A stretch of DNA of 60,326 nt from Frankia sp. R82 (GTDB lineage: Bacteria; Actinomycetota; Actinomycetes; Frankiales; Frankiaceae), in contig NZ_JAMQQG010000214.1 of assembly GCF_023716925.1 (NCBI RefSeq), positions 1 to 60,326 of the forward strand, in the 5' to 3' direction. Shown here piece after piece: positions 1 through 60,326 of this stretch (its first letter is position 1; each line of letters begins with the position of its first letter). The position numbers were made by a program, and so were the translations under genes. The notes under the pieces are model-generated. The model did no database searches. It was not told the origin of the DNA and saw nothing but the letters and a program-made list of their open reading frames with translations.

Positions 1-2
1 AA

Positions 3-35
3 ACCCGCTTCCAGGAGTACGATAAAGCCGCCTAA
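3..35 (+). other. Possible 3' end of a truncated CDS
   Basis: Frame 3 reads TRFQEYDKAA then stop. It resembles weakly the last residues of the HhH-GPD protein encoded at 34682-35257 (REYKKAMKAAAKA), so the window may begin at the tail of another copy. The stretch is too short to be sure. From 36 to about 230 I see no credible gene. Confidence 0.2.
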
Positions 36-230
36 CCGTTCAAAGCCCTACCTGTGAACGAAACCGGGGCAGCTTCATTCGACCACTGCGGCACGCGGGG
101 CAGGTGCGCCGGTCGGATCGTGGACTGCCGCGTTCCGTCGCTTCTGCTGCTCGGCGACCCTCGATGCAGGCCACGGCCTGTGCGGTCCGCGCCGGCGAGC
201 CGCGGTGACCAGCGGCGCGCAGCGGCCTGG

Positions 231-281
231 CTACCAGCGATCGTGATGGAGAACCTGGTCGGCTCGACGCCTGGTAGCTGC
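231..281 (-). pseudogene. Nitroreductase C-terminal scrap
   Basis: Reading the minus strand gives RAATRRADQVLHHDRW then stop. This matches the end of the nitroreductase remnant at 24385-24730 (RDQVLHRDRW), and the DNA of the last 33 bases is nearly the same. Only about 16 codons remain, directly downstream of the FMO gene. It is probably the residue of a lost nitroreductase gene. Confidence 0.35.
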
Positions 282-290
282 TCGTAGGTG

Positions 291-1355
291 TCAGCGGACG
301 AGGGGCTGGAGCCCGCGCAGCATGAGGTTGCGGGCTGTCGCGCCGCTGCGGGCGTGCGAGACGATTCCGATCCGTCGTGACCGCGCCGCGATCTGCTGTG
401 CCTTCTTGCGGCGCTCGCGGTCATAGCGACGCAGCGCGGCGGTGACGCCGTCGTCGCCGTCGTCACGGGTGGCAGCCGTCAGATGGTGTACGAGACTGAT
501 CGCGTCGATGATCGCCTCGCATCCTCCTCGTCCGGCGTGCGGGGTCATGGCATGCGCGGCGTCGCCGAGCAGTGCGACCCGGCCGGTGACGAAACCGGGC
601 AGCGGCGGGTGCAGGTCGTAGATCGGGTTGCGAAGAAGATCCGTCTCCTGGACCGCGGCGAGGATGGTCGGAATGGGCTCCCGCCAGGCTCCGAACCGTT
701 CACGTAGTCCGTCGAGTCCCGGGGTGTCCTGCGGCTGCGCACGGAATGCCGCATAGACGTTCGTCCTGCCCGGTTCCATCGGGGTGTTGCCGAACAGGGC
801 GCCGTCGCCCCACGTCTCGCCGTAGGCGCCCGACTCGAAGTCGACGGTGCCCCGGTAGCCGATCAGCCCGCTGTAGCGGGGTGCGGTGCGGTCGCCGAAG
901 AACGTCTGGCGCACTGCGCTGCGCAGCCCGTCGGCACCGATCAGGACGTCGGTCTCGGTGAGTCGAGCGCGCAACGCGGTCTGGTCCGCCTGCACGCCGG
1001 TCTGGATGTCGATGTCGTTCGCGTGTGTCAGTAGGAGGTCCATCAGCGTGCGGCGGCTGATCAGGCGCACGCGTGGAGTGCGCGGTGAGTCCACGGGTAG
1101 CTGGAGCAGCCTGCGGCCGTCGTGGCGGTAGATCGCCGCCTCGGCGACGGGCACGGACGCCTGGGCAAACTGATCAGCCAGACCGATCGTCGCCAGCCCG
1201 TCCTGTGCCTCGGGCCAGACGCCCAGGGCGGCGCCCACCCCGACGACCCGCGGCCACCGCTCCCAGACGGTGACCGACCATCCCGCGTCCCGCAGGCCGA
1301 TCGCGGTGCTCAGACCACCGACACCCGCGCCCACGATCAGTGCCTGCTTCGCCAT
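291..1355 (-). CDS. FAD-dependent monooxygenase
   Basis: This 354-residue class A flavoprotein monooxygenase would hydroxylate a small, probably aromatic substrate with NAD(P)H and O2 in the cytoplasm. The N-terminus has the Rossmann FAD motif GAGVGG (residues 9-14), a mid-protein IGADGLRSAVR (about 137-147), and the FAD ribityl-binding GDAAHAMTP near residue 265, all in the family order. The length is slightly short for the family (370-400). It is divergently transcribed from a TetR regulator across a 42-bp gap holding a perfect palindrome, so TetR repression relieved by the substrate is likely. The substrate cannot be read from the sequence. Confidence 0.88.
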   Translation of the reverse strand: MAKQALIVGAGVGGLSTAIGLRDAGWSVTVWERWPRVVGVGAALGVWPEAQDGLATIGLADQFAQASVPVAEAAIYRHDGRRLLQLPVDSPRTPRVRLISRRTLMDLLLTHANDIDIQTGVQADQTALRARLTETDVLIGADGLRSAVRQTFFGDRTAPRYSGLIGYRGTVDFESGAYGETWGDGALFGNTPMEPGRTNVYAAFRAQPQDTPGLDGLRERFGAWREPIPTILAAVQETDLLRNPIYDLHPPLPGFVTGRVALLGDAAHAMTPHAGRGGCEAIIDAISLVHHLTAATRDDGDDGVTAALRRYDRERRKKAQQIAARSRRIGIVSHARSGATARNLMLRGLQPLVR

Positions 1356-1373
1356 GCCCCAAGGGTACTACGC

Positions 1374-1390
1374 CTGTAGTAAAACTACAG
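1374..1390. promoter_or_regulatory. TetR operator palindrome
   Basis: Perfect inverted repeat CTGTAGT-AAA-ACTACAG, centred between the divergent FMO and TetR genes and ending 7 bases before the TetR GTG start. The position allows repression of both genes at once. Confidence 0.75.
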
Positions 1391-1397
1391 TCGTCTC

Positions 1398-1958
1398 GTG
1401 TCCACCCAGCGCAGCCGACGCGAGGCGGTACTCGATGCGGCGATCGAGGTGCTCGGTAGCGGCGGCTCCCGGGCTCTCACTCACCGCGCGGTCGACCGCC
1501 GCGCGGGCGTCGCGGAGGGCACCACCTCCAACTACTTCCGCACCCGGCAGGCGTTGGTCGCAGGCGTGCTGGCTCGTATCGCCCGACGGGAGAGCGCACC
1601 GTCGACGAGTCCGGCCGCCGTACCGACCGACGCCGAGCAGCTCGTCGCCGTGATCGCCGAGCGGCTGCGCTTCCTGCTGGGCCCGGGCCGTACGCTGACC
1701 CTGGCGCGGCACGCCCTGTTCCTGGAGGCCGCGCTCGACCCGCGGCTGCGGCCCGATCTGCTGGCCGAGTCGGCGCCGTGGTGGGAGGTGGGGGAGACGT
1801 TCCTCCGAGGGTTGGGCGTGCCCGATCCCGGGACACGCAGTCGGCTGCTGTTCGCCTATCTCGACGGGCTGCTCGCCGACCAGCTGGCCCGGCCGTCTGC
1901 CGACTTCGACCCGGCGGTGGCAGTACGCACGGTCATGCGCGGTCTGCTGACACCCTGA
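1398..1958 (+). CDS. TetR family transcriptional regulator
   Basis: The 186-residue protein has a TetR_N helix-turn-helix at residues 8-55 (HRAVDRRAGVAEGTTSNYF), followed by an all-helical ligand-binding domain. GTG at 1398 is the start because it directly follows the operator; no Shine-Dalgarno is visible, so the mRNA may be leaderless. It probably represses itself and the divergent flavin monooxygenase. Confidence 0.88.
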   Translation: MSTQRSRREAVLDAAIEVLGSGGSRALTHRAVDRRAGVAEGTTSNYFRTRQALVAGVLARIARRESAPSTSPAAVPTDAEQLVAVIAERLRFLLGPGRTLTLARHALFLEAALDPRLRPDLLAESAPWWEVGETFLRGLGVPDPGTRSRLLFAYLDGLLADQLARPSADFDPAVAVRTVMRGLLTP

Positions 1959-1996
1959 CGAGGCGCAGCTGCCTGCTCGCCCGTAAAACCTGACTG

Positions 1997-2853
1997 CTAC
2001 CTCGCGTGCAACGCATCCTTTTCATGACTGGCGTTATGGACGGTCAGTGGAGCTCCAGAAGTCCATGCGTCGAGATCGGCGTAGACCGGTGCGTGGTCGC
2101 TCCAGCGCTGGTCGTAGGTGGGTGCTCGATCCACGGCGGTGGACAGGACTCGTCCGGCAAGGTGAATGCTGGAGATCAGGTAGTCGATGCGCCAGCCGGT
2201 GTCGGTGTCGAAGGCCTTGCCGCGCCACGACCACCATGTATATGGGCCCGGCTGCTCACCTACGGCATTGCGCACCAGGTCCACGAAGCGGTCCTCGGTG
2301 AACAGCCGGTCGAGCCAGGCTCGTTCCTGGGGAAGGAAGCCGGCCTTCTTCAGGTTGCCCTTCCAGTTCTTCAAATCGACCTCGCGATGGCAGATGTTGA
2401 GGTCACCGCACACGAGCACGTGCCGGCCGTCGGCGGCAAGCTTTGCCATCCGTTCACGGATCGTGGCCAGGAAGCGGTATTTTTCCTCCTGCACCGGCGT
2501 GTCCGCCTCGCCGGTGTGGACGTACACCGATGCCACGTGAGCAGCCCCGGATCGCCCTCCAGGGCGAAGTCCGCCTCCACCCATCGGCCAGCGCCGGTGA
2601 AGTCACCGAGCCCCGCGCGGACATCCGCGGGAGCCATTCGGGACAGGATCGCGACTCCCGCCCGGCCCTTCGCCGCCCCAGCCTCATGGACGATGTGCCA
2701 GTCGGGCCCGACCGAGTCCGCCAGGACGGCGTCGTCGGCGCGGACCTCCTGGAGGCAGAGGATGTCCGGGTGTCGGGCCTCCAGCCACGCATCCATTCCC
2801 CGCCGCCTGGCAGCGCGGATGCCGTTCACGTTGACCGTCGCCACCCTGAGCAC
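1997..2853 (-). pseudogene. xth: Exodeoxyribonuclease III, frameshifted
   Basis: The AP endonuclease/exonuclease family pattern is clear but split between two frames. Residues 1-107 (start MLRVATVNVNGIRAA, LCLQEVRADD) read in one frame from 2853. The rest (VYVHTGEADTPVQ, VCGDLNICHREVDLKNWK, YTWWSWRG, RIDYLISS, SDHAPVYAD) reads in another down to 1997. Restoring one C on the + strand near 2535 joins them as LLTVASVYVHTGE, matching the family. All catalytic elements (E of LQE, GDLN, SDH) are otherwise intact, so this is either a fresh one-base deletion or a sequencing error. The family repairs abasic sites and trims 3' ends. Confidence 0.85.
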
Positions 2854-2946
2854 AGCGCCCCAGCCTCCTCGCCCAGCACGTGGTCCGTTCCACCGTGTTG
2901 TGCACCATGGAAGCAGGCCGGAGAAGCGGGGGACCGGCCGCCATCG

Positions 2947-3766
2947 TCATCCGCCTGGTGGCTGCCGAGGGAGACCGGGAAGGCTGCCGGTCGTGTCGGC
3001 ACTGCCCAGCCCTTGGCGGACGGCGAGTTCGACGGGGGAGTAGGTGTTGTCGGTGCGGTCCAGGTCGAGCAGGCCTGCCGGGTCCAGTGGGGGCTGGGCG
3101 AGGAAGCGTGGCACGGACCCGCGGTGTCGTTGCGCGGCGTGGATGAGGAACGGGTGGCAGAGGTAGACGTCACCGGCCTGCCCGGTCGCGAGGACCACCG
3201 GGCGGTCGGGGCTGTCGAGTCTGCCTGCGGCGTCCATCTGTGTGGACAGCTCCAGGCCGTTGCGGCCGCGTTCGCCCGCCGGCGCCAGAAACGGCGGTAC
3301 GTCGAGGTGTGATCTGGCCTTGATGCGGGTGGGTGCGTCGTCGGGGCCGACGTCCGAGAACAGGAACAGCATCAGCAGGGCGCGACCGCGGGATCTGATG
3401 TTCAGCCAGAACCACGTCTCACCGTCCGGCAGGTAGGAACCGTCCATGTGCCAGCCGGTATCACCGGGGTCGCCGGGGTGCGGGAAGCGGAGGGGGAACG
3501 TGCCCAGGCCGGTGCGGGGCCGCCATCGACCGGGCCCGACCAGCTGATCGAAGGCGGTATGCAGCCGTGGTGTGGTGGCGGCCTGCCGGAAGGGTTTCTC
3601 CGCGCTGGCGTCGATCCGGATGACGGGGCGGGTCCAGCCTGCCGGGTCGGCGGGATCGAGACCGGTCAGGCGCCACAGGATCGCACGGCATTCGTCGGCC
3701 AGGACCCGCGGGAACGCCCCTCGGAGGGGGATGAAACCCGTCGGTCAGCGTCGACACCGCGGCCAT
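2947..3766 (-). pseudogene. Phytanoyl-CoA dioxygenase-like gene, frameshifted
   Basis: A non-haem Fe(II)/2-oxoglutarate dioxygenase-like protein (PhyH family) of about 270 residues can be reconstructed. It starts MAAVSTLTDGF at 3766, then needs removal of one T near 3739 to continue IPLRGAFPRVLADEC. The iron ligands are visible as HMD in GWHMDGSYLPDG and the distal His in LCHPFLIHAAQRHRG, followed by PRF for 2-oxoglutarate binding. The reading frame is otherwise open to 2947. Like the adjacent xth gene it carries a single-base frameshift, which suggests either recent decay or local sequence errors. Confidence 0.7.
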
Positions 3767-3839
3767 CACCTCGACCTCAGATCCTCGTCGGCCTGGGACG
3801 ATCACTCAAACGGTTTTCGCGTGGCTGCGGCCGGGCGGG

Positions 3840-4412
3840 TCAGGTGAGTTCTGGATCCGGGTCGGCATCGGCCGGCGGGCCGCCCGCCCCGGTGGGCGGG
3901 ACCGTGCCTGCCCAGGTGGCCCAGTCGGCGAGGGCCTCGTAGAGGCGGATGCCCGCCTCGACTGTCACCCGCATGGACCGGACCTGTGGGCTGTCGCCGT
4001 AGTCTCCCCGGTCCTTGGCGGCGGCGAAGGCGCGGTAGCGAGCGGCCGACTCGGCGTAGAACCGGGCCTCCTCGTCGAGGTGGCGGCGCAGGTCGTCGGG
4101 CTGCATGAGCCAGAAGAACAGTGACCGCAGCAGCGGCTGTACCCGAATCGTGTGATCGACGTCTCCCGCGGTGAGCCAGTGGCGGATCTCCGCGACCCCG
4201 GCGTCGGTGATCCGGTAGGCCCGGCGGCGCCGCGGCCCCTCGGCGTCGACCTCGATCAGGCCCTCGTCGGCGAGCCGGCGCAGCTCCGCGTAGATCTTCG
4301 GGTGCTGCGCCGGCCAGATCTGGCCCAGCACCTCCTCGAAGCGTCGGGCCAGGTCGTAGCCGCTCGCCGGGCCTTCGGCAAGCAGACCGAGCAGCCCGTA
4401 CCGCAGCGACAT
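3840..4412 (-). CDS. PadR family transcriptional regulator
   Basis: The 190-residue protein has a winged helix typical of PadR (MSLRYGLLGLLAEGPASGYDL, then PKIYAELRRLADEGLI, RRAYRITDAG), followed by the C-terminal helical dimerisation domain (Vir_act_alpha_C-like, about residues 95-175). ATG at 4412 is preceded by GGGAGGG, so I prefer it to the upstream in-frame ATG at 4514. It is divergent from an SDR gene, and a textbook PadR operator lies between them. Confidence 0.88.
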   Translation of the reverse strand: MSLRYGLLGLLAEGPASGYDLARRFEEVLGQIWPAQHPKIYAELRRLADEGLIEVDAEGPRRRRAYRITDAGVAEIRHWLTAGDVDHTIRVQPLLRSLFFWLMQPDDLRRHLDEEARFYAESAARYRAFAAAKDRGDYGDSPQVRSMRVTVEAGIRLYEALADWATWAGTVPPTGAGGPPADADPDPELT

Positions 4413-4493
4413 CACACCCTCCCGCCATCCGTGCCCGTCGAAGCCGTGCGGCCATCTTGACACGCGGTGCGAGCCCTCTAGATGATGAACCAA

Positions 4494-4519
4494 AGGACAT
4501 GTACTTCGGTACATGTCCT
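4494..4519. promoter_or_regulatory. PadR-type operator
   Basis: Perfect 11-bp inverted repeat AGGACATGTAC-TTCG-GTACATGTCCT. It contains ATGT-N8-ACAT, the known PadR consensus, and sits just upstream of the SDR start. A further half site, GTACAT, follows at about 4523. Confidence 0.8.
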
Positions 4520-4548
4520 CAAGTACATCTACTGTGGAGGTGCGGCCA

Positions 4549-5415
4549 ATGGCTGACAGTGGATCGCGCGGTGGAGTCCTCGTGACCGGCGCCGCCGGAG
4601 GGATCGGCGCGGCGAGCGTGCGTGCGCTCGCCGACCGCGGCTACCGGGTGTTCGCGGCCGTGCGCTCGGAGGGCGTGGCGAGCAGGGCGCTGGCGGAGTT
4701 GCCCGGGGTGCGGGTGCTGACGATGGACGTCACGGATCCCGTAGGTGTCACCGCCGCCGCCGACCTGGTCGCGGCCGAGACGGGCCAGGCGGGGCTGCGT
4801 GCGGTTGTCAACAACGCCGGGGTCATCGTGCAGGGCCCGCTGGAGCTTCAGTCGGCCGACGAGCTGCGCCGACAGTTCGAGGTGAACACCCTCGGCCCGA
4901 TCTACGTCACCCAGGCGTTTCTGCCGCTGCTGCGGGCCGGCCAGGGCCGGATCGTCAACGTCACCGCGCCGTCCGCCCGGGTCCCGGTGCCGTTCATGGC
5001 GTCGTTGTCCGGGAGCAAGGCGGCACTTGACGCGGTGTCCGCGGCGCTGCGGCTGGAACTGGTCGCCTGGCGGATTCCGGTTGTACTGGTCGAGCCGGGC
5101 AGCACCGAGACGGAGATCTTCGACAAGGCCGGCGCTGCGTCGAAACAGTCGCTCGTCCTGGTTGCCCCCACCCGGCTCGCGCTCTACCGGGAGCAGCTCG
5201 CCGCGGTGGATCGGGCGGCGGCGAAACTGCGTCAGCGGCCGGTCGGGCCGGTTGCCCGCGCGATCGTGTCCGCGGTGTCCGCCCGCCGGCCCCGGCGGCG
5301 CTATCTCGTCGGCGACGCCCGCGTCATCAGCGTGGTCCTGCGACTTCCCGCCGGCCTGCGTGAACGGATGCTCGCCGGCATGCTGGGCCTGCGGGGGACA
5401 CGGCCAAAAGGCTGA
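4549..5415 (+). CDS. Short-chain dehydrogenase/reductase, atypical active site
   Basis: This 288-residue classical-type SDR has TGAAGGIG for NAD(P) binding and NNAG near residue 95. The usual YxxxK is replaced: SLSGSK puts Leu where the catalytic Tyr should be, and the preceding Ser region reads VTAPSARV. Start ATG 4549 has GGAGG 8 bases upstream, better than ATG 4513, which lies inside the PadR operator. The gene is probably induced when the divergent PadR protein releases the operator. Either the reaction uses other residues or the protein has lost dehydrogenase activity. Confidence 0.85.
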   Translation: MADSGSRGGVLVTGAAGGIGAASVRALADRGYRVFAAVRSEGVASRALAELPGVRVLTMDVTDPVGVTAAADLVAAETGQAGLRAVVNNAGVIVQGPLELQSADELRRQFEVNTLGPIYVTQAFLPLLRAGQGRIVNVTAPSARVPVPFMASLSGSKAALDAVSAALRLELVAWRIPVVLVEPGSTETEIFDKAGAASKQSLVLVAPTRLALYREQLAAVDRAAAKLRQRPVGPVARAIVSAVSARRPRRRYLVGDARVISVVLRLPAGLRERMLAGMLGLRGTRPKG

Positions 5416-5532
5416 GTGCCGAAACGCTGGTCAAGGGCGTGAATCCTGGCCAGTCGATCACCACACCCCTACCGTGCCGCAGGCCTGGCGGCACTGTTCG
5501 GTGAGGCCTCCGCAGGCCGGTGACGGGTCGGG

Positions 5533-6513
5533 TCAGCCGGCCGCGGACTGGGTGAACGTGGCTCGGTAGGCGCTGGGGGTGAGGCCGGTCCGTCTTGTCA
5601 GGTGCTGGCGTAGGGAGTCGGTCGTTGCCAGGCCGCTGAGGCGGGCCACCTGGGTCATCGGCAGGTCGGTGGTCTCGAGGAGTTCCCGAGCCCGCAGGAC
5701 CCGCTGATGGAGCAGCCACTGCAGTGGGCTGAGGCCGGTCTCGGCCTGGAACTGGCGGGCCAGGCTGCGGACGCTGATCCGGGCATGCGCGGCGAGATCG
5801 GCTCGCGTGAGCGGTTCCTGGAGCCGGTCGAGTGCCCACTCGCGGGTTGCGGCCAGCGTGGCGCCGGTCGTGGTGGGGAGCGGTCGCTCGATGAACTGGG
5901 TCTGCCCGCCAGGCCGTACCGGTGCCGCGACGAGCAGCCGGGCAACCGCGTTGGCGGTGGCGGCACCATAGTCGGTGCGGACGACGTGCAGGCACAGATC
6001 GATGCCGGCGGCCAGGCCGGCCGAGGTGAGGATGTTGCCGTCTTCGACATAGAGGACGTCGGGGCGCAGATCCACGGCGGGGAAACGGGCGGTGAACTCC
6101 GCGGACCTGGCCCAGTAGGTGGTGGCGGCGCGGCCGTCGAGCAGGCCGGCCTGGGCCAGGACGAACGCGCCGGTGCAGATGGACGCGACCCGTCTGCCGG
6201 CGGCCGACGCCCGGCGCAGTGCGTCGAGCACGCGCGGGTCGATGTCGTCGCGGGCGCCGGTCCCGGTGACGATGACCGTGTCGGCATCGTCGATCGCCTC
6301 CAGCCCGTACGGGACGACGACGTCCAGGCCGCTGCCCGCGGGAGTCACCGGCCCAGGTCGGGCGGTGCATACCGTCACCCGGTAGCCCGCCCGGCCGTCG
6401 ATCTCCATCTCGCCGAAGACCAGCGCGGGGATGGACAGGTCGAAGGTGGTCGCCGGGGGTACCGCGACGACGGCGATCCGGTGCGGCCTGCGTTCCATCC
6501 AGGCTGCCGCCAT
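5533..6513 (-). CDS. GlxA family AraC-type transcriptional regulator
   Basis: The 326-residue protein has an N-terminal DJ-1/PfpI-like domain (about residues 12-185, with the nucleophile-elbow-like SICTGAFVLAQAGLL) and a C-terminal AraC helix-turn-helix pair (about 225-320, ISVRSLARQFQAETGLSPLQWL and TTDSLRQHLTRRTGLTPSAYR). GlxA-type regulators sense unknown small metabolites. It is divergent from an NAD-dependent epimerase-like gene, its likely target. Confidence 0.9.
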   Translation of the reverse strand: MAAAWMERRPHRIAVVAVPPATTFDLSIPALVFGEMEIDGRAGYRVTVCTARPGPVTPAGSGLDVVVPYGLEAIDDADTVIVTGTGARDDIDPRVLDALRRASAAGRRVASICTGAFVLAQAGLLDGRAATTYWARSAEFTARFPAVDLRPDVLYVEDGNILTSAGLAAGIDLCLHVVRTDYGAATANAVARLLVAAPVRPGGQTQFIERPLPTTTGATLAATREWALDRLQEPLTRADLAAHARISVRSLARQFQAETGLSPLQWLLHQRVLRARELLETTDLPMTQVARLSGLATTDSLRQHLTRRTGLTPSAYRATFTQSAAG

Positions 6514-6638
6514 GGCCCGAACCTCCGGATATCTGGCAATCGGGCCACTACTCTAGCCGCCGCCCAGGACAGAGGGTTGAGCTGTCGCCGCGGTCGTCCC
6601 GGCGGCACCCAACCCAGCACGTCAACCCGGGAGTGTGC

Positions 6639-7568
6639 ATGTACGTCATCGTGGGAGCGGGAGCGACGGGGTCGGCCGCCGCGCGGCTACTGGCCGACGC
6701 CGGAGAGTGGGTGCGGCTCGTCACCCGGCGTGGCATTGGGCCCGTGCACGAGCGGATCGAGCGGATCCCCGTGGACGCTGCCGACACCGCGCGTCTCGTG
6801 GAGCTGGCCATGGGAGCCAGGGCCCTGTTCAACTGCGCGGCCCCGCCGTACGACCGATGGCCGGCGGAGTTCCCGCCGCTGGCGGCCGGGATGCTGGCCG
6901 CCGCCGAGCAGGCGGGCGCCGACTACGTCATGCTTGGCAACATCTACGGCTATGGACCGACGGACGGCCCGGTGACCGAGGACCGTCCGATGGCGCCCAG
7001 TTCGGTGAAGGGTCGGGTACGGGCGCGGATCTGGGACGACGCGCGGACGGCGCACGACGCGGGCCGAGTCCGGGTGACCGAGGTGCGCGCCAGCGACTTC
7101 CTGGGAGCCGGTGCGGCCTCGCTGTTCACCCTGACCGTGGCGCCGGCGGTGCTGGCCGGTACGCCGGCCGTCTACCCGGGGGACCTCGATGCCCCGCACG
7201 CCTGGAGCTACGTGGGCGATGTGGCGCGGACGCTGGTCGCCGCGGCCGGGCACGAGCAGTCCTGGGGTCGGGCCTGGCATGTGCCGTCGACCTCGCAGCT
7301 GTCGGTTCGGGAGCTGGCCGGCCGCCTGGCCGCGGCGGCGGGCGCGCCGGCGCCCGCACTGTCACCGCTGACCGCGGCGGAGCTGGAGCAGTGGGGACGC
7401 GGCGACTCGGTGCTGGCGGAGGTGCAGGAGATGTTCTACCTGTTCGACCGCCCGACGCTGCTCGACGCCTCGCGGACCCGCGCGGTACTGGACGTCGATG
7501 CCACTCCACTTGACGCGGTGCTCAAGGAGATGACGGCGTCCCCGCGCCCGTCGTCCACATGCTGCTGA
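6639..7568 (+). CDS. NAD-dependent epimerase/dehydratase family protein
   Basis: This 309-residue extended-SDR-like protein starts with the Rossmann motif VGAGATGSAAARLL (residues 4-17). It has an NCAAPPYDRWP stretch near 67, a substrate-region YGPTDGPVTEDRPM near 110 and a C-terminal substrate domain, as in the NAD(P)-dependent epimerase family. The catalytic tyrosine is not obvious. ATG 6639 has GGGAG 5 bases upstream; a GTG two codons earlier is possible. Likely controlled by the divergent GlxA-type regulator. Confidence 0.8.
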   Translation: MYVIVGAGATGSAAARLLADAGEWVRLVTRRGIGPVHERIERIPVDAADTARLVELAMGARALFNCAAPPYDRWPAEFPPLAAGMLAAAEQAGADYVMLGNIYGYGPTDGPVTEDRPMAPSSVKGRVRARIWDDARTAHDAGRVRVTEVRASDFLGAGAASLFTLTVAPAVLAGTPAVYPGDLDAPHAWSYVGDVARTLVAAAGHEQSWGRAWHVPSTSQLSVRELAGRLAAAAGAPAPALSPLTAAELEQWGRGDSVLAEVQEMFYLFDRPTLLDASRTRAVLDVDATPLDAVLKEMTASPRPSSTCC

Positions 7569-7725
7569 TCATCGGCATGCCGCGGACGAACAGGACCGGG
7601 CACCGCGCACCCCGGTTCCGGTAGAACAGCTTGGTCCCGTCGGAAGTAGCGATACGCGGTTTCCTGGCACCTGTTCTCTGTTCCTCGTGGGCCGCGGTGA
7701 GTGGGGCGCCGCGGCGGCTGGCGCG

Positions 7726-8115
7726 CTAGGCGGCCAGGGGTTTCACCGTCAGCTGGTAGTCCTCCCTGACGCGGCCGTCTTGGCCCAGAAGAAGGAAGAC
7801 GCGGGCGGCCCAGGCGACCTCGCCGCCGGGATCGGTCAGTTGGACGGTCATGGTGACGATGTCGTCGTGGCGGGTCACGTCGCTGGCGGCGGTGACGGTG
7901 TACCGGCCGCTGGCCACGAACTCCTGATAGGCACGGGCGACCCGGCCCTGGAGTTCCTCGTGTCCCCGAAACTGGACGCCCTCCACGAACTCGGCGCCGT
8001 CGGGTGCCCAGAGCTCCTCGATGGCGGCGCGGCGGGCCGCGGGATCGGGCTCGCTCCACACTGCCAAATAGCGCCCGGCGATTACCGCGGTCGCCGTTCT
8101 GGTCATCTCTGTCAT
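7726..8115 (-). CDS. SnoaL-like / NTF2-like small protein
   Basis: The 129-residue protein has the cone-shaped NTF2/SnoaL pattern: an N-terminal helix (AVIAGRYLAVWSEPDPAARRAAIEELWAPDG), then FVEGVQFRGHEEL and alternating strands ending in VREDYQLTVKPLAA. Members are polyketide cyclases or ketosteroid isomerase-like, but many are uncharacterised. ATG 8115 follows GGAAGGGGAAAATC on the minus strand. It is divergent from a MerR/GyrI-type regulator. The 157 bp between this gene and the epimerase hold nothing I recognise. Confidence 0.75.
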   Translation of the reverse strand: MTEMTRTATAVIAGRYLAVWSEPDPAARRAAIEELWAPDGAEFVEGVQFRGHEELQGRVARAYQEFVASGRYTVTAASDVTRHDDIVTMTVQLTDPGGEVAWAARVFLLLGQDGRVREDYQLTVKPLAA

Positions 8116-8159
8116 GATTTTCCCCTTCCCGGTGGCCCGTGCGGCCACCGGGAAGACGC

Positions 8160-8232
8160 TCGCCGCTGCCGCGACAGGAAGGTCAAGCCGGACGTAGGGC
8201 GAGACTCTCCCCCTGCAGGAGGCCGCACAATG
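8160..8232. promoter_or_regulatory. Divergent MerR-controlled promoter region
   Basis: The minus strand has TTGACC at 8182-8177 followed by a near-palindrome (CTGTCGCGGCAG); on the plus strand the CCTGCAGG palindrome lies before the MerR start. MerR regulators act on promoters with long spacers, so this is a plausible but unproven target. Confidence 0.35.
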
Positions 8233-8237
8233 ACGAC

Positions 8238-9095
8238 GTGCCGGATTACCTGTCGATCGGCGACTTCGCTCGCGCCACGCACATGACCGTCAAGACGCTG
8301 CGCCACTATCACCAGACGGGCCTGCTCGAACCAGCCAGGGTCGACCCGGACACCGGCTATCGGCGCTACAGCACCGGCCAGATCCCCGTCGCGCAGGTCA
8401 TCAGCCGCCTCCGTGCGCTGGATATGCCGCTGGCGGAGATCCAGGGCGTGCTGTCAGCCCCCGATCCGCGAGCACGCAACGAGCGAATCGCCGGCCATCT
8501 CAGCCGTCTCGAAGAACAACTCGGCCGCACGCAGTCGGCCGTCGCAGCACTGCGGGACCTGCTGACAGCGCCGCGGCCCGGCGACGTCTCGGCGCGCATC
8601 GAACTGCGCAGCGTGCCGGCCATCCCGGCTGCTGTCATCACCGATGTCGTCGGTGCCGAGGAATCGGTCGTCTGGCTGCAAGGCGCGCTCGGCGAGCTGC
8701 ACGCGACCCTGACCGCCCAGGACGTACCCGCCAGCGGTCCGGCGGGCGGCCTCTTCACCGACGAGGTGTTCACACACCATCGCGGGCAGGTGACGATCTT
8801 CGTCCCCTGCGCGGAACCCGTTCGGCCGATGGGCCGCGTCGTGGCCGGGTCGATCCCGCCCGTGGAACTCGCGGTCATCGAGCACGCCGGACCGGCCGCC
8901 GACGTCGACCGTACCTACGGCACCCTGGCCGCCTACGTCGCACGCCATGCTCTCACCGTCGACGGCCCGATCCGGGAGTACTACCTGGTCGGCCAGCGAG
9001 ATACCCCCGACAACGCGCTGTGGCGGACCGAGATCGGCTGGCCGATCTTCCACACCCTTCCCGTGACCGCCGGTATATCCGCTTCGGAAACGTGA
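8238..9095 (+). CDS. MerR family regulator with GyrI-like effector domain
   Basis: The 285-residue protein has an N-terminal MerR winged helix (YLSIGDFARATHMTVKTLRHYHQTGLLEP, residues 3-31, and GYRRYSTGQ), a long dimerisation helix (about 75-115), and a C-terminal GyrI-like/multidrug-binding domain (about 125-285). This is the BltR/TipA style of drug-sensing regulator. GTG 8238 gives the canonical MerR N-terminus; a CACAAT hexamer 6 bases upstream suggests leaderless translation. It probably activates the divergent SnoaL-like gene. Confidence 0.85.
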   Translation: MPDYLSIGDFARATHMTVKTLRHYHQTGLLEPARVDPDTGYRRYSTGQIPVAQVISRLRALDMPLAEIQGVLSAPDPRARNERIAGHLSRLEEQLGRTQSAVAALRDLLTAPRPGDVSARIELRSVPAIPAAVITDVVGAEESVVWLQGALGELHATLTAQDVPASGPAGGLFTDEVFTHHRGQVTIFVPCAEPVRPMGRVVAGSIPPVELAVIEHAGPAADVDRTYGTLAAYVARHALTVDGPIREYYLVGQRDTPDNALWRTEIGWPIFHTLPVTAGISASET

Positions 9096-9274
9096 CACGA
9101 CTGATCGGGGTGGGGCTGGACCAGTCAGTACCGGAACCATGGGCTGGGGACGTCCGAGACCGGGCGGCGACCGGGGCGCTGATGGCATCCATCCCCTGGG
9201 GTATGAGACGGTCATTCATCGGGTAGCGGCGGTGCACTTGTTGCCGTCGTGGTGGTAGACCTGCTGAAGCGAGC

Positions 9275-9338
9275 CGAAATTGGTTGCCGAAAAATCCGGG
9301 CCGCGGTTGCCGCCGGCGATGAGAGCAATGTTCTACAT
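9275..9338 (-). pseudogene. SDR N-terminal remnant
   Basis: The minus strand from an ATG at 9338 reads M-stop-NIALIAGGNRGPDFSA. This is a decayed copy of the start of the SDR gene at 18320-19057 (MSKIALITGGNRGLGFSAAK), with a stop at codon 2. Only about 20 codons survive. Confidence 0.7.
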
Positions 9339-9466
9339 TTTTCTGTGAGCGCCTTTACCTGCGGTTTCCCCGAGGCGTGGCTGCTGCGACCGTGAGATGT
9401 CGGCGCGATTCCGACGTCACGTTCGCGGCTGCCCGGCGCCCGGAGATGTGGTGGTCAAGACACTCG
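9285..9466 (+). repeat. Long direct repeat, left copy
   Basis: Aligns along its length with 19010-19190 in the same orientation. It covers the SDR start, its upstream region and a coding-like stretch. The last part is the best conserved: about 45 bases from GATTCCGACG onward are identical. The + strand reading (RFRRHVRGCPAPGDV) looks like part of a C2HC zinc finger. The XRE gene on the other strand ends inside this copy. Confidence 0.75.
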
Positions 9467-10328
9467 AGGACGAGCCGGTTGGGCACCCTTGGACTCGGAC
9501 GTCGAGGGCGGCCGCCGGTCGGGCGCCGAGAAGCCGGAGTTTGTCGTGGTCGGCTGACTGCGGTGCGGCATGGAAGAGGACCAGCCGCAGGGGGCGATCG
9601 CCGGGCAGGTCCAGGTTCTCATAAGCAAGATCCAGATTGCCGACCTCGGCGTTCCAGAATCGTTTGACTCCGTGCGAGCGCTCCATCACCTCCCCTGCCG
9701 CCCACAGATCGACGAAGTGATCGCCGCGCAGCATCAGCTCGCCGATGAGCCGGGCGAGTCGGGAATCGTGGCGGTGACGCGCCGAGGCAACTCGCAGCTG
9801 TGCGGCCGTCGCACGAGCAATCTGGCGCCAGTCGCGGTAGAGCCGATGACTGAGCGGGTCGAGGAACAGAAAACGGGCGAGGTTGCCTTCGTGCGTCGCA
9901 TCGAAGTCGAAGAACAACCGCTGGGCCAGCTGGTTCGAGGTGATGACATCGAACCGGTGATTGATGACCAGCGCGGGAATTCCGAGGCCGGCAACCAGGC
10001 CGGCCAATGCCGGCCGCGCGAGGGCGACGTCGGCGCGCCTGGCCCGCCCGAGGCCGTGGGCAAGATCGAACAAATGCGAGCGTTCCGTACTGGTCATCGA
10101 GAATGCCTCGGCGATGGCCTCCAGCACCTGCGGCGACGGTCGACTCGCCTTGCCACGTTCGAGTCGTGCGTAGTACTCCGCGCTCACGCCGACCAGCGCG
10201 GCGACCTCCTCACGGCGCAGGCCGGTCACGCGCCGCCGACGGTCGATACCGATACCGAAGACGCGCGGATCGAGCTTGGCCCGTCGCAAGGCGAGGAACT
10301 CGCCCAGAGTCGTGGAAACGGCTGCCAT
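9417..10328 (-). CDS. XRE (MmyB-like) transcriptional regulator
   Basis: The 303-residue protein has an N-terminal lambda-repressor-like HTH (LGEFLALRRAKLDPRVFG, RRVTGLRREEVAALVGVSAEYYARLERG) and a C-terminal PAS-like MmyB ligand domain (about residues 105-270, HAAPQSADHDKLRLL), a family thought to bind fatty-acid-like ligands. ATG 10328 gives the normal N-terminus. The last 14 or so residues (VLTTTSPGAGQPRT) are encoded by the repeat at 9285-9466, so the original C-terminus has been replaced or extended. Divergent from the dienelactone hydrolase fusion gene. Confidence 0.87.
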   Translation of the reverse strand: MAAVSTTLGEFLALRRAKLDPRVFGIGIDRRRRVTGLRREEVAALVGVSAEYYARLERGKASRPSPQVLEAIAEAFSMTSTERSHLFDLAHGLGRARRADVALARPALAGLVAGLGIPALVINHRFDVITSNQLAQRLFFDFDATHEGNLARFLFLDPLSHRLYRDWRQIARATAAQLRVASARHRHDSRLARLIGELMLRGDHFVDLWAAGEVMERSHGVKRFWNAEVGNLDLAYENLDLPGDRPLRLVLFHAAPQSADHDKLRLLGARPAAALDVRVQGCPTGSSSSVLTTTSPGAGQPRT

Positions 10329-10482
10329 GTGCCCAGTCTGACCCCCTCCACGGTTGCCATCCAGGACCTGCCAGTACACGTATAACCCGGCCCTTCCACC
10401 TCCCGTCCGAGGCGGTAACGCTGGCAACGACCCGAACCGCGGCGTCCCCGTGACAAGACAACCGCAGAGAGGATTTCCCGTC

Positions 10483-11631
10483 ATGTGCCACGCAGTGGAT
10501 TCTCGCCCGCCGGCGCCGCCGTACGTGATCCCCACCGAGGATCACGGCCCCCTGACGCTGACCACCACCGACGGGGTGCGTTTCCCCGCATACCTTGCCC
10601 ACCCCGCACACCCGAACGGACAGGCTGTCGTGATCCTCCCCGATGTGCGGGGCGCGCACGCCTACTACCGAGACCTGGCCGTGCGGTTCGCCGAGGCGGG
10701 TCTGCATGCCGCGGTGATCGACTACTACGGGCACCTGACCGACGACCCGCGGCGCGGCGACGACTTCGACTGGCAGGCCAAACTTCCCGACGTCGACTCC
10801 GACACTGTCAGGGCGGCGGCATCCGCCGCCCTTGACCAGCTGCGCCGCGATGGCGCGCATGACCTGTTCACGGTCGGGTTCTGCTTCGGCGGCAGCCAGT
10901 CGTGGCTGCTCTCGGCGACCGATCTTCCAGTGAACGGCGTCGTCGGATTCTACGGGGACCCCGACCTTGTCGAACCGCGGATCGCAGAGCTCCACAAGCC
11001 GATGCTCCTGCTGGTTGCCGGTGCCGACGTCGCTACCTCCAGAGAACGGTCCGAACAGTTCGCCCACGACCTTGCCCAACGCGGCGTGCCACACCAGCAA
11101 ACGATCTACGACGGCGCGCCGCACTCCTTCTTCGACCGGAGCAGCCACGAGTGGGGCTCGGCCTGCACCGACGCCTGGCGCCGGATCCTCGCCTTCGTCG
11201 CAGCCCACAGCACCAGCCAGGCGGCCCGGCAGCCGGCTCGGTACTCCACCTCCGACGAGCACCGCATGGCAACCTACCGCCGGCTCGCCGAGTTCCTGCC
11301 GGCACTGCCCGAACTCGCCCAGAGCTTCGCGCACCGCACCATAGCCAAACGGCCCGGACTCACTCCCGACCAGCGCGAACTTGTCATCCTCGGGGCTCTC
11401 ATCGCGCTCGGTGACACCGGACTCCAGCTCACCGCCCACGCCCAAGCCGCTGCCGGCCTCGGCATCACCGGCGACCAGCTCGGTGAGATCATCCTGCAGA
11501 CAGTCCCCTACGCCGGCTTTCCGAGAGCCATCAACGCGGCCCTCGCGCTCGCCGATCACATCACCACCGCGGCACCGCCTGAGGACAGTCGCGGTCGGCC
11601 AGGGGACCCGGGCGTTGGCTGGTCGAGCTGA
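10483..11631 (+). CDS. Dienelactone hydrolase / carboxymuconolactone decarboxylase fusion
   Basis: In this 382-residue two-domain protein, residues 1-245 are a dienelactone hydrolase-type alpha/beta hydrolase with the Cys nucleophile elbow FCFGGSQ (about 128) and the acid/His region GAPHSFFDRSS (about 212). Residues 260-365 are a CMD/AhpD-like domain (EFLPALPELAQSF, LTPDQRELVILGALIALGD, LGEIILQTVPYAGFPRAINA). Related ring-cleavage fusions join an enol-lactone hydrolase to the decarboxylase; this one pairs it with the dienelactone type. ATG 10483 has GAGAGGA upstream. The neighbouring divergent XRE gene is the likely regulator. Confidence 0.85.
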   Translation: MCHAVDSRPPAPPYVIPTEDHGPLTLTTTDGVRFPAYLAHPAHPNGQAVVILPDVRGAHAYYRDLAVRFAEAGLHAAVIDYYGHLTDDPRRGDDFDWQAKLPDVDSDTVRAAASAALDQLRRDGAHDLFTVGFCFGGSQSWLLSATDLPVNGVVGFYGDPDLVEPRIAELHKPMLLLVAGADVATSRERSEQFAHDLAQRGVPHQQTIYDGAPHSFFDRSSHEWGSACTDAWRRILAFVAAHSTSQAARQPARYSTSDEHRMATYRRLAEFLPALPELAQSFAHRTIAKRPGLTPDQRELVILGALIALGDTGLQLTAHAQAAAGLGITGDQLGEIILQTVPYAGFPRAINAALALADHITTAAPPEDSRGRPGDPGVGWSS

Positions 11632-11931
11632 GCCGGATGCCTGGACGACGCGTGTCGAAGGTGCGCCGCAGCCGCGGCGGCACCTCCACGGCCTCGCCTA
11701 CTGGTCCGCCCGCTGCACCACTCCGCCCGGTAACCCCCCGGCTCAACGGACGCCTCGCCGTGGCCGTCGCCGTGGCCTCGGCGCCCCGGGCATCGATCGA
11801 CCCGGGTCTGTCGCCAGCCGAGCTGCACGAGCCCTCCGCCGCTGCCAGGTGGCAGATCCATGTCGTGCTGCTGCTGGTGTTCACCGGTGACGATCGCGGG
11901 GAAAGCAAGGCTCACCGCGCGGGCGTCCGCC

Positions 11932-12040
11932 GTCGACGTTCCCGGATACGAGGAGCTGATCCACCTGGCCGTCGAGCACGGCGACAAGCACGTGCTGAAG
12001 TTCACCGAGGCCTGCCTGCGCGAACATGCGCTGCGGAGTA
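11932..12040 (+). pseudogene. Gene scrap resembling questin oxidase-like proteins
   Basis: An isolated reading, VPGYEELIHLAVEHGDKH followed by VLKFTEACLREHAL, has the look of the C-terminal part of questin oxidase-like (DUF4243) proteins as I remember them. Nothing coherent precedes it between 11632 and 11930. It is part of a decayed stretch running to 12545. Confidence 0.35.
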
Positions 12041-12114
12041 GAGCGCGATCGTCCAGCGGGCGCCGGCGAGCTGAGCGTTCATTCGCTGCACGAAGTTCTG
12101 GTGCGCAACGTGTT

Positions 12115-12320
12115 CACTGATGGCGTCGGGCTTCCACCCAAGCGCTTCGCGCGTAGTGCCCGCGTCCGCACCGTCCTCACATCGGACCGCACTTACCCCG
12201 CTCGGCAGGCTCAACTCGCCGTGACGGCCGGCTACTACGACCAGTCCCACATGACCGCTGATTTTCACATCATGATGGGCGTTCCTCCGGAAAGCTTCTT
12301 CTCCGGCCGTATCCCAGCGC
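12115..12320 (+). pseudogene. AraC family C-terminal remnant
   Basis: The reading VGLPPKRFARSARVRTVL, then AVTAGYYDQSHMTADF and MGVPPESFFSGR, is the second helix-turn-helix of an AraC regulator. No N-terminal domain or start is present upstream. This is probably the residue of an AraC/NAD(P)H-binding gene pair like the one at 24.7-26.2 kb. Confidence 0.6.
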
Positions 12321-12370
12321 CCCAACGCTCCGTTGGATCAGTTGCCTGACCAGCGCGTTCCTGGCGTGGG

Positions 12371-12516
12371 CACGATGGAGCAGATCACTTAGGACGTCCG
12401 CGGCCGGCCACCCAAACCGTTCGAGGACTACGTCGCCGAGACCGCCGCGGCGGGCCGCTGGAACTCACCGCACACCGAGGCGGGTTCGGATGACACCGAC
12501 CACGCGGCGACCTGAC
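12371..12516 (+). pseudogene. NmrA-like protein C-terminal remnant
   Basis: The frame reads TMEQIT-stop-DVRGRPPKPFEDYVAETAAAGRW and continues to a stop at 12514. The segment matches the end of NmrA/NAD(P)H-binding proteins, with an in-frame TAG at 12389. Only the tail survives. Confidence 0.5.
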
Positions 12517-12544
12517 CTGCGATGCCAGGTCTCCCCTGAGCCCA

Positions 12545-12669
12545 GCTACGGTATTGGCCATGGCCTGCGTCTGAGCCAGATCGCTGAAGCGGACGAACTG
12601 CCGACGAACGACCCATTGGCACTGCTGATCGGCATGGTGCTGGACTGGCAGATCGGACGAACAGGGAAC
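12545..12669 (+). repeat. HhH-5' repeat, copy A
   Basis: Carries the -10-like TACGGT, a mutated start codon (CAT), codons 2-31 of the HhH-GPD gene (GLRLSQIAEADELPTNDPLALL...) and the tail ATCGGACGAACAGGGAAC. Several substitutions make it one of the more diverged copies. Confidence 0.9.
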
Positions 12670-12732
12670 GAAGGCGGATACCGCGTCCTGTTACTCCGCG
12701 GGTGACGGACTCCCAGCGAGGCATGTGATCAC

Positions 12733-13233
12733 CTAGCGTTTCTGTGGGCGCTCCTGTCTCCCGTCATCGGACACAGGACCCATGACGGCCCGCAGGATGC
12801 GTTTGAGATGCACGGCGTCCTCTTCGGGCAGCCCTTCCAGGAAACGCTCTTCAGCCTGGTCGTGGGCGCTCCTGGCCGCACGCAACGTGGTCCGACCGGA
12901 TTCGGTGAGGCCGACAACGTTCCTGCGGCGATCGTGCGGATCTGGGCGGCGCGCCACCAGTGCCTTTGCCTCCAGCTCGTCGATCAGCGCCACCATCGTG
13001 GTGCGGTCGACCCCCATGCGGCGGGCGAGTTCGAGCTGTGACAGCGGGGGAACATCGTCGATCACGATGAGAACGGCGCATTCGCGCCCGTTGATCCCGA
13101 ACGGTGCCAGCGCCGATGCGCCGAGGTCGGCGAGCCGAAGTTGCGCGTGCTTGAGGAGGTACCCGAGCCGGTTGGTCAGCGCGGCTGGGGGGCCGGTCGG
13201 CGCCGACTCACGCGTGAAGGACTGCTCACCCAC
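12733..13233 (-). CDS. MarR family transcriptional regulator
   Basis: This 166-residue winged-helix regulator has LSQLELARRMGVDRTTMVALIDELEAKALVARRPDPHDRRRN (recognition helix and beta-wing, about residues 63-104), flanked by dimerisation helices. MarR proteins usually repress and respond to phenolics or oxidants. Divergent from an LLM-class oxidoreductase, with a large perfect palindrome between the two. Confidence 0.9.
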   Translation of the reverse strand: MGEQSFTRESAPTGPPAALTNRLGYLLKHAQLRLADLGASALAPFGINGRECAVLIVIDDVPPLSQLELARRMGVDRTTMVALIDELEAKALVARRPDPHDRRRNVVGLTESGRTTLRAARSAHDQAEERFLEGLPEEDAVHLKRILRAVMGPVSDDGRQERPQKR

Positions 13234-13262
13234 CCGACCACCTTAGCGGTCACTCTATCGCC

Positions 13263-13297
13263 CTAGCGGATCGTCAGTTTTACTGACGATCCGCTAG
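13263..13297. promoter_or_regulatory. MarR operator, perfect 15-bp inverted repeat
   Basis: CTAGCGGATCGTCAG, 5-base spacer, CTGACGATCCGCTAG. It lies between the divergent MarR and LLM genes. It is longer than a typical MarR site and could bind two dimers. Confidence 0.75.
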
Positions 13298-13337
13298 GCT
13301 GAAGATTGGGATACGACCCCCCCTGTAGGAGGTAGGC

Positions 13338-14261
13338 ATGCGAGGAACGGTGAGCTTCGGTATCAAGACCAGCCAGATGGGCAACAGCTACCAGGAGATC
13401 CTGACGATCTGGCGCGAGGCGGACCGGCTGCCCGTCTTCGAACACGCCTGGCTGTGGGATCACCTGGTGCCACTGCGCGGTGACGTAACTGCCGATGCGC
13501 TGGAGGCTTGGACGCTGCTCGCGGCGCTGGCCGCCCAGACAGAACGGCTGCGCCTGGGGGTCATCGTCACCAGCAACCGGCTTCGCTCACCGACGCTTCT
13601 GGCGAAGATGGCCGCGACCGTCGACGTCATCGCCTGCGGCCGGCTCGATTTCGGCATCGGCGCCGGCGGGAGCCGGCTGGCCGCCGAGAGCCCCGCCGTG
13701 CGGGCGTTCGGAGTGAACCCCGCGGAACGTGAGTTCGAGGCCTACGGCGTGCCCCTGGTCTCGCCCGGTCAGGCCGTCCGTGACCTCGCCGAATCGTGCG
13801 TGATCATCCGTCGGATGTGGACCGAAGCCGATCCGTTCGACCATGACGGTCCGGCCATCCGGCTCAGAGGCGCGGTCTGCGCGCCCAAGCCGGTGCAGAA
13901 GCCCCGTCCCCCGATACTGATCGGTGGCTCGGGTGACGAGGTGCTGCGCATCGTCGCCGAACATGCCGACATCTGGAACTACCCCGGTCCGCCGTCGGAG
14001 GACTTTCGGCGGCGCGACGACGTCCTCAGGTCCCACTGCGCCGCGATCGGACGAGACCCGGACGAGATCACCCGTTCAATGCAGACGGTCATCCGCTGCG
14101 ACGACCCGGCCGCGCCCGCCGCGGCTCGCGTCCTGCTGCTGGAAATGATCGATGCCGGCGTCACCCATATCGTTCTGGGCGCTGTGCTGGGTGGACGTCC
14201 AGTGAGCTGGCTCGTCGAGCACATCATCGATCCTGTCCTCGCCGAGGCCAAAGCCGGTTGA
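13338..14261 (+). CDS. LLM class F420-dependent oxidoreductase
   Basis: This 307-residue luciferase-like monooxygenase fold protein has SFGIKTSQMG at the N-terminus, WLWDHLVPL near residue 37, TERLRLGVIVTSNRLRSPTLLAKMAATVD (about 67-96), GRLDFGIGAGG and KPRPPILIGGSG. The actinobacterial branch generally uses coenzyme F420, which is inference here. GGAGG 5 bases before ATG 13338 fixes the start. Likely repressed by the divergent MarR protein. Confidence 0.9.
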   Translation: MRGTVSFGIKTSQMGNSYQEILTIWREADRLPVFEHAWLWDHLVPLRGDVTADALEAWTLLAALAAQTERLRLGVIVTSNRLRSPTLLAKMAATVDVIACGRLDFGIGAGGSRLAAESPAVRAFGVNPAEREFEAYGVPLVSPGQAVRDLAESCVIIRRMWTEADPFDHDGPAIRLRGAVCAPKPVQKPRPPILIGGSGDEVLRIVAEHADIWNYPGPPSEDFRRRDDVLRSHCAAIGRDPDEITRSMQTVIRCDDPAAPAAARVLLLEMIDAGVTHIVLGAVLGGRPVSWLVEHIIDPVLAEAKAG

Positions 14262-14367
14262 GCGACGCCACCAGTCGATCGAATCGCTTTGCGACAGGTT
14301 TCGGGCAGCCGGTCGCCTGGGTGTCGAGACCACCAGCCTCATGCCGCTGGTCTCGCGTCCAGGACGC

Positions 14368-14490
14368 GACGGTTAGGGCGTTGGACTGCATCTGAGCCAG
14401 ATCACCGAAGCGGACGCGCTGCTGACGAACGATCCGCTGGCCCTGCTGATCGGGATGGTGCTGGACCAGTAGATCGGACAAACAAGGAAC
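14368..14490 (+). repeat. HhH-5' repeat, copy B
   Basis: GACGGT, start codon changed to TTG/GTT, HhH-GPD codons 2-30, then a stop (TAG) exactly where Gln would be, and the tail ATCGGACAAACAAGGAAC. It lies in the 460-bp gap between the LLM and ankyrin genes, which otherwise shows nothing. Confidence 0.93.
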
Positions 14491-14721
14491 TTGCCCGCCG
14501 GAGTCATCATGAGGGCCGCGGTGATGTAACCGCCGTCTGCGCCGTGACTGGGCAGGCCGGCTCCGCACCATCCGGGTGCTAAGATCACTCCGGCGCGCGG
14601 GGCGCCTCCGGTCCGCGGACAGGGCTGAGCCCACCCGAGCAGTGATCGTGGCACGGCACGGCTGTCAGCTGCCTCCTTTCAGCCCGACGTAGCGGACCGC
14701 AGGCGGTGAAAGGAGGTCGCG

Positions 14722-16218
14722 TTGGCGACCGCCCGCCTCCCCGACGACCCGAACCTCGCCCAGCTACGGAAGCTGGCCAAGGACATCCGTGACCTGGCCC
14801 GGGCCGGTGAGCCGAGTGTCCTGGAGCTGGTCGGCGACCACCACCCGGACGGGCCGGGACCGGTGTCGCTCGCCGGGGCGCAGCTCGTCGTCGCCCGTCA
14901 CCACGGGTTCCCGTCCTGGGCGGCGCTCAGGCGGCACGTCGAGACGATCGGGCTCTACCGCCGTGCCCCCGACGAAGTGAGCGCGGCTGACGACATCGTC
15001 GACGAGTTCCTCCTACTGGCCTGCCTGCGCTACGGCGCCGACGACATCCCGTCCCGCTGGGAGCGGGCGCGCCGGCTGGCCGCCGAGCATCCCGAGGCCG
15101 TCCGCTCCTCCGTGCACGCTGCCGCGGCGGCGGCCGACGCCGATGCCCTGGCCGCTCTGCTCGACGCCGCGCCGGGTTCGGCGACAGCGCTCGGTGGGCC
15201 CTACCACTGGGAACCGTTGCTGTATCTGACCTACGCCCGCCACGACCCGGAGGTCAGCGAGGCCGCGACGCTCAAGGCGGCTCGCCTGCTGCTCGCTGCC
15301 GGCGCCGACCCGAACGCCGGCTACCTCTGGCATGGGCTGATCCCGCCGTTCACCGCGCTGACCGGCGCGCTCGGCGGCGGCGAGGGCGGGGCGCCGCCCC
15401 ACCCGCACGCCATTACCCTGGCCCGGGCGCTTCTGACGGCCGGCGCCGACGCCAACGACGGCCAGGCGCTCTACAACCGGCAGTTCTCCGCCGACGACAC
15501 GCACGTGGAGCTGCTGCTCGCCCACGGGCTCGGCCGCGGCGACGGCGGCCCGTGGCGGACGCGGCTGGGCGACGCACAGGACTCGCCGGTCCAGCTCATG
15601 CGTGGCCAGCTGTGGTGGGCCGTCACCCACGACATGGCCGGCCGGGTCCACCTGCTCGCCGTGCACGGCACGGACATCGACGCCGCCTACGAGGCACCCG
15701 ACGGCCGGCCGGCGTTCCTGCGCACCTCGCACGGCCGGACGCCGGCCGAGCTGGCCGCGATCTGCGGCTGCCCTGGCGCGCGTGACGCCCTGACAGCGGC
15801 CGGCGCGTCGCCGCCGGAGCTCACCGGTCCGGAGGCCCTGATCGCCGCCGTCCTCGCTGGCGATGTGCCGGGCGTCGACCGGCTGCGCCCGCACGCGGCC
15901 GAGGCGCGCCGGCGCCGGCCCGGCCTGGTGGTCTGGGCCGCCAGCCGGAAGGCCTGGGGGGCGATCCCGGTGCTGGTGAAGCTGGGATTCGATGTGAACG
16001 CCATGGCCCGCGTCGACATCCCGATGGAGCAGGCCTGGGAGACCGCGCTGCACAGCGCGGCCGGGGACGGCGAGGTGGATGGCGTCCGCCTGCTCCTCGA
16101 CCTGGGCGCCGACCCCGACCTCCACGACGCGAGGTTCGATGCGACGCCCCTGGGCTGGGCCGAGCATTTCGGCCAGGCCGCGACGGCCGAGCTGCTCCGC
16201 CCGCTGACGAGCGGGTAA
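14722..16218 (+). CDS. Ankyrin repeat protein
   Basis: The 498-residue protein has an N-terminal helical region (DPNLAQLRKLAKDIRDLARAG) with a GFPSWAALRRHVE motif, then degenerate ankyrin repeats (LKAARLLLAAGADPNAG at about 190, ALLTAGADANDG at about 237, HSAAGDGEVDGVRLLLDLGADPDLHD at about 450). It starts at TTG 14722 behind an unusually strong AAAGGAGGT 5 bases upstream. Such proteins are common in actinomycetes and probably mediate protein binding; no partner is evident nearby. Confidence 0.85.
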   Translation: MATARLPDDPNLAQLRKLAKDIRDLARAGEPSVLELVGDHHPDGPGPVSLAGAQLVVARHHGFPSWAALRRHVETIGLYRRAPDEVSAADDIVDEFLLLACLRYGADDIPSRWERARRLAAEHPEAVRSSVHAAAAAADADALAALLDAAPGSATALGGPYHWEPLLYLTYARHDPEVSEAATLKAARLLLAAGADPNAGYLWHGLIPPFTALTGALGGGEGGAPPHPHAITLARALLTAGADANDGQALYNRQFSADDTHVELLLAHGLGRGDGGPWRTRLGDAQDSPVQLMRGQLWWAVTHDMAGRVHLLAVHGTDIDAAYEAPDGRPAFLRTSHGRTPAELAAICGCPGARDALTAAGASPPELTGPEALIAAVLAGDVPGVDRLRPHAAEARRRRPGLVVWAASRKAWGAIPVLVKLGFDVNAMARVDIPMEQAWETALHSAAGDGEVDGVRLLLDLGADPDLHDARFDATPLGWAEHFGQAATAELLRPLTSG

Positions 16219-16305
16219 TGTCTTTTCGTTCTGCGTTCCAACCTCCAGCTGCTCCTCCCACTTGGCAATCGGCCTGGATGGACGTTGTCGCTGCGCCGGA
16301 AGGCA

Positions 16306-17187
16306 CTACGGCGTGGCGAAGAAATCCTTGAGCTGCTCAGCGACAACCTTCGGGTTGCCGTGCGGGTTGCGTTGCCGGTCGATGTTCCACGCAGCGGAGT
16401 GGTCGAGGCCGTCGAGTGTGACGCGGCGCGCGGACTGGATGACCCGCTCCAACTGGTCGAGGGACGTTCCGAGATACGTCGGGCTCTTGCTGCCGCCGAG
16501 AAGTAGCACCGGCTGGATCAAAGCCTTGAACGACGGGATCGAGCCGTCCATGGACCGCACGATCGCGAAGTCGTACTGGAAGGCGAGCGCCAGCTCCGCC
16601 ATCGAGGCGTACCCGCCGGACCCTGACTTCGCCTCTTTTCTCATGATGGACTGGACGGCGAGCTTGACCAGCCAGTCTGGCGCGGCTCGCAGGAAAGCTG
16701 GCCCGAACTGCCCGACCTTCATTCCGGTCACCAGCATGCCGGCGAGGTCGGCTCTGGCGGCGTAGGAGTTGAAGCGCTCGACGCCCTTGCGCGAGACGCC
16801 GGCAGGGAAGATGGCCGGCTCGTAGACGGCGATCTTCTCGATGCTCGGTATGGCCAGCGCCGCCTTGAGCGTGATGTCGCCGCCGGAGCTGAGCCCGAAC
16901 ACGAGGCGGGCGCCGGTCGCCTGGAGCACGGCGTCGAGGTCGCGCACGTCGTCCTCGACCGTGTACTCGGCGGTGAACGGGTGGGGGCTGAGCCCCCTGC
17001 CCCGCCGGTCGGGGACGACGACGGTGAACGTGTCGGCGAGCGCCTGGGCGAGCTCGCGGTAGGTGTAGGCGGTGCCCATCGAGCCCTGGACAAGCACGAG
17101 GGCCGGGCCGGAGCCGAGTCGTTCGAATCCGATGCGGGTGCCGTCGGCAGACACGGCGTGTTCGATCATCGGTGCGGGGCTGGTCAT
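16306..17187 (-). CDS. Alpha/beta hydrolase
   Basis: The 293-residue hydrolase has the nucleophile elbow GLSSGG (about residue 98), an oxyanion region VLVQGSMGTAYTY, PDRRGRG, and a C-terminal His in LDGLDHSAAWN. The family cleaves esters, lactones or amides; the substrate is unknown. Its start is 54 bp from the divergent MarR gene, which is the likely regulator. Confidence 0.88.
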   Translation of the reverse strand: MTSPAPMIEHAVSADGTRIGFERLGSGPALVLVQGSMGTAYTYRELAQALADTFTVVVPDRRGRGLSPHPFTAEYTVEDDVRDLDAVLQATGARLVFGLSSGGDITLKAALAIPSIEKIAVYEPAIFPAGVSRKGVERFNSYAARADLAGMLVTGMKVGQFGPAFLRAAPDWLVKLAVQSIMRKEAKSGSGGYASMAELALAFQYDFAIVRSMDGSIPSFKALIQPVLLLGGSKSPTYLGTSLDQLERVIQSARRVTLDGLDHSAAWNIDRQRNPHGNPKVVAEQLKDFFATP

Positions 17188-17220
17188 CCGGTACTTCCGT
17201 TCCGCGATAGTTCCGTTTCG

Positions 17221-17230
17221 GTAGTACTAC
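17221..17230. promoter_or_regulatory. Candidate MarR operator
   Basis: Perfect 10-bp palindrome GTAGTACTAC in the 54-bp gap between divergent hydrolase and MarR genes, just upstream of the MarR start. Confidence 0.55.
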
Positions 17231-17241
17231 TATGGGGCGTC

Positions 17242-17742
17242 ATGCAGCGACATCCAAATCGGCCCCCGTCGGCCCCGCAGGCCACCACTCGCGTGGCCGA
17301 GCTGCTCGCGGAGCTCATCGGCCAGGCGGTCCTGTTCAACGAGCTGGTCGCCAAGTCGCTCGGGATCCACGCCGTCGACCTGCAGGCGTTCGGTGTCATC
17401 GCCCGCCACGGCGGCCCGATCACACCCACCGAGGTCATGACGGCCACAGGACTGGCGGCGAGCAGCACCACTCGGGTGCTCGACCGCCTGGAGTCGGCCG
17501 GATTCATCGTCCGTAGCCTCGTGCCCGCGGATCGCCGCAAGATCGCCATTGAGGTCGTGGCCTCGAGAGCGGCAGAGGTCGCCGAACACTACACCGGCAA
17601 AATTGATCAGATTGAGCGGCTCAACGCCAAGCGCACCGACGCCGAAATCGCCGCGGTGCTGTCGTATCTCAGTGAGCTCGCGATGCCTGACGGCGGCGGG
17701 CCCTCGACGGGAGCGCCGGCCCGCACAACCAGACGGCCTTAG
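17242..17742 (+). CDS. MarR family transcriptional regulator
   Basis: The 166-residue winged-helix protein has TPTEVMTATGLAASSTTRVLDRLESAGFIVRSLVPADRRK (about residues 56-95), N- and C-terminal dimer helices and a disordered Pro/Ala tail. ATG 17242 is the first start after the operator palindrome. Likely controls the divergent hydrolase. Confidence 0.87.
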   Translation: MQRHPNRPPSAPQATTRVAELLAELIGQAVLFNELVAKSLGIHAVDLQAFGVIARHGGPITPTEVMTATGLAASSTTRVLDRLESAGFIVRSLVPADRRKIAIEVVASRAAEVAEHYTGKIDQIERLNAKRTDAEIAAVLSYLSELAMPDGGGPSTGAPARTTRRP

Positions 17743-17769
17743 GGCCTTCGTCTCCGTGCACTCCACGGA

Positions 17770-17976
17770 CGGGATCGTCGAAGAACGGACGGGATCGTCG
17801 AAGAGCTCAGCCCGAACCGCTGCAGGCTCGTCCTCGGCTCCTGGTCCAGCCTCGCCGCCACCGTCGGCCGCTTCGACGCCGGCATCGAGGTCCTCGGACT
17901 ACCGAGCTCGCGGACGCCTTCGCGGCTCTGGCTCGCCGATACGCTCGCGCCGCCGAGATCGCCCGACCCGGCTGAA
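17770..17976 (+). pseudogene. WYL-domain regulator C-terminal remnant
   Basis: The reading GIVEELSPNRCRLVLGSW, then SSLAATVGRFDAGIEVLGLP, continues in another frame as ELADAFAALARRYARAAEI to a stop at about 17976. This is the end of a DeoR/YafY-type WYL regulator, frameshifted near 17910. A tandem duplication of about 19 bp (ACGGACGGGATCGTCGAAG) lies at its start. The rest of the gap to 18319 shows no gene. Confidence 0.5.
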
Positions 17977-18319
17977 CGACGCACCACATCGGCGGGCCGG
18001 CTGGTGCGGCGTGAGGAGGCATCCAGTCTCTGCCCACCTGTCCCGCCGCATCACTCTGGAGGGGCCTACGCGTCCCCGCATGGCCCTCCACCCGTCCGGC
18101 GACCCCGAGGCTGCCGCCCTCCGCACGCCCAACGCCTCTCCCGTTAAGGAAAACTGCGGTGACGGCCGCAGAGGTCTCCTCTACGCCGGCGCGCCCGCCG
18201 GAGGTGACGGGGAGCGCCGCCGCGATGATATTTTTGATCGGGGTGGCACTGAAATTGGCACATCGCGGAAGGCGGAGCGGCGGCGCTGTCTTCCGCGATG
18301 TGCATGGTCTCCGGCGTGG

Positions 18320-19057
18320 CTACCAGGCCACTGGGCCGTTGGCGTCGATGAAGGTTCCCGAATCTGCGTCGGCGGGAAGCATCGCGGCCGTGACCACGAT
18401 CTGCGCCGCTTCGTCGGCGGTCAATGGCGCCTGCTGTCTGTTGATCGGTGTCAAATCAGTCCGAACGAAGCCGGGACACACTGACGTGACCTTGATCGGG
18501 GTACCCTTCAGGCTTTTCGCCAGTTCGACGGCGATGCTGTTCAGCGCGGCCTTCGAGCTTCGGTACGCCGGCAGGAGCATCGAGTAGTACGGCGAACGAG
18601 GGTTGTTCTGGTCTGTGAGTGATCCCATTGTGGACGAGACGTTGACGATCCGACCAGCGACGCTCTCGCGTAGCAGCGGCAGAAAGATCTCCGTCACCGT
18701 CACCGGCCCAAACGTATTGGTCTCGAACGTTTGACGGAAGATATTCGTGTCAGCGAACTCGTGCTCCATGATGTCCGTCGCCTCGGGCAAAATGCCCGCG
18801 TTGTTTACCAGCACGTCGAGTCGGCGGTAACGTTCCCGGATGATCTCGGCGGCGGCTCGTACACTTGCTGGGCTGGTCACATCGAGCTCGACCCAGTCTG
18901 CGGTGAGTCCCTCCTCGTCCAGGATATTGACGGACTTGCGTGCGGCTGCTTCGTCGCGCGCGCCGATAATGACGAGGGCACCAGACCGAGCCAGGGCCTT
19001 GGCCGCCGAAAATCCCAGGCCGCGGTTTCCGCCGGTGATGAGAGCAATTTTCGACAT
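18320..19057 (-). CDS. Short-chain dehydrogenase/reductase
   Basis: This 245-residue classical SDR has TGGNRGLG (residues 8-15), DVTS, NNAG (about 89-92), VNVSS (catalytic Ser) and a YRSSK active site (about 164-168), so it should be enzymatically competent with NADP(H). AAAGGAGC precedes ATG 19057. The 5' end and upstream DNA are duplicated in decayed form at 9275-9466. Confidence 0.9.
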   Translation of the reverse strand: MSKIALITGGNRGLGFSAAKALARSGALVIIGARDEAAARKSVNILDEEGLTADWVELDVTSPASVRAAAEIIRERYRRLDVLVNNAGILPEATDIMEHEFADTNIFRQTFETNTFGPVTVTEIFLPLLRESVAGRIVNVSSTMGSLTDQNNPRSPYYSMLLPAYRSSKAALNSIAVELAKSLKGTPIKVTSVCPGFVRTDLTPINRQQAPLTADEAAQIVVTAAMLPADADSGTFIDANGPVAW

Positions 19058-19190
19058 ACTTCTGCGAGCTCCTTTCTATATGGTTCCCCCGAAGTGTGCC
19101 CGCTGTGACCGTGAAATTCTGGCGAGATTCCGACGTCACGTTCGCGGCTGCCCGGCGCCCGGAGATGTGGCGGTTGAGACACTCGCCGGC
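19010..19190 (+). repeat. Long direct repeat, right copy
   Basis: Counterpart of 9285-9466: SDR start, upstream region and a + strand coding-like segment reading CARCDREILARFRRHVRGC, a C-x2-C-x10-H-x3-C pattern. The segment runs into HhH-5' repeat copy C. Function unknown. Confidence 0.75.
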
Positions 19191-19235
19191 GGCCGCTGTC
19201 TCGTCGGTCGGACCAGGCGCCGTTGCCCTGGTGCC

Positions 19236-19346
19236 GTGGGACTGCATCTGAGCCAGATCGACGAGGCGGACGAGCTGCTGACGAACGACCCGCTCGCGTT
19301 GCTGATCGGGATGGTGCTGGACCCGTAAATCGGACAAACAAGGAAC
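19236..19346 (+). repeat. HhH-5' repeat, copy C
   Basis: Intact GTG start, codons 2-29 of the HhH-GPD gene with the same QIDEADELLTNDPLALLIGM reading, stop TAA at 19326, then tail ATCGGACAAACAAGGAAC. The -10 box seen in other copies is not obvious here. Confidence 0.93.
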
Positions 19347-19452
19347 AGGTCGACGAGTGTCTCCAGACCCGCCGTAGATCGTGTACTTGCCGCGGCCAGA
19401 GCGTGCTCGGTGGGTGAGCGAGTTTCGACCGGTCGGTCCTGGTCGCGGTCCG

Positions 19453-20430
19453 TCAGGGCACGGTGATGACGGCCTTTCCGAGGGCGTGCCCGTGCTCGAT
19501 GTGGCGGACGGCCTCGGCAGCGTCGGCCAGTGGATACGTGCGCCCGATGACCGGACGAAGACTGCCGTCGTCGACGAGCTCGCGGAGCGCGAGCAACTCC
19601 GACCGGTCCTTCTTGGTCGGGAGGATCCGGATCCGTTGCCCGACCACGCCGTTGACGAGCGCGCCGCGCAGCATCGTCCCCACCGCCCCGAACAGGTGGC
19701 CCGGCGAGCCGCCGTCGTTCAGGACGAGAATGCCGTCCGGGGTGAGCGCCCGCCGCAGCCGGGACAGGGGCGTGGATCCAGCGCTGTCGAGAATCACGGT
19801 GTAGGGGTCGCCGACGTCGGTGAAGTCCCGCGACGTGTAGTCGATGGCGTCGGCCGCGCCGAGCGAGCGCACAAGCTCGACTTTCTCGGGGCCGCATACT
19901 CCCGTCACATCGGCGCCGAGCGCCGCCGCGATCTGGATGGCGAAGGTTCCGATCCCGCCGCCGGCGCCGGTGACCAGCACCCGGCTGCCTGGTCCGACCT
20001 CACCGACGTCACGGATCCCGCGCAGCGCGGTCGTCGCCGCGAGCGGCAGCGCCGCCGCCTCCTCGAACGTCAGACCGGACGGCTTGGGTACCACGAGTCC
20101 GGCCGAGGCGAGGGCGAACTCGGCGAACGCCCCGTCGGCGAAGCCCAGCACCTCGTCGCCTGGCCGTATCGTCCGCACCTCCGCGCCGACGTCCACGACG
20201 GTCCCGGCCGCGTCGACGCCGGCCACCCGGGATCTCGGCCGGCGCAGCCCGGTGCCGCCCATGAGCCGCGCCACGTAGGGGTCACCGCGCACGACATGCC
20301 AGTCGTACGGGTTCACGGCCGCGGCGTGAACCCGGAGCAGCACCTCGTCGGGGCCCGGTCGCGGCACGTCGAGGTCGGCCAGCTGGAGCGTGTCCGGCGG
20401 CCCGTACCGCTCCTGGGCGATCGCCTTCAT
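19453..20430 (-). CDS. NAD(P)-dependent alcohol dehydrogenase / quinone reductase
   Basis: The 325-residue medium-chain dehydrogenase without the catalytic zinc has an N-terminal GroES-like domain (MKAIAQERYGPPDTLQL, VNPYDWHVVRG, AGVDAAGTVVDVG) and a Rossmann domain with VTGAGGGIGTFAIQ (about 148-161). The C-terminal GHALGKAVITV is typical of zeta-crystallin-like quinone oxidoreductases. I chose ATG 20430, five codons inside the longest frame, because family members start MKA. No regulator is adjacent. Confidence 0.88.
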   Translation of the reverse strand: MKAIAQERYGPPDTLQLADLDVPRPGPDEVLLRVHAAAVNPYDWHVVRGDPYVARLMGGTGLRRPRSRVAGVDAAGTVVDVGAEVRTIRPGDEVLGFADGAFAEFALASAGLVVPKPSGLTFEEAAALPLAATTALRGIRDVGEVGPGSRVLVTGAGGGIGTFAIQIAAALGADVTGVCGPEKVELVRSLGAADAIDYTSRDFTDVGDPYTVILDSAGSTPLSRLRRALTPDGILVLNDGGSPGHLFGAVGTMLRGALVNGVVGQRIRILPTKKDRSELLALRELVDDGSLRPVIGRTYPLADAAEAVRHIEHGHALGKAVITVP

Positions 20431-20655
20431 CGGAGCCCGCCCCACCGGGACATGGCCCGTTGGGTGCCCCGCGCAACCCTCGCGCGCCGCGAGCCCGCGG
20501 CCCGCTCGATCGTCGTCATGAGGTCGATCGTCGCGCCGCGCGGGCCGCGCCTCATCGGCCCCGAGGCTCGACCCGCGTCATCCTGGCGGCCAGGCGAACT
20601 CGTTCTTTCGGCCGAGGCGTCCCCCGCTGGGCGAGGTCAGGCTGCCGGGCACCCA

Positions 20656-21366
20656 TCACCGTCGACGTCTGGGACGGCGGCGCGGACCGACCGGCTCGGA
20701 GCCGTGCGTGACGCGGCCGGTCGCGAACGCCCAGATCGCAATCTCCACCCGGTTTCGGGCGTCGATCTTGGTCATCAGGCTCGCGACGTGGGTCTTGACG
20801 GTGCTGAGTGAGATGTGGAGATCATCGGCGATCTCGCCGTTGGTGCGCCCGCGAGCCACGGTCAGCAGGATCTGCTCCTCGCGATCGGTGAGTGGGTCGA
20901 GCGGCTGCGCGGGTGGCGAGGCGGGCCCAGCGTTCGCGAAGGCGCCGAGAAGCCGCGCCGTGACGCTCGGCGCGATCAACGCGTCGCCGCTCGCGGCGGC
21001 GTGCACCGCCTGAGCGAGCAGCGTCGGCCCCGCGTCCTTGAGGAGAAACCCCCGAGCACCCGCCTGAAGCGCGGCGTAGACGTACTCGTCGAGGTCGAAC
21101 GTGGTGATGACGACGACGGCGAGCGGATCCTCGACAGACGGTCCGGCCAGGGCACGAGTCGCCTCCACACCGTCGGTCCCGGGCATGCGGATGTCCAGCA
21201 GGCACACGTCAGGGCGCAGCCGCTGGGCGAGCGCGATGGCCTGTCGTCCGTCGGCCGCCTCGCCGACGACCTCGATCCCGGGTTGCGCGTCGAGGATCAG
21301 GCGGAGCCCGGTGCGGACGATCTCCTGATCGTCGGCGACGAGCACACGGACCGGATGATCGGTCAC
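20656..21366 (-). CDS. NarL/FixJ family response regulator
   Basis: The 236-residue protein has a receiver domain with the phosphoacceptor Asp in CLLDIRMPG and the Lys of GFLLKDAGP, and a C-terminal LuxR HTH (LTDREEQILLTVARGRTNGEIADDL, STVKTHVASLMTKI). GTG 21366 overlaps the TGA of the upstream kinase gene, indicating translational coupling. Its target genes are not evident locally. Confidence 0.92.
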   Translation of the reverse strand: MTDHPVRVLVADDQEIVRTGLRLILDAQPGIEVVGEAADGRQAIALAQRLRPDVCLLDIRMPGTDGVEATRALAGPSVEDPLAVVVITTFDLDEYVYAALQAGARGFLLKDAGPTLLAQAVHAAASGDALIAPSVTARLLGAFANAGPASPPAQPLDPLTDREEQILLTVARGRTNGEIADDLHISLSTVKTHVASLMTKIDARNRVEIAIWAFATGRVTHGSEPVGPRRRPRRRR

Positions 21367-22484
21367 GCCACTGTGCCCGTCCGGGGCAGCATCGCGGTCA
21401 CGAGCCAACCCCGCCGCGGGCCGGGCCCGGCCTCGCAGGTTCCGCCGAGCAGGCGTGCTCGCTCCCGCATGCCGAGGATTCCGTAACCTGGCGCGGCATC
21501 AGGGCGCGCCTCGTCCGCGGCGCCGTCGTCGAGCACCCGCAGCCATACCTCCCTGTCGTCGGCGGCGACGCGTACCTCGATGCGGGTGGCGCGCCGCGCG
21601 TGCCGGCGGGCGTTGGTGACCGACTCCTGGGCCAGCCGAAAGATCGCGGTGCTCACCAGGGGCGGGACGCCCGCGATGTCGCCGAGAACCTCCACTTCCA
21701 CGGCTGGACCGCCCACGCCGGGACGGGCAAGACTGGCAAGGTCGGCGATGCCCGGCCCGCCGGTCCGGCCCTCGTGGCGCAGGAGGTGGACCATCCCGCG
21801 CATCTCGGCGAGCGTGCGGGACGCCTCGGCCGCGATCACGTGCAGCGCGTCGGTCGCCGCGCCCGGATGCGCATGCGCCGTCGCGAGGCCGGCCTGCGCG
21901 CGGACCGCGATCGCCGAGACGTGATGCGCCACCGTGTCGTGCAGGTCGCGCGCGAGCCGTTCCCGCTCCAGCAACGCGGCCTGGTCGAGCTCGCGCCGAC
22001 GCGCTGCGGCCCGGAACCGCAACGCCGCGCCGATCGCCAGCGCCGCCGACAGCACGCCGAACCCAGCGGGAAGATCACCCAGGCCATCGCTGCCGACGAG
22101 CTGCGCGGACATGACGCCACCGGCCACGGCCACGGCTCCCACGGCGATGTCACCAGCGGTGCCCCACCGAGTCAGCGAGAACGGCACCAGCAGTGCCGCC
22201 GCCGTGACGTCCAGATCCGGAATGTGCGTTCCCGCCGCGAGGGAGCTGACGCCGATCGCGCCGAAGACCATCAGTGCCGTAAGCCTCGGCCGGGTCCGCC
22301 GCAGCAACAACGGCGGCATCAGACCGGCGGCGACGATGACGGTCAGGGCCCGGTCAGGTACCCCCGGCCGCAGGAGCCCTTCGAGGATGGCACCCGCGAC
22401 GAGCAGACCCACGAGCGGCCCATCCCACCATCGCGGAGGCGGTGGTCGTGCCTCGTCCCACCCCGAAGGCGGACGGAAAGGCAC
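21363..22484 (-). CDS. Two-component sensor histidine kinase (HisKA_3)
   Basis: The 373-residue protein has several N-terminal membrane helices (about residues 24-160), the HisKA_3 phosphoacceptor motif RDLHDTVAHH (about 192), and an HATPase domain (FRLAQESVTNARRHA, GYGILGMRERARLLGG). Partner of the overlapping response regulator. The stimulus is unknown. Confidence 0.92.
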   Translation of the reverse strand: MPFRPPSGWDEARPPPPRWWDGPLVGLLVAGAILEGLLRPGVPDRALTVIVAAGLMPPLLLRRTRPRLTALMVFGAIGVSSLAAGTHIPDLDVTAAALLVPFSLTRWGTAGDIAVGAVAVAGGVMSAQLVGSDGLGDLPAGFGVLSAALAIGAALRFRAAARRRELDQAALLERERLARDLHDTVAHHVSAIAVRAQAGLATAHAHPGAATDALHVIAAEASRTLAEMRGMVHLLRHEGRTGGPGIADLASLARPGVGGPAVEVEVLGDIAGVPPLVSTAIFRLAQESVTNARRHARRATRIEVRVAADDREVWLRVLDDGAADEARPDAAPGYGILGMRERARLLGGTCEAGPGPRRGWLVTAMLPRTGTVA

Positions 22485-22588
22485 CAGATCAGCATACGCA
22501 GCGCGAGATGGCCGCCACGCGAATCCGCGTGCCTCGTCGAGACGCAGAATCAGGATGCGGCCAGGGCCTCGACGCGGGCGGCGCCGGG

Positions 22589-22693
22589 ATGCGCCGCGAC
22601 ATCATCGCCACCGTCATCGAGGCCGTGGTGCTGTCCAAGGCCGATAGACCGAAGAACCGTTTTGACCCGGATCGCGTCACCGTGATCTGGTGA
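22589..22693 (+). pseudogene. C-terminal scrap resembling a serine recombinase
   Basis: The reading RRDIIATVIEAVVLSKADRP, then KNRFDPDRVTVIW and stop, has the look of the extreme C-terminus of large serine recombinases, whose ends often carry FDPDRV..W. No catalytic domain is nearby. The stop overlaps (GTGA) the beginning of an NYN-domain remnant, with CTGGTGA at the junction fitting both genes. Confidence 0.4.
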
Positions 22694-23013
22694 CGGTGGT
22701 ACGTCGACAGTTGCGGTACCCGAAGGGCTGGCCGGTTGAGCCTGCCCAGGAGAAGGGCATCGACGTGGCGCTGGCTGTCGACTTCGTGCGCCTCGCCTGC
22801 GAGGACGCCTATGACGTCGGCATCCTGTTCAGTCGTGATACCGACCTGGTGCCTGCCCTGGAAGCGGTTCGCGGCCTCGAGTCCGGTGCTGTCCACGTCG
22901 AGGTCGCAAGCTGGGCTGGTGCGAGCCGGATTCGCTTCCCTGGCTCTCAGCTTCCGTGGTGCCACTACCTGGGCGCCGACGACTACGAGGCATGCCGCGA
23001 CGACACTGAATTA
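22690..23013 (+). pseudogene. NYN-domain (LabA/DUF88-like) protein, C-terminal part
   Basis: The reading has TVVRRQLRYPKGW, VALAVDFVRLACEDAYDVG, ILFSRDTDLVPALEAV, WAGASRIRFPG and PWCHYLGADDYEACRDD. The conserved Asp residues of NYN RNase-like domains (AVDFV, SRDTDL) are present. The N-terminal third with the first catalytic Asp is missing and is replaced by the recombinase-like scrap. A matching N-terminal piece lies at 55421-55619. Confidence 0.7.
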
Positions 23014-23382
23014 CACGTTGGTCTGACCGGGAGTGCGGGTGGATGGTCGGCGACGTCCCGTCAACGTGCGGTACAGCGACAGACCGGCCAGGAAGAGCGC
23101 GAGGACGGCGGGGCCGACGTGCACGGTGATAAACCCGATGTAGTAGGGGCCGCCCCACGCGTGTCGGTAGGTCTCCGGCCTGCCGGGGTGCTCGGCGGCG
23201 AGGATGTATCCGGCCCGTGCGACGAGGAAGGCGCCGGCCGCCAGGAGTAGTAGGCGGGCCGCCGCGCGCAGTAGTCGGGAGCCCCGGCCGTCGGCTGGCG
23301 GTCGCGCGGACCGGCGGGCGGCGGTCCGACCGGCCGCGATCAGGCCCGCCGCGACCAGCGCCGCGACGATCAGACCCGTCAT
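23011..23382 (-). CDS. Small membrane protein
   Basis: This 123-residue protein has predicted transmembrane stretches at about residues 3-20, 40-62 and 82-105 and a basic tail. It starts within the stop of the upstream gene (ATGA overlap at 23379-23382), so it is the third gene of a PadR-led operon. Function unknown. Confidence 0.65.
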   Translation of the reverse strand: MTGLIVAALVAAGLIAAGRTAARRSARPPADGRGSRLLRAAARLLLLAAGAFLVARAGYILAAEHPGRPETYRHAWGGPYYIGFITVHVGPAVLALFLAGLSLYRTLTGRRRPSTRTPGQTNV

Positions 23383-23738
23383 GCCGGCTCAGGTCTGCGG
23401 CGCTGGATGCGCAGTCTGGCCACGGAGCCGGCTACCAGGGCTGATGGTGTCAGGACCGCAGCCAGTGCCAATGTCCGGAGCGGGGTGGTGGGGGCCCAGA
23501 GGATGTTGTCGGTCAGCCCTGCCCGCAAAGCCACGATTTCGATGGCGGCCGTCGCGAGTGCCCATGCGGCAACCTGGGTGAGGCGCGGCCTGGCCTGAAG
23601 ACGGAGCCCGGCGGCGTGGCGCAGGACGTCGATGACGGCGACCAGGGTCAGGGGAGTGTCCTGGAGGAGCGCGGCGAACTCGTCGCCGTAGCGCGCTCGC
23701 CATTTCCTGGGATACAGGGCGAGAAGGATGCGTCTCAT
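23379..23738 (-). CDS. Uncharacterised membrane protein next to PadR
   Basis: The 119-residue protein begins MRRILLALYPRKWRARYGDE, a conserved start of actinobacterial proteins encoded beside PadR regulators, followed by two or three hydrophobic helices. It overlaps the PadR stop by ATGA. The role may be as a membrane partner of a PadR-regulated transport or signalling unit (inference). Confidence 0.7.
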   Translation of the reverse strand: MRRILLALYPRKWRARYGDEFAALLQDTPLTLVAVIDVLRHAAGLRLQARPRLTQVAAWALATAAIEIVALRAGLTDNILWAPTTPLRTLALAAVLTPSALVAGSVARLRIQRRRPEPA

Positions 23739-24058
23739 GCCTGGGCCAGCCGTGACTTTCCGGTCTGGACGACCCGGGACCAGGTCGCCAGCTGGGCGGC
23801 CAGGGCCGCTCTCCCTGCTGCCGTGATCTCGTAGGGGCGGCGGCGGTCGTCGCTTGGCAGCGCGGCGATCAGGCCGCGTTCGACCAGCTTGGTCAGGGAG
23901 CCGTACAGGGTGCCGGGACCGAGCCGGACTCCGGTCTGTTCCAGCACATCCGCGGTGATCGCGTAGCCGTGTTTGGCGCCGTCGCTCAGTGACAGCAGGA
24001 TCAGAACTCCCGGCTCGCCGAAGCGGGCCAAGCCCTCGTCCCGGCCAAATCTCGCCAT
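23735..24058 (-). CDS. PadR family transcriptional regulator
   Basis: The 107-residue protein is essentially one winged helix (GEPGVLILLSLSDGAKHGYAITADVLEQTG, PGTLYGSLTKLVERGLI, RRPYEITAAG) with a short C-terminal helix. ATG 24058 lies inside a 24-bp palindrome and 7 bases after TACGAT on the minus strand, so the mRNA is probably leaderless and self-repressed. First gene of a three-gene overlapping operon. Confidence 0.85.
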   Translation of the reverse strand: MARFGRDEGLARFGEPGVLILLSLSDGAKHGYAITADVLEQTGVRLGPGTLYGSLTKLVERGLIAALPSDDRRRPYEITAAGRAALAAQLATWSRVVQTGKSRLAQA

Positions 24059-24076
24059 GCGATGCATCGTATGGCG
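24053..24076. promoter_or_regulatory. PadR operator overlapping the start codon
   Basis: Near-perfect palindrome CGCCATGCGATGCATCGTATGGCG (one mismatched pair), covering the PadR start codon and its -10 box. It predicts tight autoregulation. Confidence 0.65.
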
Positions 24077-24235
24077 TAGTAGTCGGCGCGGCAAGGCGCG
24101 AAGCTGCCCTGAAATCCCTGACTCACGGCGACCGCGGTGACTCCGCCCGGGCGCCGGCGATCGGGTGGAACGGGGCGCGACGACGTCGACCGCGCGGCGG
24201 CCGGGCCGGCGATGTGACGGCTGCGCCGGCCCGGC

Positions 24236-24358
24236 TACCGTGACTGGCGTGGGACTTCACCTGAGCCAGATCCCCGAGGTGGACGAACTGCTGACCAAGG
24301 ACCCGTTGGCGCTCCTCATCGCCATGGTGCTGGACCAGCAAGTCAGACAAATAGGAAC
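24236..24358 (+). repeat. HhH-5' repeat, copy D
   Basis: TACCGT -10-like box, intact GTG at 24249, HhH-GPD codons 2-31 (QIPEVDELLTKDPLALLIAM) and tail GTCAGACAAATAGGAAC. The frame stays open to 24458, giving a possible 69-residue product with a non-HhH tail. Confidence 0.93.
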
Positions 24359-24384
24359 GACGGTGGACGATCCTTCTGGCCCCG

Positions 24385-24730
24385 CTACCAGCGATCGCGA
24401 TGGAGCACCTGATCGCGAGGAATCCGCAGCGCGGGCCGAAAATCTGTACCCAGGGTGAAAGCAAGTGGTATGAACGCGGCCAGCATGACCTCGTCATACG
24501 GGACTCCCAGGATCTGCGCCATCTCTCGTTCCAGCGGCCCCTGGGCGGTTGTCCATACGGTCCCCAGCCCTCGGGACCGGGCGGCAAGCATGAAGCTCCA
24601 CACGGCCGGAAGGATGGAACCCCAGGTCATCGACTGAGTCAGCGCTGAGGCACCGTCAGTGCGTCCCTCGACACACGGTACGACGATGGCGGGTACGCGA
24701 TGAATATCGTCGTACAGGTGCTGAAAGCCG
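24385..24730 (-). pseudogene. Nitroreductase C-terminal part
   Basis: The reading VPAIVVPCVEGRTDG, ILPAVWSFMLAARSRGLGTVWTT, EREMAQILGVPYDEVMLAAFIPLAF, ending RDQVLHRDRW, is the C-terminal two thirds of a nitroreductase. The N-terminal FMN-binding part is missing. The frame is fused in-frame to an AraC remnant upstream, forming a chimera that is unlikely to function as either. Confidence 0.65.
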
Positions 24731-25253
24731 CTCGTTACCCGGGCCATCGACCGACGGTCAACGGACACCTGTTCCGGCCTGCCGTCGGTGGTGCCGTGGT
24801 CGGTCAGCAGCTGGCTCGCGCGGTGCGTCAGGTCGGCGCGGGCCCGATGTCGAGGCGGCAGGGCCGAGAGCATGCTCGTGAGCGCCTGCTCGATCCGGCC
24901 GAGTAGGAAGCGTTCATCGATCCCGGTGGGATCGGAACCGACGGAACGATGCGCTCGCGAAGGCCAGCCACTGTGTGTCCCAGCAGCGAGGAGGCGTGAC
25001 CGGGTTGGATCCTGGCACTGACACAGAACGGACCGGGCTTGCCGACATGGTACAGCGCACGTGTGCGTGGTCCCATGACCACCAGATCGGTGTACTCCCC
25101 CGGGAAGATGCGCAGGGCCAGGGCGGCAGAATGATCCGGCGGCTCGACGACCGTCCCTTCGCCGTCGTGGATGGGAATCGTCGTGACGCTGATATCGGAG
25201 ATCCACGGCCGCAGGGCACCTGATATCGGGATTCGACGCTCGTCGATGCGCAC
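24731..25253 (-). pseudogene. AraC regulator N-terminal domain, frameshifted
   Basis: The sequence begins at 25253 as MRIDERRIPISGALRPWISD and continues PPDHSAALALRIFPGEYTDLVVMGPRTRA, typical of the N-terminal domain of AraC regulators (DUF6597-like). A frameshift near 24920 moves the reading to FLLGRIEQALTSMLSALPP. The DNA-binding half is absent, replaced by nitroreductase sequence. It is divergent from the NmrA-like gene it probably once controlled. Confidence 0.6.
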
Positions 25254-25333
25254 GCGCCTACCGTAACCGGCCGCGTACCGGAACGGGTCTGCCGAAACTT
25301 CCTATCGGCTATGGCGTCCGCCCGGACATCGTC

Positions 25334-26197
25334 ATGGCCGTGATCCTGGTAACCGGTGCCACCGGCACCATAGGCGGCAAGGTACTCGACATCCTGGCGG
25401 CTCGCGGCCAGCGTGTCCGGGCTGTGACCCGTGATCCGAGAAAACTACCTACGCGTCCGGGAGTGGAGGCTGTCCGGGCCGATTTTGACGAACCCGCGTC
25501 GCTCCGGCAGGCGGTGGCCACGGTCCAGGCAATGTTCCTGCTCACCGTGCTGGCCTCTCCCACTCCGCGCCACGACCTGGCCGTGCTCGACGCGGCACGA
25601 TCGGCCGGAGTGCGCAGGGTGGTGAAACTTTCCGCCATCGGCACTGGCGAGAAGATCGGCCCCGATGTGGTCGGGGCGTGGCATCTGATGGCCGAGCGAG
25701 CGGTGCGAGACAGCGGTATGGGGTGGACCGTGCTACGCCCATCCAGCTTCGCGTCGAACACCCTGCAATGGGTCGACGCGATCGGCAAGGGACAGCCCGT
25801 GCCCGATCTCACCGGAGCAGGCCGGCAGGGAGTCGTCGACCCCTACGATGTCGCCGCCGTCGCGGTCGAGGCCCTCCTGTCGCCAGCACACGTCGGCAAG
25901 ATCTACACACTGACGGGACCAGGGCTGCTGACCGTGGCCGAACAGGCCGACTGTCTGTCGCGGGTGACGGGACGCCGGGTCGACACCGTCGCCGTGAGCC
26001 TCGAGCAGGCAGCCGATCAGATGCTCGCCGCCGGGATGGACAGGTCCACCGTCGAGGTGATCATTACCGGCTCCGCCTGGGCGCGCGCCGGCCACAACGC
26101 CGTCCTGACCGACGACGTGGCCGCGATCCTGAACCGTCCCGCCACCAGTTTCCAGAGCTGGGCCTACCGGCACCGCCGTGCCTTCGGCGCGTCATGA
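25334..26197 (+). CDS. NmrA-like NAD(P)H-binding protein
   Basis: This 287-residue atypical SDR has VTGATGTIGGKVL (residues 6-18), AVTRDP, KLSAIGTGE, WTVLRPSSFASN and a C-terminal substrate domain. Relatives are NAD(P)H:quinone reductases or redox-sensing regulators. ATG 25334 is the first start after the divergent remnant of the AraC gene. Confidence 0.87.
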   Translation: MAVILVTGATGTIGGKVLDILAARGQRVRAVTRDPRKLPTRPGVEAVRADFDEPASLRQAVATVQAMFLLTVLASPTPRHDLAVLDAARSAGVRRVVKLSAIGTGEKIGPDVVGAWHLMAERAVRDSGMGWTVLRPSSFASNTLQWVDAIGKGQPVPDLTGAGRQGVVDPYDVAAVAVEALLSPAHVGKIYTLTGPGLLTVAEQADCLSRVTGRRVDTVAVSLEQAADQMLAAGMDRSTVEVIITGSAWARAGHNAVLTDDVAAILNRPATSFQSWAYRHRRAFGAS

Positions 26198-26460
26198 CCC
26201 TGTTGTGTTCCGGGTGCTCTGGACGTCCCACGGACTGGGTCGTCGCCTGCACGATCGGATCGTGAGGAGAGCTCGCGGAGGGGCACGGAAGGAACGAGCG
26301 GAACGCCGAACTCGCAGGGGTCGATCAGTCCTCGACACGGGAGTCGGCTTTGTGCGTCCCTGCCTGCTGTGCCCGGCGCAGTCCCCGCAGGGCCGCCGCG
26401 GCGCCCGCAGCCAGACCCACGACGCCGCCGATGGCCCAGCCTCGGGTGGCTGCGACACCG

Positions 26461-26512
26461 ACGAACGACCCGTTGGCGCTGCTGATCGGGATGGTGCTGG
26501 ACCAGCGGATCC
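26461..26512 (+). repeat. HhH-5' repeat, copy E (partial)
   Basis: Only TNDPLALLIGMVLDQ codons remain (acgaacgacc to accagcgg). The 5' end with promoter and start is lost, and the expected tail is unclear. Between 26198 and 26550 nothing else is recognised. Confidence 0.85.
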
Positions 26513-26550
26513 CGGGAAGAACGAGTGGGAGTGGGCGGGACCGCCGCGCG

Positions 26551-27531
26551 TCATGACAAGGTTGCCGTCAGTGGCGAGGCGTCCGCGGGTGAACCGGATG
26601 GTGGCCGTCCCTCTCGCCGGAATGCGCCCGGCGGGACGCCGAACTCGCGCTTGAAGGTCTTGGCGAAGGCGAACTCCGACGAATAGCCGCAGCGCCGGGC
26701 CACCGCAGGCAGCGGTGAGTCGGTCTCCCGCAGCAGCCTCGCTGCCATGGTCATCCGCCACCAGGTCAGGTACGCCAACGGCGGCTTGCCGACGAGTGCG
26801 GTGAACCGCTGCGCGAAGACCGTACGGGACAGTCCGACCCGCGCGCCGAGCTCACGCACCGTCCATGGCATTTCCGGTTCGGCGTGCATCGCCCGCAGCG
26901 CCGCGCTCACCGCGGGATCCGCGAGTGCCGCGGACCAGCCGGTCGACGAGCCGGTCGAATGATCGTCGAACCAGGCGCGAAGCATGTAGAGCAGCAGTAG
27001 GTCGAGCAGTGCGGACATGCTCGCGGCCGCACCCGCGCGAGGCTCGGCGAGCTCGGCGCCGAGCAGATCCACCGCGGCCCGCAGCCTCGGGTGATGCCCG
27101 ACCCGCGCGGGCAGGTGGATGACGTCGGGTAGGTCCGCCAACAGCGGGTGCAGGCGGAAGCGGTCGAACATGTAGGCGCCACAGAGCAACTCGGTGACGG
27201 TCCGGCCGCCCGGGCCGGGCCCGCCGTATCCGTCCGCATGCTCGCTGGGGATCGGCCCGTGGGGGTCGGCCCGGAAGTCGGTGAGCGGGCTGGCCGGATC
27301 ATCGGCGAGGGCATGCCCTGGTTCTCGAGGCAATAACACGATGTCACCGGCGGCGAGCCGGAGTGGCCTGGCGCCCGCCCGCAGCAGCCAGCAGGTGCCC
27401 ATGAGCACGATGTGGAATCCCGCGCCGTCGGTCGGGGGGAAGCGGATGCCCCAAGGCGCCCACAGGCGGTTGCTGTTCGAGTGAGGACGACCCGCGCGCA
27501 ACATCGTGACCGCGTCGCTCAGCACATCCAT
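26551..27531 (-). CDS. AraC family transcriptional regulator with cupin domain
   Basis: The 326-residue protein has an N-terminal cupin-type ligand domain (about residues 20-200, GFHIVLMGTCWLL, LAAGDIVLLPREPGHALADD) and C-terminal AraC HTHs (WTVRELGARVGLSRTVFAQRF, VARRCGYSSEFAFAKTFKREFGVPPGAFRR). Divergent from a saccharopine dehydrogenase-like gene. A paralogue with the same architecture is at 51065-52036. Confidence 0.9.
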   Translation of the reverse strand: MDVLSDAVTMLRAGRPHSNSNRLWAPWGIRFPPTDGAGFHIVLMGTCWLLRAGARPLRLAAGDIVLLPREPGHALADDPASPLTDFRADPHGPIPSEHADGYGGPGPGGRTVTELLCGAYMFDRFRLHPLLADLPDVIHLPARVGHHPRLRAAVDLLGAELAEPRAGAAASMSALLDLLLLYMLRAWFDDHSTGSSTGWSAALADPAVSAALRAMHAEPEMPWTVRELGARVGLSRTVFAQRFTALVGKPPLAYLTWWRMTMAARLLRETDSPLPAVARRCGYSSEFAFAKTFKREFGVPPGAFRREGRPPSGSPADASPLTATLS

Positions 27532-27578
27532 CGCCGAACCTTACCCAGCATCCGCATGGCCGGACGATCAAACATGAA

Positions 27579-27609
27579 GGCGGGACATCTAGACGTGGAT
27601 CGTCCCGCC
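27579..27609. promoter_or_regulatory. Inverted repeat between AraC and its target
   Basis: GGCGGGAC, 15 bases, GTCCCGCC: perfect 8-bp arms in the 130-bp divergent intergenic region. Candidate regulator site. Confidence 0.5.
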
Positions 27610-27661
27610 GAGCCGGTCCTACGGTCGATCTCGACAGCGGCATCCGAAGCTGGGAGACGAC

Positions 27662-28684
27662 ATGAAGATCGCACTCAATGGCGCGAGCGGATTCACCGGC
27701 CGCCTGGCGGTCGCGGAACTCGCCCGCCGCGGCATCGACGCGGTGCTCGTCGGGCGCGACCCCGAACGGCTGCGTGCGGCCGCGGCCGGTACCGGCTTCG
27801 AGGTCCGGATCGCGGACATCGGCGACCAGGACGCATTGAGGTCCGCGTTCGGTGACGTTGACGCGGTTGTCAACACGGCCGGACCGTTTGCCCGACTCGG
27901 CGCACCCGTCGTGCGCGCCGCAATCGCTGCCGAGGCGCACTATGTCGACACGACCGGCGAGCAGCAGTACATCAGCGATGTCTTCGGCGCCTTTGCCAGC
28001 GCCGCCGCGGATGCTGGCGTGACGATCGTTCCGGCGATGGCCGACGACGGCGGCCCGAGCGACTTCATCGGCCACCTGGTCGGAGAGGCCGCCGGGACGG
28101 TGGACGTGATGACAGCGGCCCTCTGGTACCGCGACGGTGGCTTCAGCCGCGGGACGCTGCGATCGCTCGACCCGGACCTGCTGTTCGACGGCGCACTGCG
28201 GTACGAGAACGGCGGCTGGACGACATATGCCGAGCCGAGTCGCCTGAGCTGGCGCTTCCCGGGCGCGGCCGACGCCGTGCGAGTGGGGAAGGCCGCGCTT
28301 CCACCGGTGGTGACGGTGCCGAGGCACGTGCCAGTCAGGAGCATGGAGGGTCTGCTCGGCGGGTCTTTCGACCAGCTGACGGGCGGGATCGACCCCGCGT
28401 TCATCGACTCGCTGCCGGAAGGGCCCGACGACGCGCAGCGGAGACAGTCAAAGTGGACGATCTGCGTTGAGGCGGCCACGGCTGCTGGACGCGCCGCGTG
28501 CGGTGAGGTCGAGGGCACAGACGGGTACGGAAAGACCGCGGTGATCGCGGTGGAAGCGGCACGCAGGCTGGTGGTGAACGGGGCCAAGGCTGGTGTCCTG
28601 GCGCCGTCGCAGGCATTCGATCCGGAATCGTTCCTGGGTTTCCTGTCGGGGCACGGCGTGCGCTGGCTGGTCACCGAAGGCTGA
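27662..28684 (+). CDS. Saccharopine dehydrogenase-like / trans-acting enoyl reductase family protein
   Basis: The 340-residue protein has an N-terminal Rossmann motif NGASGFTGRLAVAELARRG (residues 5-23), DVDAVVNTAGPFARLGAPVV and YVDTTGEQQY (about 100), typical of the saccharopine dehydrogenase NADP-binding family that includes mycobacterial trans-acting enoyl reductases. GGGAG precedes ATG 27662. No lipid synthesis genes are adjacent, so the substrate is open. Confidence 0.85.
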   Translation: MKIALNGASGFTGRLAVAELARRGIDAVLVGRDPERLRAAAAGTGFEVRIADIGDQDALRSAFGDVDAVVNTAGPFARLGAPVVRAAIAAEAHYVDTTGEQQYISDVFGAFASAAADAGVTIVPAMADDGGPSDFIGHLVGEAAGTVDVMTAALWYRDGGFSRGTLRSLDPDLLFDGALRYENGGWTTYAEPSRLSWRFPGAADAVRVGKAALPPVVTVPRHVPVRSMEGLLGGSFDQLTGGIDPAFIDSLPEGPDDAQRRQSKWTICVEAATAAGRAACGEVEGTDGYGKTAVIAVEAARRLVVNGAKAGVLAPSQAFDPESFLGFLSGHGVRWLVTEG

Positions 28685-28796
28685 GCCAGGGCGACGACCA
28701 GCGCCTTTGTACTACTCCGCGAGCCGGCGACGGCTCGGGCAGACTGGAGCCGACGTGGTCCCGGCGTCGGACGGGCCAGCCCGCGCCGCGTAGTGG

Positions 28797-28853
28797 CTGT
28801 GGTGCCAGTACTCGGGCGCCGTCGACTGCGAGGTGTGCCGGGACGACGCGGAG
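28797..28853 (+). pseudogene. NYN protein C-terminal scrap
   Basis: The reading LWCQYSGAVDCEVCRDDA matches PWCHYLGADDYEACRDDT of the NYN remnant at 22690-23013. It ends about 60 bp before the start of HhH-5' repeat copy F, which suggests that the ancestral order was NYN gene then HhH-GPD gene. Confidence 0.55.
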
Positions 28854-28900
28854 CCGCCCGGCGAGCTGACCAGCGTCGCCGGCCATCGAACGCGGTCGGC

Positions 28901-29023
28901 TACGGTTGTGCGGTGGGACTGCACCTGAGCCAGATCGACGAGGCGGACGAGCTGCTGACGAACGATCCGCTGGCGCTCTTTATCGGCATGATTCTGGACC
29001 AGCAAGTCGGACAAACAAGGAGC
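28901..29023 (+). repeat. HhH-5' repeat, copy F
   Basis: TACGGT, intact GTG at 28913, HhH-GPD codons 2-31, tail GTCGGACAAACAAGGAGC. The frame continues to 29050, a possible 45-residue peptide. Confidence 0.94.
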
Positions 29024-29099
29024 GACGGCTGGCCGATGCGTGTGCGCTGACCTGCTTGCCCAATGAAGATCCACCATCGGAACGCGGCGACCAAGTGTT

Positions 29100-29771
29100 C
29101 TAGCCTCTGGTGGCCGTGCGTCCGCACGGGCGGAATCGGGCCATATACGCCAGGCTGGGCCCACGACGCGCAGTGAAGTGCAGGCCGTTTTGGTCGGCCA
29201 TCCGGTGTAGGCGGCCGAACGAAATCCAGTGCCGGTCGAAGAACTCGCCCACCACCAATCGCCCGCTGGGCCTCAGTACGCGTGTTGCCGCGCTTAGCAC
29301 TCGCTCCGGTTCAGGGATCTCGCCAAGGGCTGTAACCACGTAGACCGCGTCAAAGCTGTGGTCCTCGAAGGGCAGTTCACGAGCGTCCGCGCGGTGTGGG
29401 TGGATCGTGGAGATTTCATCCCGCCCTGCCTGTGTCATTACGTGGTCCAGCATTTCCTGCTGGATGTCCACGATGTCCAGGCCTCCGTTCGGGCCCAACT
29501 GTGGTGCGACGTGCAACGCTTGCAGGCCGGTGCCAGGGCCCAGTTCCAGGATGCGTTCTCCTGCTCGCGGCTGGAGCATCGAGTCCAAATCTGTCTTGGT
29601 CAGGAATGGAAGCTGAATATCGAGCAGTCGACGTTGTGCGTATGGGTAGGGTGCCTGATCAGTGAACCACAAGGCTCCCGCCGTCAAAGCAGCGGCACCG
29701 GCCGCCGCCGCGATCTTGGTGTGGCGTGTTGGGTAGGTACGGTTCGGCATCCGACTGATATTAGCGTTCAT
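29100..29771 (-). CDS. Class I SAM-dependent methyltransferase, membrane-anchored
   Basis: The 223-residue protein has a hydrophobic N-terminal segment (residues 20-36, AAAAGAAALTAGALWF) and then a methyltransferase domain with motif I ILELGPGTG (about 73), DIVDIQQEM, and post-motif RVLRPSGRLVVGEF. The substrate is unknown. Its ATG overlaps the TGA of the upstream membrane protein gene, so the two are co-translated. Confidence 0.82.
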   Translation of the reverse strand: MNANISRMPNRTYPTRHTKIAAAAGAAALTAGALWFTDQAPYPYAQRRLLDIQLPFLTKTDLDSMLQPRAGERILELGPGTGLQALHVAPQLGPNGGLDIVDIQQEMLDHVMTQAGRDEISTIHPHRADARELPFEDHSFDAVYVVTALGEIPEPERVLSAATRVLRPSGRLVVGEFFDRHWISFGRLHRMADQNGLHFTARRGPSLAYMARFRPCGRTATRG

Positions 29772-30274
29772 AGTGATTCCTGTTCATTTGTTTCGGACGG
29801 TGGGAATGGGCGGCGGATCAGTCGCAAGACCAAGACGGTGCACACGATGGCGATTGGAATTTCCGCGCATACTGCCATCACGATCGCGATAGCCAGCGCG
29901 CCTCCGGGTGTCGCCGCGGTAACGTCGAACCAGGCGTCTGTCAGGAGAAGCGCAGCGGCCGCTGTGGCGGTTAGCGTGCAGCGGTTGTCCGCCCGCTTCA
30001 GGAATCGACCGGTGGCGAATAAGGCCAGTGCCTCGCAACTGTCCAGACCGACCCAGGCCAGGGCCCAGTGACTATCCATCGCCTTCTTCGGCAAAGACAT
30101 CGACAGATAGAGAACCCACGGGATCATAATCAGGCCCGCGGTGGCGAAGGCCCTGCCGAGACGTCGCGGGCTTCGGGTACCAGGTCTGTCCGGCACCGCC
30201 GACCAGCGCACGTGGTCAGCGCTGCCGAGCGCTTCGATCTTGTTGGTGGTCCGACCTTCCGGGCCCTGCTTCAT
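29768..30274 (-). CDS. Four-helix membrane protein of unknown function
   Basis: About 168 residues with hydrophobic helices (AFATAGLIMIPWVLYLSMSL, ALAWVGLDSCEALALFATG, TATAAAALLLTDAWFDV, IAIVMAVCAEIPIAIVCTVLVL) and a charged C-terminus. It belongs to an uncharacterised actinobacterial type. ATG 30274 is preferred over 30337 but not certain. Overlaps the methyltransferase gene by ATGA. Upstream, 30338-30696 shows no gene I recognise. Confidence 0.65.
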   Translation of the reverse strand: MKQGPEGRTTNKIEALGSADHVRWSAVPDRPGTRSPRRLGRAFATAGLIMIPWVLYLSMSLPKKAMDSHWALAWVGLDSCEALALFATGRFLKRADNRCTLTATAAAALLLTDAWFDVTAATPGGALAIAIVMAVCAEIPIAIVCTVLVLRLIRRPFPPSETNEQESL

Positions 30275-30696
30275 GCCCGGCGAGAGCCCGCCAATATGGC
30301 GGCGCACGATGCCGGACAGGCCAGAAGCGGCCAGCACCTCGCTGGTCCAGAGCGCAGTGATGCCAGGCTACTTGCGGCCAGGACGTGAGGTGCGGGGCGC
30401 TCGAGCGACGGGTTCGTTGCGGTGGCATCCACTGGCGCCCAGACCTGCTTGAGCGGGTCGTAGAGCCTAGTTTGGGGCGTCCATCGGCGAAAGGGGCGCC
30501 GGAATCGGGCGCGTCCGGGCCGAGGATCATCCGCATCGTCATGGACAAGGTCACACCGGCCAGTGCGGGCGGGCCGCCGTCGCATTTCTTTCGTCGTGTC
30601 GCGAAGATTGATCACCGGTGCGTTCATCATGGTCACGAACCTACGAACAGAATGCTATCCGTCGCGTCGGCCGGTGGATGTCACCGTTCCCCAGGC

Positions 30697-30740
30697 CGTC
30701 GGCCCGGGGGTGTACCGGCGCGTACACCCCCGGGCCGACG
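30697..30740. terminator. Perfect 19-bp inverted repeat before a kinase gene
   Basis: CGTCGGCCCGGGGGTGTAC, loop CGGCGC, and its exact complement. It lies 33 bp before the kinase start and has no U-run. It may act as a strong RNA hairpin barrier to readthrough or as a protein binding site. Confidence 0.45.
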
Positions 30741-30773
30741 CGCGGAGCCGACGCCACCGAATACGATCTCCGT

Positions 30774-31982
30774 ATGGAAGAGCTTCTCCAGCGTCTCTCG
30801 GCATCGAAGCGCGTGAGCTGGCTGATGTCACAGGCCGTGGTGTTGGCCACCGCCTGCTTCTACGCGGTGATGCTTTGCTGGTCGATCGCTCAGGTTCCGG
30901 ACCACGACGGCCGGTTCCGGTTTCCCGGCCTCGGGCCCTTCCAGATGATGGGTCTGTGCGTCGTGCTCGCCCTTCCGGTTCTGCTGATGCGCCGTCTGCC
31001 GGCAGCGGTCTTCGCGGCGATCCTGGGCGAATCGGTCCTCGGCTACATCTTCGGCGTGCGGGCCGAGGCCGTGTTCGTCCTGCTCGTCTTCTTGGGCGGG
31101 CACCTCGCCGTCCGGCGGCCGAAGGCTGCCGCCGTCGGCTCCGCCGCGGCCGTCGCGGCCGTGTTCGTCAACAACATCCACGTCTACCCCGGGGAGAACG
31201 TCGGCGACACGGCCCAGTGGGCGGGGCAGTACGCATTGTGGTTCGCGGTCGCGTGGGTATTCGGGGGGGTGTATCGCAAACGTCGTGAATACCTCGAAGC
31301 CCTGCACGAGCAGACCGCAGCCCGCACCGTCATCAGCGAGCGGCTGCGGATCGCCCGCGAACTGCACGACAGCGTCGCGCATAGCATCGGGATCATCACG
31401 GTGCTGTCGGGAGCGGCGGCGCGGGTCGTGGACACCAAGCCCCAGCAGACGCGGCAGGCGCTGACCGGCATCGAGACCACCAGCCGCCAGACGCTGCTCG
31501 AGCTGCAGCGCATGCTCGGGGCGCTCCGCCGCGCCGAGCCGGACGACGCCATGCTGCAGGCCGCTCCGCTGGCGCCGACCAGCAGCCTGGCCGACGTCCC
31601 GCAACTCGCCGAACGCACGGCCGACGCCGGGGTGCGGGTCCACGTGACCTGGCAGGGCGAGCGGCGTCCACTGCCGCCGGAGATCGAACTGTCGGCGTTC
31701 CGGATCATCCAGGAGTCGCTGACGAACGTGGTGCGGCATTCCGGGGCGCGGACGTGCCGGGTCGCGGTCGGATACGAGCCGGAGGGAGTGACGATCGAGG
31801 TGGTGGACGACGGGGACGACGGTCTCGGCGGGCCGGGCCGTTCCAGGCACTCGACGGCGCCCGGCGGGAGCGACTTCGGCCTGCTCGGCATGCGTGAGCG
31901 GGTGACGTTGCTGTCCGGCCAGTTCAGCGCGGGCCGGCGTCCGGAGGGCGGATTCCGGGTGGCGGCGAGGCTCCCGGCATGA
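30774..31982 (+). CDS. Two-component sensor histidine kinase (HisKA_3)
   Basis: The 402-residue protein has membrane helices at about 18-160, HisKA_3 motif RELHDSVAHSIG (about 198), and HATPase (FRIIQESLTNVVRHSGA, FGLLGMRERVTLLSG). TACGAT at 30762-30767, 6 bases before ATG 30774, suggests leaderless translation. The gene overlaps its response regulator by ATGA. Confidence 0.92.
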   Translation: MEELLQRLSASKRVSWLMSQAVVLATACFYAVMLCWSIAQVPDHDGRFRFPGLGPFQMMGLCVVLALPVLLMRRLPAAVFAAILGESVLGYIFGVRAEAVFVLLVFLGGHLAVRRPKAAAVGSAAAVAAVFVNNIHVYPGENVGDTAQWAGQYALWFAVAWVFGGVYRKRREYLEALHEQTAARTVISERLRIARELHDSVAHSIGIITVLSGAAARVVDTKPQQTRQALTGIETTSRQTLLELQRMLGALRRAEPDDAMLQAAPLAPTSSLADVPQLAERTADAGVRVHVTWQGERRPLPPEIELSAFRIIQESLTNVVRHSGARTCRVAVGYEPEGVTIEVVDDGDDGLGGPGRSRHSTAPGGSDFGLLGMRERVTLLSGQFSAGRRPEGGFRVAARLPA

Positions 31983-32656
31983 GCGTGCGGGTGCTGCTGG
32001 TCGACGACCAGCCCCTGATGCTGGTCGGGCTCGCGATCCTGATCGGCGACACCGACGACCTGGAGGTGGTCGGCCAGGCCGGCGACGGCCGTGAGGCGGT
32101 GCGCCTGGTGCGTGAGCTGCGGCCGGACGTCGTGGTGATGGACATCCGGATGCCGGGCATGGACGGGATCGAGGCGACCCGGCAGGCGACCGCCGAGCCG
32201 GAACCGCCCAAGGTGCTGGTGCTGACGACCTTCGACGACGACGAGTACGTCTACGGCGCACTGCGCGCCGGGGCCAGCGGGTTCCTGCTCAAAAGCATGG
32301 CCCTGAACGCGATCCTGGACGCGATCCGCGTGGTGGCCGCCGGCGACGCATTGATCGCCCCGAGCGTGACCCGACGGCTGATCGCCGACTTCGCTGGAAC
32401 ATCCGCCACCCCCGCACCGGACACCGAGCCCGCCCAGGACTCACATCTCATCGCAGAGATCACCGACCGGGAGCGCGAGGTGCTGGCACTGGTCGGACAG
32501 GGGCTGTCGAACACTGAGATAGCCGAGCGGCTGGTGATCAGCGCGGCGACGGCGAAGACCCATGTCGCGCGCCTGTTCGCCAAGCTCGAGGCTCGGGACC
32601 GCGTCCACCTGGCGATCATCGCCTACGAGACCGGACTCGTGCCGCGTAGGCGGTAG
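31979..32656 (+). CDS. NarL/FixJ family response regulator
   Basis: The 225-residue protein has a receiver with Asp in VVMDIRMPGMDG and Lys in GFLLKSMAL, and LuxR HTH (ITDREREVLALVGQGLSNTEIAERL, AATAKTHVARLFAKL). Coupled to the preceding kinase. Targets unknown. Confidence 0.92.
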   Translation: MSVRVLLVDDQPLMLVGLAILIGDTDDLEVVGQAGDGREAVRLVRELRPDVVVMDIRMPGMDGIEATRQATAEPEPPKVLVLTTFDDDEYVYGALRAGASGFLLKSMALNAILDAIRVVAAGDALIAPSVTRRLIADFAGTSATPAPDTEPAQDSHLIAEITDREREVLALVGQGLSNTEIAERLVISAATAKTHVARLFAKLEARDRVHLAIIAYETGLVPRRR

Positions 32657-32930
32657 GGCAGGATGAGAAGAACGATCGCCGACCACCAGCGCACCTCGGG
32701 CCGGGCCGCCGTCGCTGGGCCCGCGAGCGCCACACTCATCGCCGCCTGACGGCCGGCCACCGGCTGGGAATGTGGTCGCGCGGACTAGTCGGCTCTGGAG
32801 GCGGCCTCCCGGGCTCGCGGCGACCGCGAGGCCGCTGTTTTGGACGCCGACGATTGTGGACGAGGCGCGATGCCGGCCGACCGACTGGCTGGCGGCCCGG
32901 CCGACGGCGCGACGACTGCGTTGGTCCGGC

Positions 32931-33044
32931 TACTGTGATGACGTGGGACTGCACCTGAGCCAGATCGCCGAGGCGGACGAGCTGCTGACGAACGATCCGT
33001 TGGCGCTGCTGATCGGGATGGTGCTGGACCAGAAGATGTCGTAA
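32931..33044 (+). repeat. HhH-5' repeat, copy G
   Basis: TACTGT, intact GTG at 32943, HhH-GPD codons 2-30 nearly unchanged, then KMS and stop at 33044, giving a 33-codon ORF. The tail is degenerate or absent. This is the last orphan copy before the full gene 1.7 kb downstream. The surrounding 32657-33215 shows no other gene. Confidence 0.93.
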
Positions 33045-33215
33045 AGGTGGAGTGGGACGATCTACGTCTGTCGGTGGTAACCCTTGCCGGTCACGCCTGG
33101 TGCCGATCCGGCGCTGGTGCTGGGAGAGCCAACCGAGATCATTGCTGCACTGCCGTACCCGATCTTCCCTGGATGTGTGACCGGTCGCCGCGTCGGCTCC
33201 GGGTCGTCCGGGGGC

Positions 33216-33839
33216 CTACTGTTCCGGCGGGTGGCGCAGTCCTTGCAGAAGGCGGTCGACATGGCCGCGCGCCTGCGCGGCGTCCAAGGCCACGTGTCCG
33301 ACGAGTAGTCGGTACCAGAAGGGGCCGAAGACTAGGTCGACGGCGTGGTCGAGGTCGAGGTCGGCGTCCAGCTCCCCACGATCGATCCCGCGAATGAGCA
33401 GGCCCGCGACGACGTCACGCCGGCTCTGCACCCAGGAGCGGAAGGACTCCTCGAAGGCCGGGTCCAGTTGGGCTTCGGCCATCAGGCCGCGCAGAGCCTT
33501 GCCACGCAGCGGATAGTCCGCCACGCGGTACAACTCCGCGACGAAGTCGGTCAGGTCGTCTGCGACGGTGCCCGTGTCCGGTCGCGGCATGCGTCCGGCG
33601 ACGATCTTCCCGTAAGCGTCCATCACCAGCGCGGCCTTGGACGTCCACCAGCGGTAGATCGTGCTCTTGGCGACCCCGGATCGGGCTGCGACGCCCTCGA
33701 TGGTGACCCCGCCGTAGCCGACCTCTTCCAGGATCTCGACTGCCGCGCGCAGGACGTCGTCGTGCGCGTCCTGACTCCGGATCCGCCCCCCGGTGCGGCG
33801 CGGGTGCCCCGGGCGTTCCGAGGCGGCAGGTCTGGCCAC
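33216..33839 (-). CDS. TetR family transcriptional regulator
   Basis: The 207-residue protein has HTH at residues 28-74 (VTIEGVAARSGVAKSTIYRWW) and a TetR_C_16/AcrR-like C-terminal domain. Divergent from a small alpha/beta hydrolase gene across a palindromic operator. Confidence 0.9.
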   Translation of the reverse strand: MARPAASERPGHPRRTGGRIRSQDAHDDVLRAAVEILEEVGYGGVTIEGVAARSGVAKSTIYRWWTSKAALVMDAYGKIVAGRMPRPDTGTVADDLTDFVAELYRVADYPLRGKALRGLMAEAQLDPAFEESFRSWVQSRRDVVAGLLIRGIDRGELDADLDLDHAVDLVFGPFWYRLLVGHVALDAAQARGHVDRLLQGLRHPPEQ

Positions 33840-33867
33840 CGACGCACGGTATCAATCTGCTAGAGTC

Positions 33868-33899
33868 TCAATTCAAACGCTACGAAGCGTTTCGATTGA
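33868..33899. promoter_or_regulatory. TetR operator
   Basis: Inverted repeat TCAATtcAAACGCT-ACGA-AGCGTTTcgATTGA with a 2-bp internal mismatch. It lies just downstream of a TAGAGT -10-like hexamer and before the hydrolase RBS. Confidence 0.7.
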
Positions 33900-33910
33900 G
33901 GAGGGAACCC

Positions 33911-34495
33911 ATGAGCACGATCATCGTGTCCCACGGCTACGGCTCCAGCGACGACAGCGTCTGGTTCCCCTATCTCCGGGCCGCGCTCGAGGTCCGGGGG
34001 CACCGAGTCGATATCCCACACCTGCCCGACACCGCGGCTCCGCGCCTGGAACCGTGGCGTACGGTTCTGGCCGCGCGCGCCCGCGTAGCTTCCGCGGGCG
34101 ACACCGTCCTGGTTGGCCACAGCCTCGGCGGAGTCAACGTGCTCCGGCTGCTCGAACAGCACGACGTCGACAACGAGGGCGCGTTCGCTGGAGCGGTCCT
34201 GGTCTCCACCGCCTCCCACGAGGTCGGCTACGACGCGCTCGCGGAGTTCTTCGCCGAACCCTTCGACTGGCCCCGCATCCGCCGAGCGGCCGGGCAGTTC
34301 CGGGTGTTGGCAGCCGTCGACGACCCGGTGAACGTCCCCGACCCGGTCGAGCACGTCAAGGATCTCGTTACCGGACTCGGAGCCACCGCTGTCGTCACCC
34401 CCACCGGCGCCCACTTCGGTGCGACCCCCGACGACCATATGGACCTACCCGAAGCCCTCCGCCTGGTTCTGGACTGCCTGGGACGTGACCACTGA
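33911..34495 (+). CDS. Alpha/beta hydrolase (RBBP9/YdeN-like)
   Basis: The 194-residue serine hydrolase has TIIVSHGYGSS at the N-terminus, nucleophile elbow GHSLGG (about 73), Asp in AVDDPVNVP (about 138) and His in TPTGAHFGAT, the layout of the small RBBP9/YdeN family. GAGGAGGGA precedes ATG 33911. Likely induced through the divergent TetR. Confidence 0.88.
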   Translation: MSTIIVSHGYGSSDDSVWFPYLRAALEVRGHRVDIPHLPDTAAPRLEPWRTVLAARARVASAGDTVLVGHSLGGVNVLRLLEQHDVDNEGAFAGAVLVSTASHEVGYDALAEFFAEPFDWPRIRRAAGQFRVLAAVDDPVNVPDPVEHVKDLVTGLGATAVVTPTGAHFGATPDDHMDLPEALRLVLDCLGRDH

Positions 34496-34669
34496 CGGTC
34501 GCGTACTCCACCGTCAGGCCAACCGGCCCGACCGGTCCCGGCTCTCAGTCGACGACCAGTTCTCAGCGGTCCCGTTGAGCGCGGCCCATCCGTGTCGCGA
34601 ACCACGGCGGGTCGAGATCCGGGGTGAGCAGGTGACGGCGGCGATCCTCGGCGTCCGCGTTCGGCCCGC

Positions 34670-34675
34670 TACGGT
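34670..34675 (+). promoter_or_regulatory. -10 box of the HhH-GPD gene (leaderless)
   Basis: TACGGT lies 6 bases before the GTG start, so transcription should begin at the start codon. The same box and spacing recur in several orphan copies of the repeat. Confidence 0.6.
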
Positions 34676-34681
34676 GATGTC

Positions 34682-35257
34682 GTGGGACTTCACCTGAGCC
34701 AGATCGACGAGGCGGACGAGCTGCTGACGAACGATCCGTTGGCGCTGCTGATCGGGATGGTGCTGGACCAGCAGATCCCGTTGGAGCGGGCGTTCGCCGC
34801 TCCCCGTGAGCTGGCCCGGCGTCTTGGGCAGGCGTTGGATGCGGAGGAGTTGGCGAAGTACGACCCCGATGCGCTGGGTGCGATCTTCTCGCAGGTGCCG
34901 GCGCTGCACCGGTTCCCGGGGTCGATGGCCAGGCGGGTGCAGGCGATGTGTCAGCTCGTCGTGGACGCCTACGACGGCGACGCGGCCCGGGTGTGGACGA
35001 CCGCGGTCGACGGCAAGGAGCTGCTGGGGCGGGTGGCGGCGTTGCCGGGGTTCGGCCAGCAGAAGGCCAAGATTTTTGTGGCGCTCTTGGGCAAGCAGCT
35101 GGGCGTGACCCCGCCGGGGTGGCGGGAGGCGTGCGCGCCGTTCGGGGACGCGGGCACGTTCCGTTCCATCGCGGACATCACCGACGTCTCCACCCGTGAC
35201 CGGGTCCGGGAGTACAAGAAGGCGATGAAGGCCGCCGCCAAGGCAGGATCCGCCTGA
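34682..35257 (+). CDS. HhH-GPD base-excision-repair-like protein (TIGR03252 type)
   Basis: The 191-residue protein is the only complete copy of the gene whose 5' end is scattered through the window. It begins MGLHLSQIDEADELL, has the helix-hairpin-helix LPGFGQQKAKIFVALLG (about residues 121-137) and a basic C-terminal helix (VREYKKAMKAAAKAG). The family resembles DNA glycosylases of base excision repair, but Gln replaces the lyase Lys, and by eye I find no Asp where endonuclease III has its catalytic Asp (the local sequence is TPPGW). Activity is therefore uncertain. GTG start, probably leaderless. Confidence 0.9.
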   Translation: MGLHLSQIDEADELLTNDPLALLIGMVLDQQIPLERAFAAPRELARRLGQALDAEELAKYDPDALGAIFSQVPALHRFPGSMARRVQAMCQLVVDAYDGDAARVWTTAVDGKELLGRVAALPGFGQQKAKIFVALLGKQLGVTPPGWREACAPFGDAGTFRSIADITDVSTRDRVREYKKAMKAAAKAGSA

Positions 35258-35305
35258 CGCCGCGACAGCCGGCGGGGTCTGAGGCCGTCGACCGGCCGAG
35301 CCTGA

Positions 35306-36118
35306 TCACGAAGGCTTACGGGCCAGGTCATAGGCGAAACTGATGGTCTCGACGAAGGTGTTGTCGGGGCTGTGGGACCGAAGGCTGGCCTCGAGGTCGG
35401 CGTCGAAGGCCGCGGCCTGGTCGCCGAGCACCGTGGCGGGCAGGAATGAGGTTGACCGGAGGTAGCCAGCCAGGTCCGGCAGCGTCCATTGATGCTCGAG
35501 GCTGAACGTCGAGCGTCCGCGTGTCTCGAAGCCGGCTTCGGACAGGATGTGGAGATCGGGCCGGCGCTGGCGTGTCCGGTTCCAGCCTGAGGGGACGCGC
35601 TCGGCGGCCCCAAGCGCCGCCGTCCATCTCTCCACCGTGGCTGAAAGCGCCCGTTGCCAGCTCGCCTCGCCCGCCCAGGGCGAGGATGACCAGCACAGTG
35701 CCACGTGTCCGCCCGGTCTGAGCCAGCCGAGGAGGCGGCCAGCGACCAGATCCCGATCGAGTCGGTGGAATGCGTTGCCGATGACCGCCAGCTCAACGGA
35801 CCCCGTCTCGGCGTGCAGTGTCTCGGCGCTCGACACGATCGGCCGGACCTCGACCGCGTTCGCGGCAGCCACCGCGGAGCGGACGGCCTTTATCATGTCC
35901 GCTTCCTGGTCGACGGCCCATACGTCGCGAAACCACCGGCGCAACGGGAACGTGAGCTGGCCCGTCCCGCACGCCAGATCCAGCAGCCTGCCGCATCCGG
36001 ATGGCCCGGTGCGCCGGACGAGATCGTCGATCAGTGTCGCGGGGTAGGGAATCCGGTACTGGTCGTAGAAGCTGGCGCTTCCCCGGTACAGATCCGGCGC
36101 GAATCGCGGGTCGCTCAC
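35306..36118 (-). CDS. Class I SAM-dependent methyltransferase
   Basis: The 270-residue protein has motif I LLDLACGTGQLTFPL (about 45-59), acidic motif II AVDQEADM, and NAFHRLDRDLVAGRLLGWLRPGGHVAL. It resembles UbiE/Trm9-like methyltransferases of unknown substrate. Not linked to a regulator. Confidence 0.87.
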   Translation of the reverse strand: MSDPRFAPDLYRGSASFYDQYRIPYPATLIDDLVRRTGPSGCGRLLDLACGTGQLTFPLRRWFRDVWAVDQEADMIKAVRSAVAAANAVEVRPIVSSAETLHAETGSVELAVIGNAFHRLDRDLVAGRLLGWLRPGGHVALCWSSSPWAGEASWQRALSATVERWTAALGAAERVPSGWNRTRQRRPDLHILSEAGFETRGRSTFSLEHQWTLPDLAGYLRSTSFLPATVLGDQAAAFDADLEASLRSHSPDNTFVETISFAYDLARKPS

Positions 36119-36239
36119 CGTGTGCGTCCCTCCCGGGCGCCGGGTGCGCCCAGCCTTCGTCCTACTCGCCGCTCGTCGGTCAGGTGGGCCGCGCCGCCCG
36201 TTCTCTCAGCGGAGAGCGTTACGGTTGGATGAGATCGAA

Positions 36240-36316
36240 GGTTGCTGACTTGCTTGTATATTCGGCGTCGCATACGGAAAAAAGACTTTTTCTAGATTGT
36301 CACTATTGTAATGAGA
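36240..36316. other. Low-GC patch
   Basis: About 75 bases with many A/T runs, including a GAAAAA...TTTTTC inverted repeat, in otherwise about 70% GC DNA. It borders the truncated PIN gene and may mark foreign or non-coding sequence. Confidence 0.4.
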
Positions 36317-36591
36317 TCTTCGAGGCCGGCCAGGCCAGCGGCGCTGCGGGTATAAACGCTGGCTCCGTGCGCGTGCGCCGTTGCCGCGATCAGCAGGTCC
36401 ATCGTCCGTGCTCGTGGCCGGCGGCCGATGTCGACGACTCGGGCGGCCAGTCGTCCACAGGCGAAGACGCCCAGGCGCGCCCCGTAGTGGCGTTCCAGGT
36501 CGACCAGCGGTGCGTCGTCGGCGATGCCTGCGGGGCGGGCATCGCCGAACGCCGTGTCGAGGTCACCGTCGTCTCTCGGCCCGCGTCCCAT
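36292..36591 (-). pseudogene. PIN-domain (VapC-like) toxin, 5'-truncated
   Basis: The readable part, YGARLGVFACGRLAARVVDI followed by RARTMDLLIAATAHAHGASVYTRSAAGLAGLEDLITIV, is the C-terminal half of a PIN toxin with its late acidic residue (TMDLLIAATA). The N-terminal half with the first catalytic Asp is missing; upstream residues are unrelated. It lies next to a HicBA pair. Confidence 0.6.
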
Positions 36592-36670
36592 GGATCACGT
36601 GATCTGTCGGCGGCCCGGGTGCGCGCGTCGCCGGTACGAACTCGGGCGATGCGCGTTCGGCAGTACTGGA

Positions 36671-36901
36671 ATGATCTCTATGGAGCGAGCTGTCCGGCTG
36701 ACTGCGGTCGTCACGCACGAAGGCGACTGGTACGTGGCTCGCGCCCTCGAAGTCGAGGTGGCCAGCCAGGGACGAAGCGTCGAGGAGTCGCTGACGAACC
36801 TGCGTGAGGCGCTGGAACTCTACTTCGAGGATGAGCCGGTTCCGGCGGTCTCGGATGACGGGCCGATCGTCGCGTCCGTCGATGTCCGCCTGTCAGCGTG
36901 A
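36671..36901 (+). CDS. hicB: HicB family antitoxin
   Basis: The 76-residue HicB partial-RNase-H fold protein has RLTAVVTHEGDWYVARALEVEVASQG, then RSVEESLTNLREALELYFEDE. It would neutralise the overlapping HicA toxin. ATG 36671 or 36680 are both possible. No DNA-binding domain is appended. Confidence 0.87.
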   Translation: MISMERAVRLTAVVTHEGDWYVARALEVEVASQGRSVEESLTNLREALELYFEDEPVPAVSDDGPIVASVDVRLSA

Positions 36902-37125
36902 CACCCGCGCTGCCTCGAGTCTCCGGTGTGGATGTCGTCCGCGCGTTACGTCGCGCCGGTTTTGACGAGGTGAGGACCAGAGGTTCGCACTGCAAGCTCC
37001 GGCACAGGGCTGAGGCTCGTACCGTGATCGTGCCGCTTCACCGCGACCTGGCCACCGGCACTCTCGCCTCGATCCTTCGCCCGGCCGGCATGGACGCCGA
37101 GGAACTGCGAACTCTGCTTGCGTGA
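36898..37125 (+). CDS. hicA: HicA family toxin
   Basis: The 75-residue mRNA interferase of the double-stranded-RNA-binding-like fold has the catalytic GSH (TRGSHCKLRH, about residue 29) and IVPLHRDLATGTLASILR. Its GTG start overlaps the hicB stop (GTGA), so the pair is translationally coupled, in the antitoxin-first order. Confidence 0.88.
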   Translation: MTPALPRVSGVDVVRALRRAGFDEVRTRGSHCKLRHRAEARTVIVPLHRDLATGTLASILRPAGMDAEELRTLLA

Positions 37126-37270
37126 GTCCCGCGCGCGGCGCGGCGAGCACCCCGGCCGAGTGCGTCGCCTGCGCGCGGACCTTTCCCCAGGTTCCGCGGT
37201 GAGGACCACGGGCCGTTGTCCGCCGCCGTCGTGCCTTCCCGCGTGTCGCACAGTCCAGGACGAGCTGGGA

Positions 37271-37720
37271 TCAGGCCTTGCCTGTCGCGGGGCCGGTGGC
37301 CCGGGTGGCCGAGCCGACGGCCGCGACCAGGGCGTCACCGCTGTAGGCGATGCCGCCGATGCCCCAGCCGCCGTCGGGGGCGTTCAGAATATTGACCCAG
37401 GTGTCCGCCCGGTCGTGGTCGTCCACCGTGAGCGCGTCGACGATGTCGGTCGCCGCGGTGATGAACGCCGCGCGGCTGGCCGGCTCCGGTAGACCGATGT
37501 TCGGCAGCTTGAGCTCGACCATGACGACACGCCGGTTGGTTCCCCCCGCGTAGATGTGGCCTGGGTCCAGGATCTGCACGGTGCCGCCGACGAGGGCGGT
37601 CAGGAACTCGTTGCCGGCGGCGCCGCTCGCCTCGACCAGGGCAGTGGTCAGTCGAGGCAGGATCTCCCGCTGGCCGATGTCGGTGAGCTCGCCGTGAGGC
37701 GCGGTGACGGTGATGGGCAC
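37271..37720 (-). CDS. Tautomerase family protein
   Basis: The 149-residue protein starts MPITV, so Pro would become the N-terminal catalytic base after Met removal, as in 4-oxalocrotonate tautomerases. At about twice the 4-OT length it looks like a fused or MIF-like member. The C-terminus (GGWGIGGIAYSGDAL) is conserved in related actinobacterial proteins. Divergent from a TetR gene. Confidence 0.8.
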   Translation of the reverse strand: MPITVTAPHGELTDIGQREILPRLTTALVEASGAAGNEFLTALVGGTVQILDPGHIYAGGTNRRVVMVELKLPNIGLPEPASRAAFITAATDIVDALTVDDHDRADTWVNILNAPDGGWGIGGIAYSGDALVAAVGSATRATGPATGKA

Positions 37721-37811
37721 GGGGTGGCCTCCAAGATCGCGCTAGGACGTGCGTACTATAACGACCCTGGCATAGGATGGCCGTACTAGTCAAGCCGAGA
37801 GGAGCTGCCTC

Positions 37812-38393
37812 GTGGCCGACACGCGTGGCCGGATGGTCGCTGCCGCCGTGGACGCGCTGCAGCGTCAGGGCGTCGCAGGCATGTCGTTCACCGATGTTCT
37901 CCGGGACAGCGGTGCCGCCCGCGGCGCGATCTACCATCATTTCCCGGGCGGTAAGGCACAGCTCGTCGCCGAGGCGGCGGAGCGTAACGGTGCGGACGTG
38001 TGCGCGGCCCTGGCTGCCCTGCCGGCCGGCGACCCGGTGGTCGTGGTCACGGCGTTCCTGGCAGCCGTCCGGCCGGTGCTCGCCACCTCCATGACCGGCG
38101 GCGGCTGTGCCATAGCCGCGATCACCGTCGGCGCCGGGGGACGTGATCTCGGCACGGTCGACCTCAGACAGATCGCCGCCGACATCTTCGCGTCGTGGAG
38201 CCAGGCCCTGGCCGACCTGCTGGAGTCCGCCGGCCTACCGCGAGCCGAGGCCGCGGATCTGGCCACCACGTTGATCACACTGCTCGAGGGTGCGCACATC
38301 ATGTGCCGTGCCGCCGGGAACCTCGATCCTTTCGAGCGGGTCGCACGTACCGCTGTGGCGCTTGTCCGCGGCAGGCACAGCGCCGGTGCATGA
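37812..38393 (+). CDS. TetR family transcriptional regulator
   Basis: The 193-residue LmrA/YxaF-like TetR protein has GMSFTDVLRDSGAARGAIYHHFPGGK as its HTH (about residues 20-45). GTG 37812 follows GAGAGGAG. Likely regulates the divergent tautomerase. The intergenic region has CGTACTA half sites at about 37749 and 37781. Confidence 0.88.
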   Translation: MADTRGRMVAAAVDALQRQGVAGMSFTDVLRDSGAARGAIYHHFPGGKAQLVAEAAERNGADVCAALAALPAGDPVVVVTAFLAAVRPVLATSMTGGGCAIAAITVGAGGRDLGTVDLRQIAADIFASWSQALADLLESAGLPRAEAADLATTLITLLEGAHIMCRAAGNLDPFERVARTAVALVRGRHSAGA

Positions 38394-38500
38394 GCGGCGG
38401 GCTCGCTGAGCCCACGCCACCTTCATCGAGCAGGGCCCGCCAGAAACCCGGCGTCAGCCAGGAACTGGAGCCTGTCGGACGATACGGGGACCGCGACATC

Positions 38501-39382
38501 TCAGAGCGTCCGATGGGCCGCCGCGTTGACATCGGTCGAGCGGCTGACGGCTTCCCAGGAGTCGAGGTCGGCCCGGCGCCGGTCCTGGGCGACCCGAATC
38601 GACTCGACTGCGTCTGCGCCCAGGGCAAGGTGCAGCGGCGCGGCCGGCGCTGCGAGGGCGGCGACGATCGCGTCGGCTGCCTTGCGCGGGTCGCCGGGCT
38701 GGCTGCCGTCCATCGAGTCGACGCCGGCGCGGGTCGGGCCGACGGTTGACTCGTAGGCGTCGATGCGGCGGGAGTGGTGCATCCCGCGCCCGCCGAACGC
38801 GGTCCGGAACGCCCCCGGCTCGACGATCAGTACCCGGATGCCCAGCGGTTCCACCTCGGCCGCCAGCGACTCGGACAGCGCCTCAAGGGCGAACTTGGCC
38901 GAGCAGTACGCCCCGAACCCGGGCATCGTCACCTGGCCGCCCATCGAGCTGATCTGGACGACCACGCCGCTGCCCCGCGCCCGCATCCCGGGCAGGACGG
39001 CCTGGGTCAGGGCGACCGGGCCGAAGTACATCGTCTCCATGAGCGTCCGCAGGTCGGACAGGTCGATCTCCTCGACCGCGCCGACGGAGCCGTACCCGGC
39101 ATTGTTGACGAGCACGTCGACCCGGCCGAACCGGGCGGTCGCAGCGTCGAGCGCCGCCTGGATCTGGGCCGGGTCGGTCACGTCGAGCGGCAGGGCCAGG
39201 ACCCGGCCGTCGGCCGCGGCGACCAGGTCGTCGAGGGTCCGGGGGCGGCGGGCGGTCGCCACGACGACGTCGCCGTGGCGTAGCGCGGCCTGCGCGATCT
39301 CACGCCCGAAGCCGGTCGACGCGCCGGTGATGAACCACACGCGCCCGGCCGGACCCGCCCCGTGGATGTCGGAAGTCGTCAT
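38501..39382 (-). CDS. Short-chain dehydrogenase/reductase
   Basis: The 293-residue SDR has TGASTGFG (residues 18-25), DVTD, NNAG (about 96), catalytic Ser in VVQISSMGG and YCSAK (about 159-163). It resembles retinol/steroid-type SDRs with an extended C-terminus. ATG 39382 gives the usual length; the longer frame has a Pro/Arg-rich extension. Divergent from a LysR gene. Confidence 0.9.
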   Translation of the reverse strand: MTTSDIHGAGPAGRVWFITGASTGFGREIAQAALRHGDVVVATARRPRTLDDLVAAADGRVLALPLDVTDPAQIQAALDAATARFGRVDVLVNNAGYGSVGAVEEIDLSDLRTLMETMYFGPVALTQAVLPGMRARGSGVVVQISSMGGQVTMPGFGAYCSAKFALEALSESLAAEVEPLGIRVLIVEPGAFRTAFGGRGMHHSRRIDAYESTVGPTRAGVDSMDGSQPGDPRKAADAIVAALAAPAAPLHLALGADAVESIRVAQDRRRADLDSWEAVSRSTDVNAAAHRTL

Positions 39383-39435
39383 GGTCTTGACCGTAGGAGC
39401 GGGCGGCGCTGCAGAAAAACAGGTGTTACCTCGGG

Positions 39436-39460
39436 CGGCCACAGGCCCGGACTGTGGCCG
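39436..39460. promoter_or_regulatory. LysR binding-site palindrome
   Basis: CGGCCACAG, 7 bases, CTGTGGCCG: perfect 9-bp arms between SDR and LysR, immediately upstream of the LysR -10 box. Confidence 0.65.
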
Positions 39461-39474
39461 CTTAGGCTGGAGCG

Positions 39475-40395
39475 GTGACGTGGGAGCCGGTGACGCCCGA
39501 ACTTCGCCAGCTGCGCTACTTCGTGGCCGCCGCCGAAGAGGGCAGCCTGACCCGGGCGGCGGCTCGGCTGCACCTCGCCCAGCAGTCACTGTCGCAGCAG
39601 ATCCGCGCCCTGGAACGTCAGATCGGGGCCGCGTTGCTGGTCCGGAGCAGCCAGGGAGTGACGCCCACCGCGGCCGGGACCGCGCTGCTGCGGGAGAGCC
39701 GAGTTCTGCTGACGCAGGCCGAGCGGGCGATCGAGGCCGCCCGGCTCGCGGCGCGCAGCGACCGGTCGCCGCTTCGGGTCGGGTTCCTGGTCACGGTGGC
39801 GAACTACCTGATGCCCCCGGTGGTGCGGACCGTGCGCGAGCGCCACCCGCACATCGCCGTGCGTGCCGAGGACCTGCCGATCGCCGCGTTGGTCGCGGGC
39901 GTCCGGGAGGGCCGGCTCGACGCCGCCCTCACCCGGCCCCCGCTGGTCGACGACCTCGAGAGCGAGGTCGTGCTGCGCGAGCCGGTCGCCGCCGTCCTGC
40001 CCGTGGGCCATCGGCTGGCCGGCCGCGACGAGGTGCGGATGGCCGACCTGGCCGACGAGCCGTGGGTGCTCACGCCGAGCAGTTCCTGGCCGCCGTGGCA
40101 CCGCATGTACGAGAACGATTTCCGCCGGGCCGGCTTCTCCCCCCGGATCGTCGAGCGTGGGACGAGCCCGCAGGGCCTGTTGGCGCTGGTCGCGGCGGGC
40201 GTGGGTGTGACCCGTCTGCCCTGCTCGTCTCGTTCCCTGCGCGACAGCGGGGTCGTCTTCGTCCCGCTCGCCGGCGAGGAGACCGAGGTCGTCCTCGTCC
40301 GGCGCGCCGGCGCGCCGCCCCCACCGGCCTTCGACGCCCTGCGCCAGGTGGTCCACGACGTCGCCCGCACGACCGACCTGGCCGCCACCGGCTGA
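39475..40395 (+). CDS. LysR family transcriptional regulator
   Basis: The 306-residue protein has an N-terminal winged HTH (LRQLRYFVAAAEEGSLTRAAARLHLAQQSLSQQIRALER, residues 10-48) and a periplasmic-binding-protein-like effector domain (about 95-300). TAGGCT 6 bases before GTG 39475 suggests leaderless translation. Likely controls the divergent SDR. Confidence 0.9.
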   Translation: MTWEPVTPELRQLRYFVAAAEEGSLTRAAARLHLAQQSLSQQIRALERQIGAALLVRSSQGVTPTAAGTALLRESRVLLTQAERAIEAARLAARSDRSPLRVGFLVTVANYLMPPVVRTVRERHPHIAVRAEDLPIAALVAGVREGRLDAALTRPPLVDDLESEVVLREPVAAVLPVGHRLAGRDEVRMADLADEPWVLTPSSSWPPWHRMYENDFRRAGFSPRIVERGTSPQGLLALVAAGVGVTRLPCSSRSLRDSGVVFVPLAGEETEVVLVRRAGAPPPPAFDALRQVVHDVARTTDLAATG

Positions 40396-40614
40396 GCGCC
40401 GACGTTCCGGTGGCACGCCCCATCGCCATCCGGGTGAAGACGTGGCGGACGTTTCGGCCTCCCGGATCGGAACGCGGAGAGCACTCACCCAGACGCGGCG
40501 GGCCCCATCTGGGAGAACCGTGTCCTCGCCCTCGCGCGTCGGTGGCCGGAGTGATACGCGCAATCCCTCGTGGGAGGGACGCCGTGTGGTGGGCGGTCCG
40601 GGAGACTAGGCGAA

Positions 40615-41835
40615 ATGCCGATGTCACCGCCACGTGGGTTGATCCGATCGGGCTGGATGTCGTCACCCGGCGGGCTTCTCGCATGGTGGGACCGGACGGG
40701 GCCGCGCGACTGGTGGGACCGGATCGGGCGGTCGCGGTCCCGGGAGATGGACGTCGCGGTCACCCTCGTGGTGACGGCCGCGACCGTCGTTCCCACCGTT
40801 GCCCCCCACCCGCGAGCCTGGTGGATCGTCGGGCTGGCGGTCCTCGCGTCGGTTCCGGTCCGGTGGCGGCGACGTGCCCCCATACGGACGGCGCTGGTCG
40901 CCGGACTGGCCATGACGCTGCTGGTGCTGTGGGAGAAGCCGCTGCTTCCGTTCGGGCCGCTGGTCTGCGTCTACACCATCGCCGCGGTAAGCCCGCCCCT
41001 GGTGCGCATGGCCGCCGTGCCGGTCATCGGGTCGACGGTGTTCGTCTCGCTCGCGCTGCCGCACGAGGACGCCGATGTCTATCGCGGCGTCGGTACCGCG
41101 TTCATCGCCGCCTATGCGCTGGGCACCAGCGCCCGGGCGCGTCGAGCGCACGCGGCGGAACTGGCCGAACGCGCTCGCAGACTGGCGGAGGAGCACGCCG
41201 CCGCGGCGGCGGGTGAGCGGGTCCGCATCGCCCGGGACATGCACGACATCGTCGCGCACGCGGTTGGACTGATGATTGTGCAGGCCGAGGCCGGCCCCCT
41301 GGTGGTGCGGTCGCACCCGGATCGCGCGGAGGCCGCGTTCGACGCGGTGGCGGACACCGGCCGAGGCGCTCTGGCGCAGCTCCGCGGCCTGCTCGGTGCG
41401 TTGCGCGTCACCGGAGACGACGGCGGGACCCATGCCGTCGAACCACTACCGGGTCTCGACAGCATGCCCATGCTCGTCGAACGGGCTGGACAGACGGGCC
41501 TCGAGATCAGTTTGGCGGCCGAGGGCCGCCGCCCCGAACGGCCCGTCCCGGCCCATGTCGGCGTGGCGGCCTACCGGATCACCCAGGAGGCCCTGACCAA
41601 CGTGCTTCGGCACGCGGACGCCCGCCACGCGCACGTGTGGCTACGTTGGACCGAGACCACCCTCACGGTCGAGGTGACCGACGACGGCCGTGGCCCGGGC
41701 GACCCGGTCGGCGGGTATGGCCTGGCGGGGATGCGTGAGCGGGCGGCGGTCTGTGGTGGATCGCTGCGCGCGGGTCCGCCGGAGAACCCGCGGGAAAGGG
41801 GATTCGTCGTGACAGCCACACTCCCGCTGGGATAG
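40615..41835 (+). CDS. Two-component sensor histidine kinase (HisKA_3)
   Basis: The 406-residue protein has membrane helices (about residues 45-165), a coiled linker rich in Ala/Glu/Arg (AAELAERARRLAEEHAAAAA), HisKA_3 motif RDMHDIVAHAVG (about 215) and HATPase (YRITQEALTNVLRHADA, GYGLAGMRERAAVCGG). ATG 40615 is chosen within a longer frame; the preceding codons look non-coding. Followed 21 bp later by its response regulator. Confidence 0.9.
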   Translation: MPMSPPRGLIRSGWMSSPGGLLAWWDRTGPRDWWDRIGRSRSREMDVAVTLVVTAATVVPTVAPHPRAWWIVGLAVLASVPVRWRRRAPIRTALVAGLAMTLLVLWEKPLLPFGPLVCVYTIAAVSPPLVRMAAVPVIGSTVFVSLALPHEDADVYRGVGTAFIAAYALGTSARARRAHAAELAERARRLAEEHAAAAAGERVRIARDMHDIVAHAVGLMIVQAEAGPLVVRSHPDRAEAAFDAVADTGRGALAQLRGLLGALRVTGDDGGTHAVEPLPGLDSMPMLVERAGQTGLEISLAAEGRRPERPVPAHVGVAAYRITQEALTNVLRHADARHAHVWLRWTETTLTVEVTDDGRGPGDPVGGYGLAGMRERAAVCGGSLRAGPPENPRERGFVVTATLPLG

Positions 41836-41856
41836 AGAGCCGCTTGGATAGGAGTT

Positions 41857-42519
41857 GTGCTGCGAGTCCTGATAGCCGACGACCAAGACCTCATCCGCGC
41901 CGGCTTCGCCATGATCCTCGACGCCCAGCCTGACATCACCGCCGTAGGGGAGGCCCCCGACGGGGCCACCGCCGTGTTCCGTGCGGCCGAACTGCGGCCG
42001 GACGTCGTCCTGATGGACATCCGGATGCCGGTCCTGAGCGGCATCGAGGCCACCCGCCAGATCTGCGCGGCCTCGTCCGCGAAGGTGCTCGTGTTGACGA
42101 TGTTCGACGTGGACGAGTACGTCTACGACGCGCTCCGCGCGGGCGCCTCCGGTTTCCTGCTCAAGGACATCCGCCGGGACGAGCTGGTGCAGGCCGTGCG
42201 TGTGGTGGCCGCCGGTGATTCCCTGCTCGCCCCGTCGGTAACCCGACGTCTGGTGGAGAGTCTGATCAGGCGCCCCAGCCACGGAGTCGTGCCGCGCCTG
42301 GCCGTCCGGCTGAAGGAGCTGACCGACCGGGAGGCCGAGACCCTACGGCTGGTCGCGAGCGGGATGTCCAACGCCGAGATCGCTGCGGAACTGGTCGTCA
42401 GCGAGCACACGGTGAAGACACACGTCAGCAGGTTCCTCACGAAACTCGGACTGCGCGACCGGGTGCAGGCGGTGGTGTTCGCGTACGAGTCGGGGTTCGT
42501 CGTCCCCGGGGACGGGTGA
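41857..42519 (+). CDS. NarL/FixJ family response regulator
   Basis: The 220-residue protein has receiver Asp in VLMDIRMPVLSG, Lys in GFLLKDIRR and LuxR HTH (LTDREAETLRLVASGMSNAEIAAEL, HTVKTHVSRFLTKLGL). ATAGGAG precedes GTG 41857. Pairs with the upstream kinase and may control the following hydrolase gene (inference from position only). Confidence 0.92.
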   Translation: MLRVLIADDQDLIRAGFAMILDAQPDITAVGEAPDGATAVFRAAELRPDVVLMDIRMPVLSGIEATRQICAASSAKVLVLTMFDVDEYVYDALRAGASGFLLKDIRRDELVQAVRVVAAGDSLLAPSVTRRLVESLIRRPSHGVVPRLAVRLKELTDREAETLRLVASGMSNAEIAAELVVSEHTVKTHVSRFLTKLGLRDRVQAVVFAYESGFVVPGDG

Positions 42520-42624
42520 CGAGTAGTCCGCACGCATGACCCGCTGGACCGCTCGCACCGGCGATGCGGCGGCGCCCGCGGACACGAAGCATCAAAGGCG
42601 GCTCCAGCGAAAGGACCTGCCGCC

Positions 42625-44205
42625 ATGAAGACTTCGATGAAAACAACGACAACGATGACGGCGCCGGTGTCGGCACCCGCGATGACCGCGGCGCGTCGGC
42701 TGGCCGCCGCTGTGGCGGCGGCCATGGCGTCGGCGCTCCTGTTCCACCTGGGTACTGGGTTGCGGCCCCACCCTTGGCTCATCTGGCTCGCGCCCCTGCC
42801 GGTGCTCTCGGTGGCCCTTCGCCGTAGCGCCCGTGCAGCGTTCGCCATCGCATTCATCGCGTGGCTCGGCGGGGAAAGCCAACTGTGGGGTTACTTTCTG
42901 GGAACGCTGGATATGCCGCCACCCGTGGTCGCGTCGATCCTCATCGGCACGGCGTTGGCGTTCGGGCTCGCGGTCGTCGGGACCAGGACCCTGCTCGTGC
43001 GGCGGCGGACGCTGACCGCGGCGTGCTTCCTGCCCGTGACGTGGGTCGGCCTCGAGTACCTGCTGTCCTTGACGATGCCGCATGGTGCGTGGTGGAGCCT
43101 GGCCTACACCCAAGCCGACCTGCTCCCGGTGCTGCAGACCGTGTCGGTTACCGGCCCGTGGGGCGTGACCTTCCTGGTCCTGCTGGTCCCGAGCGCGGCG
43201 GCGGTACTGCTCGTGCCAGGCGTGGCCGGCCGCGTGCGTGTCGCCACGGTCGCCGTGACCCTGCTGGCCGTGGCACTGGGATACGGCGGCTGGCACCTGG
43301 CCCGGGCCCCCGGCCGGCAGCCGGGAAAGGTGGCGCTGATCGCCGCCGACCAGCCCGACGACCCGATCTCCCTCGCCACTCCCGCCGGTCGCGATCTGCT
43401 GGACCGTTATCTTGCCCGCGTCCGGGACGTGGCCGCGAACGGGGTTCGCGTCGTGGTCATCCCGGAGAAGGTCTTCGCCGCGGACGACAGCAGCCTGCGC
43501 GTGCTCTCGGAACCGATGGTTCGCCTCGCCGCGCAACGGAAGGTCGACGTGGTCGTCGGGTTGGTGCTCACCCGCGGCGGGTCAGCCCACAACGCCGCGA
43601 TCGAGTTCCAGGCCGGCCAGAGCCGGCCGGCCGTTTACCACAAGCGTCACCTCATTCCCGGAGCCGAGGACGACCTGCGTCCTGGTGACGAACCGGTTCT
43701 CGTCCCTGGCCCCGCAGGGGAGTGGGCGCTCGCGATCTGCAAGGACATGGACTTCCCCACCCTGGTCCGCGACTACCGGCGGCGCGGCGCGGTGGGCGTC
43801 CTCGTGCCCGCGTGGGACTTCGGCAGTGACGGGTGGCTGCACAGCCGCATCGCCGTCACCCGGGGCGTCGAGAGCGGCGTCGCTGTCGCCCGGGCAGCCC
43901 GCAGGGGCGACCTGACGGTCAGCGACCCCACCGGCCGGGTGCTGGGCGAGACACGCAGCGACGCGGCCCCCATCGCCGCCGTGGTCACCGCGCTGCCCTC
44001 CCCTGCCGCCCCCACCCTGTACGCCAAGCTCGGTGACTGGTTCGCCTGGGCCTGCCTGATCGCGCTCGCCGCCGCACCTGCATCACTACGCCGCTCACAC
44101 GACAGATGTACGGTCGAGCGAAATGCGGCCTCCGCCGCAAACGCGTCCTCATCGCCTCCGACTCGACACAGGTCGACTACGGTGAAGGCGTCGGACTGCA
44201 CCTGA
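42625..44205 (+). CDS. Membrane carbon-nitrogen hydrolase, Lnt-like
   Basis: The 526-residue protein has about six N-terminal membrane helices (residues 25-235) and a nitrilase-superfamily domain with the triad Glu (VVIPEKVF, about 277), Lys (YHKRHLIPGAE, about 340) and Cys (AICKDMDFP, about 375). It resembles apolipoprotein N-acyltransferase in layout, but CKDMDFP differs from the usual CYE of Lnt. The last few residues (TVKASDCT) and the stop are encoded by HhH-5' repeat copy H, so the original C-terminus has been replaced. Confidence 0.82.
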   Translation: MKTSMKTTTTMTAPVSAPAMTAARRLAAAVAAAMASALLFHLGTGLRPHPWLIWLAPLPVLSVALRRSARAAFAIAFIAWLGGESQLWGYFLGTLDMPPPVVASILIGTALAFGLAVVGTRTLLVRRRTLTAACFLPVTWVGLEYLLSLTMPHGAWWSLAYTQADLLPVLQTVSVTGPWGVTFLVLLVPSAAAVLLVPGVAGRVRVATVAVTLLAVALGYGGWHLARAPGRQPGKVALIAADQPDDPISLATPAGRDLLDRYLARVRDVAANGVRVVVIPEKVFAADDSSLRVLSEPMVRLAAQRKVDVVVGLVLTRGGSAHNAAIEFQAGQSRPAVYHKRHLIPGAEDDLRPGDEPVLVPGPAGEWALAICKDMDFPTLVRDYRRRGAVGVLVPAWDFGSDGWLHSRIAVTRGVESGVAVARAARRGDLTVSDPTGRVLGETRSDAAPIAAVVTALPSPAAPTLYAKLGDWFAWACLIALAAAPASLRRSHDRCTVERNAASAANASSSPPTRHRSTTVKASDCT

Positions 44206-44262
44206 GTCAGATCGCCGAGGCGGACGAGCTGCTGACCAACGACCCGTTGGCGCTGCTGATCT
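44178..44262 (+). repeat. HhH-5' repeat, copy H
   Basis: TACGGT, start codon mutated to GTC, HhH-GPD codons 2-24, cut off after CTGCTGAT with no tail. It supplies the stop codon of the overlapping carbon-nitrogen hydrolase gene in another frame. Confidence 0.92.
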
Positions 44263-44362
44263 GCACCGGCTCCCCGGTTCCGGTCTGACGGGAGCCAGGG
44301 TCACCCCAGCCGGAGCGAGCGCGCTACCGCGAAGTCGCGGTCAGTGAGTTCGATGTCGGGTG

Positions 44363-44393
44363 TTGACCTTAAGTTAGCTTGAAGTCCTAACCT
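44363..44393 (+). promoter_or_regulatory. SoxR-like MerR-type promoter
   Basis: TTGACC, a 19-bp spacer, TAACCT, then 7 bases to the ATG at 44401. The spacer holds CCTTAAGTTAGCTTGAAG, 15 of 18 positions of the SoxR box CCTCAAGTTAACTTGAGG. The 19-bp spacing and the dyad are hallmarks of SoxR/MerR control. No soxR gene is in this part of the window. Confidence 0.7.
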
Positions 44394-44400
44394 CGTCTGT

Positions 44401-44817
44401 ATGATCTTTACGGATGCTGAGAGTCGGTTTCTGACTCGCCAGGAACGCGGCCACCTGTCGACCATCGGCGCAGCGGGCTGGCCGCAGGTGAAGCCGCTCG
44501 GCTTCGCCTACAACGCTGCCCTGGAAACGATCGACATCACGGGGTACGCCATGGCCAGCAGCGCGAAGTACCGCAACGTCCAGGCCGTTCCGCGCGTCGC
44601 GTTCGTGGTGGACGAGGTGACCGAGCCGACTGCTCAGGGCGCGCATTTCCTGGAGATCCGCGGCATCGCCGAGACGGTTACGCACGTGTCTACCGACCCG
44701 CACCTCGATCCCGAGATTATCCGGATTCGTCCGCTGCGCGTGATCGCCTACAATGTTGGTCCCGACCAGCCCGGTCTGTATGCCCGCAACGTCACCGACC
44801 AGACCGCGGGGGCGTGA
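44401..44817 (+). CDS. PPOX class F420/flavin-dependent oxidoreductase
   Basis: The 138-residue split-barrel protein has HLSTIGAAGWPQVKPLGFAYN (residues 18-38), KYRNVQAVPRVAFVVDEV and RIRPLRVIAYNVGPDQPG, the pattern of pyridoxamine-oxidase-like F420-binding enzymes. Leaderless from the SoxR-like promoter. First gene of an operon with a quinone reductase 4 bp downstream, consistent with redox-cycling stress defence. Confidence 0.87.
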   Translation: MIFTDAESRFLTRQERGHLSTIGAAGWPQVKPLGFAYNAALETIDITGYAMASSAKYRNVQAVPRVAFVVDEVTEPTAQGAHFLEIRGIAETVTHVSTDPHLDPEIIRIRPLRVIAYNVGPDQPGLYARNVTDQTAGA

Positions 44818-44821
44818 CCCG

Positions 44822-45802
44822 ATGCGTGCTATCGAGGTAAGCCGTTTTGGCGGCCCGGAGGTCCTGGTTCCCGCACAGGTTCCCGATCGTGTCCCGGGCT
44901 CGGGGGAGGTCGTCATCGCGGTCAGTGACATCGACGTGATGTTCGTCGATGTCATGATCCGAGCTGGCGCGGGAGTGGGAATCTTCCCGATCGAGCCTCC
45001 CTACATTCCAGGCAACGGTGTCGGCGGAGAAGTCGTCGGGGTGGGAGGCGGGGTTGACGCCGACTGGTTGGGTCGGCGGGTCATCGCGCACACGGGAGGG
45101 CCTGGCGGATGGGGAGGCTATGCCGAGCAGGCCGTTGCCGCCGTAAACGAGCTTGTGGCGGTTCCGGACAGCGTTGATCTGACCAACGCCGTGGCGGTGC
45201 TCCACGACGGGCCGACCGCCCTGAGGATCACCGAGCTTGCCCGAGCCGAACCGGGGCAGTGGATTCTGGTTCTGGGCGCGGCGGGAGCTATGGGCATCCT
45301 GCTCGTTCAGCTTCTTCGTCGCCGCGGAGCACGCGTCATCGGCGCGGCACGCGGCACGGTGAAGCTGGATGCCGTGACCGCCGCCGGTGCCGAGGCAGTC
45401 GTCGACTACAGCGACCCGGCCTGGACCGACCAGATGCTGGAGGCGACCGGAGGCACGCGTCCCGGCGTGGTCCTCGACGGAGTGGGCGGGAAGCTCGGCC
45501 TGGAGGCCTTTGCCCTGGTCGCCGACAACGGCCTCTTTTCCGCCCATGGCGCACCCAGCGGCGCCTTCACCCAGGTCGACCCCGATAGTGCCCGCGGTCG
45601 CGGGATCACGATCACCGGCATTGGCGAGCTACAGCTTTCAACCGCCGAACGAGCCCGCCTCGCCGGGCACCTGCTGACCGAGCTCGCCGCGCAGGTACGC
45701 CCGGTCATCGGACAGATGTTCCCACTCGCTCAAGCCTCCCAGGCTCACACGGCGATCGAGAACAGGCGCTCGATCGCCAAGACTCTACTGACGACGGGAT
45801 GA
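44822..45802 (+). CDS. NADPH:quinone reductase-like oxidoreductase
   Basis: The 326-residue zinc-free medium-chain dehydrogenase has a GroES-like domain (MRAIEVSRFGGPEVL, PYIPGNGVGGEVVGVG), Rossmann LVLGAAGAMGILLVQLLRRRG (about 143-163) and C-terminal SIAKTLLTTG. Genes of this type are known SoxR targets in Streptomyces; the upstream promoter supports the same here. From 45803 to 46060 I see no gene. Confidence 0.9.
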   Translation: MRAIEVSRFGGPEVLVPAQVPDRVPGSGEVVIAVSDIDVMFVDVMIRAGAGVGIFPIEPPYIPGNGVGGEVVGVGGGVDADWLGRRVIAHTGGPGGWGGYAEQAVAAVNELVAVPDSVDLTNAVAVLHDGPTALRITELARAEPGQWILVLGAAGAMGILLVQLLRRRGARVIGAARGTVKLDAVTAAGAEAVVDYSDPAWTDQMLEATGGTRPGVVLDGVGGKLGLEAFALVADNGLFSAHGAPSGAFTQVDPDSARGRGITITGIGELQLSTAERARLAGHLLTELAAQVRPVIGQMFPLAQASQAHTAIENRRSIAKTLLTTG

Positions 45803-46060
45803 TCGGCCTGCCGAAGTGGAGCCCGGCACGCCGGCGCACGATGAACGACGGAGCGTGTCCGTAGCGAGCAGCAGCGACCGCTGGTCAGGGCCACCGTCAG
45901 CTAACCGAACAGCGGTAGCCAACCATGTAGCCAAGCCCGCGGAGATTCACGGACGACGACGGCCAGCAGCGGAACCGGCCCCAGGCCCGGCTGCCTGTGG
46001 ACGAGCCCGGACATCGGCGGACGGACCGAACTGACTCTTTGCACGGCGATAATTGAGGGC

Positions 46061-46282
46061 ATGGGTTATGCCCTGCGCGTCGTAGGCTGGCCTACTTTCG
46101 ACAGGCAGGACGAACCTTTGGAAATCGTCCTCGGTCGGAGGGAATCTGATCATTTCCTGATCCGGGTCGTCGGGCGCATGTACCCGGAAGCCGGGGATTG
46201 CTGGGATGGCAACTGGCTGATCAGCCCCATCACTGCTGATCTGTCTGGCTTCACCGTCAACCTTGACGCCGCCCTCCGGGGC
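46061..46282 (+). pseudogene. Truncated WapI/DUF5959-like protein
   Basis: The reading MGYALRVVGWPTF, LEIVLGRRESDHFLIRVVG, YPEAGDCWDGNWLISPITA, FTVNLDAALR resembles the N-terminal half of small WapI-type or DUF5959 proteins (family call from memory). GATAAT 7 bases before ATG 46061 would allow leaderless expression. After about 74 codons the sequence becomes unrelated and runs into an HhH-GPD scrap. Confidence 0.45.
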
Positions 46283-46374
46283 GTGGCCACAACTGCCACG
46301 GATCGTTGTCTCGGTACGGGCGTCGGCGTCGTCGGCGGATGCGCTCAAGGCCCGCGCGGAGGGCGAGGACCTCC

Positions 46375-46450
46375 GTGGCGCTGCTTGGCAAACAACTCGG
46401 AGTCACCCCGCCTGGCTGGCGAAGAGGGCTCGAAAAAAGTTCGGGCCCGG
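46375..46450 (+). pseudogene. Internal HhH-GPD gene scrap
   Basis: The reading VALLGKQLGVTPPGWRRG equals codons 132-149 of the HhH-GPD gene (VALLGKQLGVTPPGWREA), in the same + orientation. It shows that recombination scattered more than the 5' end. Confidence 0.85.
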
Positions 46451-46477
46451 TGTCGGATCGGGGTGGAGGCGTTCGTA
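46451..46477 (+). promoter_or_regulatory. Candidate ECF42 promoter
   Basis: TGTCGG, 17 bases, CGTA, about 55 bp before the DGPF gene. It matches the TGTCGA / CG(A/T)C pattern reported for ECF42 sigma factors, suggesting self-activation of the module. Confidence 0.45.
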
Positions 46478-46531
46478 GGAGTGGTGAGCGGCGCCCGCGG
46501 GGGCATCCCGAAGCAGAGGAGACGAGCCGAG

Positions 46532-46867
46532 ATGCAGTACCTGGTTTCCGTGATCGACAACACCCACAACCTGATCACCGCCGAGGAGGAGGCTGCCGAG
46601 CAGGCTGCCATCGACGTGTTCAACGAGCGGCTGCAGGCCGAGGGCCACTGGGTCTTCGCGGGCGGTCTCGGGGTGCCCGACAACGCCACGGTCATCGACA
46701 ACCGCGGCGAGGAGGCGGTGGTCACCGATGGGCCGTTCCTGGAGTCGAAGGAGTACCTCGCCGGCTTCTGGATCATTGACGCGCCCGACCTCGACGTCGC
46801 GCTGAAGCTCGCCGCCGAGGGATCGAAGGCCTGCAACCGCAAGATCGAAGTTCGGCCGTTCCATTGA
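46532..46867 (+). CDS. YCII/DGPF domain protein
   Basis: The 111-residue ferredoxin-like fold protein carries the DGPF motif (VVTDGPFLESKEYLAGFWII). Genes of this type accompany ECF42 sigma factors; their biochemical role is unclear. AGAGGAG precedes ATG 46532. Stop overlaps the sigma factor start. Confidence 0.9.
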   Translation: MQYLVSVIDNTHNLITAEEEAAEQAAIDVFNERLQAEGHWVFAGGLGVPDNATVIDNRGEEAVVTDGPFLESKEYLAGFWIIDAPDLDVALKLAAEGSKACNRKIEVRPFH

Positions 46868-48096
46868 GCACCCCCGACGTCCGGGAAGCGATCACCCACG
46901 TCCACCGCGCGGAGTGGGCGTGGGTGATCGCCGCCCTGACCAGGCGATTCCGTGACCTTGACCTCGCCGAGGAGGCAGCGGCCGAGGCGTTTGCGACCGC
47001 CGTCGAGCGGTGGCCGGCCGAGGGCATACCTGCGAACCCCGGTGCCTGGCTGACCACCACGGCCACCCGCAAGGCCCTCGACCGGATCCGGCGGGAGAAC
47101 AAGCGTGACCAGAAACAGAGGGAAGCTCGGATGTTGCACGACAACGGGCCACCCGAGCCCCTCGGTGCCATCGACGACGACCGACTGCGACTGATCTTCA
47201 CCTGCTGTCATCCGGCGCTCGAGATGCGGACCCGGGTGGCACTGACCCTGCGCATGGTCGGCGGTCTGACCGTGCCCGAGATCGCCCGCGCCTTCCTGGT
47301 GGAGGAGGGCGCGATGGGACAGCGGATCACCCGCGCGAAGGCCAAGATCAAGGCCGCCCGCATCCCGTACCGGGTGCCGTCCGCGGAGGATCTCCCGGCC
47401 CGGGTGTCCGGCGTGCTCGCCGTCCTGTTCCTCGTCTTCAACGAGGGCTACCTGGTGAGCGGCCCCGGTACCGATCCCATCCGCCGTGACCTGACCGCCG
47501 AGGCGATCCGGCTCACCCGCCTGGTGCGTGTCCTCCTGCCACAGTCCGGCGAGGTCGCCGGACTGCTCGCGCTGATGCTGCTGACCGAGGCCCGCAGCGC
47601 TGCCCGGGTGTCGGCCAGCGGCGAACTCGTCGCCCTCGGCGAGCAGGACCGCGGAGCCTGGGACGGCACACTGATCGCCGAGGGGCACCGGTTGGTGCGT
47701 GAGCGCCTGGCCACCGGGGTGGCTCCTGGTCGCTACCAGATCCTCGCGGCGATCAACGCGGTGCACACCAGCGCCCGCGACATCCGCGACACCGACTGGT
47801 CGCAGGTTCTCGCGCTCTACGACCAGCTCGTCCGCCTCGACCCGTCGCCGATCGTCGCTCTCAACCGGGCTGTCGCGGTCGCCGAACTGGACGGACCGCA
47901 GGCGGCGCTGGCCGCCGTCGACCGGCTCGAGGACAGCCTGGCCGGCTACCACGCCTACCACGCGACCCGCGCCGACCTGCTGCGCCGGCTGGGCCGTAGC
48001 GAGCAGTCGCGCGCCGCGTACGACCGGGCCATCGAACTGGCCGGCAACACCGCCGAGACCGCCTACCTGACCCGCCGCCGCGACCAGCTGGCGTAG
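46864..48096 (+). CDS. ECF42-type RNA polymerase sigma factor
   Basis: The 410-residue protein has region 2 at about residues 10-80 (DLDLAEEAAAEAFATAVERWP, NPGAWLTTTATRKALDRIRR), region 4 at about 118-165 (LRMVGGLTVPEIARAFLVEEGAMGQRITRAKAKI), and a long C-terminal extension with TPR-like helices (ALNRAVAVAELDGPQAALAA, DLLRRLGRSEQSRAAYDRAIEL). No anti-sigma factor is adjacent, as usual for ECF42. TTG start overlaps the DGPF stop (TTGA). Confidence 0.92.
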   Translation: MSTPDVREAITHVHRAEWAWVIAALTRRFRDLDLAEEAAAEAFATAVERWPAEGIPANPGAWLTTTATRKALDRIRRENKRDQKQREARMLHDNGPPEPLGAIDDDRLRLIFTCCHPALEMRTRVALTLRMVGGLTVPEIARAFLVEEGAMGQRITRAKAKIKAARIPYRVPSAEDLPARVSGVLAVLFLVFNEGYLVSGPGTDPIRRDLTAEAIRLTRLVRVLLPQSGEVAGLLALMLLTEARSAARVSASGELVALGEQDRGAWDGTLIAEGHRLVRERLATGVAPGRYQILAAINAVHTSARDIRDTDWSQVLALYDQLVRLDPSPIVALNRAVAVAELDGPQAALAAVDRLEDSLAGYHAYHATRADLLRRLGRSEQSRAAYDRAIELAGNTAETAYLTRRRDQLA

Positions 48097-48194
48097 CGCC
48101 GCAGGGTCGTCACAGCGGTCGCCCCCGGCGACCCGGCCCAGGTCTCCACCGGTGATCCAGCCGGCACCGGCATCGGACCGCCCGTGGGGCCCGG

Positions 48195-48987
48195 TCAGAG
48201 GTTCTTGATCAGACCGCCGTCGATCAGGTACTCCGCACCGGTGATGTTCGTGGGCGAGGCAAGGAAGGTCACGAGTCGGGCGACCTCCTCGGGGGTGGTG
48301 ATCCGGCCGGTCGAGGAGCCCATCGTGTCCATCAGCTGCTGGGCGAACGCCTGGTGCTCCAGCCCCTGGGCCTGCGCCAGGCGGGCGATGAACCCGTCGG
48401 GCGAGGTCCATACATCGGTGCTCACCGGGCCCGGCGAGACGGTCACCGCCCGCACGCCCTGCGGGGCGTACTGCTCTGAGATCACCTTTCCCAGCGCGTT
48501 GAGCGCCGCCTTGGACACGTTGTAGTCAAACGGTCCGGCACTCACCAGCCGGGCCCCGGCGGAGGAGATGGTGATGACCGTGCCGCCGCGCTCGACGAGG
48601 CTCGGCAACGCGGCTCTGGTCATCCGCAGTGCGCTGTAGAAGACCAGGTTGAAGGTGTCCGCCCACGCCTCGTCCGGCAGCGTGGCCACTGTCGCCGTCG
48701 CTTTGCGGACCGATTCGGCCGGATCCCCGATTCCGACGTTGTTGACCAGCAGGTCGATCCCGCCGAGCTCGTCGAGCGCCCGTCGGACGAGTTCGGCGGC
48801 GCCCTGCGGTGTCGACAGGTCGACCAGCACCGGGACCGCCGACGTCGCCAGCAGCTCGGTCGTCGCGGACCGTGAACCGCTCACCACCCGCACCCCCTCG
48901 GCCAGCAGGGCCCGCACGGTGGCCAGTCCCACGCCCTTGCTGCCGCCGGTGACGACGGCGGTTGTGCCCTGCAGGTTCAGGTCCACG
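48195..48987 (-). CDS. Short-chain dehydrogenase/reductase
   Basis: The 263-residue SDR has TGGSKGVG (residues 12-19), NNVG (about 85), ITISSAGARL (Ser) and YNVSK (about 152-156), plus C-terminal YLIDGGLIKNL. GTG 48987 with GGAG upstream overlaps the end of the MFS gene, so both form one operon under the divergent TetR. Confidence 0.9.
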
Positions 48988-50380
48988 AATGCTCCTTGAC
49001 GTTGGTAGCGATGACGCCGAGTGCGGCGGTGACGAGCGTGACGGCGATGCCCGCGCGGAAACCGGACAGCAGTGCGGCTGACGAACTGCCGTGTGTGGCG
49101 GCGTTGTCGACGGCTGTGACGACGGCCAGCACGAGCGCTCCACCGAACTGGAACGACGTGTTGACCAGGCCCCCGGCGAGGCCCTGCTCGGCCGGGACGA
49201 TGCCGTTCGTGGCGGCCATGTTCAGCGGCCCGAAGGCGAGCGCGAAGCCCAGCCCGCCCAGCAGGACGGTGGGAAGGATGCCGGACAGGTAGGCGGTGTT
49301 CTCGTCGATGCGGAGGAACAGGGCGTAGGCCGCGACGGCGGACGTGAGACCCGCAGTGATCAGCGGTGTGGTACTGAAGCGGCCCACAAGCCTGCCGATC
49401 TGCGACGCCAGGGCCACGACGACGACGCCGCTGGGGAACACCGCGGCGCCGGTCTCGATGGCCGACCAGCCGCGGAGCTGCTGCAGGTAGAGCGTGGCGA
49501 TGAAGAGGAAACCGACCCATGCGCCGAACAGCGACGCCGCGCCCAGATTGGCTCGGACGAGATCGGCCGACCGCAGAATCCCCAGGCGTACCAGGGGATG
49601 TGCGGCCCTGCGCTCCCGGATGACGAAGGCAACGAACCCGATGGCTGCAGCGGCACCCGCTGCCCAGGTGAGCACCGGATGTCCCTGCGGGACCTCGACG
49701 ACGGCGAAGACCGCCAGCAGCATGGCCGTGGTCAGGGCGAGGGCACCCGCCGCGTCGAAGGGGCCGCCGTCGGTCGACCGCTGATCTCGCGGGACGTGCC
49801 GCGCCGCTGCGAGCAGCGTTGCCGCCGCGACCATCACCGGCAGGAAGAACGTCCAGCGCCAGGCGATCTGGGTGAGCCCGCCGCCGATCACCAGCCCGAG
49901 GGAGAAGCCGCTCGCGCCGGTCGCCGTGTAGATCGCCAGCGCCCGGTTGCGGACGGGACCCTCGTCGAAGGTCGTCGTGATGATCGACAGGCCGGCGGGT
50001 GCGGTGAAGGCGGCGCTGACGCCCTTGACGAAACGACTGGCGATGAGGGTCGCCGCCCCGGTGGCGACCCCACCGAGACCGGAGGCGACGACGAACACCG
50101 CGAGTGAGACGAGGAAGGTGTGGCGCCGGCCGACGATGTCCGCCACCCGGCCGCCCAGGAGCAGGAAGCCGCCGTATCCGAGTACGTAGGCGCTGACGAC
50201 CCACTGCAGCGACGCGTTCGACATCGACAGGTCGGCCCGGATCGAGGGCAGGGCGACGCCGACCATGGACACGTCGAGCCCGTCGAGGAACAGCGCTCCG
50301 CACAGCACGAGAAGCAGCATCCGCCGACCCCTCAGCGACGCCGGAGCGACGGCGGACCCCTGCGGTGTCGCGACATCCAT
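48977..50380 (-). CDS. MFS drug transporter, DHA2 (EmrB/QacA) family
   Basis: The 467-residue protein has about 14 membrane helices, the DHA motif DGLDVSMVGVALPSI in helix 1, QWVVSAYVLGYGGFLLLGGRVADIVGRR (motif A) and GFSLGLVIGGGL (motif C, antiporter). It likely exports toxic organics by proton exchange. Co-transcribed with an SDR and divergent from a TetR gene with a large operator. Confidence 0.92.
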   Translation of the reverse strand: MDVATPQGSAVAPASLRGRRMLLLVLCGALFLDGLDVSMVGVALPSIRADLSMSNASLQWVVSAYVLGYGGFLLLGGRVADIVGRRHTFLVSLAVFVVASGLGGVATGAATLIASRFVKGVSAAFTAPAGLSIITTTFDEGPVRNRALAIYTATGASGFSLGLVIGGGLTQIAWRWTFFLPVMVAAATLLAAARHVPRDQRSTDGGPFDAAGALALTTAMLLAVFAVVEVPQGHPVLTWAAGAAAAIGFVAFVIRERRAAHPLVRLGILRSADLVRANLGAASLFGAWVGFLFIATLYLQQLRGWSAIETGAAVFPSGVVVVALASQIGRLVGRFSTTPLITAGLTSAVAAYALFLRIDENTAYLSGILPTVLLGGLGFALAFGPLNMAATNGIVPAEQGLAGGLVNTSFQFGGALVLAVVTAVDNAATHGSSSAALLSGFRAGIAVTLVTAALGVIATNVKEHSWT

Positions 50381-50406
50381 GCCTGGTAGCCACCCTTCGC
50401 CTGAAT

Positions 50407-50451
50407 TAACCGGTGAGTTCAGAGGCTAGCACGGCCTGAACTCACCGGTTA
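50407..50451. promoter_or_regulatory. TetR operator, perfect 16-bp inverted repeat
   Basis: TAACCGGTGAGTTCAG, 13-base spacer, CTGAACTCACCGGTTA, between the MFS and TetR genes. It covers the TAGTCT -10 box of TetR and probably both promoters. Confidence 0.8.
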
Positions 50452-50461
50452 GTCTTGACGC

Positions 50462-51031
50462 ATGGCAGACGCTGCGGTTCCATCCCTGCGCGACCGGGTC
50501 ATCACGGCGGCAGGCCAGCTGTTCTACGCCGATGGCTACGGCGTCACGATCGATGCGGTGGCCCAGCAGGCCGGCGTCGCCAAGCCGACGGTCTACGCGC
50601 ACTTCGGCTCGAAGGAGTCGCTGATCGAGGCCACTCTCGTCCGCGGGGTCGAGGAGTTCTTCGCTGACCTCGCTCTGGAGGTCACGCGGCACGACGGCGA
50701 TCCGGTCGCACAGCTACTGGCCCCGTTCGACCTGCTGGCCAAGGGCCTGCCCGATCCGGAGTACCACGGCTGCATCTGCATCAACGCCGCCGCGTCGTTC
50801 CCGCGCACGGACCATCCGGCCCATGCCGTCCTGCTCTCGCTGGACGCCCGGATGATCGAGGAGTTCGAGCGGCTGGGCCGGGCGGCCGGGGCGAGACAGC
50901 CGGTCCTGCTCGCCCGTCAGCTGCTCGTGCTGTTCGACGGCGTCAAGGCGCGCGGTCTGAGCGACAGCTCCGACCAGCCGGCCAGGGATGCCAGGGCCGC
51001 AGCCAGGGCTCTGCTCGCGGCAGCATCCTGA
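50462..51031 (+). CDS. TetR family transcriptional regulator
   Basis: The 189-residue protein has HTH GVTIDAVAQQAGVAKPTVYAHFGSKESL (about residues 27-54) and a C-terminal ligand domain with GCICINAAASFP. TAGTCT 6 bases before ATG 50462 indicates a leaderless start. Presumed repressor of the divergent efflux/SDR operon. Confidence 0.9.
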   Translation: MADAAVPSLRDRVITAAGQLFYADGYGVTIDAVAQQAGVAKPTVYAHFGSKESLIEATLVRGVEEFFADLALEVTRHDGDPVAQLLAPFDLLAKGLPDPEYHGCICINAAASFPRTDHPAHAVLLSLDARMIEEFERLGRAAGARQPVLLARQLLVLFDGVKARGLSDSSDQPARDARAAARALLAAAS

Positions 51032-51064
51032 GCCGGTGCGCGGACGGCGTCGCCGTCCTGCGGC

Positions 51065-52036
51065 TCAGGGAATCTCCGCCGGGGCGGCCGGCGGCTGGCG
51101 AGGCGGCGGCGGTTCGTGGGGCTCGGCCCTGCTTCGGGCGAGGCGACGGTAGGCGCCGGGGGCGAGGCCGTACTCCCGTTTGAAGGCTTTGGCGAAGGCG
51201 AACTCGGAGGTGTAGCCGACGTGGTGCGCGACGGCGGACAACGGCAGGTCCCGCTGGCGCAGCAGGCGGGCCGCGGTGGTCAGCCGCCATCGGGTGAGGT
51301 AGGTCAGCGGCGGTTCACCGACCAGCGCGGTGAACCGCCGGGCGAACGTGGCCCGAGTGAGCCCGGCTTCGGCACCCAGCTGCTCCACCGTCCACGAGCG
51401 GGCCGGATCCTGATGGATGCGACGCAGGCTGGGGCCGATCGCCGGGTCGGTCAGCGCCCGGCTCCAGCCGGTGGGGTGCTCGTCCCCCCAGGCGCGCAGG
51501 ATGTAGACGAGCAGGGCGTCCACCAGCGTGGTGATGATGGCCTCCGCGCCCGGCGCCTGCTCCTCGACCTCCGCACCGAGTAGATCCACCGCCGTGTGCA
51601 GTCCGTGCCGGCGCCGGTTCGACAGGTACACCAGGTCGGGAAGAGCGGCCAGCATCGGATGTGGCCGGCGGGGATCGATCCGGTAGGCGCCCGAGAGCAG
51701 GACCGTCTGTGCTCCGGCGGGGGACCCGGCGAGATGCTGGTGGCCGATCCGCCTGGCCTGCCGGTCGGGGTCCATGCGAAAGGTGACGGCCGGGGTGGCC
51801 GGGTCGTCGGCCAGAGCATGCTCCCCGCCACCCGTGAGCAACACGACGTCGCCGGCGCGCAGGGCCAGCGGCTGCTCGCCGGCGACCGTCAGCCAGCAGG
51901 TGCCCCGCAGGACCACGTGGAAGCCGAAACCCTGATTGCCGCCGAACCGGAGCCCCCACGGGGCGTGTGCCCGGGTACGCACGCACAGGGTCGGGCCGCT
52001 TTCCAACACCGCGAGCACGTCGGTGAGGACATCCAC
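51065..52036 (-). CDS. AraC family transcriptional regulator with cupin domain
   Basis: The 323-residue protein is colinear with the regulator at 26551-27531: cupin domain (GFHVVLRGTCWLTVAGEQPLALRAGDVVLL) then two HTHs (WTVEQLGAEAGLTRATFARRF, VAHHVGYTSEFAFAKAFKREYGLAPGAYRR). Divergent from an SDR gene. The Pro-rich C-terminal tail is low complexity. Confidence 0.9.
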   Translation of the reverse strand: MDVLTDVLAVLESGPTLCVRTRAHAPWGLRFGGNQGFGFHVVLRGTCWLTVAGEQPLALRAGDVVLLTGGGEHALADDPATPAVTFRMDPDRQARRIGHQHLAGSPAGAQTVLLSGAYRIDPRRPHPMLAALPDLVYLSNRRRHGLHTAVDLLGAEVEEQAPGAEAIITTLVDALLVYILRAWGDEHPTGWSRALTDPAIGPSLRRIHQDPARSWTVEQLGAEAGLTRATFARRFTALVGEPPLTYLTRWRLTTAARLLRQRDLPLSAVAHHVGYTSEFAFAKAFKREYGLAPGAYRRLARSRAEPHEPPPPRQPPAAPAEIP

Positions 52037-52076
52037 CAGCCGATCATATCCGTTCTGGATGTCTCACTGAGATGAT

Positions 52077-52104
52077 CGGACATGAATATGGTCGTTCCGG
52101 ACAT
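52077..52104. promoter_or_regulatory. Direct repeat half-sites for AraC regulator
   Basis: CGGACAT at 52077-52083 and 52098-52104, 21 bp apart (two helical turns) in the same orientation, the usual arrangement for AraC-type activators. Confidence 0.5.
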
Positions 52105-52242
52105 TGTTCGTCGCATGCCGGTGGTCCTACCGTGAGCATCGCAGCTGACGAACGGCCGACCGGGCTTGCGATCCGTCGAGTGGCCGGCGGGCCTCGTCGC
52201 GCACCTTCTGCTCTCGCACTCCGACGGAAGAATCGAGCTCTC

Positions 52243-53043
52243 ATGGACCTGCAGTTGCGTGACAGACGAGCGCTGGTTACCGGCAGCTCCAGTGGCATCG
52301 GCCGAGCCATCGCGCTCGTTCTGGCCCAGGAAGGCGCTGCCGTCGTGGTGCACGGCCGGGACGGCGAACGGGCACAGGCCACCGCGGACGCCATCGTCGC
52401 CGCCGGTGGTACGGCGGCGGTGGTGCTCGGCGACCTGGCCGACGAAGCGGCCGCGACCCGGGTCGCCGCCGAGGCCACCGCGGCCCTCGGCGGTATCGAC
52501 ATCCTGGTCAACAACGCCGGCGCGGCCTACGACGCCGGCTGGGTCGGGGTAACCGCCGCCGACTGGCGCACCCTGTATGACGCCAATGTCGTCGGTGCGG
52601 TCCGTCTGATCCTCGCGCTGACACCGCGGATGCGGGAAAGCACCTGGGGGCGCGTCATCCAGATCGGCAGCGCGGCGGGCACCCACCCGCTGCCCGTCCG
52701 GGCCGCCTACAGCGCGGCCAAGGCGGCGCTGACCAATCTCACGGTGAGCCTCGCCAAGGAACTCGCCGGCACCGGGATCACCGCGAACACCGTCAGCCCC
52801 GGCCCGACCCTGACAGAGGGGTTCCGGGAGTTCGCCCGGACGTTTGCCCGCCACCACGGGCTTGCCGACGAGGCCGCGGCCATCCGTATGCTGATCGACG
52901 GTCCGCTGGCCAGCCCCGCCGCCCGGCTGGCCGTTCCGGAGGAGATCGCCGCCCTGGTGGCCTTCGTGGCCAGCCCGTTCGGCGCCTCCATCAACGGCGC
53001 CAATCTCCGCATCGACGGGGGACTGATTCCTGCCGTCAACTGA
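52243..53043 (+). CDS. Short-chain dehydrogenase/reductase
   Basis: The 266-residue SDR has TGSSSGIG (residues 12-19), NNAG (about 89), IQIGSAAG (Ser) and YSAAK (about 155-159), FabG-like with C-terminal IDGGLIPAVN. ATG 52243 gives the canonical MDLQLRDRRALVTG start. Likely activated by the divergent AraC protein. Confidence 0.92.
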   Translation: MDLQLRDRRALVTGSSSGIGRAIALVLAQEGAAVVVHGRDGERAQATADAIVAAGGTAAVVLGDLADEAAATRVAAEATAALGGIDILVNNAGAAYDAGWVGVTAADWRTLYDANVVGAVRLILALTPRMRESTWGRVIQIGSAAGTHPLPVRAAYSAAKAALTNLTVSLAKELAGTGITANTVSPGPTLTEGFREFARTFARHHGLADEAAAIRMLIDGPLASPAARLAVPEEIAALVAFVASPFGASINGANLRIDGGLIPAVN

Positions 53044-53184
53044 GCGGAGCCAGTCCACCGAACGCCTCGGCCGACACCGATGGAAGGCCGACAGAACCCT
53101 GGGTTGTTATTGCCGGCTGACGCCGCGCTACGAACGCAACGGCCGTCGCTTCCGCTGATCAGCGAGTCCGGCCGGAACCCCGAC

Positions 53185-53214
53185 GGCCTACAGGGGGTGA
53201 ACCCCCTGTAGGCC
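53185..53214. terminator. Hairpin between convergent SDR genes
   Basis: Perfect 14-bp stem GGCCTACAGGGGGT/ACCCCCTGTAGGCC with a 2-base centre, in the 457-bp gap between two convergent genes. No U-run, but the position fits a bidirectional terminator. The rest of the gap shows no gene. Confidence 0.55.
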
Positions 53215-53500
53215 AGCCTGCCGAGATCTTGTCGTCGCGATCACCGATGAGGCTGAGATACCTCGTCATCTCCAACGTCGTTTCACTGTCGGCTACGGAC
53301 GTCATGGCTGCCGGTCCCGGCCCGCCGTGGTCAGCCAGGCTGCGAGGAGCGGAGAGGGAACGCTGAGCGGCACATCGGCGATTCTTCCGCGACCGGCCGC
53401 GGCACCCGTCACGTTCGTCGCCTCGTCGTTGCAACCGCTACCTGCCGATGCCGGGGAATGGGTCCCGCCGCAGACGGATGCGGCTGCGGAAGGCGCGGGG

Positions 53501-54238
<738 letters not shown>

Positions 54239-54323
54239 GTGATCCAGGGTGCCCATGGTCTGGTCGCGCATCCAGGCATCATTGGTACGAGGCTGGGCGG
54301 CTGATCGGTCAGGAGAATGGCAG

Positions 54324-55175
54324 ATGGCACGACAGGGACTGGCCAGCTTCCTACGCGACCGGCGGGAGGCGCTACACCCGGCTGACGTCGGCCTACCCGC
54401 AGGTGCTCGCCGACGTACGCCGGGCCTGCGGCGCGAGGAGGTCGCGGGGCTGGCGAACATATCGGCGGAGTACTACGCGCGGCTTGAGCAGGCGCGCGGG
54501 CCGCGACCGTCGGCACCGGTCCTGGACGGCGTCGCGAACGCGCTGCGGCTGACGCGTGCGGAGCGGGCACACGTGTTCCGGCTGGCTGGCGTGGCCTTGC
54601 CGGCACCGGCCGGACCCCCGCGCCGGGTCCGCCCCTACGTGGCGAGCCTGTTGGAGCGGATGCCGGACACGGCGGCGATCGTCACCGCGGCCAGCTACGA
54701 CGTGATCGCGTGGAATCACGTGGCGGAGGCACTGATGGGCAGCCTTCGCGACAGCCCCAATCTCGCTCGGCGCCGCTTCCTGCGGCGCGAGGAGGTTCTG
54801 ACCACCGGGCACGAGGACTTCGGTGAGATCGCCGTTGCGCGGCTACGCGCTGCGGCGGATCGCTATCCGCGCGACCAGGCGCTCGCGGCGCTGCTCGCAG
54901 AACTATGCGCGGGCAGCGACGAGTTCACCGCGATCTGGAACACGCATCCGGTGCGTACCCCCAGCCACCGGACCAAGACGATGTTCCACCCTGAGATGGG
55001 CCCGCTACGCGTCCACTGCGACGTGCTCACCGTCCCAGAAGACGACCAGCAGGTCGTCTTCATCACCGCCGACCCGGGCTCCCCGAGCGCCCGCGCCCTC
55101 CGGCAGCTGGCTGCCGGCATTGTCCCCAGCCGTGACCGTCCGGCCTGGATGGACCGAGACCAGGTCGCCACCTGA
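54324..55175 (+). CDS. XRE (MmyB-like) transcriptional regulator
   Basis: This 283-residue regulator is of the same family as that at 9417-10328: HTH (LASFLRDRREAL, RRTPGLRREEVAGLANISAEYYARLEQARG) and MmyB ligand domain (RMPDTAAIVTAASYDVIAWN, DDQQVVFITADPGSPSARALRQL). AGGAG 8 bases before ATG 54324. Probably controls the divergent SDR. Confidence 0.9.
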   Translation: MARQGLASFLRDRREALHPADVGLPAGARRRTPGLRREEVAGLANISAEYYARLEQARGPRPSAPVLDGVANALRLTRAERAHVFRLAGVALPAPAGPPRRVRPYVASLLERMPDTAAIVTAASYDVIAWNHVAEALMGSLRDSPNLARRRFLRREEVLTTGHEDFGEIAVARLRAAADRYPRDQALAALLAELCAGSDEFTAIWNTHPVRTPSHRTKTMFHPEMGPLRVHCDVLTVPEDDQQVVFITADPGSPSARALRQLAAGIVPSRDRPAWMDRDQVAT

Positions 55176-55369
55176 GCTGCTCTGGCCGCTCAGGTGGCGT
55201 GATGTCACAGAGGCCGCGGCGAACCGTCGCTGGCAACGCGGCGGTCAGGCCGCACTCCACCAGAGCCCTGGACCCTCGCAATCACAGGGGCATCGTGCCC
55301 TCGGCGTCCTCTGTGCCCTCCTCCGTTTGACGCCGTGACCGGCGGGCGCCTAAGCTGACTCCACTTCCT

Positions 55370-55404
55370 CCCCGCCGTCCCCTTTGGGACTGGCGGGGTT
55401 TTTT
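55370..55404 (+). terminator. Rho-independent terminator-like hairpin
   Basis: CCCCGCC GTCCC, loop CTTT, GGGAC T GGCGGGG, then six T. It ends 16 bp before the start codon of the NYN remnant, so it could be a leader attenuator or terminate transcripts from the left. Confidence 0.75.
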
Positions 55405-55420
55405 CTGGATCGGCTACATC

Positions 55421-55619
55421 ATGACCCCACGAGTCGCGGTCTTCATCGACTACCAGAACGTTCATTTCTCGGCGCGAAGCAGGTTCCTGCCGGCCGACGC
55501 GTCACGTCACCACGGTCATGTTGATCCTGGCCGGGTGGCCGAGCGGATCGTCGCCGGTCGCCGGTCGCCGGTCGCCGCTTCGGTGGCGAGTTGACGTCCG
55601 TCCGGATCTATTATCAAGG
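55421..55619 (+). pseudogene. NYN-domain protein, N-terminal part
   Basis: The sequence starts at ATG 55421 as MTPRVAVFIDYQNVHFSARS with the first catalytic Asp of NYN domains (FIDYQNV), continuing VDPGRVAERIVAGRR. Four tandem GTCGCCG heptamers at 55550-55577 shift the frame; beyond them RFGGELTSVRIYYQ is readable in another frame. It then joins directly to the HhH-GPD C-terminal codons. Confidence 0.7.
55550..55577 (+). repeat. Heptanucleotide tandem repeat in NYN gene
   Basis: Four copies of GTCGCCG. Two copies would restore the frame (IVAGRRFGGELTSVRIY), so expansion from two to four explains the frameshift. Confidence 0.7.
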
Positions 55620-55663
55620 TCCGCGAATTCAAGAAGCAGATGAAGGCCGCTGCCAAGGCGTGG
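55618..55663 (+). pseudogene. HhH-GPD C-terminal scrap
   Basis: The reading VREFKKQMKAAAKAW equals the end of the HhH-GPD protein (VREYKKAMKAAAKAG). It directly follows the NYN N-terminal scrap, so a deletion has joined the two genes. From 55664 to 55932 nothing else is recognised. Confidence 0.8.
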
Positions 55664-55932
55664 TCTACCTGAGCGCTCTCCGGGCGGCGCATAGCTATGC
55701 ATATCCATCGGACGACCTGCGCGGCGAGACCGCACAGCCCCCTTCTGCGGCATCTTCACGAGTGCCTGTAGTCGGCGAGCACCGCCTGGCATATGAGCGC
55801 GAACGCCTGAAGCTCATCCTCACCGGCGGCGACGGCGGTCATCGACGGATGACGGGCGCCGGCCTGGTCCGCTGCGGCCCTCTCCTCGACGTGGTTGGCC
55901 GGCTCTCGTTCACAGAATCGTCGAATTCCTCC

Positions 55933-56595
55933 TCAAAGCCGGATGGCGAGGTCGACGCCGTCGTCGAGGGGGACAGCGCAGTTGAGGTAGCCGTTCGCCG
56001 GATCGTGGACGTACTCGAGGTAGTCGCGGTTCTCCTCGGCGAACAGCGTCACGTCGTCGGCGATGACCAGCGCGCCGGAGGCGAGTGTGGGCTCGAGCGC
56101 TCGCAGCAGCGGCAGATACAGCTGGTTCCAGCCGTCAAGCAGCAGCAGGTCGATCGGCCCGGGCAGGTCCCGCAGCGTTTCGAATGCGTCGCCGACCCGC
56201 ACGTCGACGAGGTCCCCGAAGCCGGCCTCGGCCAGGTTCGCACGGGCCGCCGCCGCCTTCGTCGCGGACAGCTCGGTGGTGACGACCCGGCCGCCGCCGT
56301 TGTCCCGGAGCGCTGCGGCCAGATGGATCGTGGAGATCCCGAAGGACGTGCCGAACTCGACCACGAGCGCGGCGTTGCGTGCTCGAGCGAGGAGGTAGAG
56401 CAGCCGCCCCACCTCCGGGGCGACGGGCATGTAGATCTCGGCCGCGGCCTCGGCCGCCGCCGCGGCCAGGGAGCCGTCGACTTCGCCGCTGAACCGGTCG
56501 CGCAGCGCCAACAATGCGGGACCCTCCTGGGCGGCCGCGCTGAACAGGCGGTTCAGCACGGTGCGCGCAGCGTCATCGAGCAGTGTCGCAGGCAT
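55933..56595 (-). CDS. O-methyltransferase (class I, CatOMT-like)
   Basis: The 220-residue protein has VVEFGTSFGISTIHLAAAL (motif I, about residues 77-95), RVVTTELSATKAAAARANL, and DLLLLDGWNQLYLPLLRALEPTLASGALVIADD (metal/substrate region). The family methylates catechol-like hydroxyls using SAM. Divergent from a LysR gene. Confidence 0.9.
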   Translation of the reverse strand: MPATLLDDAARTVLNRLFSAAAQEGPALLALRDRFSGEVDGSLAAAAAEAAAEIYMPVAPEVGRLLYLLARARNAALVVEFGTSFGISTIHLAAALRDNGGGRVVTTELSATKAAAARANLAEAGFGDLVDVRVGDAFETLRDLPGPIDLLLLDGWNQLYLPLLRALEPTLASGALVIADDVTLFAEENRDYLEYVHDPANGYLNCAVPLDDGVDLAIRL

Positions 56596-56780
56596 GGTGA
56601 AGACACCTTTCGGGAGGTTGATCTCGCCAAGAGCCGGACGGGCCCTCAGCAGGGCTGGCGGTACCGAAGGCAGTGTCCGCGCGCTCGGTCCGCGTTCTTA
56701 CCGGACACCTAGTCGCGTACTGTCGCGATAGGTCGTTTTGGGTGCAGCCCAAGCCTAGGTGCCGGGCGATCTGCCTTCAA

Positions 56781-56817
56781 ATGCATGTCAATCACTGAAA
56801 CGATGCGTGGCATGCAT
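56781..56817. promoter_or_regulatory. LysR site candidate
   Basis: ATGCATG at 56781 and CATGCAT at 56811, an inverted pair that overlaps the first possible LysR start. If it is the operator, the true LysR start is probably the later ATG at 56830. Confidence 0.4.
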
Positions 56818-57780
56818 AGTGCAGCGCCGATGGAGGCAGGCGGCTCACGGCCGTTGTCCGGCGTCGATCTCAACCTGCTCGTCGCCCTCGACGCGTTGCT
56901 CACCGAACGCAGTGTCAGTGCCGCCGCCCGCCGCCTGCACCTGACCGAGCCGGCGACGAGTCGCGCCCTGGGCCGTATCCGCCGCACCACCGGCGATCAG
57001 ATCCTTGTCCGCACCGGCCACACCATGGTCCCGACTCCACGCGCCCTCGAGATCCAGGCGGAGGTCAGCGACCTGGTCCGCCGCGCCCAGGCCGTGTTCG
57101 CGTCGGTCGGCATGCCCGACCTCACCGACCTGGACCGGACGTTCACCATCCTCAGCAGCGACATGCTCATCGCCGCCGTCGGTCCCGATCTGCTCGATCG
57201 CCTCGCCATCGAGGCCCCCGCCGTGCGGATCCGCTTCCTGCCCGAGCCGACCCCGTCCGCCGACCCGCTGCGCGACGGCACCGCTGACCTCGAGATCGGC
57301 GAAATCGACTCAACCGCGCCGGAGATCCGGGTCGAGACGCTCGGCGCCGATGACGCCGTCCTCATCGTCCGCGTCGGCCATCCCCTCACCACGGGGCCCG
57401 TCACGCTTGACCGCGTCGTGACCGCTCGTCACGTCGTTGCCTCCCGCCGCGGACGCTTCCGCGGCCCCCTCGACGACGCGCTTGCCGCCCAGGGCCTACG
57501 CCGCAACGTGGCCGTCGCCGTACCCTCCCACACTGCCGCCCTGAGAATGGTCGCCCACAGCGACCTCGTCGGCATCGCCCCCCGCCGCCTCGGCCGTTCT
57601 GCCCTCACCGCCGCCGGCCTGGCCGTCCTCGACCTCGACCTGGCACTGCCGCCCCTGCCGGTCAGCCTCGCCTGGCATCCCCGCAACGATGCCGACGCCC
57701 CTCACCGCTGGCTGCGCACCTACCTGCGCGATGTCATCATCGCCGCCCTGAGCGGTCCGCCCGTTGACGCCAGCGTCTGA
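56785..57780 (+). CDS. LysR family transcriptional regulator (NodD-like)
   Basis: The 331-residue protein has HTH VDLNLLVALDALLTERSVSAAARRLHLTEPATSRALGRIR (about residues 27-66) and an effector domain (about 105-315, DLTDLDRTFTILSSD), close to NodD/LinR-like members. Starts at 56785, 56812 or 56830 are all in frame. Likely regulates the divergent O-methyltransferase. Confidence 0.88.
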   Translation: MSITETMRGMHSAAPMEAGGSRPLSGVDLNLLVALDALLTERSVSAAARRLHLTEPATSRALGRIRRTTGDQILVRTGHTMVPTPRALEIQAEVSDLVRRAQAVFASVGMPDLTDLDRTFTILSSDMLIAAVGPDLLDRLAIEAPAVRIRFLPEPTPSADPLRDGTADLEIGEIDSTAPEIRVETLGADDAVLIVRVGHPLTTGPVTLDRVVTARHVVASRRGRFRGPLDDALAAQGLRRNVAVAVPSHTAALRMVAHSDLVGIAPRRLGRSALTAAGLAVLDLDLALPPLPVSLAWHPRNDADAPHRWLRTYLRDVIIAALSGPPVDASV

Positions 57781-57861
57781 CGGGTCAGAGCCGCTCCGGC
57801 GGGCGTCCTGACTACGTGCTTCGCTGGTCTGCCAGAGCTGGCGAGGCTTATCGGCTACGGC

Positions 57862-57900
57862 ATGCCCCCGCAGGTCACTGTCTTCGTCAACGACCAGTAG
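57862..57900 (+). pseudogene. NYN protein start scrap
   Basis: The reading MPPQVTVFVNDQ-stop, preceded by ATCGGCTACGGC, matches the NYN start at 55421 and its upstream bases. It is joined to HhH codons a few bases later. Confidence 0.6.
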
Positions 57901-57902
57901 CG

Positions 57903-57950
57903 CCGCTGATCGAGATGGTGCTGGACCGGCAAATCAGATGAACAGGGAAC
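57903..57950 (+). repeat. HhH-5' repeat, copy I (3' part)
   Basis: Only HhH codons 23-31 (LIEMVLDRQ) and the tail ATCAGATGAACAGGGAAC remain, fused behind the NYN start scrap. Confidence 0.85.
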
Positions 57951-58048
57951 CCGTGGAGCTACCCGGGGACCAGGCGACCTGCTCGCCGCCGCGGCTACCG
58001 CGATCGCGTGGCGCAGGGCCTCGGGGCGACGCGTGCCCATGGCTCCGA

Positions 58049-59362
58049 TCATGACCGGTCCTTGAGGGAGCCGAGCTGAGCCTGACGGCTGGCGCGGTCC
58101 CGGCAGTGTTCCAGGTACTGACGTTCGGCCGGGTCGTGGGTCAGGCTGATCGCGCTTTCATAAGCCACGACGGCCTCTTCCTTCCGCCCGAGCCGGTCCA
58201 ACAGATGCGCACGGGTGGCTTTGGCCGGCTGAAACCGGTGGCTGTGCTGACCGGCTTCGGCCAGCAGCGCGTCGAGCGTGGCCAGTCCCGCTGCCGGCCC
58301 GTCGATCTCGGCGGTGACGGCGGCGAGAGCGACACTGCTGCCGAGAGAGGGCTCGACGGCGTGCAGGATGCGGTGCAGGGCGAGCAACGCCGGCCAGTCC
58401 ATGGTGCCGCCGAGGCCCCGGGCGCAGTGCATGGCCTGGATCGCGGCTTCGAGCTGGAACCGTCCCAGATGTCCACGCGCGTGCGCGGCCCGCAGGTGTT
58501 CGTGGGCCCGGCTGATCAGGCGCCGGTCCCACAGCGAAGGATCGTGCTCGGCGAGCGGGACGAAACGCCCGTTCGCATCAACTCGTGCCGGTGCGCGTGC
58601 CGCCGAGAGCCCGATCAAGGCCGCGAGCCCCCGCGCCTCGGGATCGTCGGGAACGAGCGTGGTGAGCACTTCGGCGAGGTGCAGCGCCTCCGAAGGCAGC
58701 TGGCGGGCTTGCGGTCCGGTCGCCCAGTCGATGATGTAGGTGCCGTAGACCGCCTCGAGGACCGAGGGCATCCGCGCGAGGAGGTCTACCCGGTCCGGGA
58801 TGCGGAAAGGGATGCCCGCGGCCTTGATGCGCTTCTTGGCCCGGACCAGCCGCGTCGCCATCGTCGACGGCGGCACCGAGAAGGCCCGCCCGACCTGCTC
58901 GGCGGTGAAGCCGAGCACCGTGTTGAGCATCAGCGGGGTGCGCACCGCGGGTTCGATCGCCGGATGCGCACACACGAGCATCAGTTCAAGCCGCCGGTCA
59001 GGGATCGCATCGACGTCGATGTCCTCGACATACGCCGGTGAGTCCTGGCCAGCGTCGAGAGGGACGGTCCGTTGCACCCGCGCGGACTTCCACTGGTCGC
59101 GCCCCCGGTTGCGGGCGACGGCCAGCAGCCACGCGCTGGGATTGCCTGGCACTCCCTGTGACGGCCACGTCCGCAGGGCCTGCTCGAACGCGTCGGCCAG
59201 CATGTCCTGCGCGGAGGTGAGGTCACTGGTGGAGGCGGCCAGCAGAGCGAGGAGCCGGCCGTAACTGTCCCGGGCCGCAATATCCGCGCAGCGGTACGCC
59301 GGCCCCGGCTCGTCCTGGCCGGGGCCGGCTTCCCGCCCGTCGCCGGGCGTCAGCGTGACCAT
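58049..59362 (-). CDS. ECF42-type RNA polymerase sigma factor
   Basis: The 437-residue protein has region 2 (DLTSAQDMLADAFEQALRTWP, NPSAWLLAVARNRGRDQWK), region 4 (MLNTVLGFTAEQVGRAFSVPPSTMATRLVRAKKRIKAAGI) and a long TPR-like C-terminal extension (ATRAHLLDRLGRKEEAVVAYESAISL). ATG 59362 overlaps the end of the DGPF gene by 13 bp. Paralogue of 46864-48096 with rather different sequence. Confidence 0.9.
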   Translation of the reverse strand: MVTLTPGDGREAGPGQDEPGPAYRCADIAARDSYGRLLALLAASTSDLTSAQDMLADAFEQALRTWPSQGVPGNPSAWLLAVARNRGRDQWKSARVQRTVPLDAGQDSPAYVEDIDVDAIPDRRLELMLVCAHPAIEPAVRTPLMLNTVLGFTAEQVGRAFSVPPSTMATRLVRAKKRIKAAGIPFRIPDRVDLLARMPSVLEAVYGTYIIDWATGPQARQLPSEALHLAEVLTTLVPDDPEARGLAALIGLSAARAPARVDANGRFVPLAEHDPSLWDRRLISRAHEHLRAAHARGHLGRFQLEAAIQAMHCARGLGGTMDWPALLALHRILHAVEPSLGSSVALAAVTAEIDGPAAGLATLDALLAEAGQHSHRFQPAKATRAHLLDRLGRKEEAVVAYESAISLTHDPAERQYLEHCRDRASRQAQLGSLKDRS

Positions 59363-59721
59363 GCGCCCTTGACGAGGGCGGTCGCGCTCGGGCGTACCTC
59401 GATCATGCCCCACTGAGCGCCAGGGCACTTCTCGGCCCAGCCGATGGCCGCATCCAGGTCAGGTACCTCGAGCATGAAGATCCCGGCCAGGGCATCCTTC
59501 GTCTCGGCGAAGGGTCCGTCCTGCACCCGCAGACCGCCCTCCCTGCGGGTCACGGTCGTCGTCGCGGCGGACGGCTGGAGCACATCGGCCGATAGCAGTA
59601 CCCCGGCAGACTCCAGCGCCCGGCCGTAGGCCCCGAACGCCTCCTTCGCCTCCTCGATCGCCTCCTCGCTGATCTCCCCTTCGCCGGGCTCCCGGTAGTG
59701 CATCAGCAGTGCGTAACGCAT
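59350..59721 (-). CDS. YCII/DGPF domain protein
   Basis: The 123-residue protein begins MRYALLMHYREPGEGEISEE and has GGLRVQDGPFAETKDALAGIFML, the DGPF signature, and a C-terminal IEVRPSATA. GGGAGG precedes ATG 59721. Forms an operon with the downstream ECF42 sigma factor. Confidence 0.9.
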   Translation of the reverse strand: MRYALLMHYREPGEGEISEEAIEEAKEAFGAYGRALESAGVLLSADVLQPSAATTTVTRREGGLRVQDGPFAETKDALAGIFMLEVPDLDAAIGWAEKCPGAQWGMIEVRPSATALVKGAWSR

Positions 59722-59739
59722 CGTTGCCTCCCGTACCAG

Positions 59740-59758
59740 TGTCGCGCCGGTCGCGACA
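59740..59758. promoter_or_regulatory. Palindrome in ECF42 module promoter
   Basis: TGTCGCG-CCGGT-CGCGACA, perfect 7-bp arms, 19 bp upstream of the DGPF start. On the minus strand TGTCGC followed 17 bases later by TACG loosely fits an ECF42 promoter. Confidence 0.4.
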
Positions 59759-59930
59759 TCCACATCAAGATGACGATCGGGCGACCCTCAGATCGTCACC
59801 CGGGAAGCGAGAAGTCGCCGTTGTCTGCGACGCCTGGCACAGGCGGCCCGGCCGAGCCCGTCACCCGCCGCGGGCCGCGGGCCAGCGCCTGCGGGCTGAC
59901 CATCGAGACATGCTCGGCTGCGGGTGTGCA

Positions 59931-60040
59931 GCGGGACTTCACCTGAGCCAGATTGCCGAGGCCGACGGGCTGCTGACGAAAGACCCGTGGCGCTGCTGAT
60001 CGGGATGGTTCTGGACCAGCAAGTCGGACAAACAAGGAAC
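59931..60040 (+). repeat. HhH-5' repeat, copy J
   Basis: Start codon mutated to GCG, HhH codons 2-31 with a 1-base deletion (CCCGTGG for CCCGTTGG), and the full tail GTCGGACAAACAAGGAAC ending at 60040. The rest of 59760-60102 shows no gene. Confidence 0.92.
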
Positions 60041-60102
60041 GATCGGTAGGCGGAGCCCAGTGTCGACGGCCTGCTTCGGTCGGGGCCGGTCGTCGGCGGA
60101 AC

Positions 60103-60128
60103 GTGGCCCGTGGCCCGTGGCCCGTGGC
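60103..60128 (+). repeat. Tandem GTGGCCC heptamers
   Basis: Three full copies and a partial fourth, upstream of the antitoxin-like gene. Confidence 0.7.
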
Positions 60129-60144
60129 ATGGTGGTCACGACGG

Positions 60145-60163
60145 CGTAATACGCTGTGTTACG
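60145..60163. promoter_or_regulatory. Operator overlapping -10 box
   Basis: CGTAATAC-GCT-GTGTTACG, one mismatch, overlapping TACGAT at 60160-60165. It predicts autoregulation of the following gene. Confidence 0.5.
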
Positions 60164-60171
60164 ATAATGGC

Positions 60172-60326
60172 ATGCCAAACATTCGGTTCACGATCTCGAC
60201 GGCTCCGGACGTCCAGGCCGCGATCAGAGTGCATGCCGAGGCGGCCGGTATGGATGTGTCCGCCTACATGATCGCGGCGGCCGTCGCGCAGATGGCGCGC
60301 GACGATGCCGCCACGGCGACCTTCGC
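60172..60326 (+). CDS. Putative antitoxin / ribbon-helix-helix-like protein, 3' end cut
   Basis: The visible 51 codons read MPNIRFTISTAPDVQAAIRVHAEAAG, then MDVSAYMIAAAVAQMARDDA. The N-terminal strand and two helices look like an RHH DNA-binding antitoxin (CopG/MazE-like by eye). TACGAT 6 bases before ATG suggests leaderless start. A toxin gene would be expected just beyond the window. Confidence 0.55.
   Translation, partial: MPNIRFTISTAPDVQAAIRVHAEAAGMDVSAYMIAAAVAQMARDDAATATF

Follow-up and report, generated by a model that had tools for sequence, protein, structure and literature searches.

The recombinase-like reading frame at positions 22589-22693 of the window, by which we mean the whole 60,326-nucleotide stretch of Frankia sp. 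R82 DNA analysed here, is a non-functional remnant of the 3' terminus of a large serine recombinase (LSR) gene, which probably belonged to the kind of element that repeatedly inserted cassettes into an HhH-GPD gene. The value of this scrap is the array to which the relic points. Our best reading of that array is a serial, LSR-mediated insertion of cassettes that would rebuild their target gene, in a manner similar to the staphylococcal cassettes (SCC) but at another target.

The frame translates as MRRDIIATVIEAVVLSKADRPKNRFDPDRVTVIW followed by a stop, with FDPDRVTVIW as its last residues, and the proposal of the initial annotation that this peptide is an LSR C-terminus proved correct: positions 22591-22690 align with an LSR gene of genome G010 at 95 of 100 identical bases, and the scrap protein is 94% identical to one G010 copy (E 4.4e-16) and 70-73% identical to two G010 copies and one G020 copy. 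The 34-residue reading finds matches at E <= 1 in 24 of the 117 genomes searched; strong ones (E < 1e-9) number five, of which three are in G010, one is in G020 and one is the window's own copy. The observation is thus borne out in part, with details of the joint corrected. In DNA alignments, the LSR match stops at 22690 and the NYN match sets in at 22689 (L036) or 22690 (L035), leaving an overlap of GG at most instead of the shared CTGGTGA proposed earlier; and because the G010 LSR runs two codons beyond the Trp codon before its own stop, the stop in the window, formerly taken as that of the recombinase, is NYN sequence. Local DNA alignment found no LSR sequence upstream of 22591, and neither tblastn nor DNA alignment found a resolvase catalytic, Recombinase or zinc-ribbon domain in the scrap; as judged from its sequence, it is an LSR remnant and not an LSR.

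The other side of the joint is, as had been claimed, the middle of an NYN-domain gene, of which codon 88 is the first that remains. The protein read from 22690-23010 fits PF01936 at E 1.5e-8 over profile positions 72-124 of 145, so that the window copy holds only part of the domain; an intact relative covers positions 1-122. The remnant shares 93% identity with an NYN gene of G003, and the DNA homology extends rightward past the NYN stop into the following sequence. The window NYN is a pseudogene, as codons 1-87 are lost and one base is inserted near the end; the LSR part and the NYN part are both dead, and neither half can be a working gene.

The statement that the NYN gene flanks HhH-GPD agrees with the arrangement in relatives, in some of which NYN lies ~50 bp upstream of the intact HhH-GPD gene and in others ~200 bp behind an attachment (att) site. 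Of 14 NYN starts, eight follow an att site at a distance of 196-224 bp; one of the eight, the G020 copy, starts 302 bp from the HhH junction and 221 bp from a site with both arms (P.P'). In G003 and G002, palindromic P.P' sites (L073 near 15648, L075 near 9440) likewise precede a full-length NYN gene by ~220 bp, and elements of this sort may carry NYN as a regular component. One intact NYN protein (L073:15873-16466) matches the PADLOC candidate HEC-09 over 45 residues at E 1.1e-8, and a defence role for NYN could be considered. Within the window, an NYN start shortly before an HhH-GPD 3' end at 55421-55689 represents a second NYN/HhH rearrangement.

The relatives of the scrap identify the enzyme family. 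The longest G010 copy, read over 498 aa, matches PF07508 (E 8e-11), PF00239 in part (from profile position 49) and, below threshold, the PF13408 zinc ribbon, as well as the phage integrase family phrog_95 (E 5e-56); a frame upstream of it resembles an IS transposase, by eye only. That a recombinase may have used the HhH-GPD locus, as the initial annotation suggested, fits the surroundings of the four nearest relatives (three in G010, one in G020): their stops lie 47, 61, 61 and 66 bp before the start of HhH-GPD 5' halves that carry the junction, an inverted repeat is visible by eye in the gap, and LSR-type att sites occur both in the window and in relatives. Among the collected LSR loci, mostly with 1.5 kb of flank on each side, only these four and the window adjoin HhH-GPD at E <= 1e-3. 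All four copies seem truncated, at the front or inside; counting the window scrap, none of the five LSR copies linked to HhH looks complete, and a functional enzyme is thus missing from the set. No intact cognate recombinase was found in the window strain's own genome, which has no match to this LSR at E <= 1e-20 and whose six other PF07508 places all lie off the window's contig. In the tests made, the scrap remains the sole integrase trace in the window: Pfam recognized no LSR among the 30 window ORFs scanned, and tblastn with two LSRs found no further integrase trace. Searches of public genome contigs and viral contigs with the G010 LSR confirmed no relative. We infer that an LSR of the scrap's type performed the insertions described below.

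By site profile, the window holds 12 HhH-GPD 5' sites, one of which is the intact gene at 34682 (Table 1). The copies are direct, lie on the + strand and comprise the first ~30 codons; most of the non-intact ones break at CTGGACCAG and continue into a foreign arm, of which there are two main types. The initial annotation had left the scrap unlinked to this surrounding array. Contrary to the order in most relatives, three of the ten attL-like window fragments lie downstream of the intact gene, as does one each in G025 and G026. Two HhH 3' scraps (46357 and 55618) also lie downstream of it, in the region 44188-60044, and their broken 3' ends suggest that a second copy was once there. Outside the HhH fragments, a 187-bp direct repeat (9280-9466 vs. 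18999-19185, 83% identical) perhaps represents two copies of a cassette's own end.

Table 1. Features of the window that bear on the HhH-GPD array and on the LSR/NYN joint
Feature	Coordinates	Strand	Evidence
Weak att remnant, core and arm only	9096..9147	+	nhmmer 20.5 bits
attL remnant, HhH-GPD 5' half and type-1 arm	12561..12673	+	Repeats, site profile, arm typing
attL remnant, type-1 arm	14377..14493	+	Repeats, site profile, arm typing
attL remnant, type-1 arm	19232..19351	+	Repeats, site profile, arm typing
Cassette between two att remnants: LSR/NYN fusion with ADH, LuxR-type response regulator, histidine kinase and a PadR gene cluster	19352..24244	+	att profile, Pfam
LSR 3'-end remnant, last ~33 codons without the final two codons and stop	22591..22690	+	DNA and protein homology to G010/G020 LSRs
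NYN remnant from codon 88, N-terminal part missing, 1-base insertion near end	22689..23010	+	PF01936, DNA alignment to L035/L036
attL remnant, degenerate type-1-like arm (untyped by script)	24245..24358	+	Repeats, site profile
attL remnant, 5' part lost, type-2 arm	26448..26530	+	Repeats, site profile, arm typing
attL remnant, type-1 arm; NYN 3' scrap just upstream at 28800-28853	28910..29026	+	Site profile, arm typing
attL remnant, type-2-like arm	32939..33058	+	Site profile, arm typing
Intact HhH-GPD gene (target), 191 aa	34682..35257	+	PF00730 E 8.4e-10; only full copy found in genome
HhH-GPD 5' fragment cut before junction, downstream of intact gene	44188..44263	+	Site profile
HhH-GPD 3' fragment, residues 127-151	46357..46431	+	Homology
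NYN N-terminal fragment, first 48 residues, 98% to G003	55421..55564	+	tblastn-type homology
HhH-GPD 3'-end fragment beside NYN fragment	55618..55689	+	Repeat D11, 74%
att remnant joined to apparent NYN start (by eye), downstream of intact gene	57840..57953	+	Site profile
attL remnant, type-1 arm, downstream of intact gene	59928..60044	+	Repeats, site profile, arm typing

The array pattern is common to many members of a plant-associated bacterial family, in whose sequences the homologies, the breakpoints, the att arms and their order can all be read. Among 35 family genomes, the HhH 5' peptide is present in 2-11 copies in 25, in one copy in nine and in none in one; among 82 non-family genomes, it occurs exactly once in each of the 40 that match. 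In 19 family stretches (those with an unbroken junction, chosen from earlier search matches, contigs without one being left out of the totals; site class set by the profile matched, 5' or 3', at >= 25 bits), the unbroken copy has 62 of the 67 attL-like sites on its upstream side and five on its downstream side, and all 13 attR-like sites are downstream of it. The G003 copy counted as unbroken has an internal deletion (residues 1-81 and 143-189), and that of G001, a genome of the same genus as the window strain, carries a stop, with a second, broken G001 copy outside the fetched part. As ~373 kb upstream and ~303 kb downstream were examined, the attL/attR split does not come from uneven coverage. 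The att-like sites of these stretches number 80 on the strand of the target gene and one on the other, i.e. the cassettes stand in tandem and in one orientation.

The anatomy of the sites adds to this. Over 63 HhH 5' copies, intact ones included, conservation climbs near −18, spans the 5' coding part and ends with the arm at ~+110; a TACGGT-like box near −18 in these copies may be a −10 promoter element. Some genomes also contain 3'-only HhH fragments, which start near GACCAG and have the arms in reverse complement before them; P arms are the reverse complements of P' arms. Both arms are present together at three sites (G003, G002 and G020), which share one common dyad centre that was reached by 0 of 2000 column shuffles, the sites having been picked because both arms are visible. 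With two misanchored sites removed before arm profiling, P' carries the arm motif 5 bp more distant from the junction than B' does (identity 0.443 at +5, next 0.331; best of 11 shifts); in a coarser column-profile test, +5 was again the best of 12 shifts, at a value below the 95th percentile of shuffles (observed −0.422, percentile −0.408). A motif offset of 5 bp between attP and attB is reported for LSR sites (PMC3783163). A dyad in attB was not supported, as with 19 unbroken copies the shared centre ranked fourth of 26. Together, these att features point to an LSR more firmly than does the scrap alone.

The exact type-1 arm (18 bases) occurs at 14 loci in public genome contigs, five of them titled Frankia, and at none in viral contigs. 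An HhH half precedes it at four of the five Frankia loci and at none of the other nine, which leaves 10 of the 14 loci without it; we give the nine non-Frankia loci no weight because an 18-base pattern can arise by chance in so large a collection. Six Mesorhizobium records (L113, L114, L116, L117, L120 and L122) carry the arm in one common context without HhH, probably a coincidence.

A serial insertion of this kind could proceed as follows. The LSR would recombine a putative circle with the HhH-GPD gene at the breakpoint; the circle would bring its own promoter and an HhH-GPD 5' half (a 3' half in other elements) beside the foreign arm; the insertion would give the gene a new half, and the old half would stay behind as a fossil att site, either as 5' half plus P' upstream (attL) or as P plus 3' half downstream (attR); and the rebuilt gene would again be a target, such that cassettes would stack in one orientation. 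Because each insertion would replace half of HhH-GPD, one intact gene would persist between the attL and attR fossils. The weakest step of this gene-restoring model is its requirement for an attL × attB reaction, which, to our knowledge, the studied LSRs do not perform.

The fusion itself can be understood from the order of genes in two other genomes. G020 has an LSR end, an HhH 5' half that continues into B' as far as residue 48, the P.P' site and then NYN; one G010 copy has an LSR, an HhH 5' half with arm and then NYN ~1.3 kb on. In the element, the LSR would accordingly end on one side of the att site and NYN would begin ~200 bp beyond the other. Given the G020 order, the joint in the window is most simply explained by a deletion across the att site: a single event of ~0.7 kb (~0.73 kb by comparison with G020) would have removed everything from the last codons of the LSR through the HhH half and the att site to codon 87 of NYN, with GG left at the joint.

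We considered whether the fragments could have arisen by nesting: an element with a complete HhH-GPD gene and a normal P.P' attP site would split the resident gene and leave a new intact gene between its halves. P.P' sites do exist, the attR-like 3' halves are without exception downstream of the unbroken copy, and the LSR-linked HhH copy of G020 extends beyond the junction. Such nesting, however, predicts equal numbers of attL and attR, whereas 67 and 13 are seen; the ratio is 6:0 in G010, 5:0 in G021 and 4:0 in G024, despite 37.6, 19.6 and 21.7 kb examined downstream; and the innermost arm types, compared by eye, differ in three of six stretches (G007, G020 and G011 disagree; G008, G013 and G019 agree). 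The strict form of nesting is disfavoured because of the unequal attL and attR counts, and we consider this explanation unlikely.

Unequal homologous recombination or transposon-borne duplication could also scatter 5' fragments, in which case the LSR scrap would be an unrelated pseudogene. Ordinary rearrangement has evidently taken place too, as seen from the window's NYN start beside HhH ends and from the fragments downstream of the intact gene; but the single breakpoint of most copies, the inversion of the arms between attL and attR and the LSRs directly before HhH halves in two genomes make it quite improbable that such processes account for the array. We attach even less probability to the view that the fusion forms a working chimera or a novel reading frame: an 83-aa ORF ends at the joint and a 186-aa ORF starts at GTG 22690, but the LSR part amounts to only ~33 codons, the NYN part is without its first 87 codons and is disturbed by the inserted base, and the two parts are in different frames. 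A chance resemblance of the peptide to an LSR end might be suspected from its behaviour in isolation, as the profile search with the 34 residues alone matched no Pfam and no PHROG family; phages matched only at E 6 with 33-36% identity (all four under genes annotated serine integrase or integrase), and plasmids only at E 8-10 (three under oxidoreductase-type or dehydrogenase-complex genes, one, in Nonomuraea, under no listed gene). The DNA alignment, at 95% over 100 bp, together with the protein match to G010 already refutes this suspicion, and its probability is negligible.

The cassettes gathered at the locus would, under serial insertion, correspond to the intervals between sites, which range from 0.43 to 13.6 kb with a median of ~2.7 kb (n=44 in the first set). 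Pfam matched 28 of the 30 window ORFs, among them regulators (MerR, LuxR-type, PadR, AraC-type, TetR, LysR and sigma-70-like), dehydrogenases, hydrolases, a luciferase-like enzyme, a nitroreductase, methyltransferases and an MFS transporter; no integrase, conjugation, tra or rep gene and no tyrosine recombinase was found among these 30 ORFs. The SDR piece of the window is 92% identical to G021 over 768 bp and 91% identical to G033 over 842 bp, and a cassette piece of G020 is 94% identical to G004 over 3204 bp; the HhH 3' halves are 73% identical both in G000/G021 and in G020/G004. Because the cassette pieces are 91-94% alike and the HhH 3' halves only 73%, transfer between genera is supported, with one gene as the yardstick.

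Several known systems resemble the array in part. In SCC arrays, the ccr large serine recombinases act at rlmH and cassettes with and without a recombinase stand in one orientation; the enterococcal cassette chromosome is a further example. The likeness lies in an LSR, one chromosomal gene repeatedly targeted and stacked cassettes bounded by att sites in one orientation; the differences are that the target here is not rlmH but HhH-GPD in Frankia-like actinobacteria, and that insertion falls within the first third of the gene, to which a new 5' half is apparently supplied in rebuilding it. Mobile integrons use a tyrosine recombinase and attC sites and stack mostly recombinase-less cassettes in one orientation at one anchoring gene. 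The array shares this single anchor and this stacking, but its sites are LSR-like and its intervals reach the lengths given above. SXT/R391 ICEs, which are conjugative and use a tyrosine integrase, insert in the 5' end of prfC and supply their target with a new 5' end and a promoter, as we propose here for HhH-GPD, whereas conjugation genes were not seen among the window ORFs scanned. Finally, according to the accessible part of PMC3218068, the AICEs are actinobacterial integrative elements, some with serine recombinases and some in tandem; most Frankia AICEs have an att-tra-rep-int structure, the tandem ones described are in tRNA genes, and "HhH" is absent from that part of the study. A literature search, with most subscription journals outside its reach, found no report joining HhH-GPD with a serine recombinase, attB or Frankia, and a broader search on islands gave nothing more pertinent among the matches listed.

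A wider generalization is possible, which we offer tentatively and with less than even confidence: the HhH-GPD gene of Frankiaceae could be an integron-like anchor run by an LSR, at which small recombinase-less cassettes, each ending in the promoter and 5' half (or the 3' half) of the anchor, moved in trans between genera, each insertion swapping a half and a working repair gene being kept while the array grows, with a second anchor and a sister LSR at the gene described below. If right, this would be a gene-gathering system outside integrons and staphylococcal cassettes, in which one DNA-repair gene took up to ~10 insertions per strain yet stays intact, seemingly because each insertion rebuilds it, and whose locus seems to have let metabolic and regulatory genes pass between genera. 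The set of related candidate LSR sites (attL, attR, attP and attB) should be useful for studies of site choice by these enzymes and of whether some of them escape the usual one-way rule.

A likely second target of this type is an FMN-reductase-like gene. By eye, the sister LSRs of G004 and G002 (C-terminal parts 45% and 56% identical) end shortly before the start of this other gene, and its G017 relative fits FMN_red (PF03358) with a borderline E value of 3e-5. A search with the gene's 57-residue 5' peptide gave a single match per matching non-family genome, apart from two in G108, but 2-4 matches in 10 of 35 family genomes. The extra copies lie on one contig in G004 (on both strands), G019, G026, G032 and G033, and partly so in G009 and G020; second-site loci L149-L153 are on G004:C88, G019:C162, G020:C48 and G033:C279.
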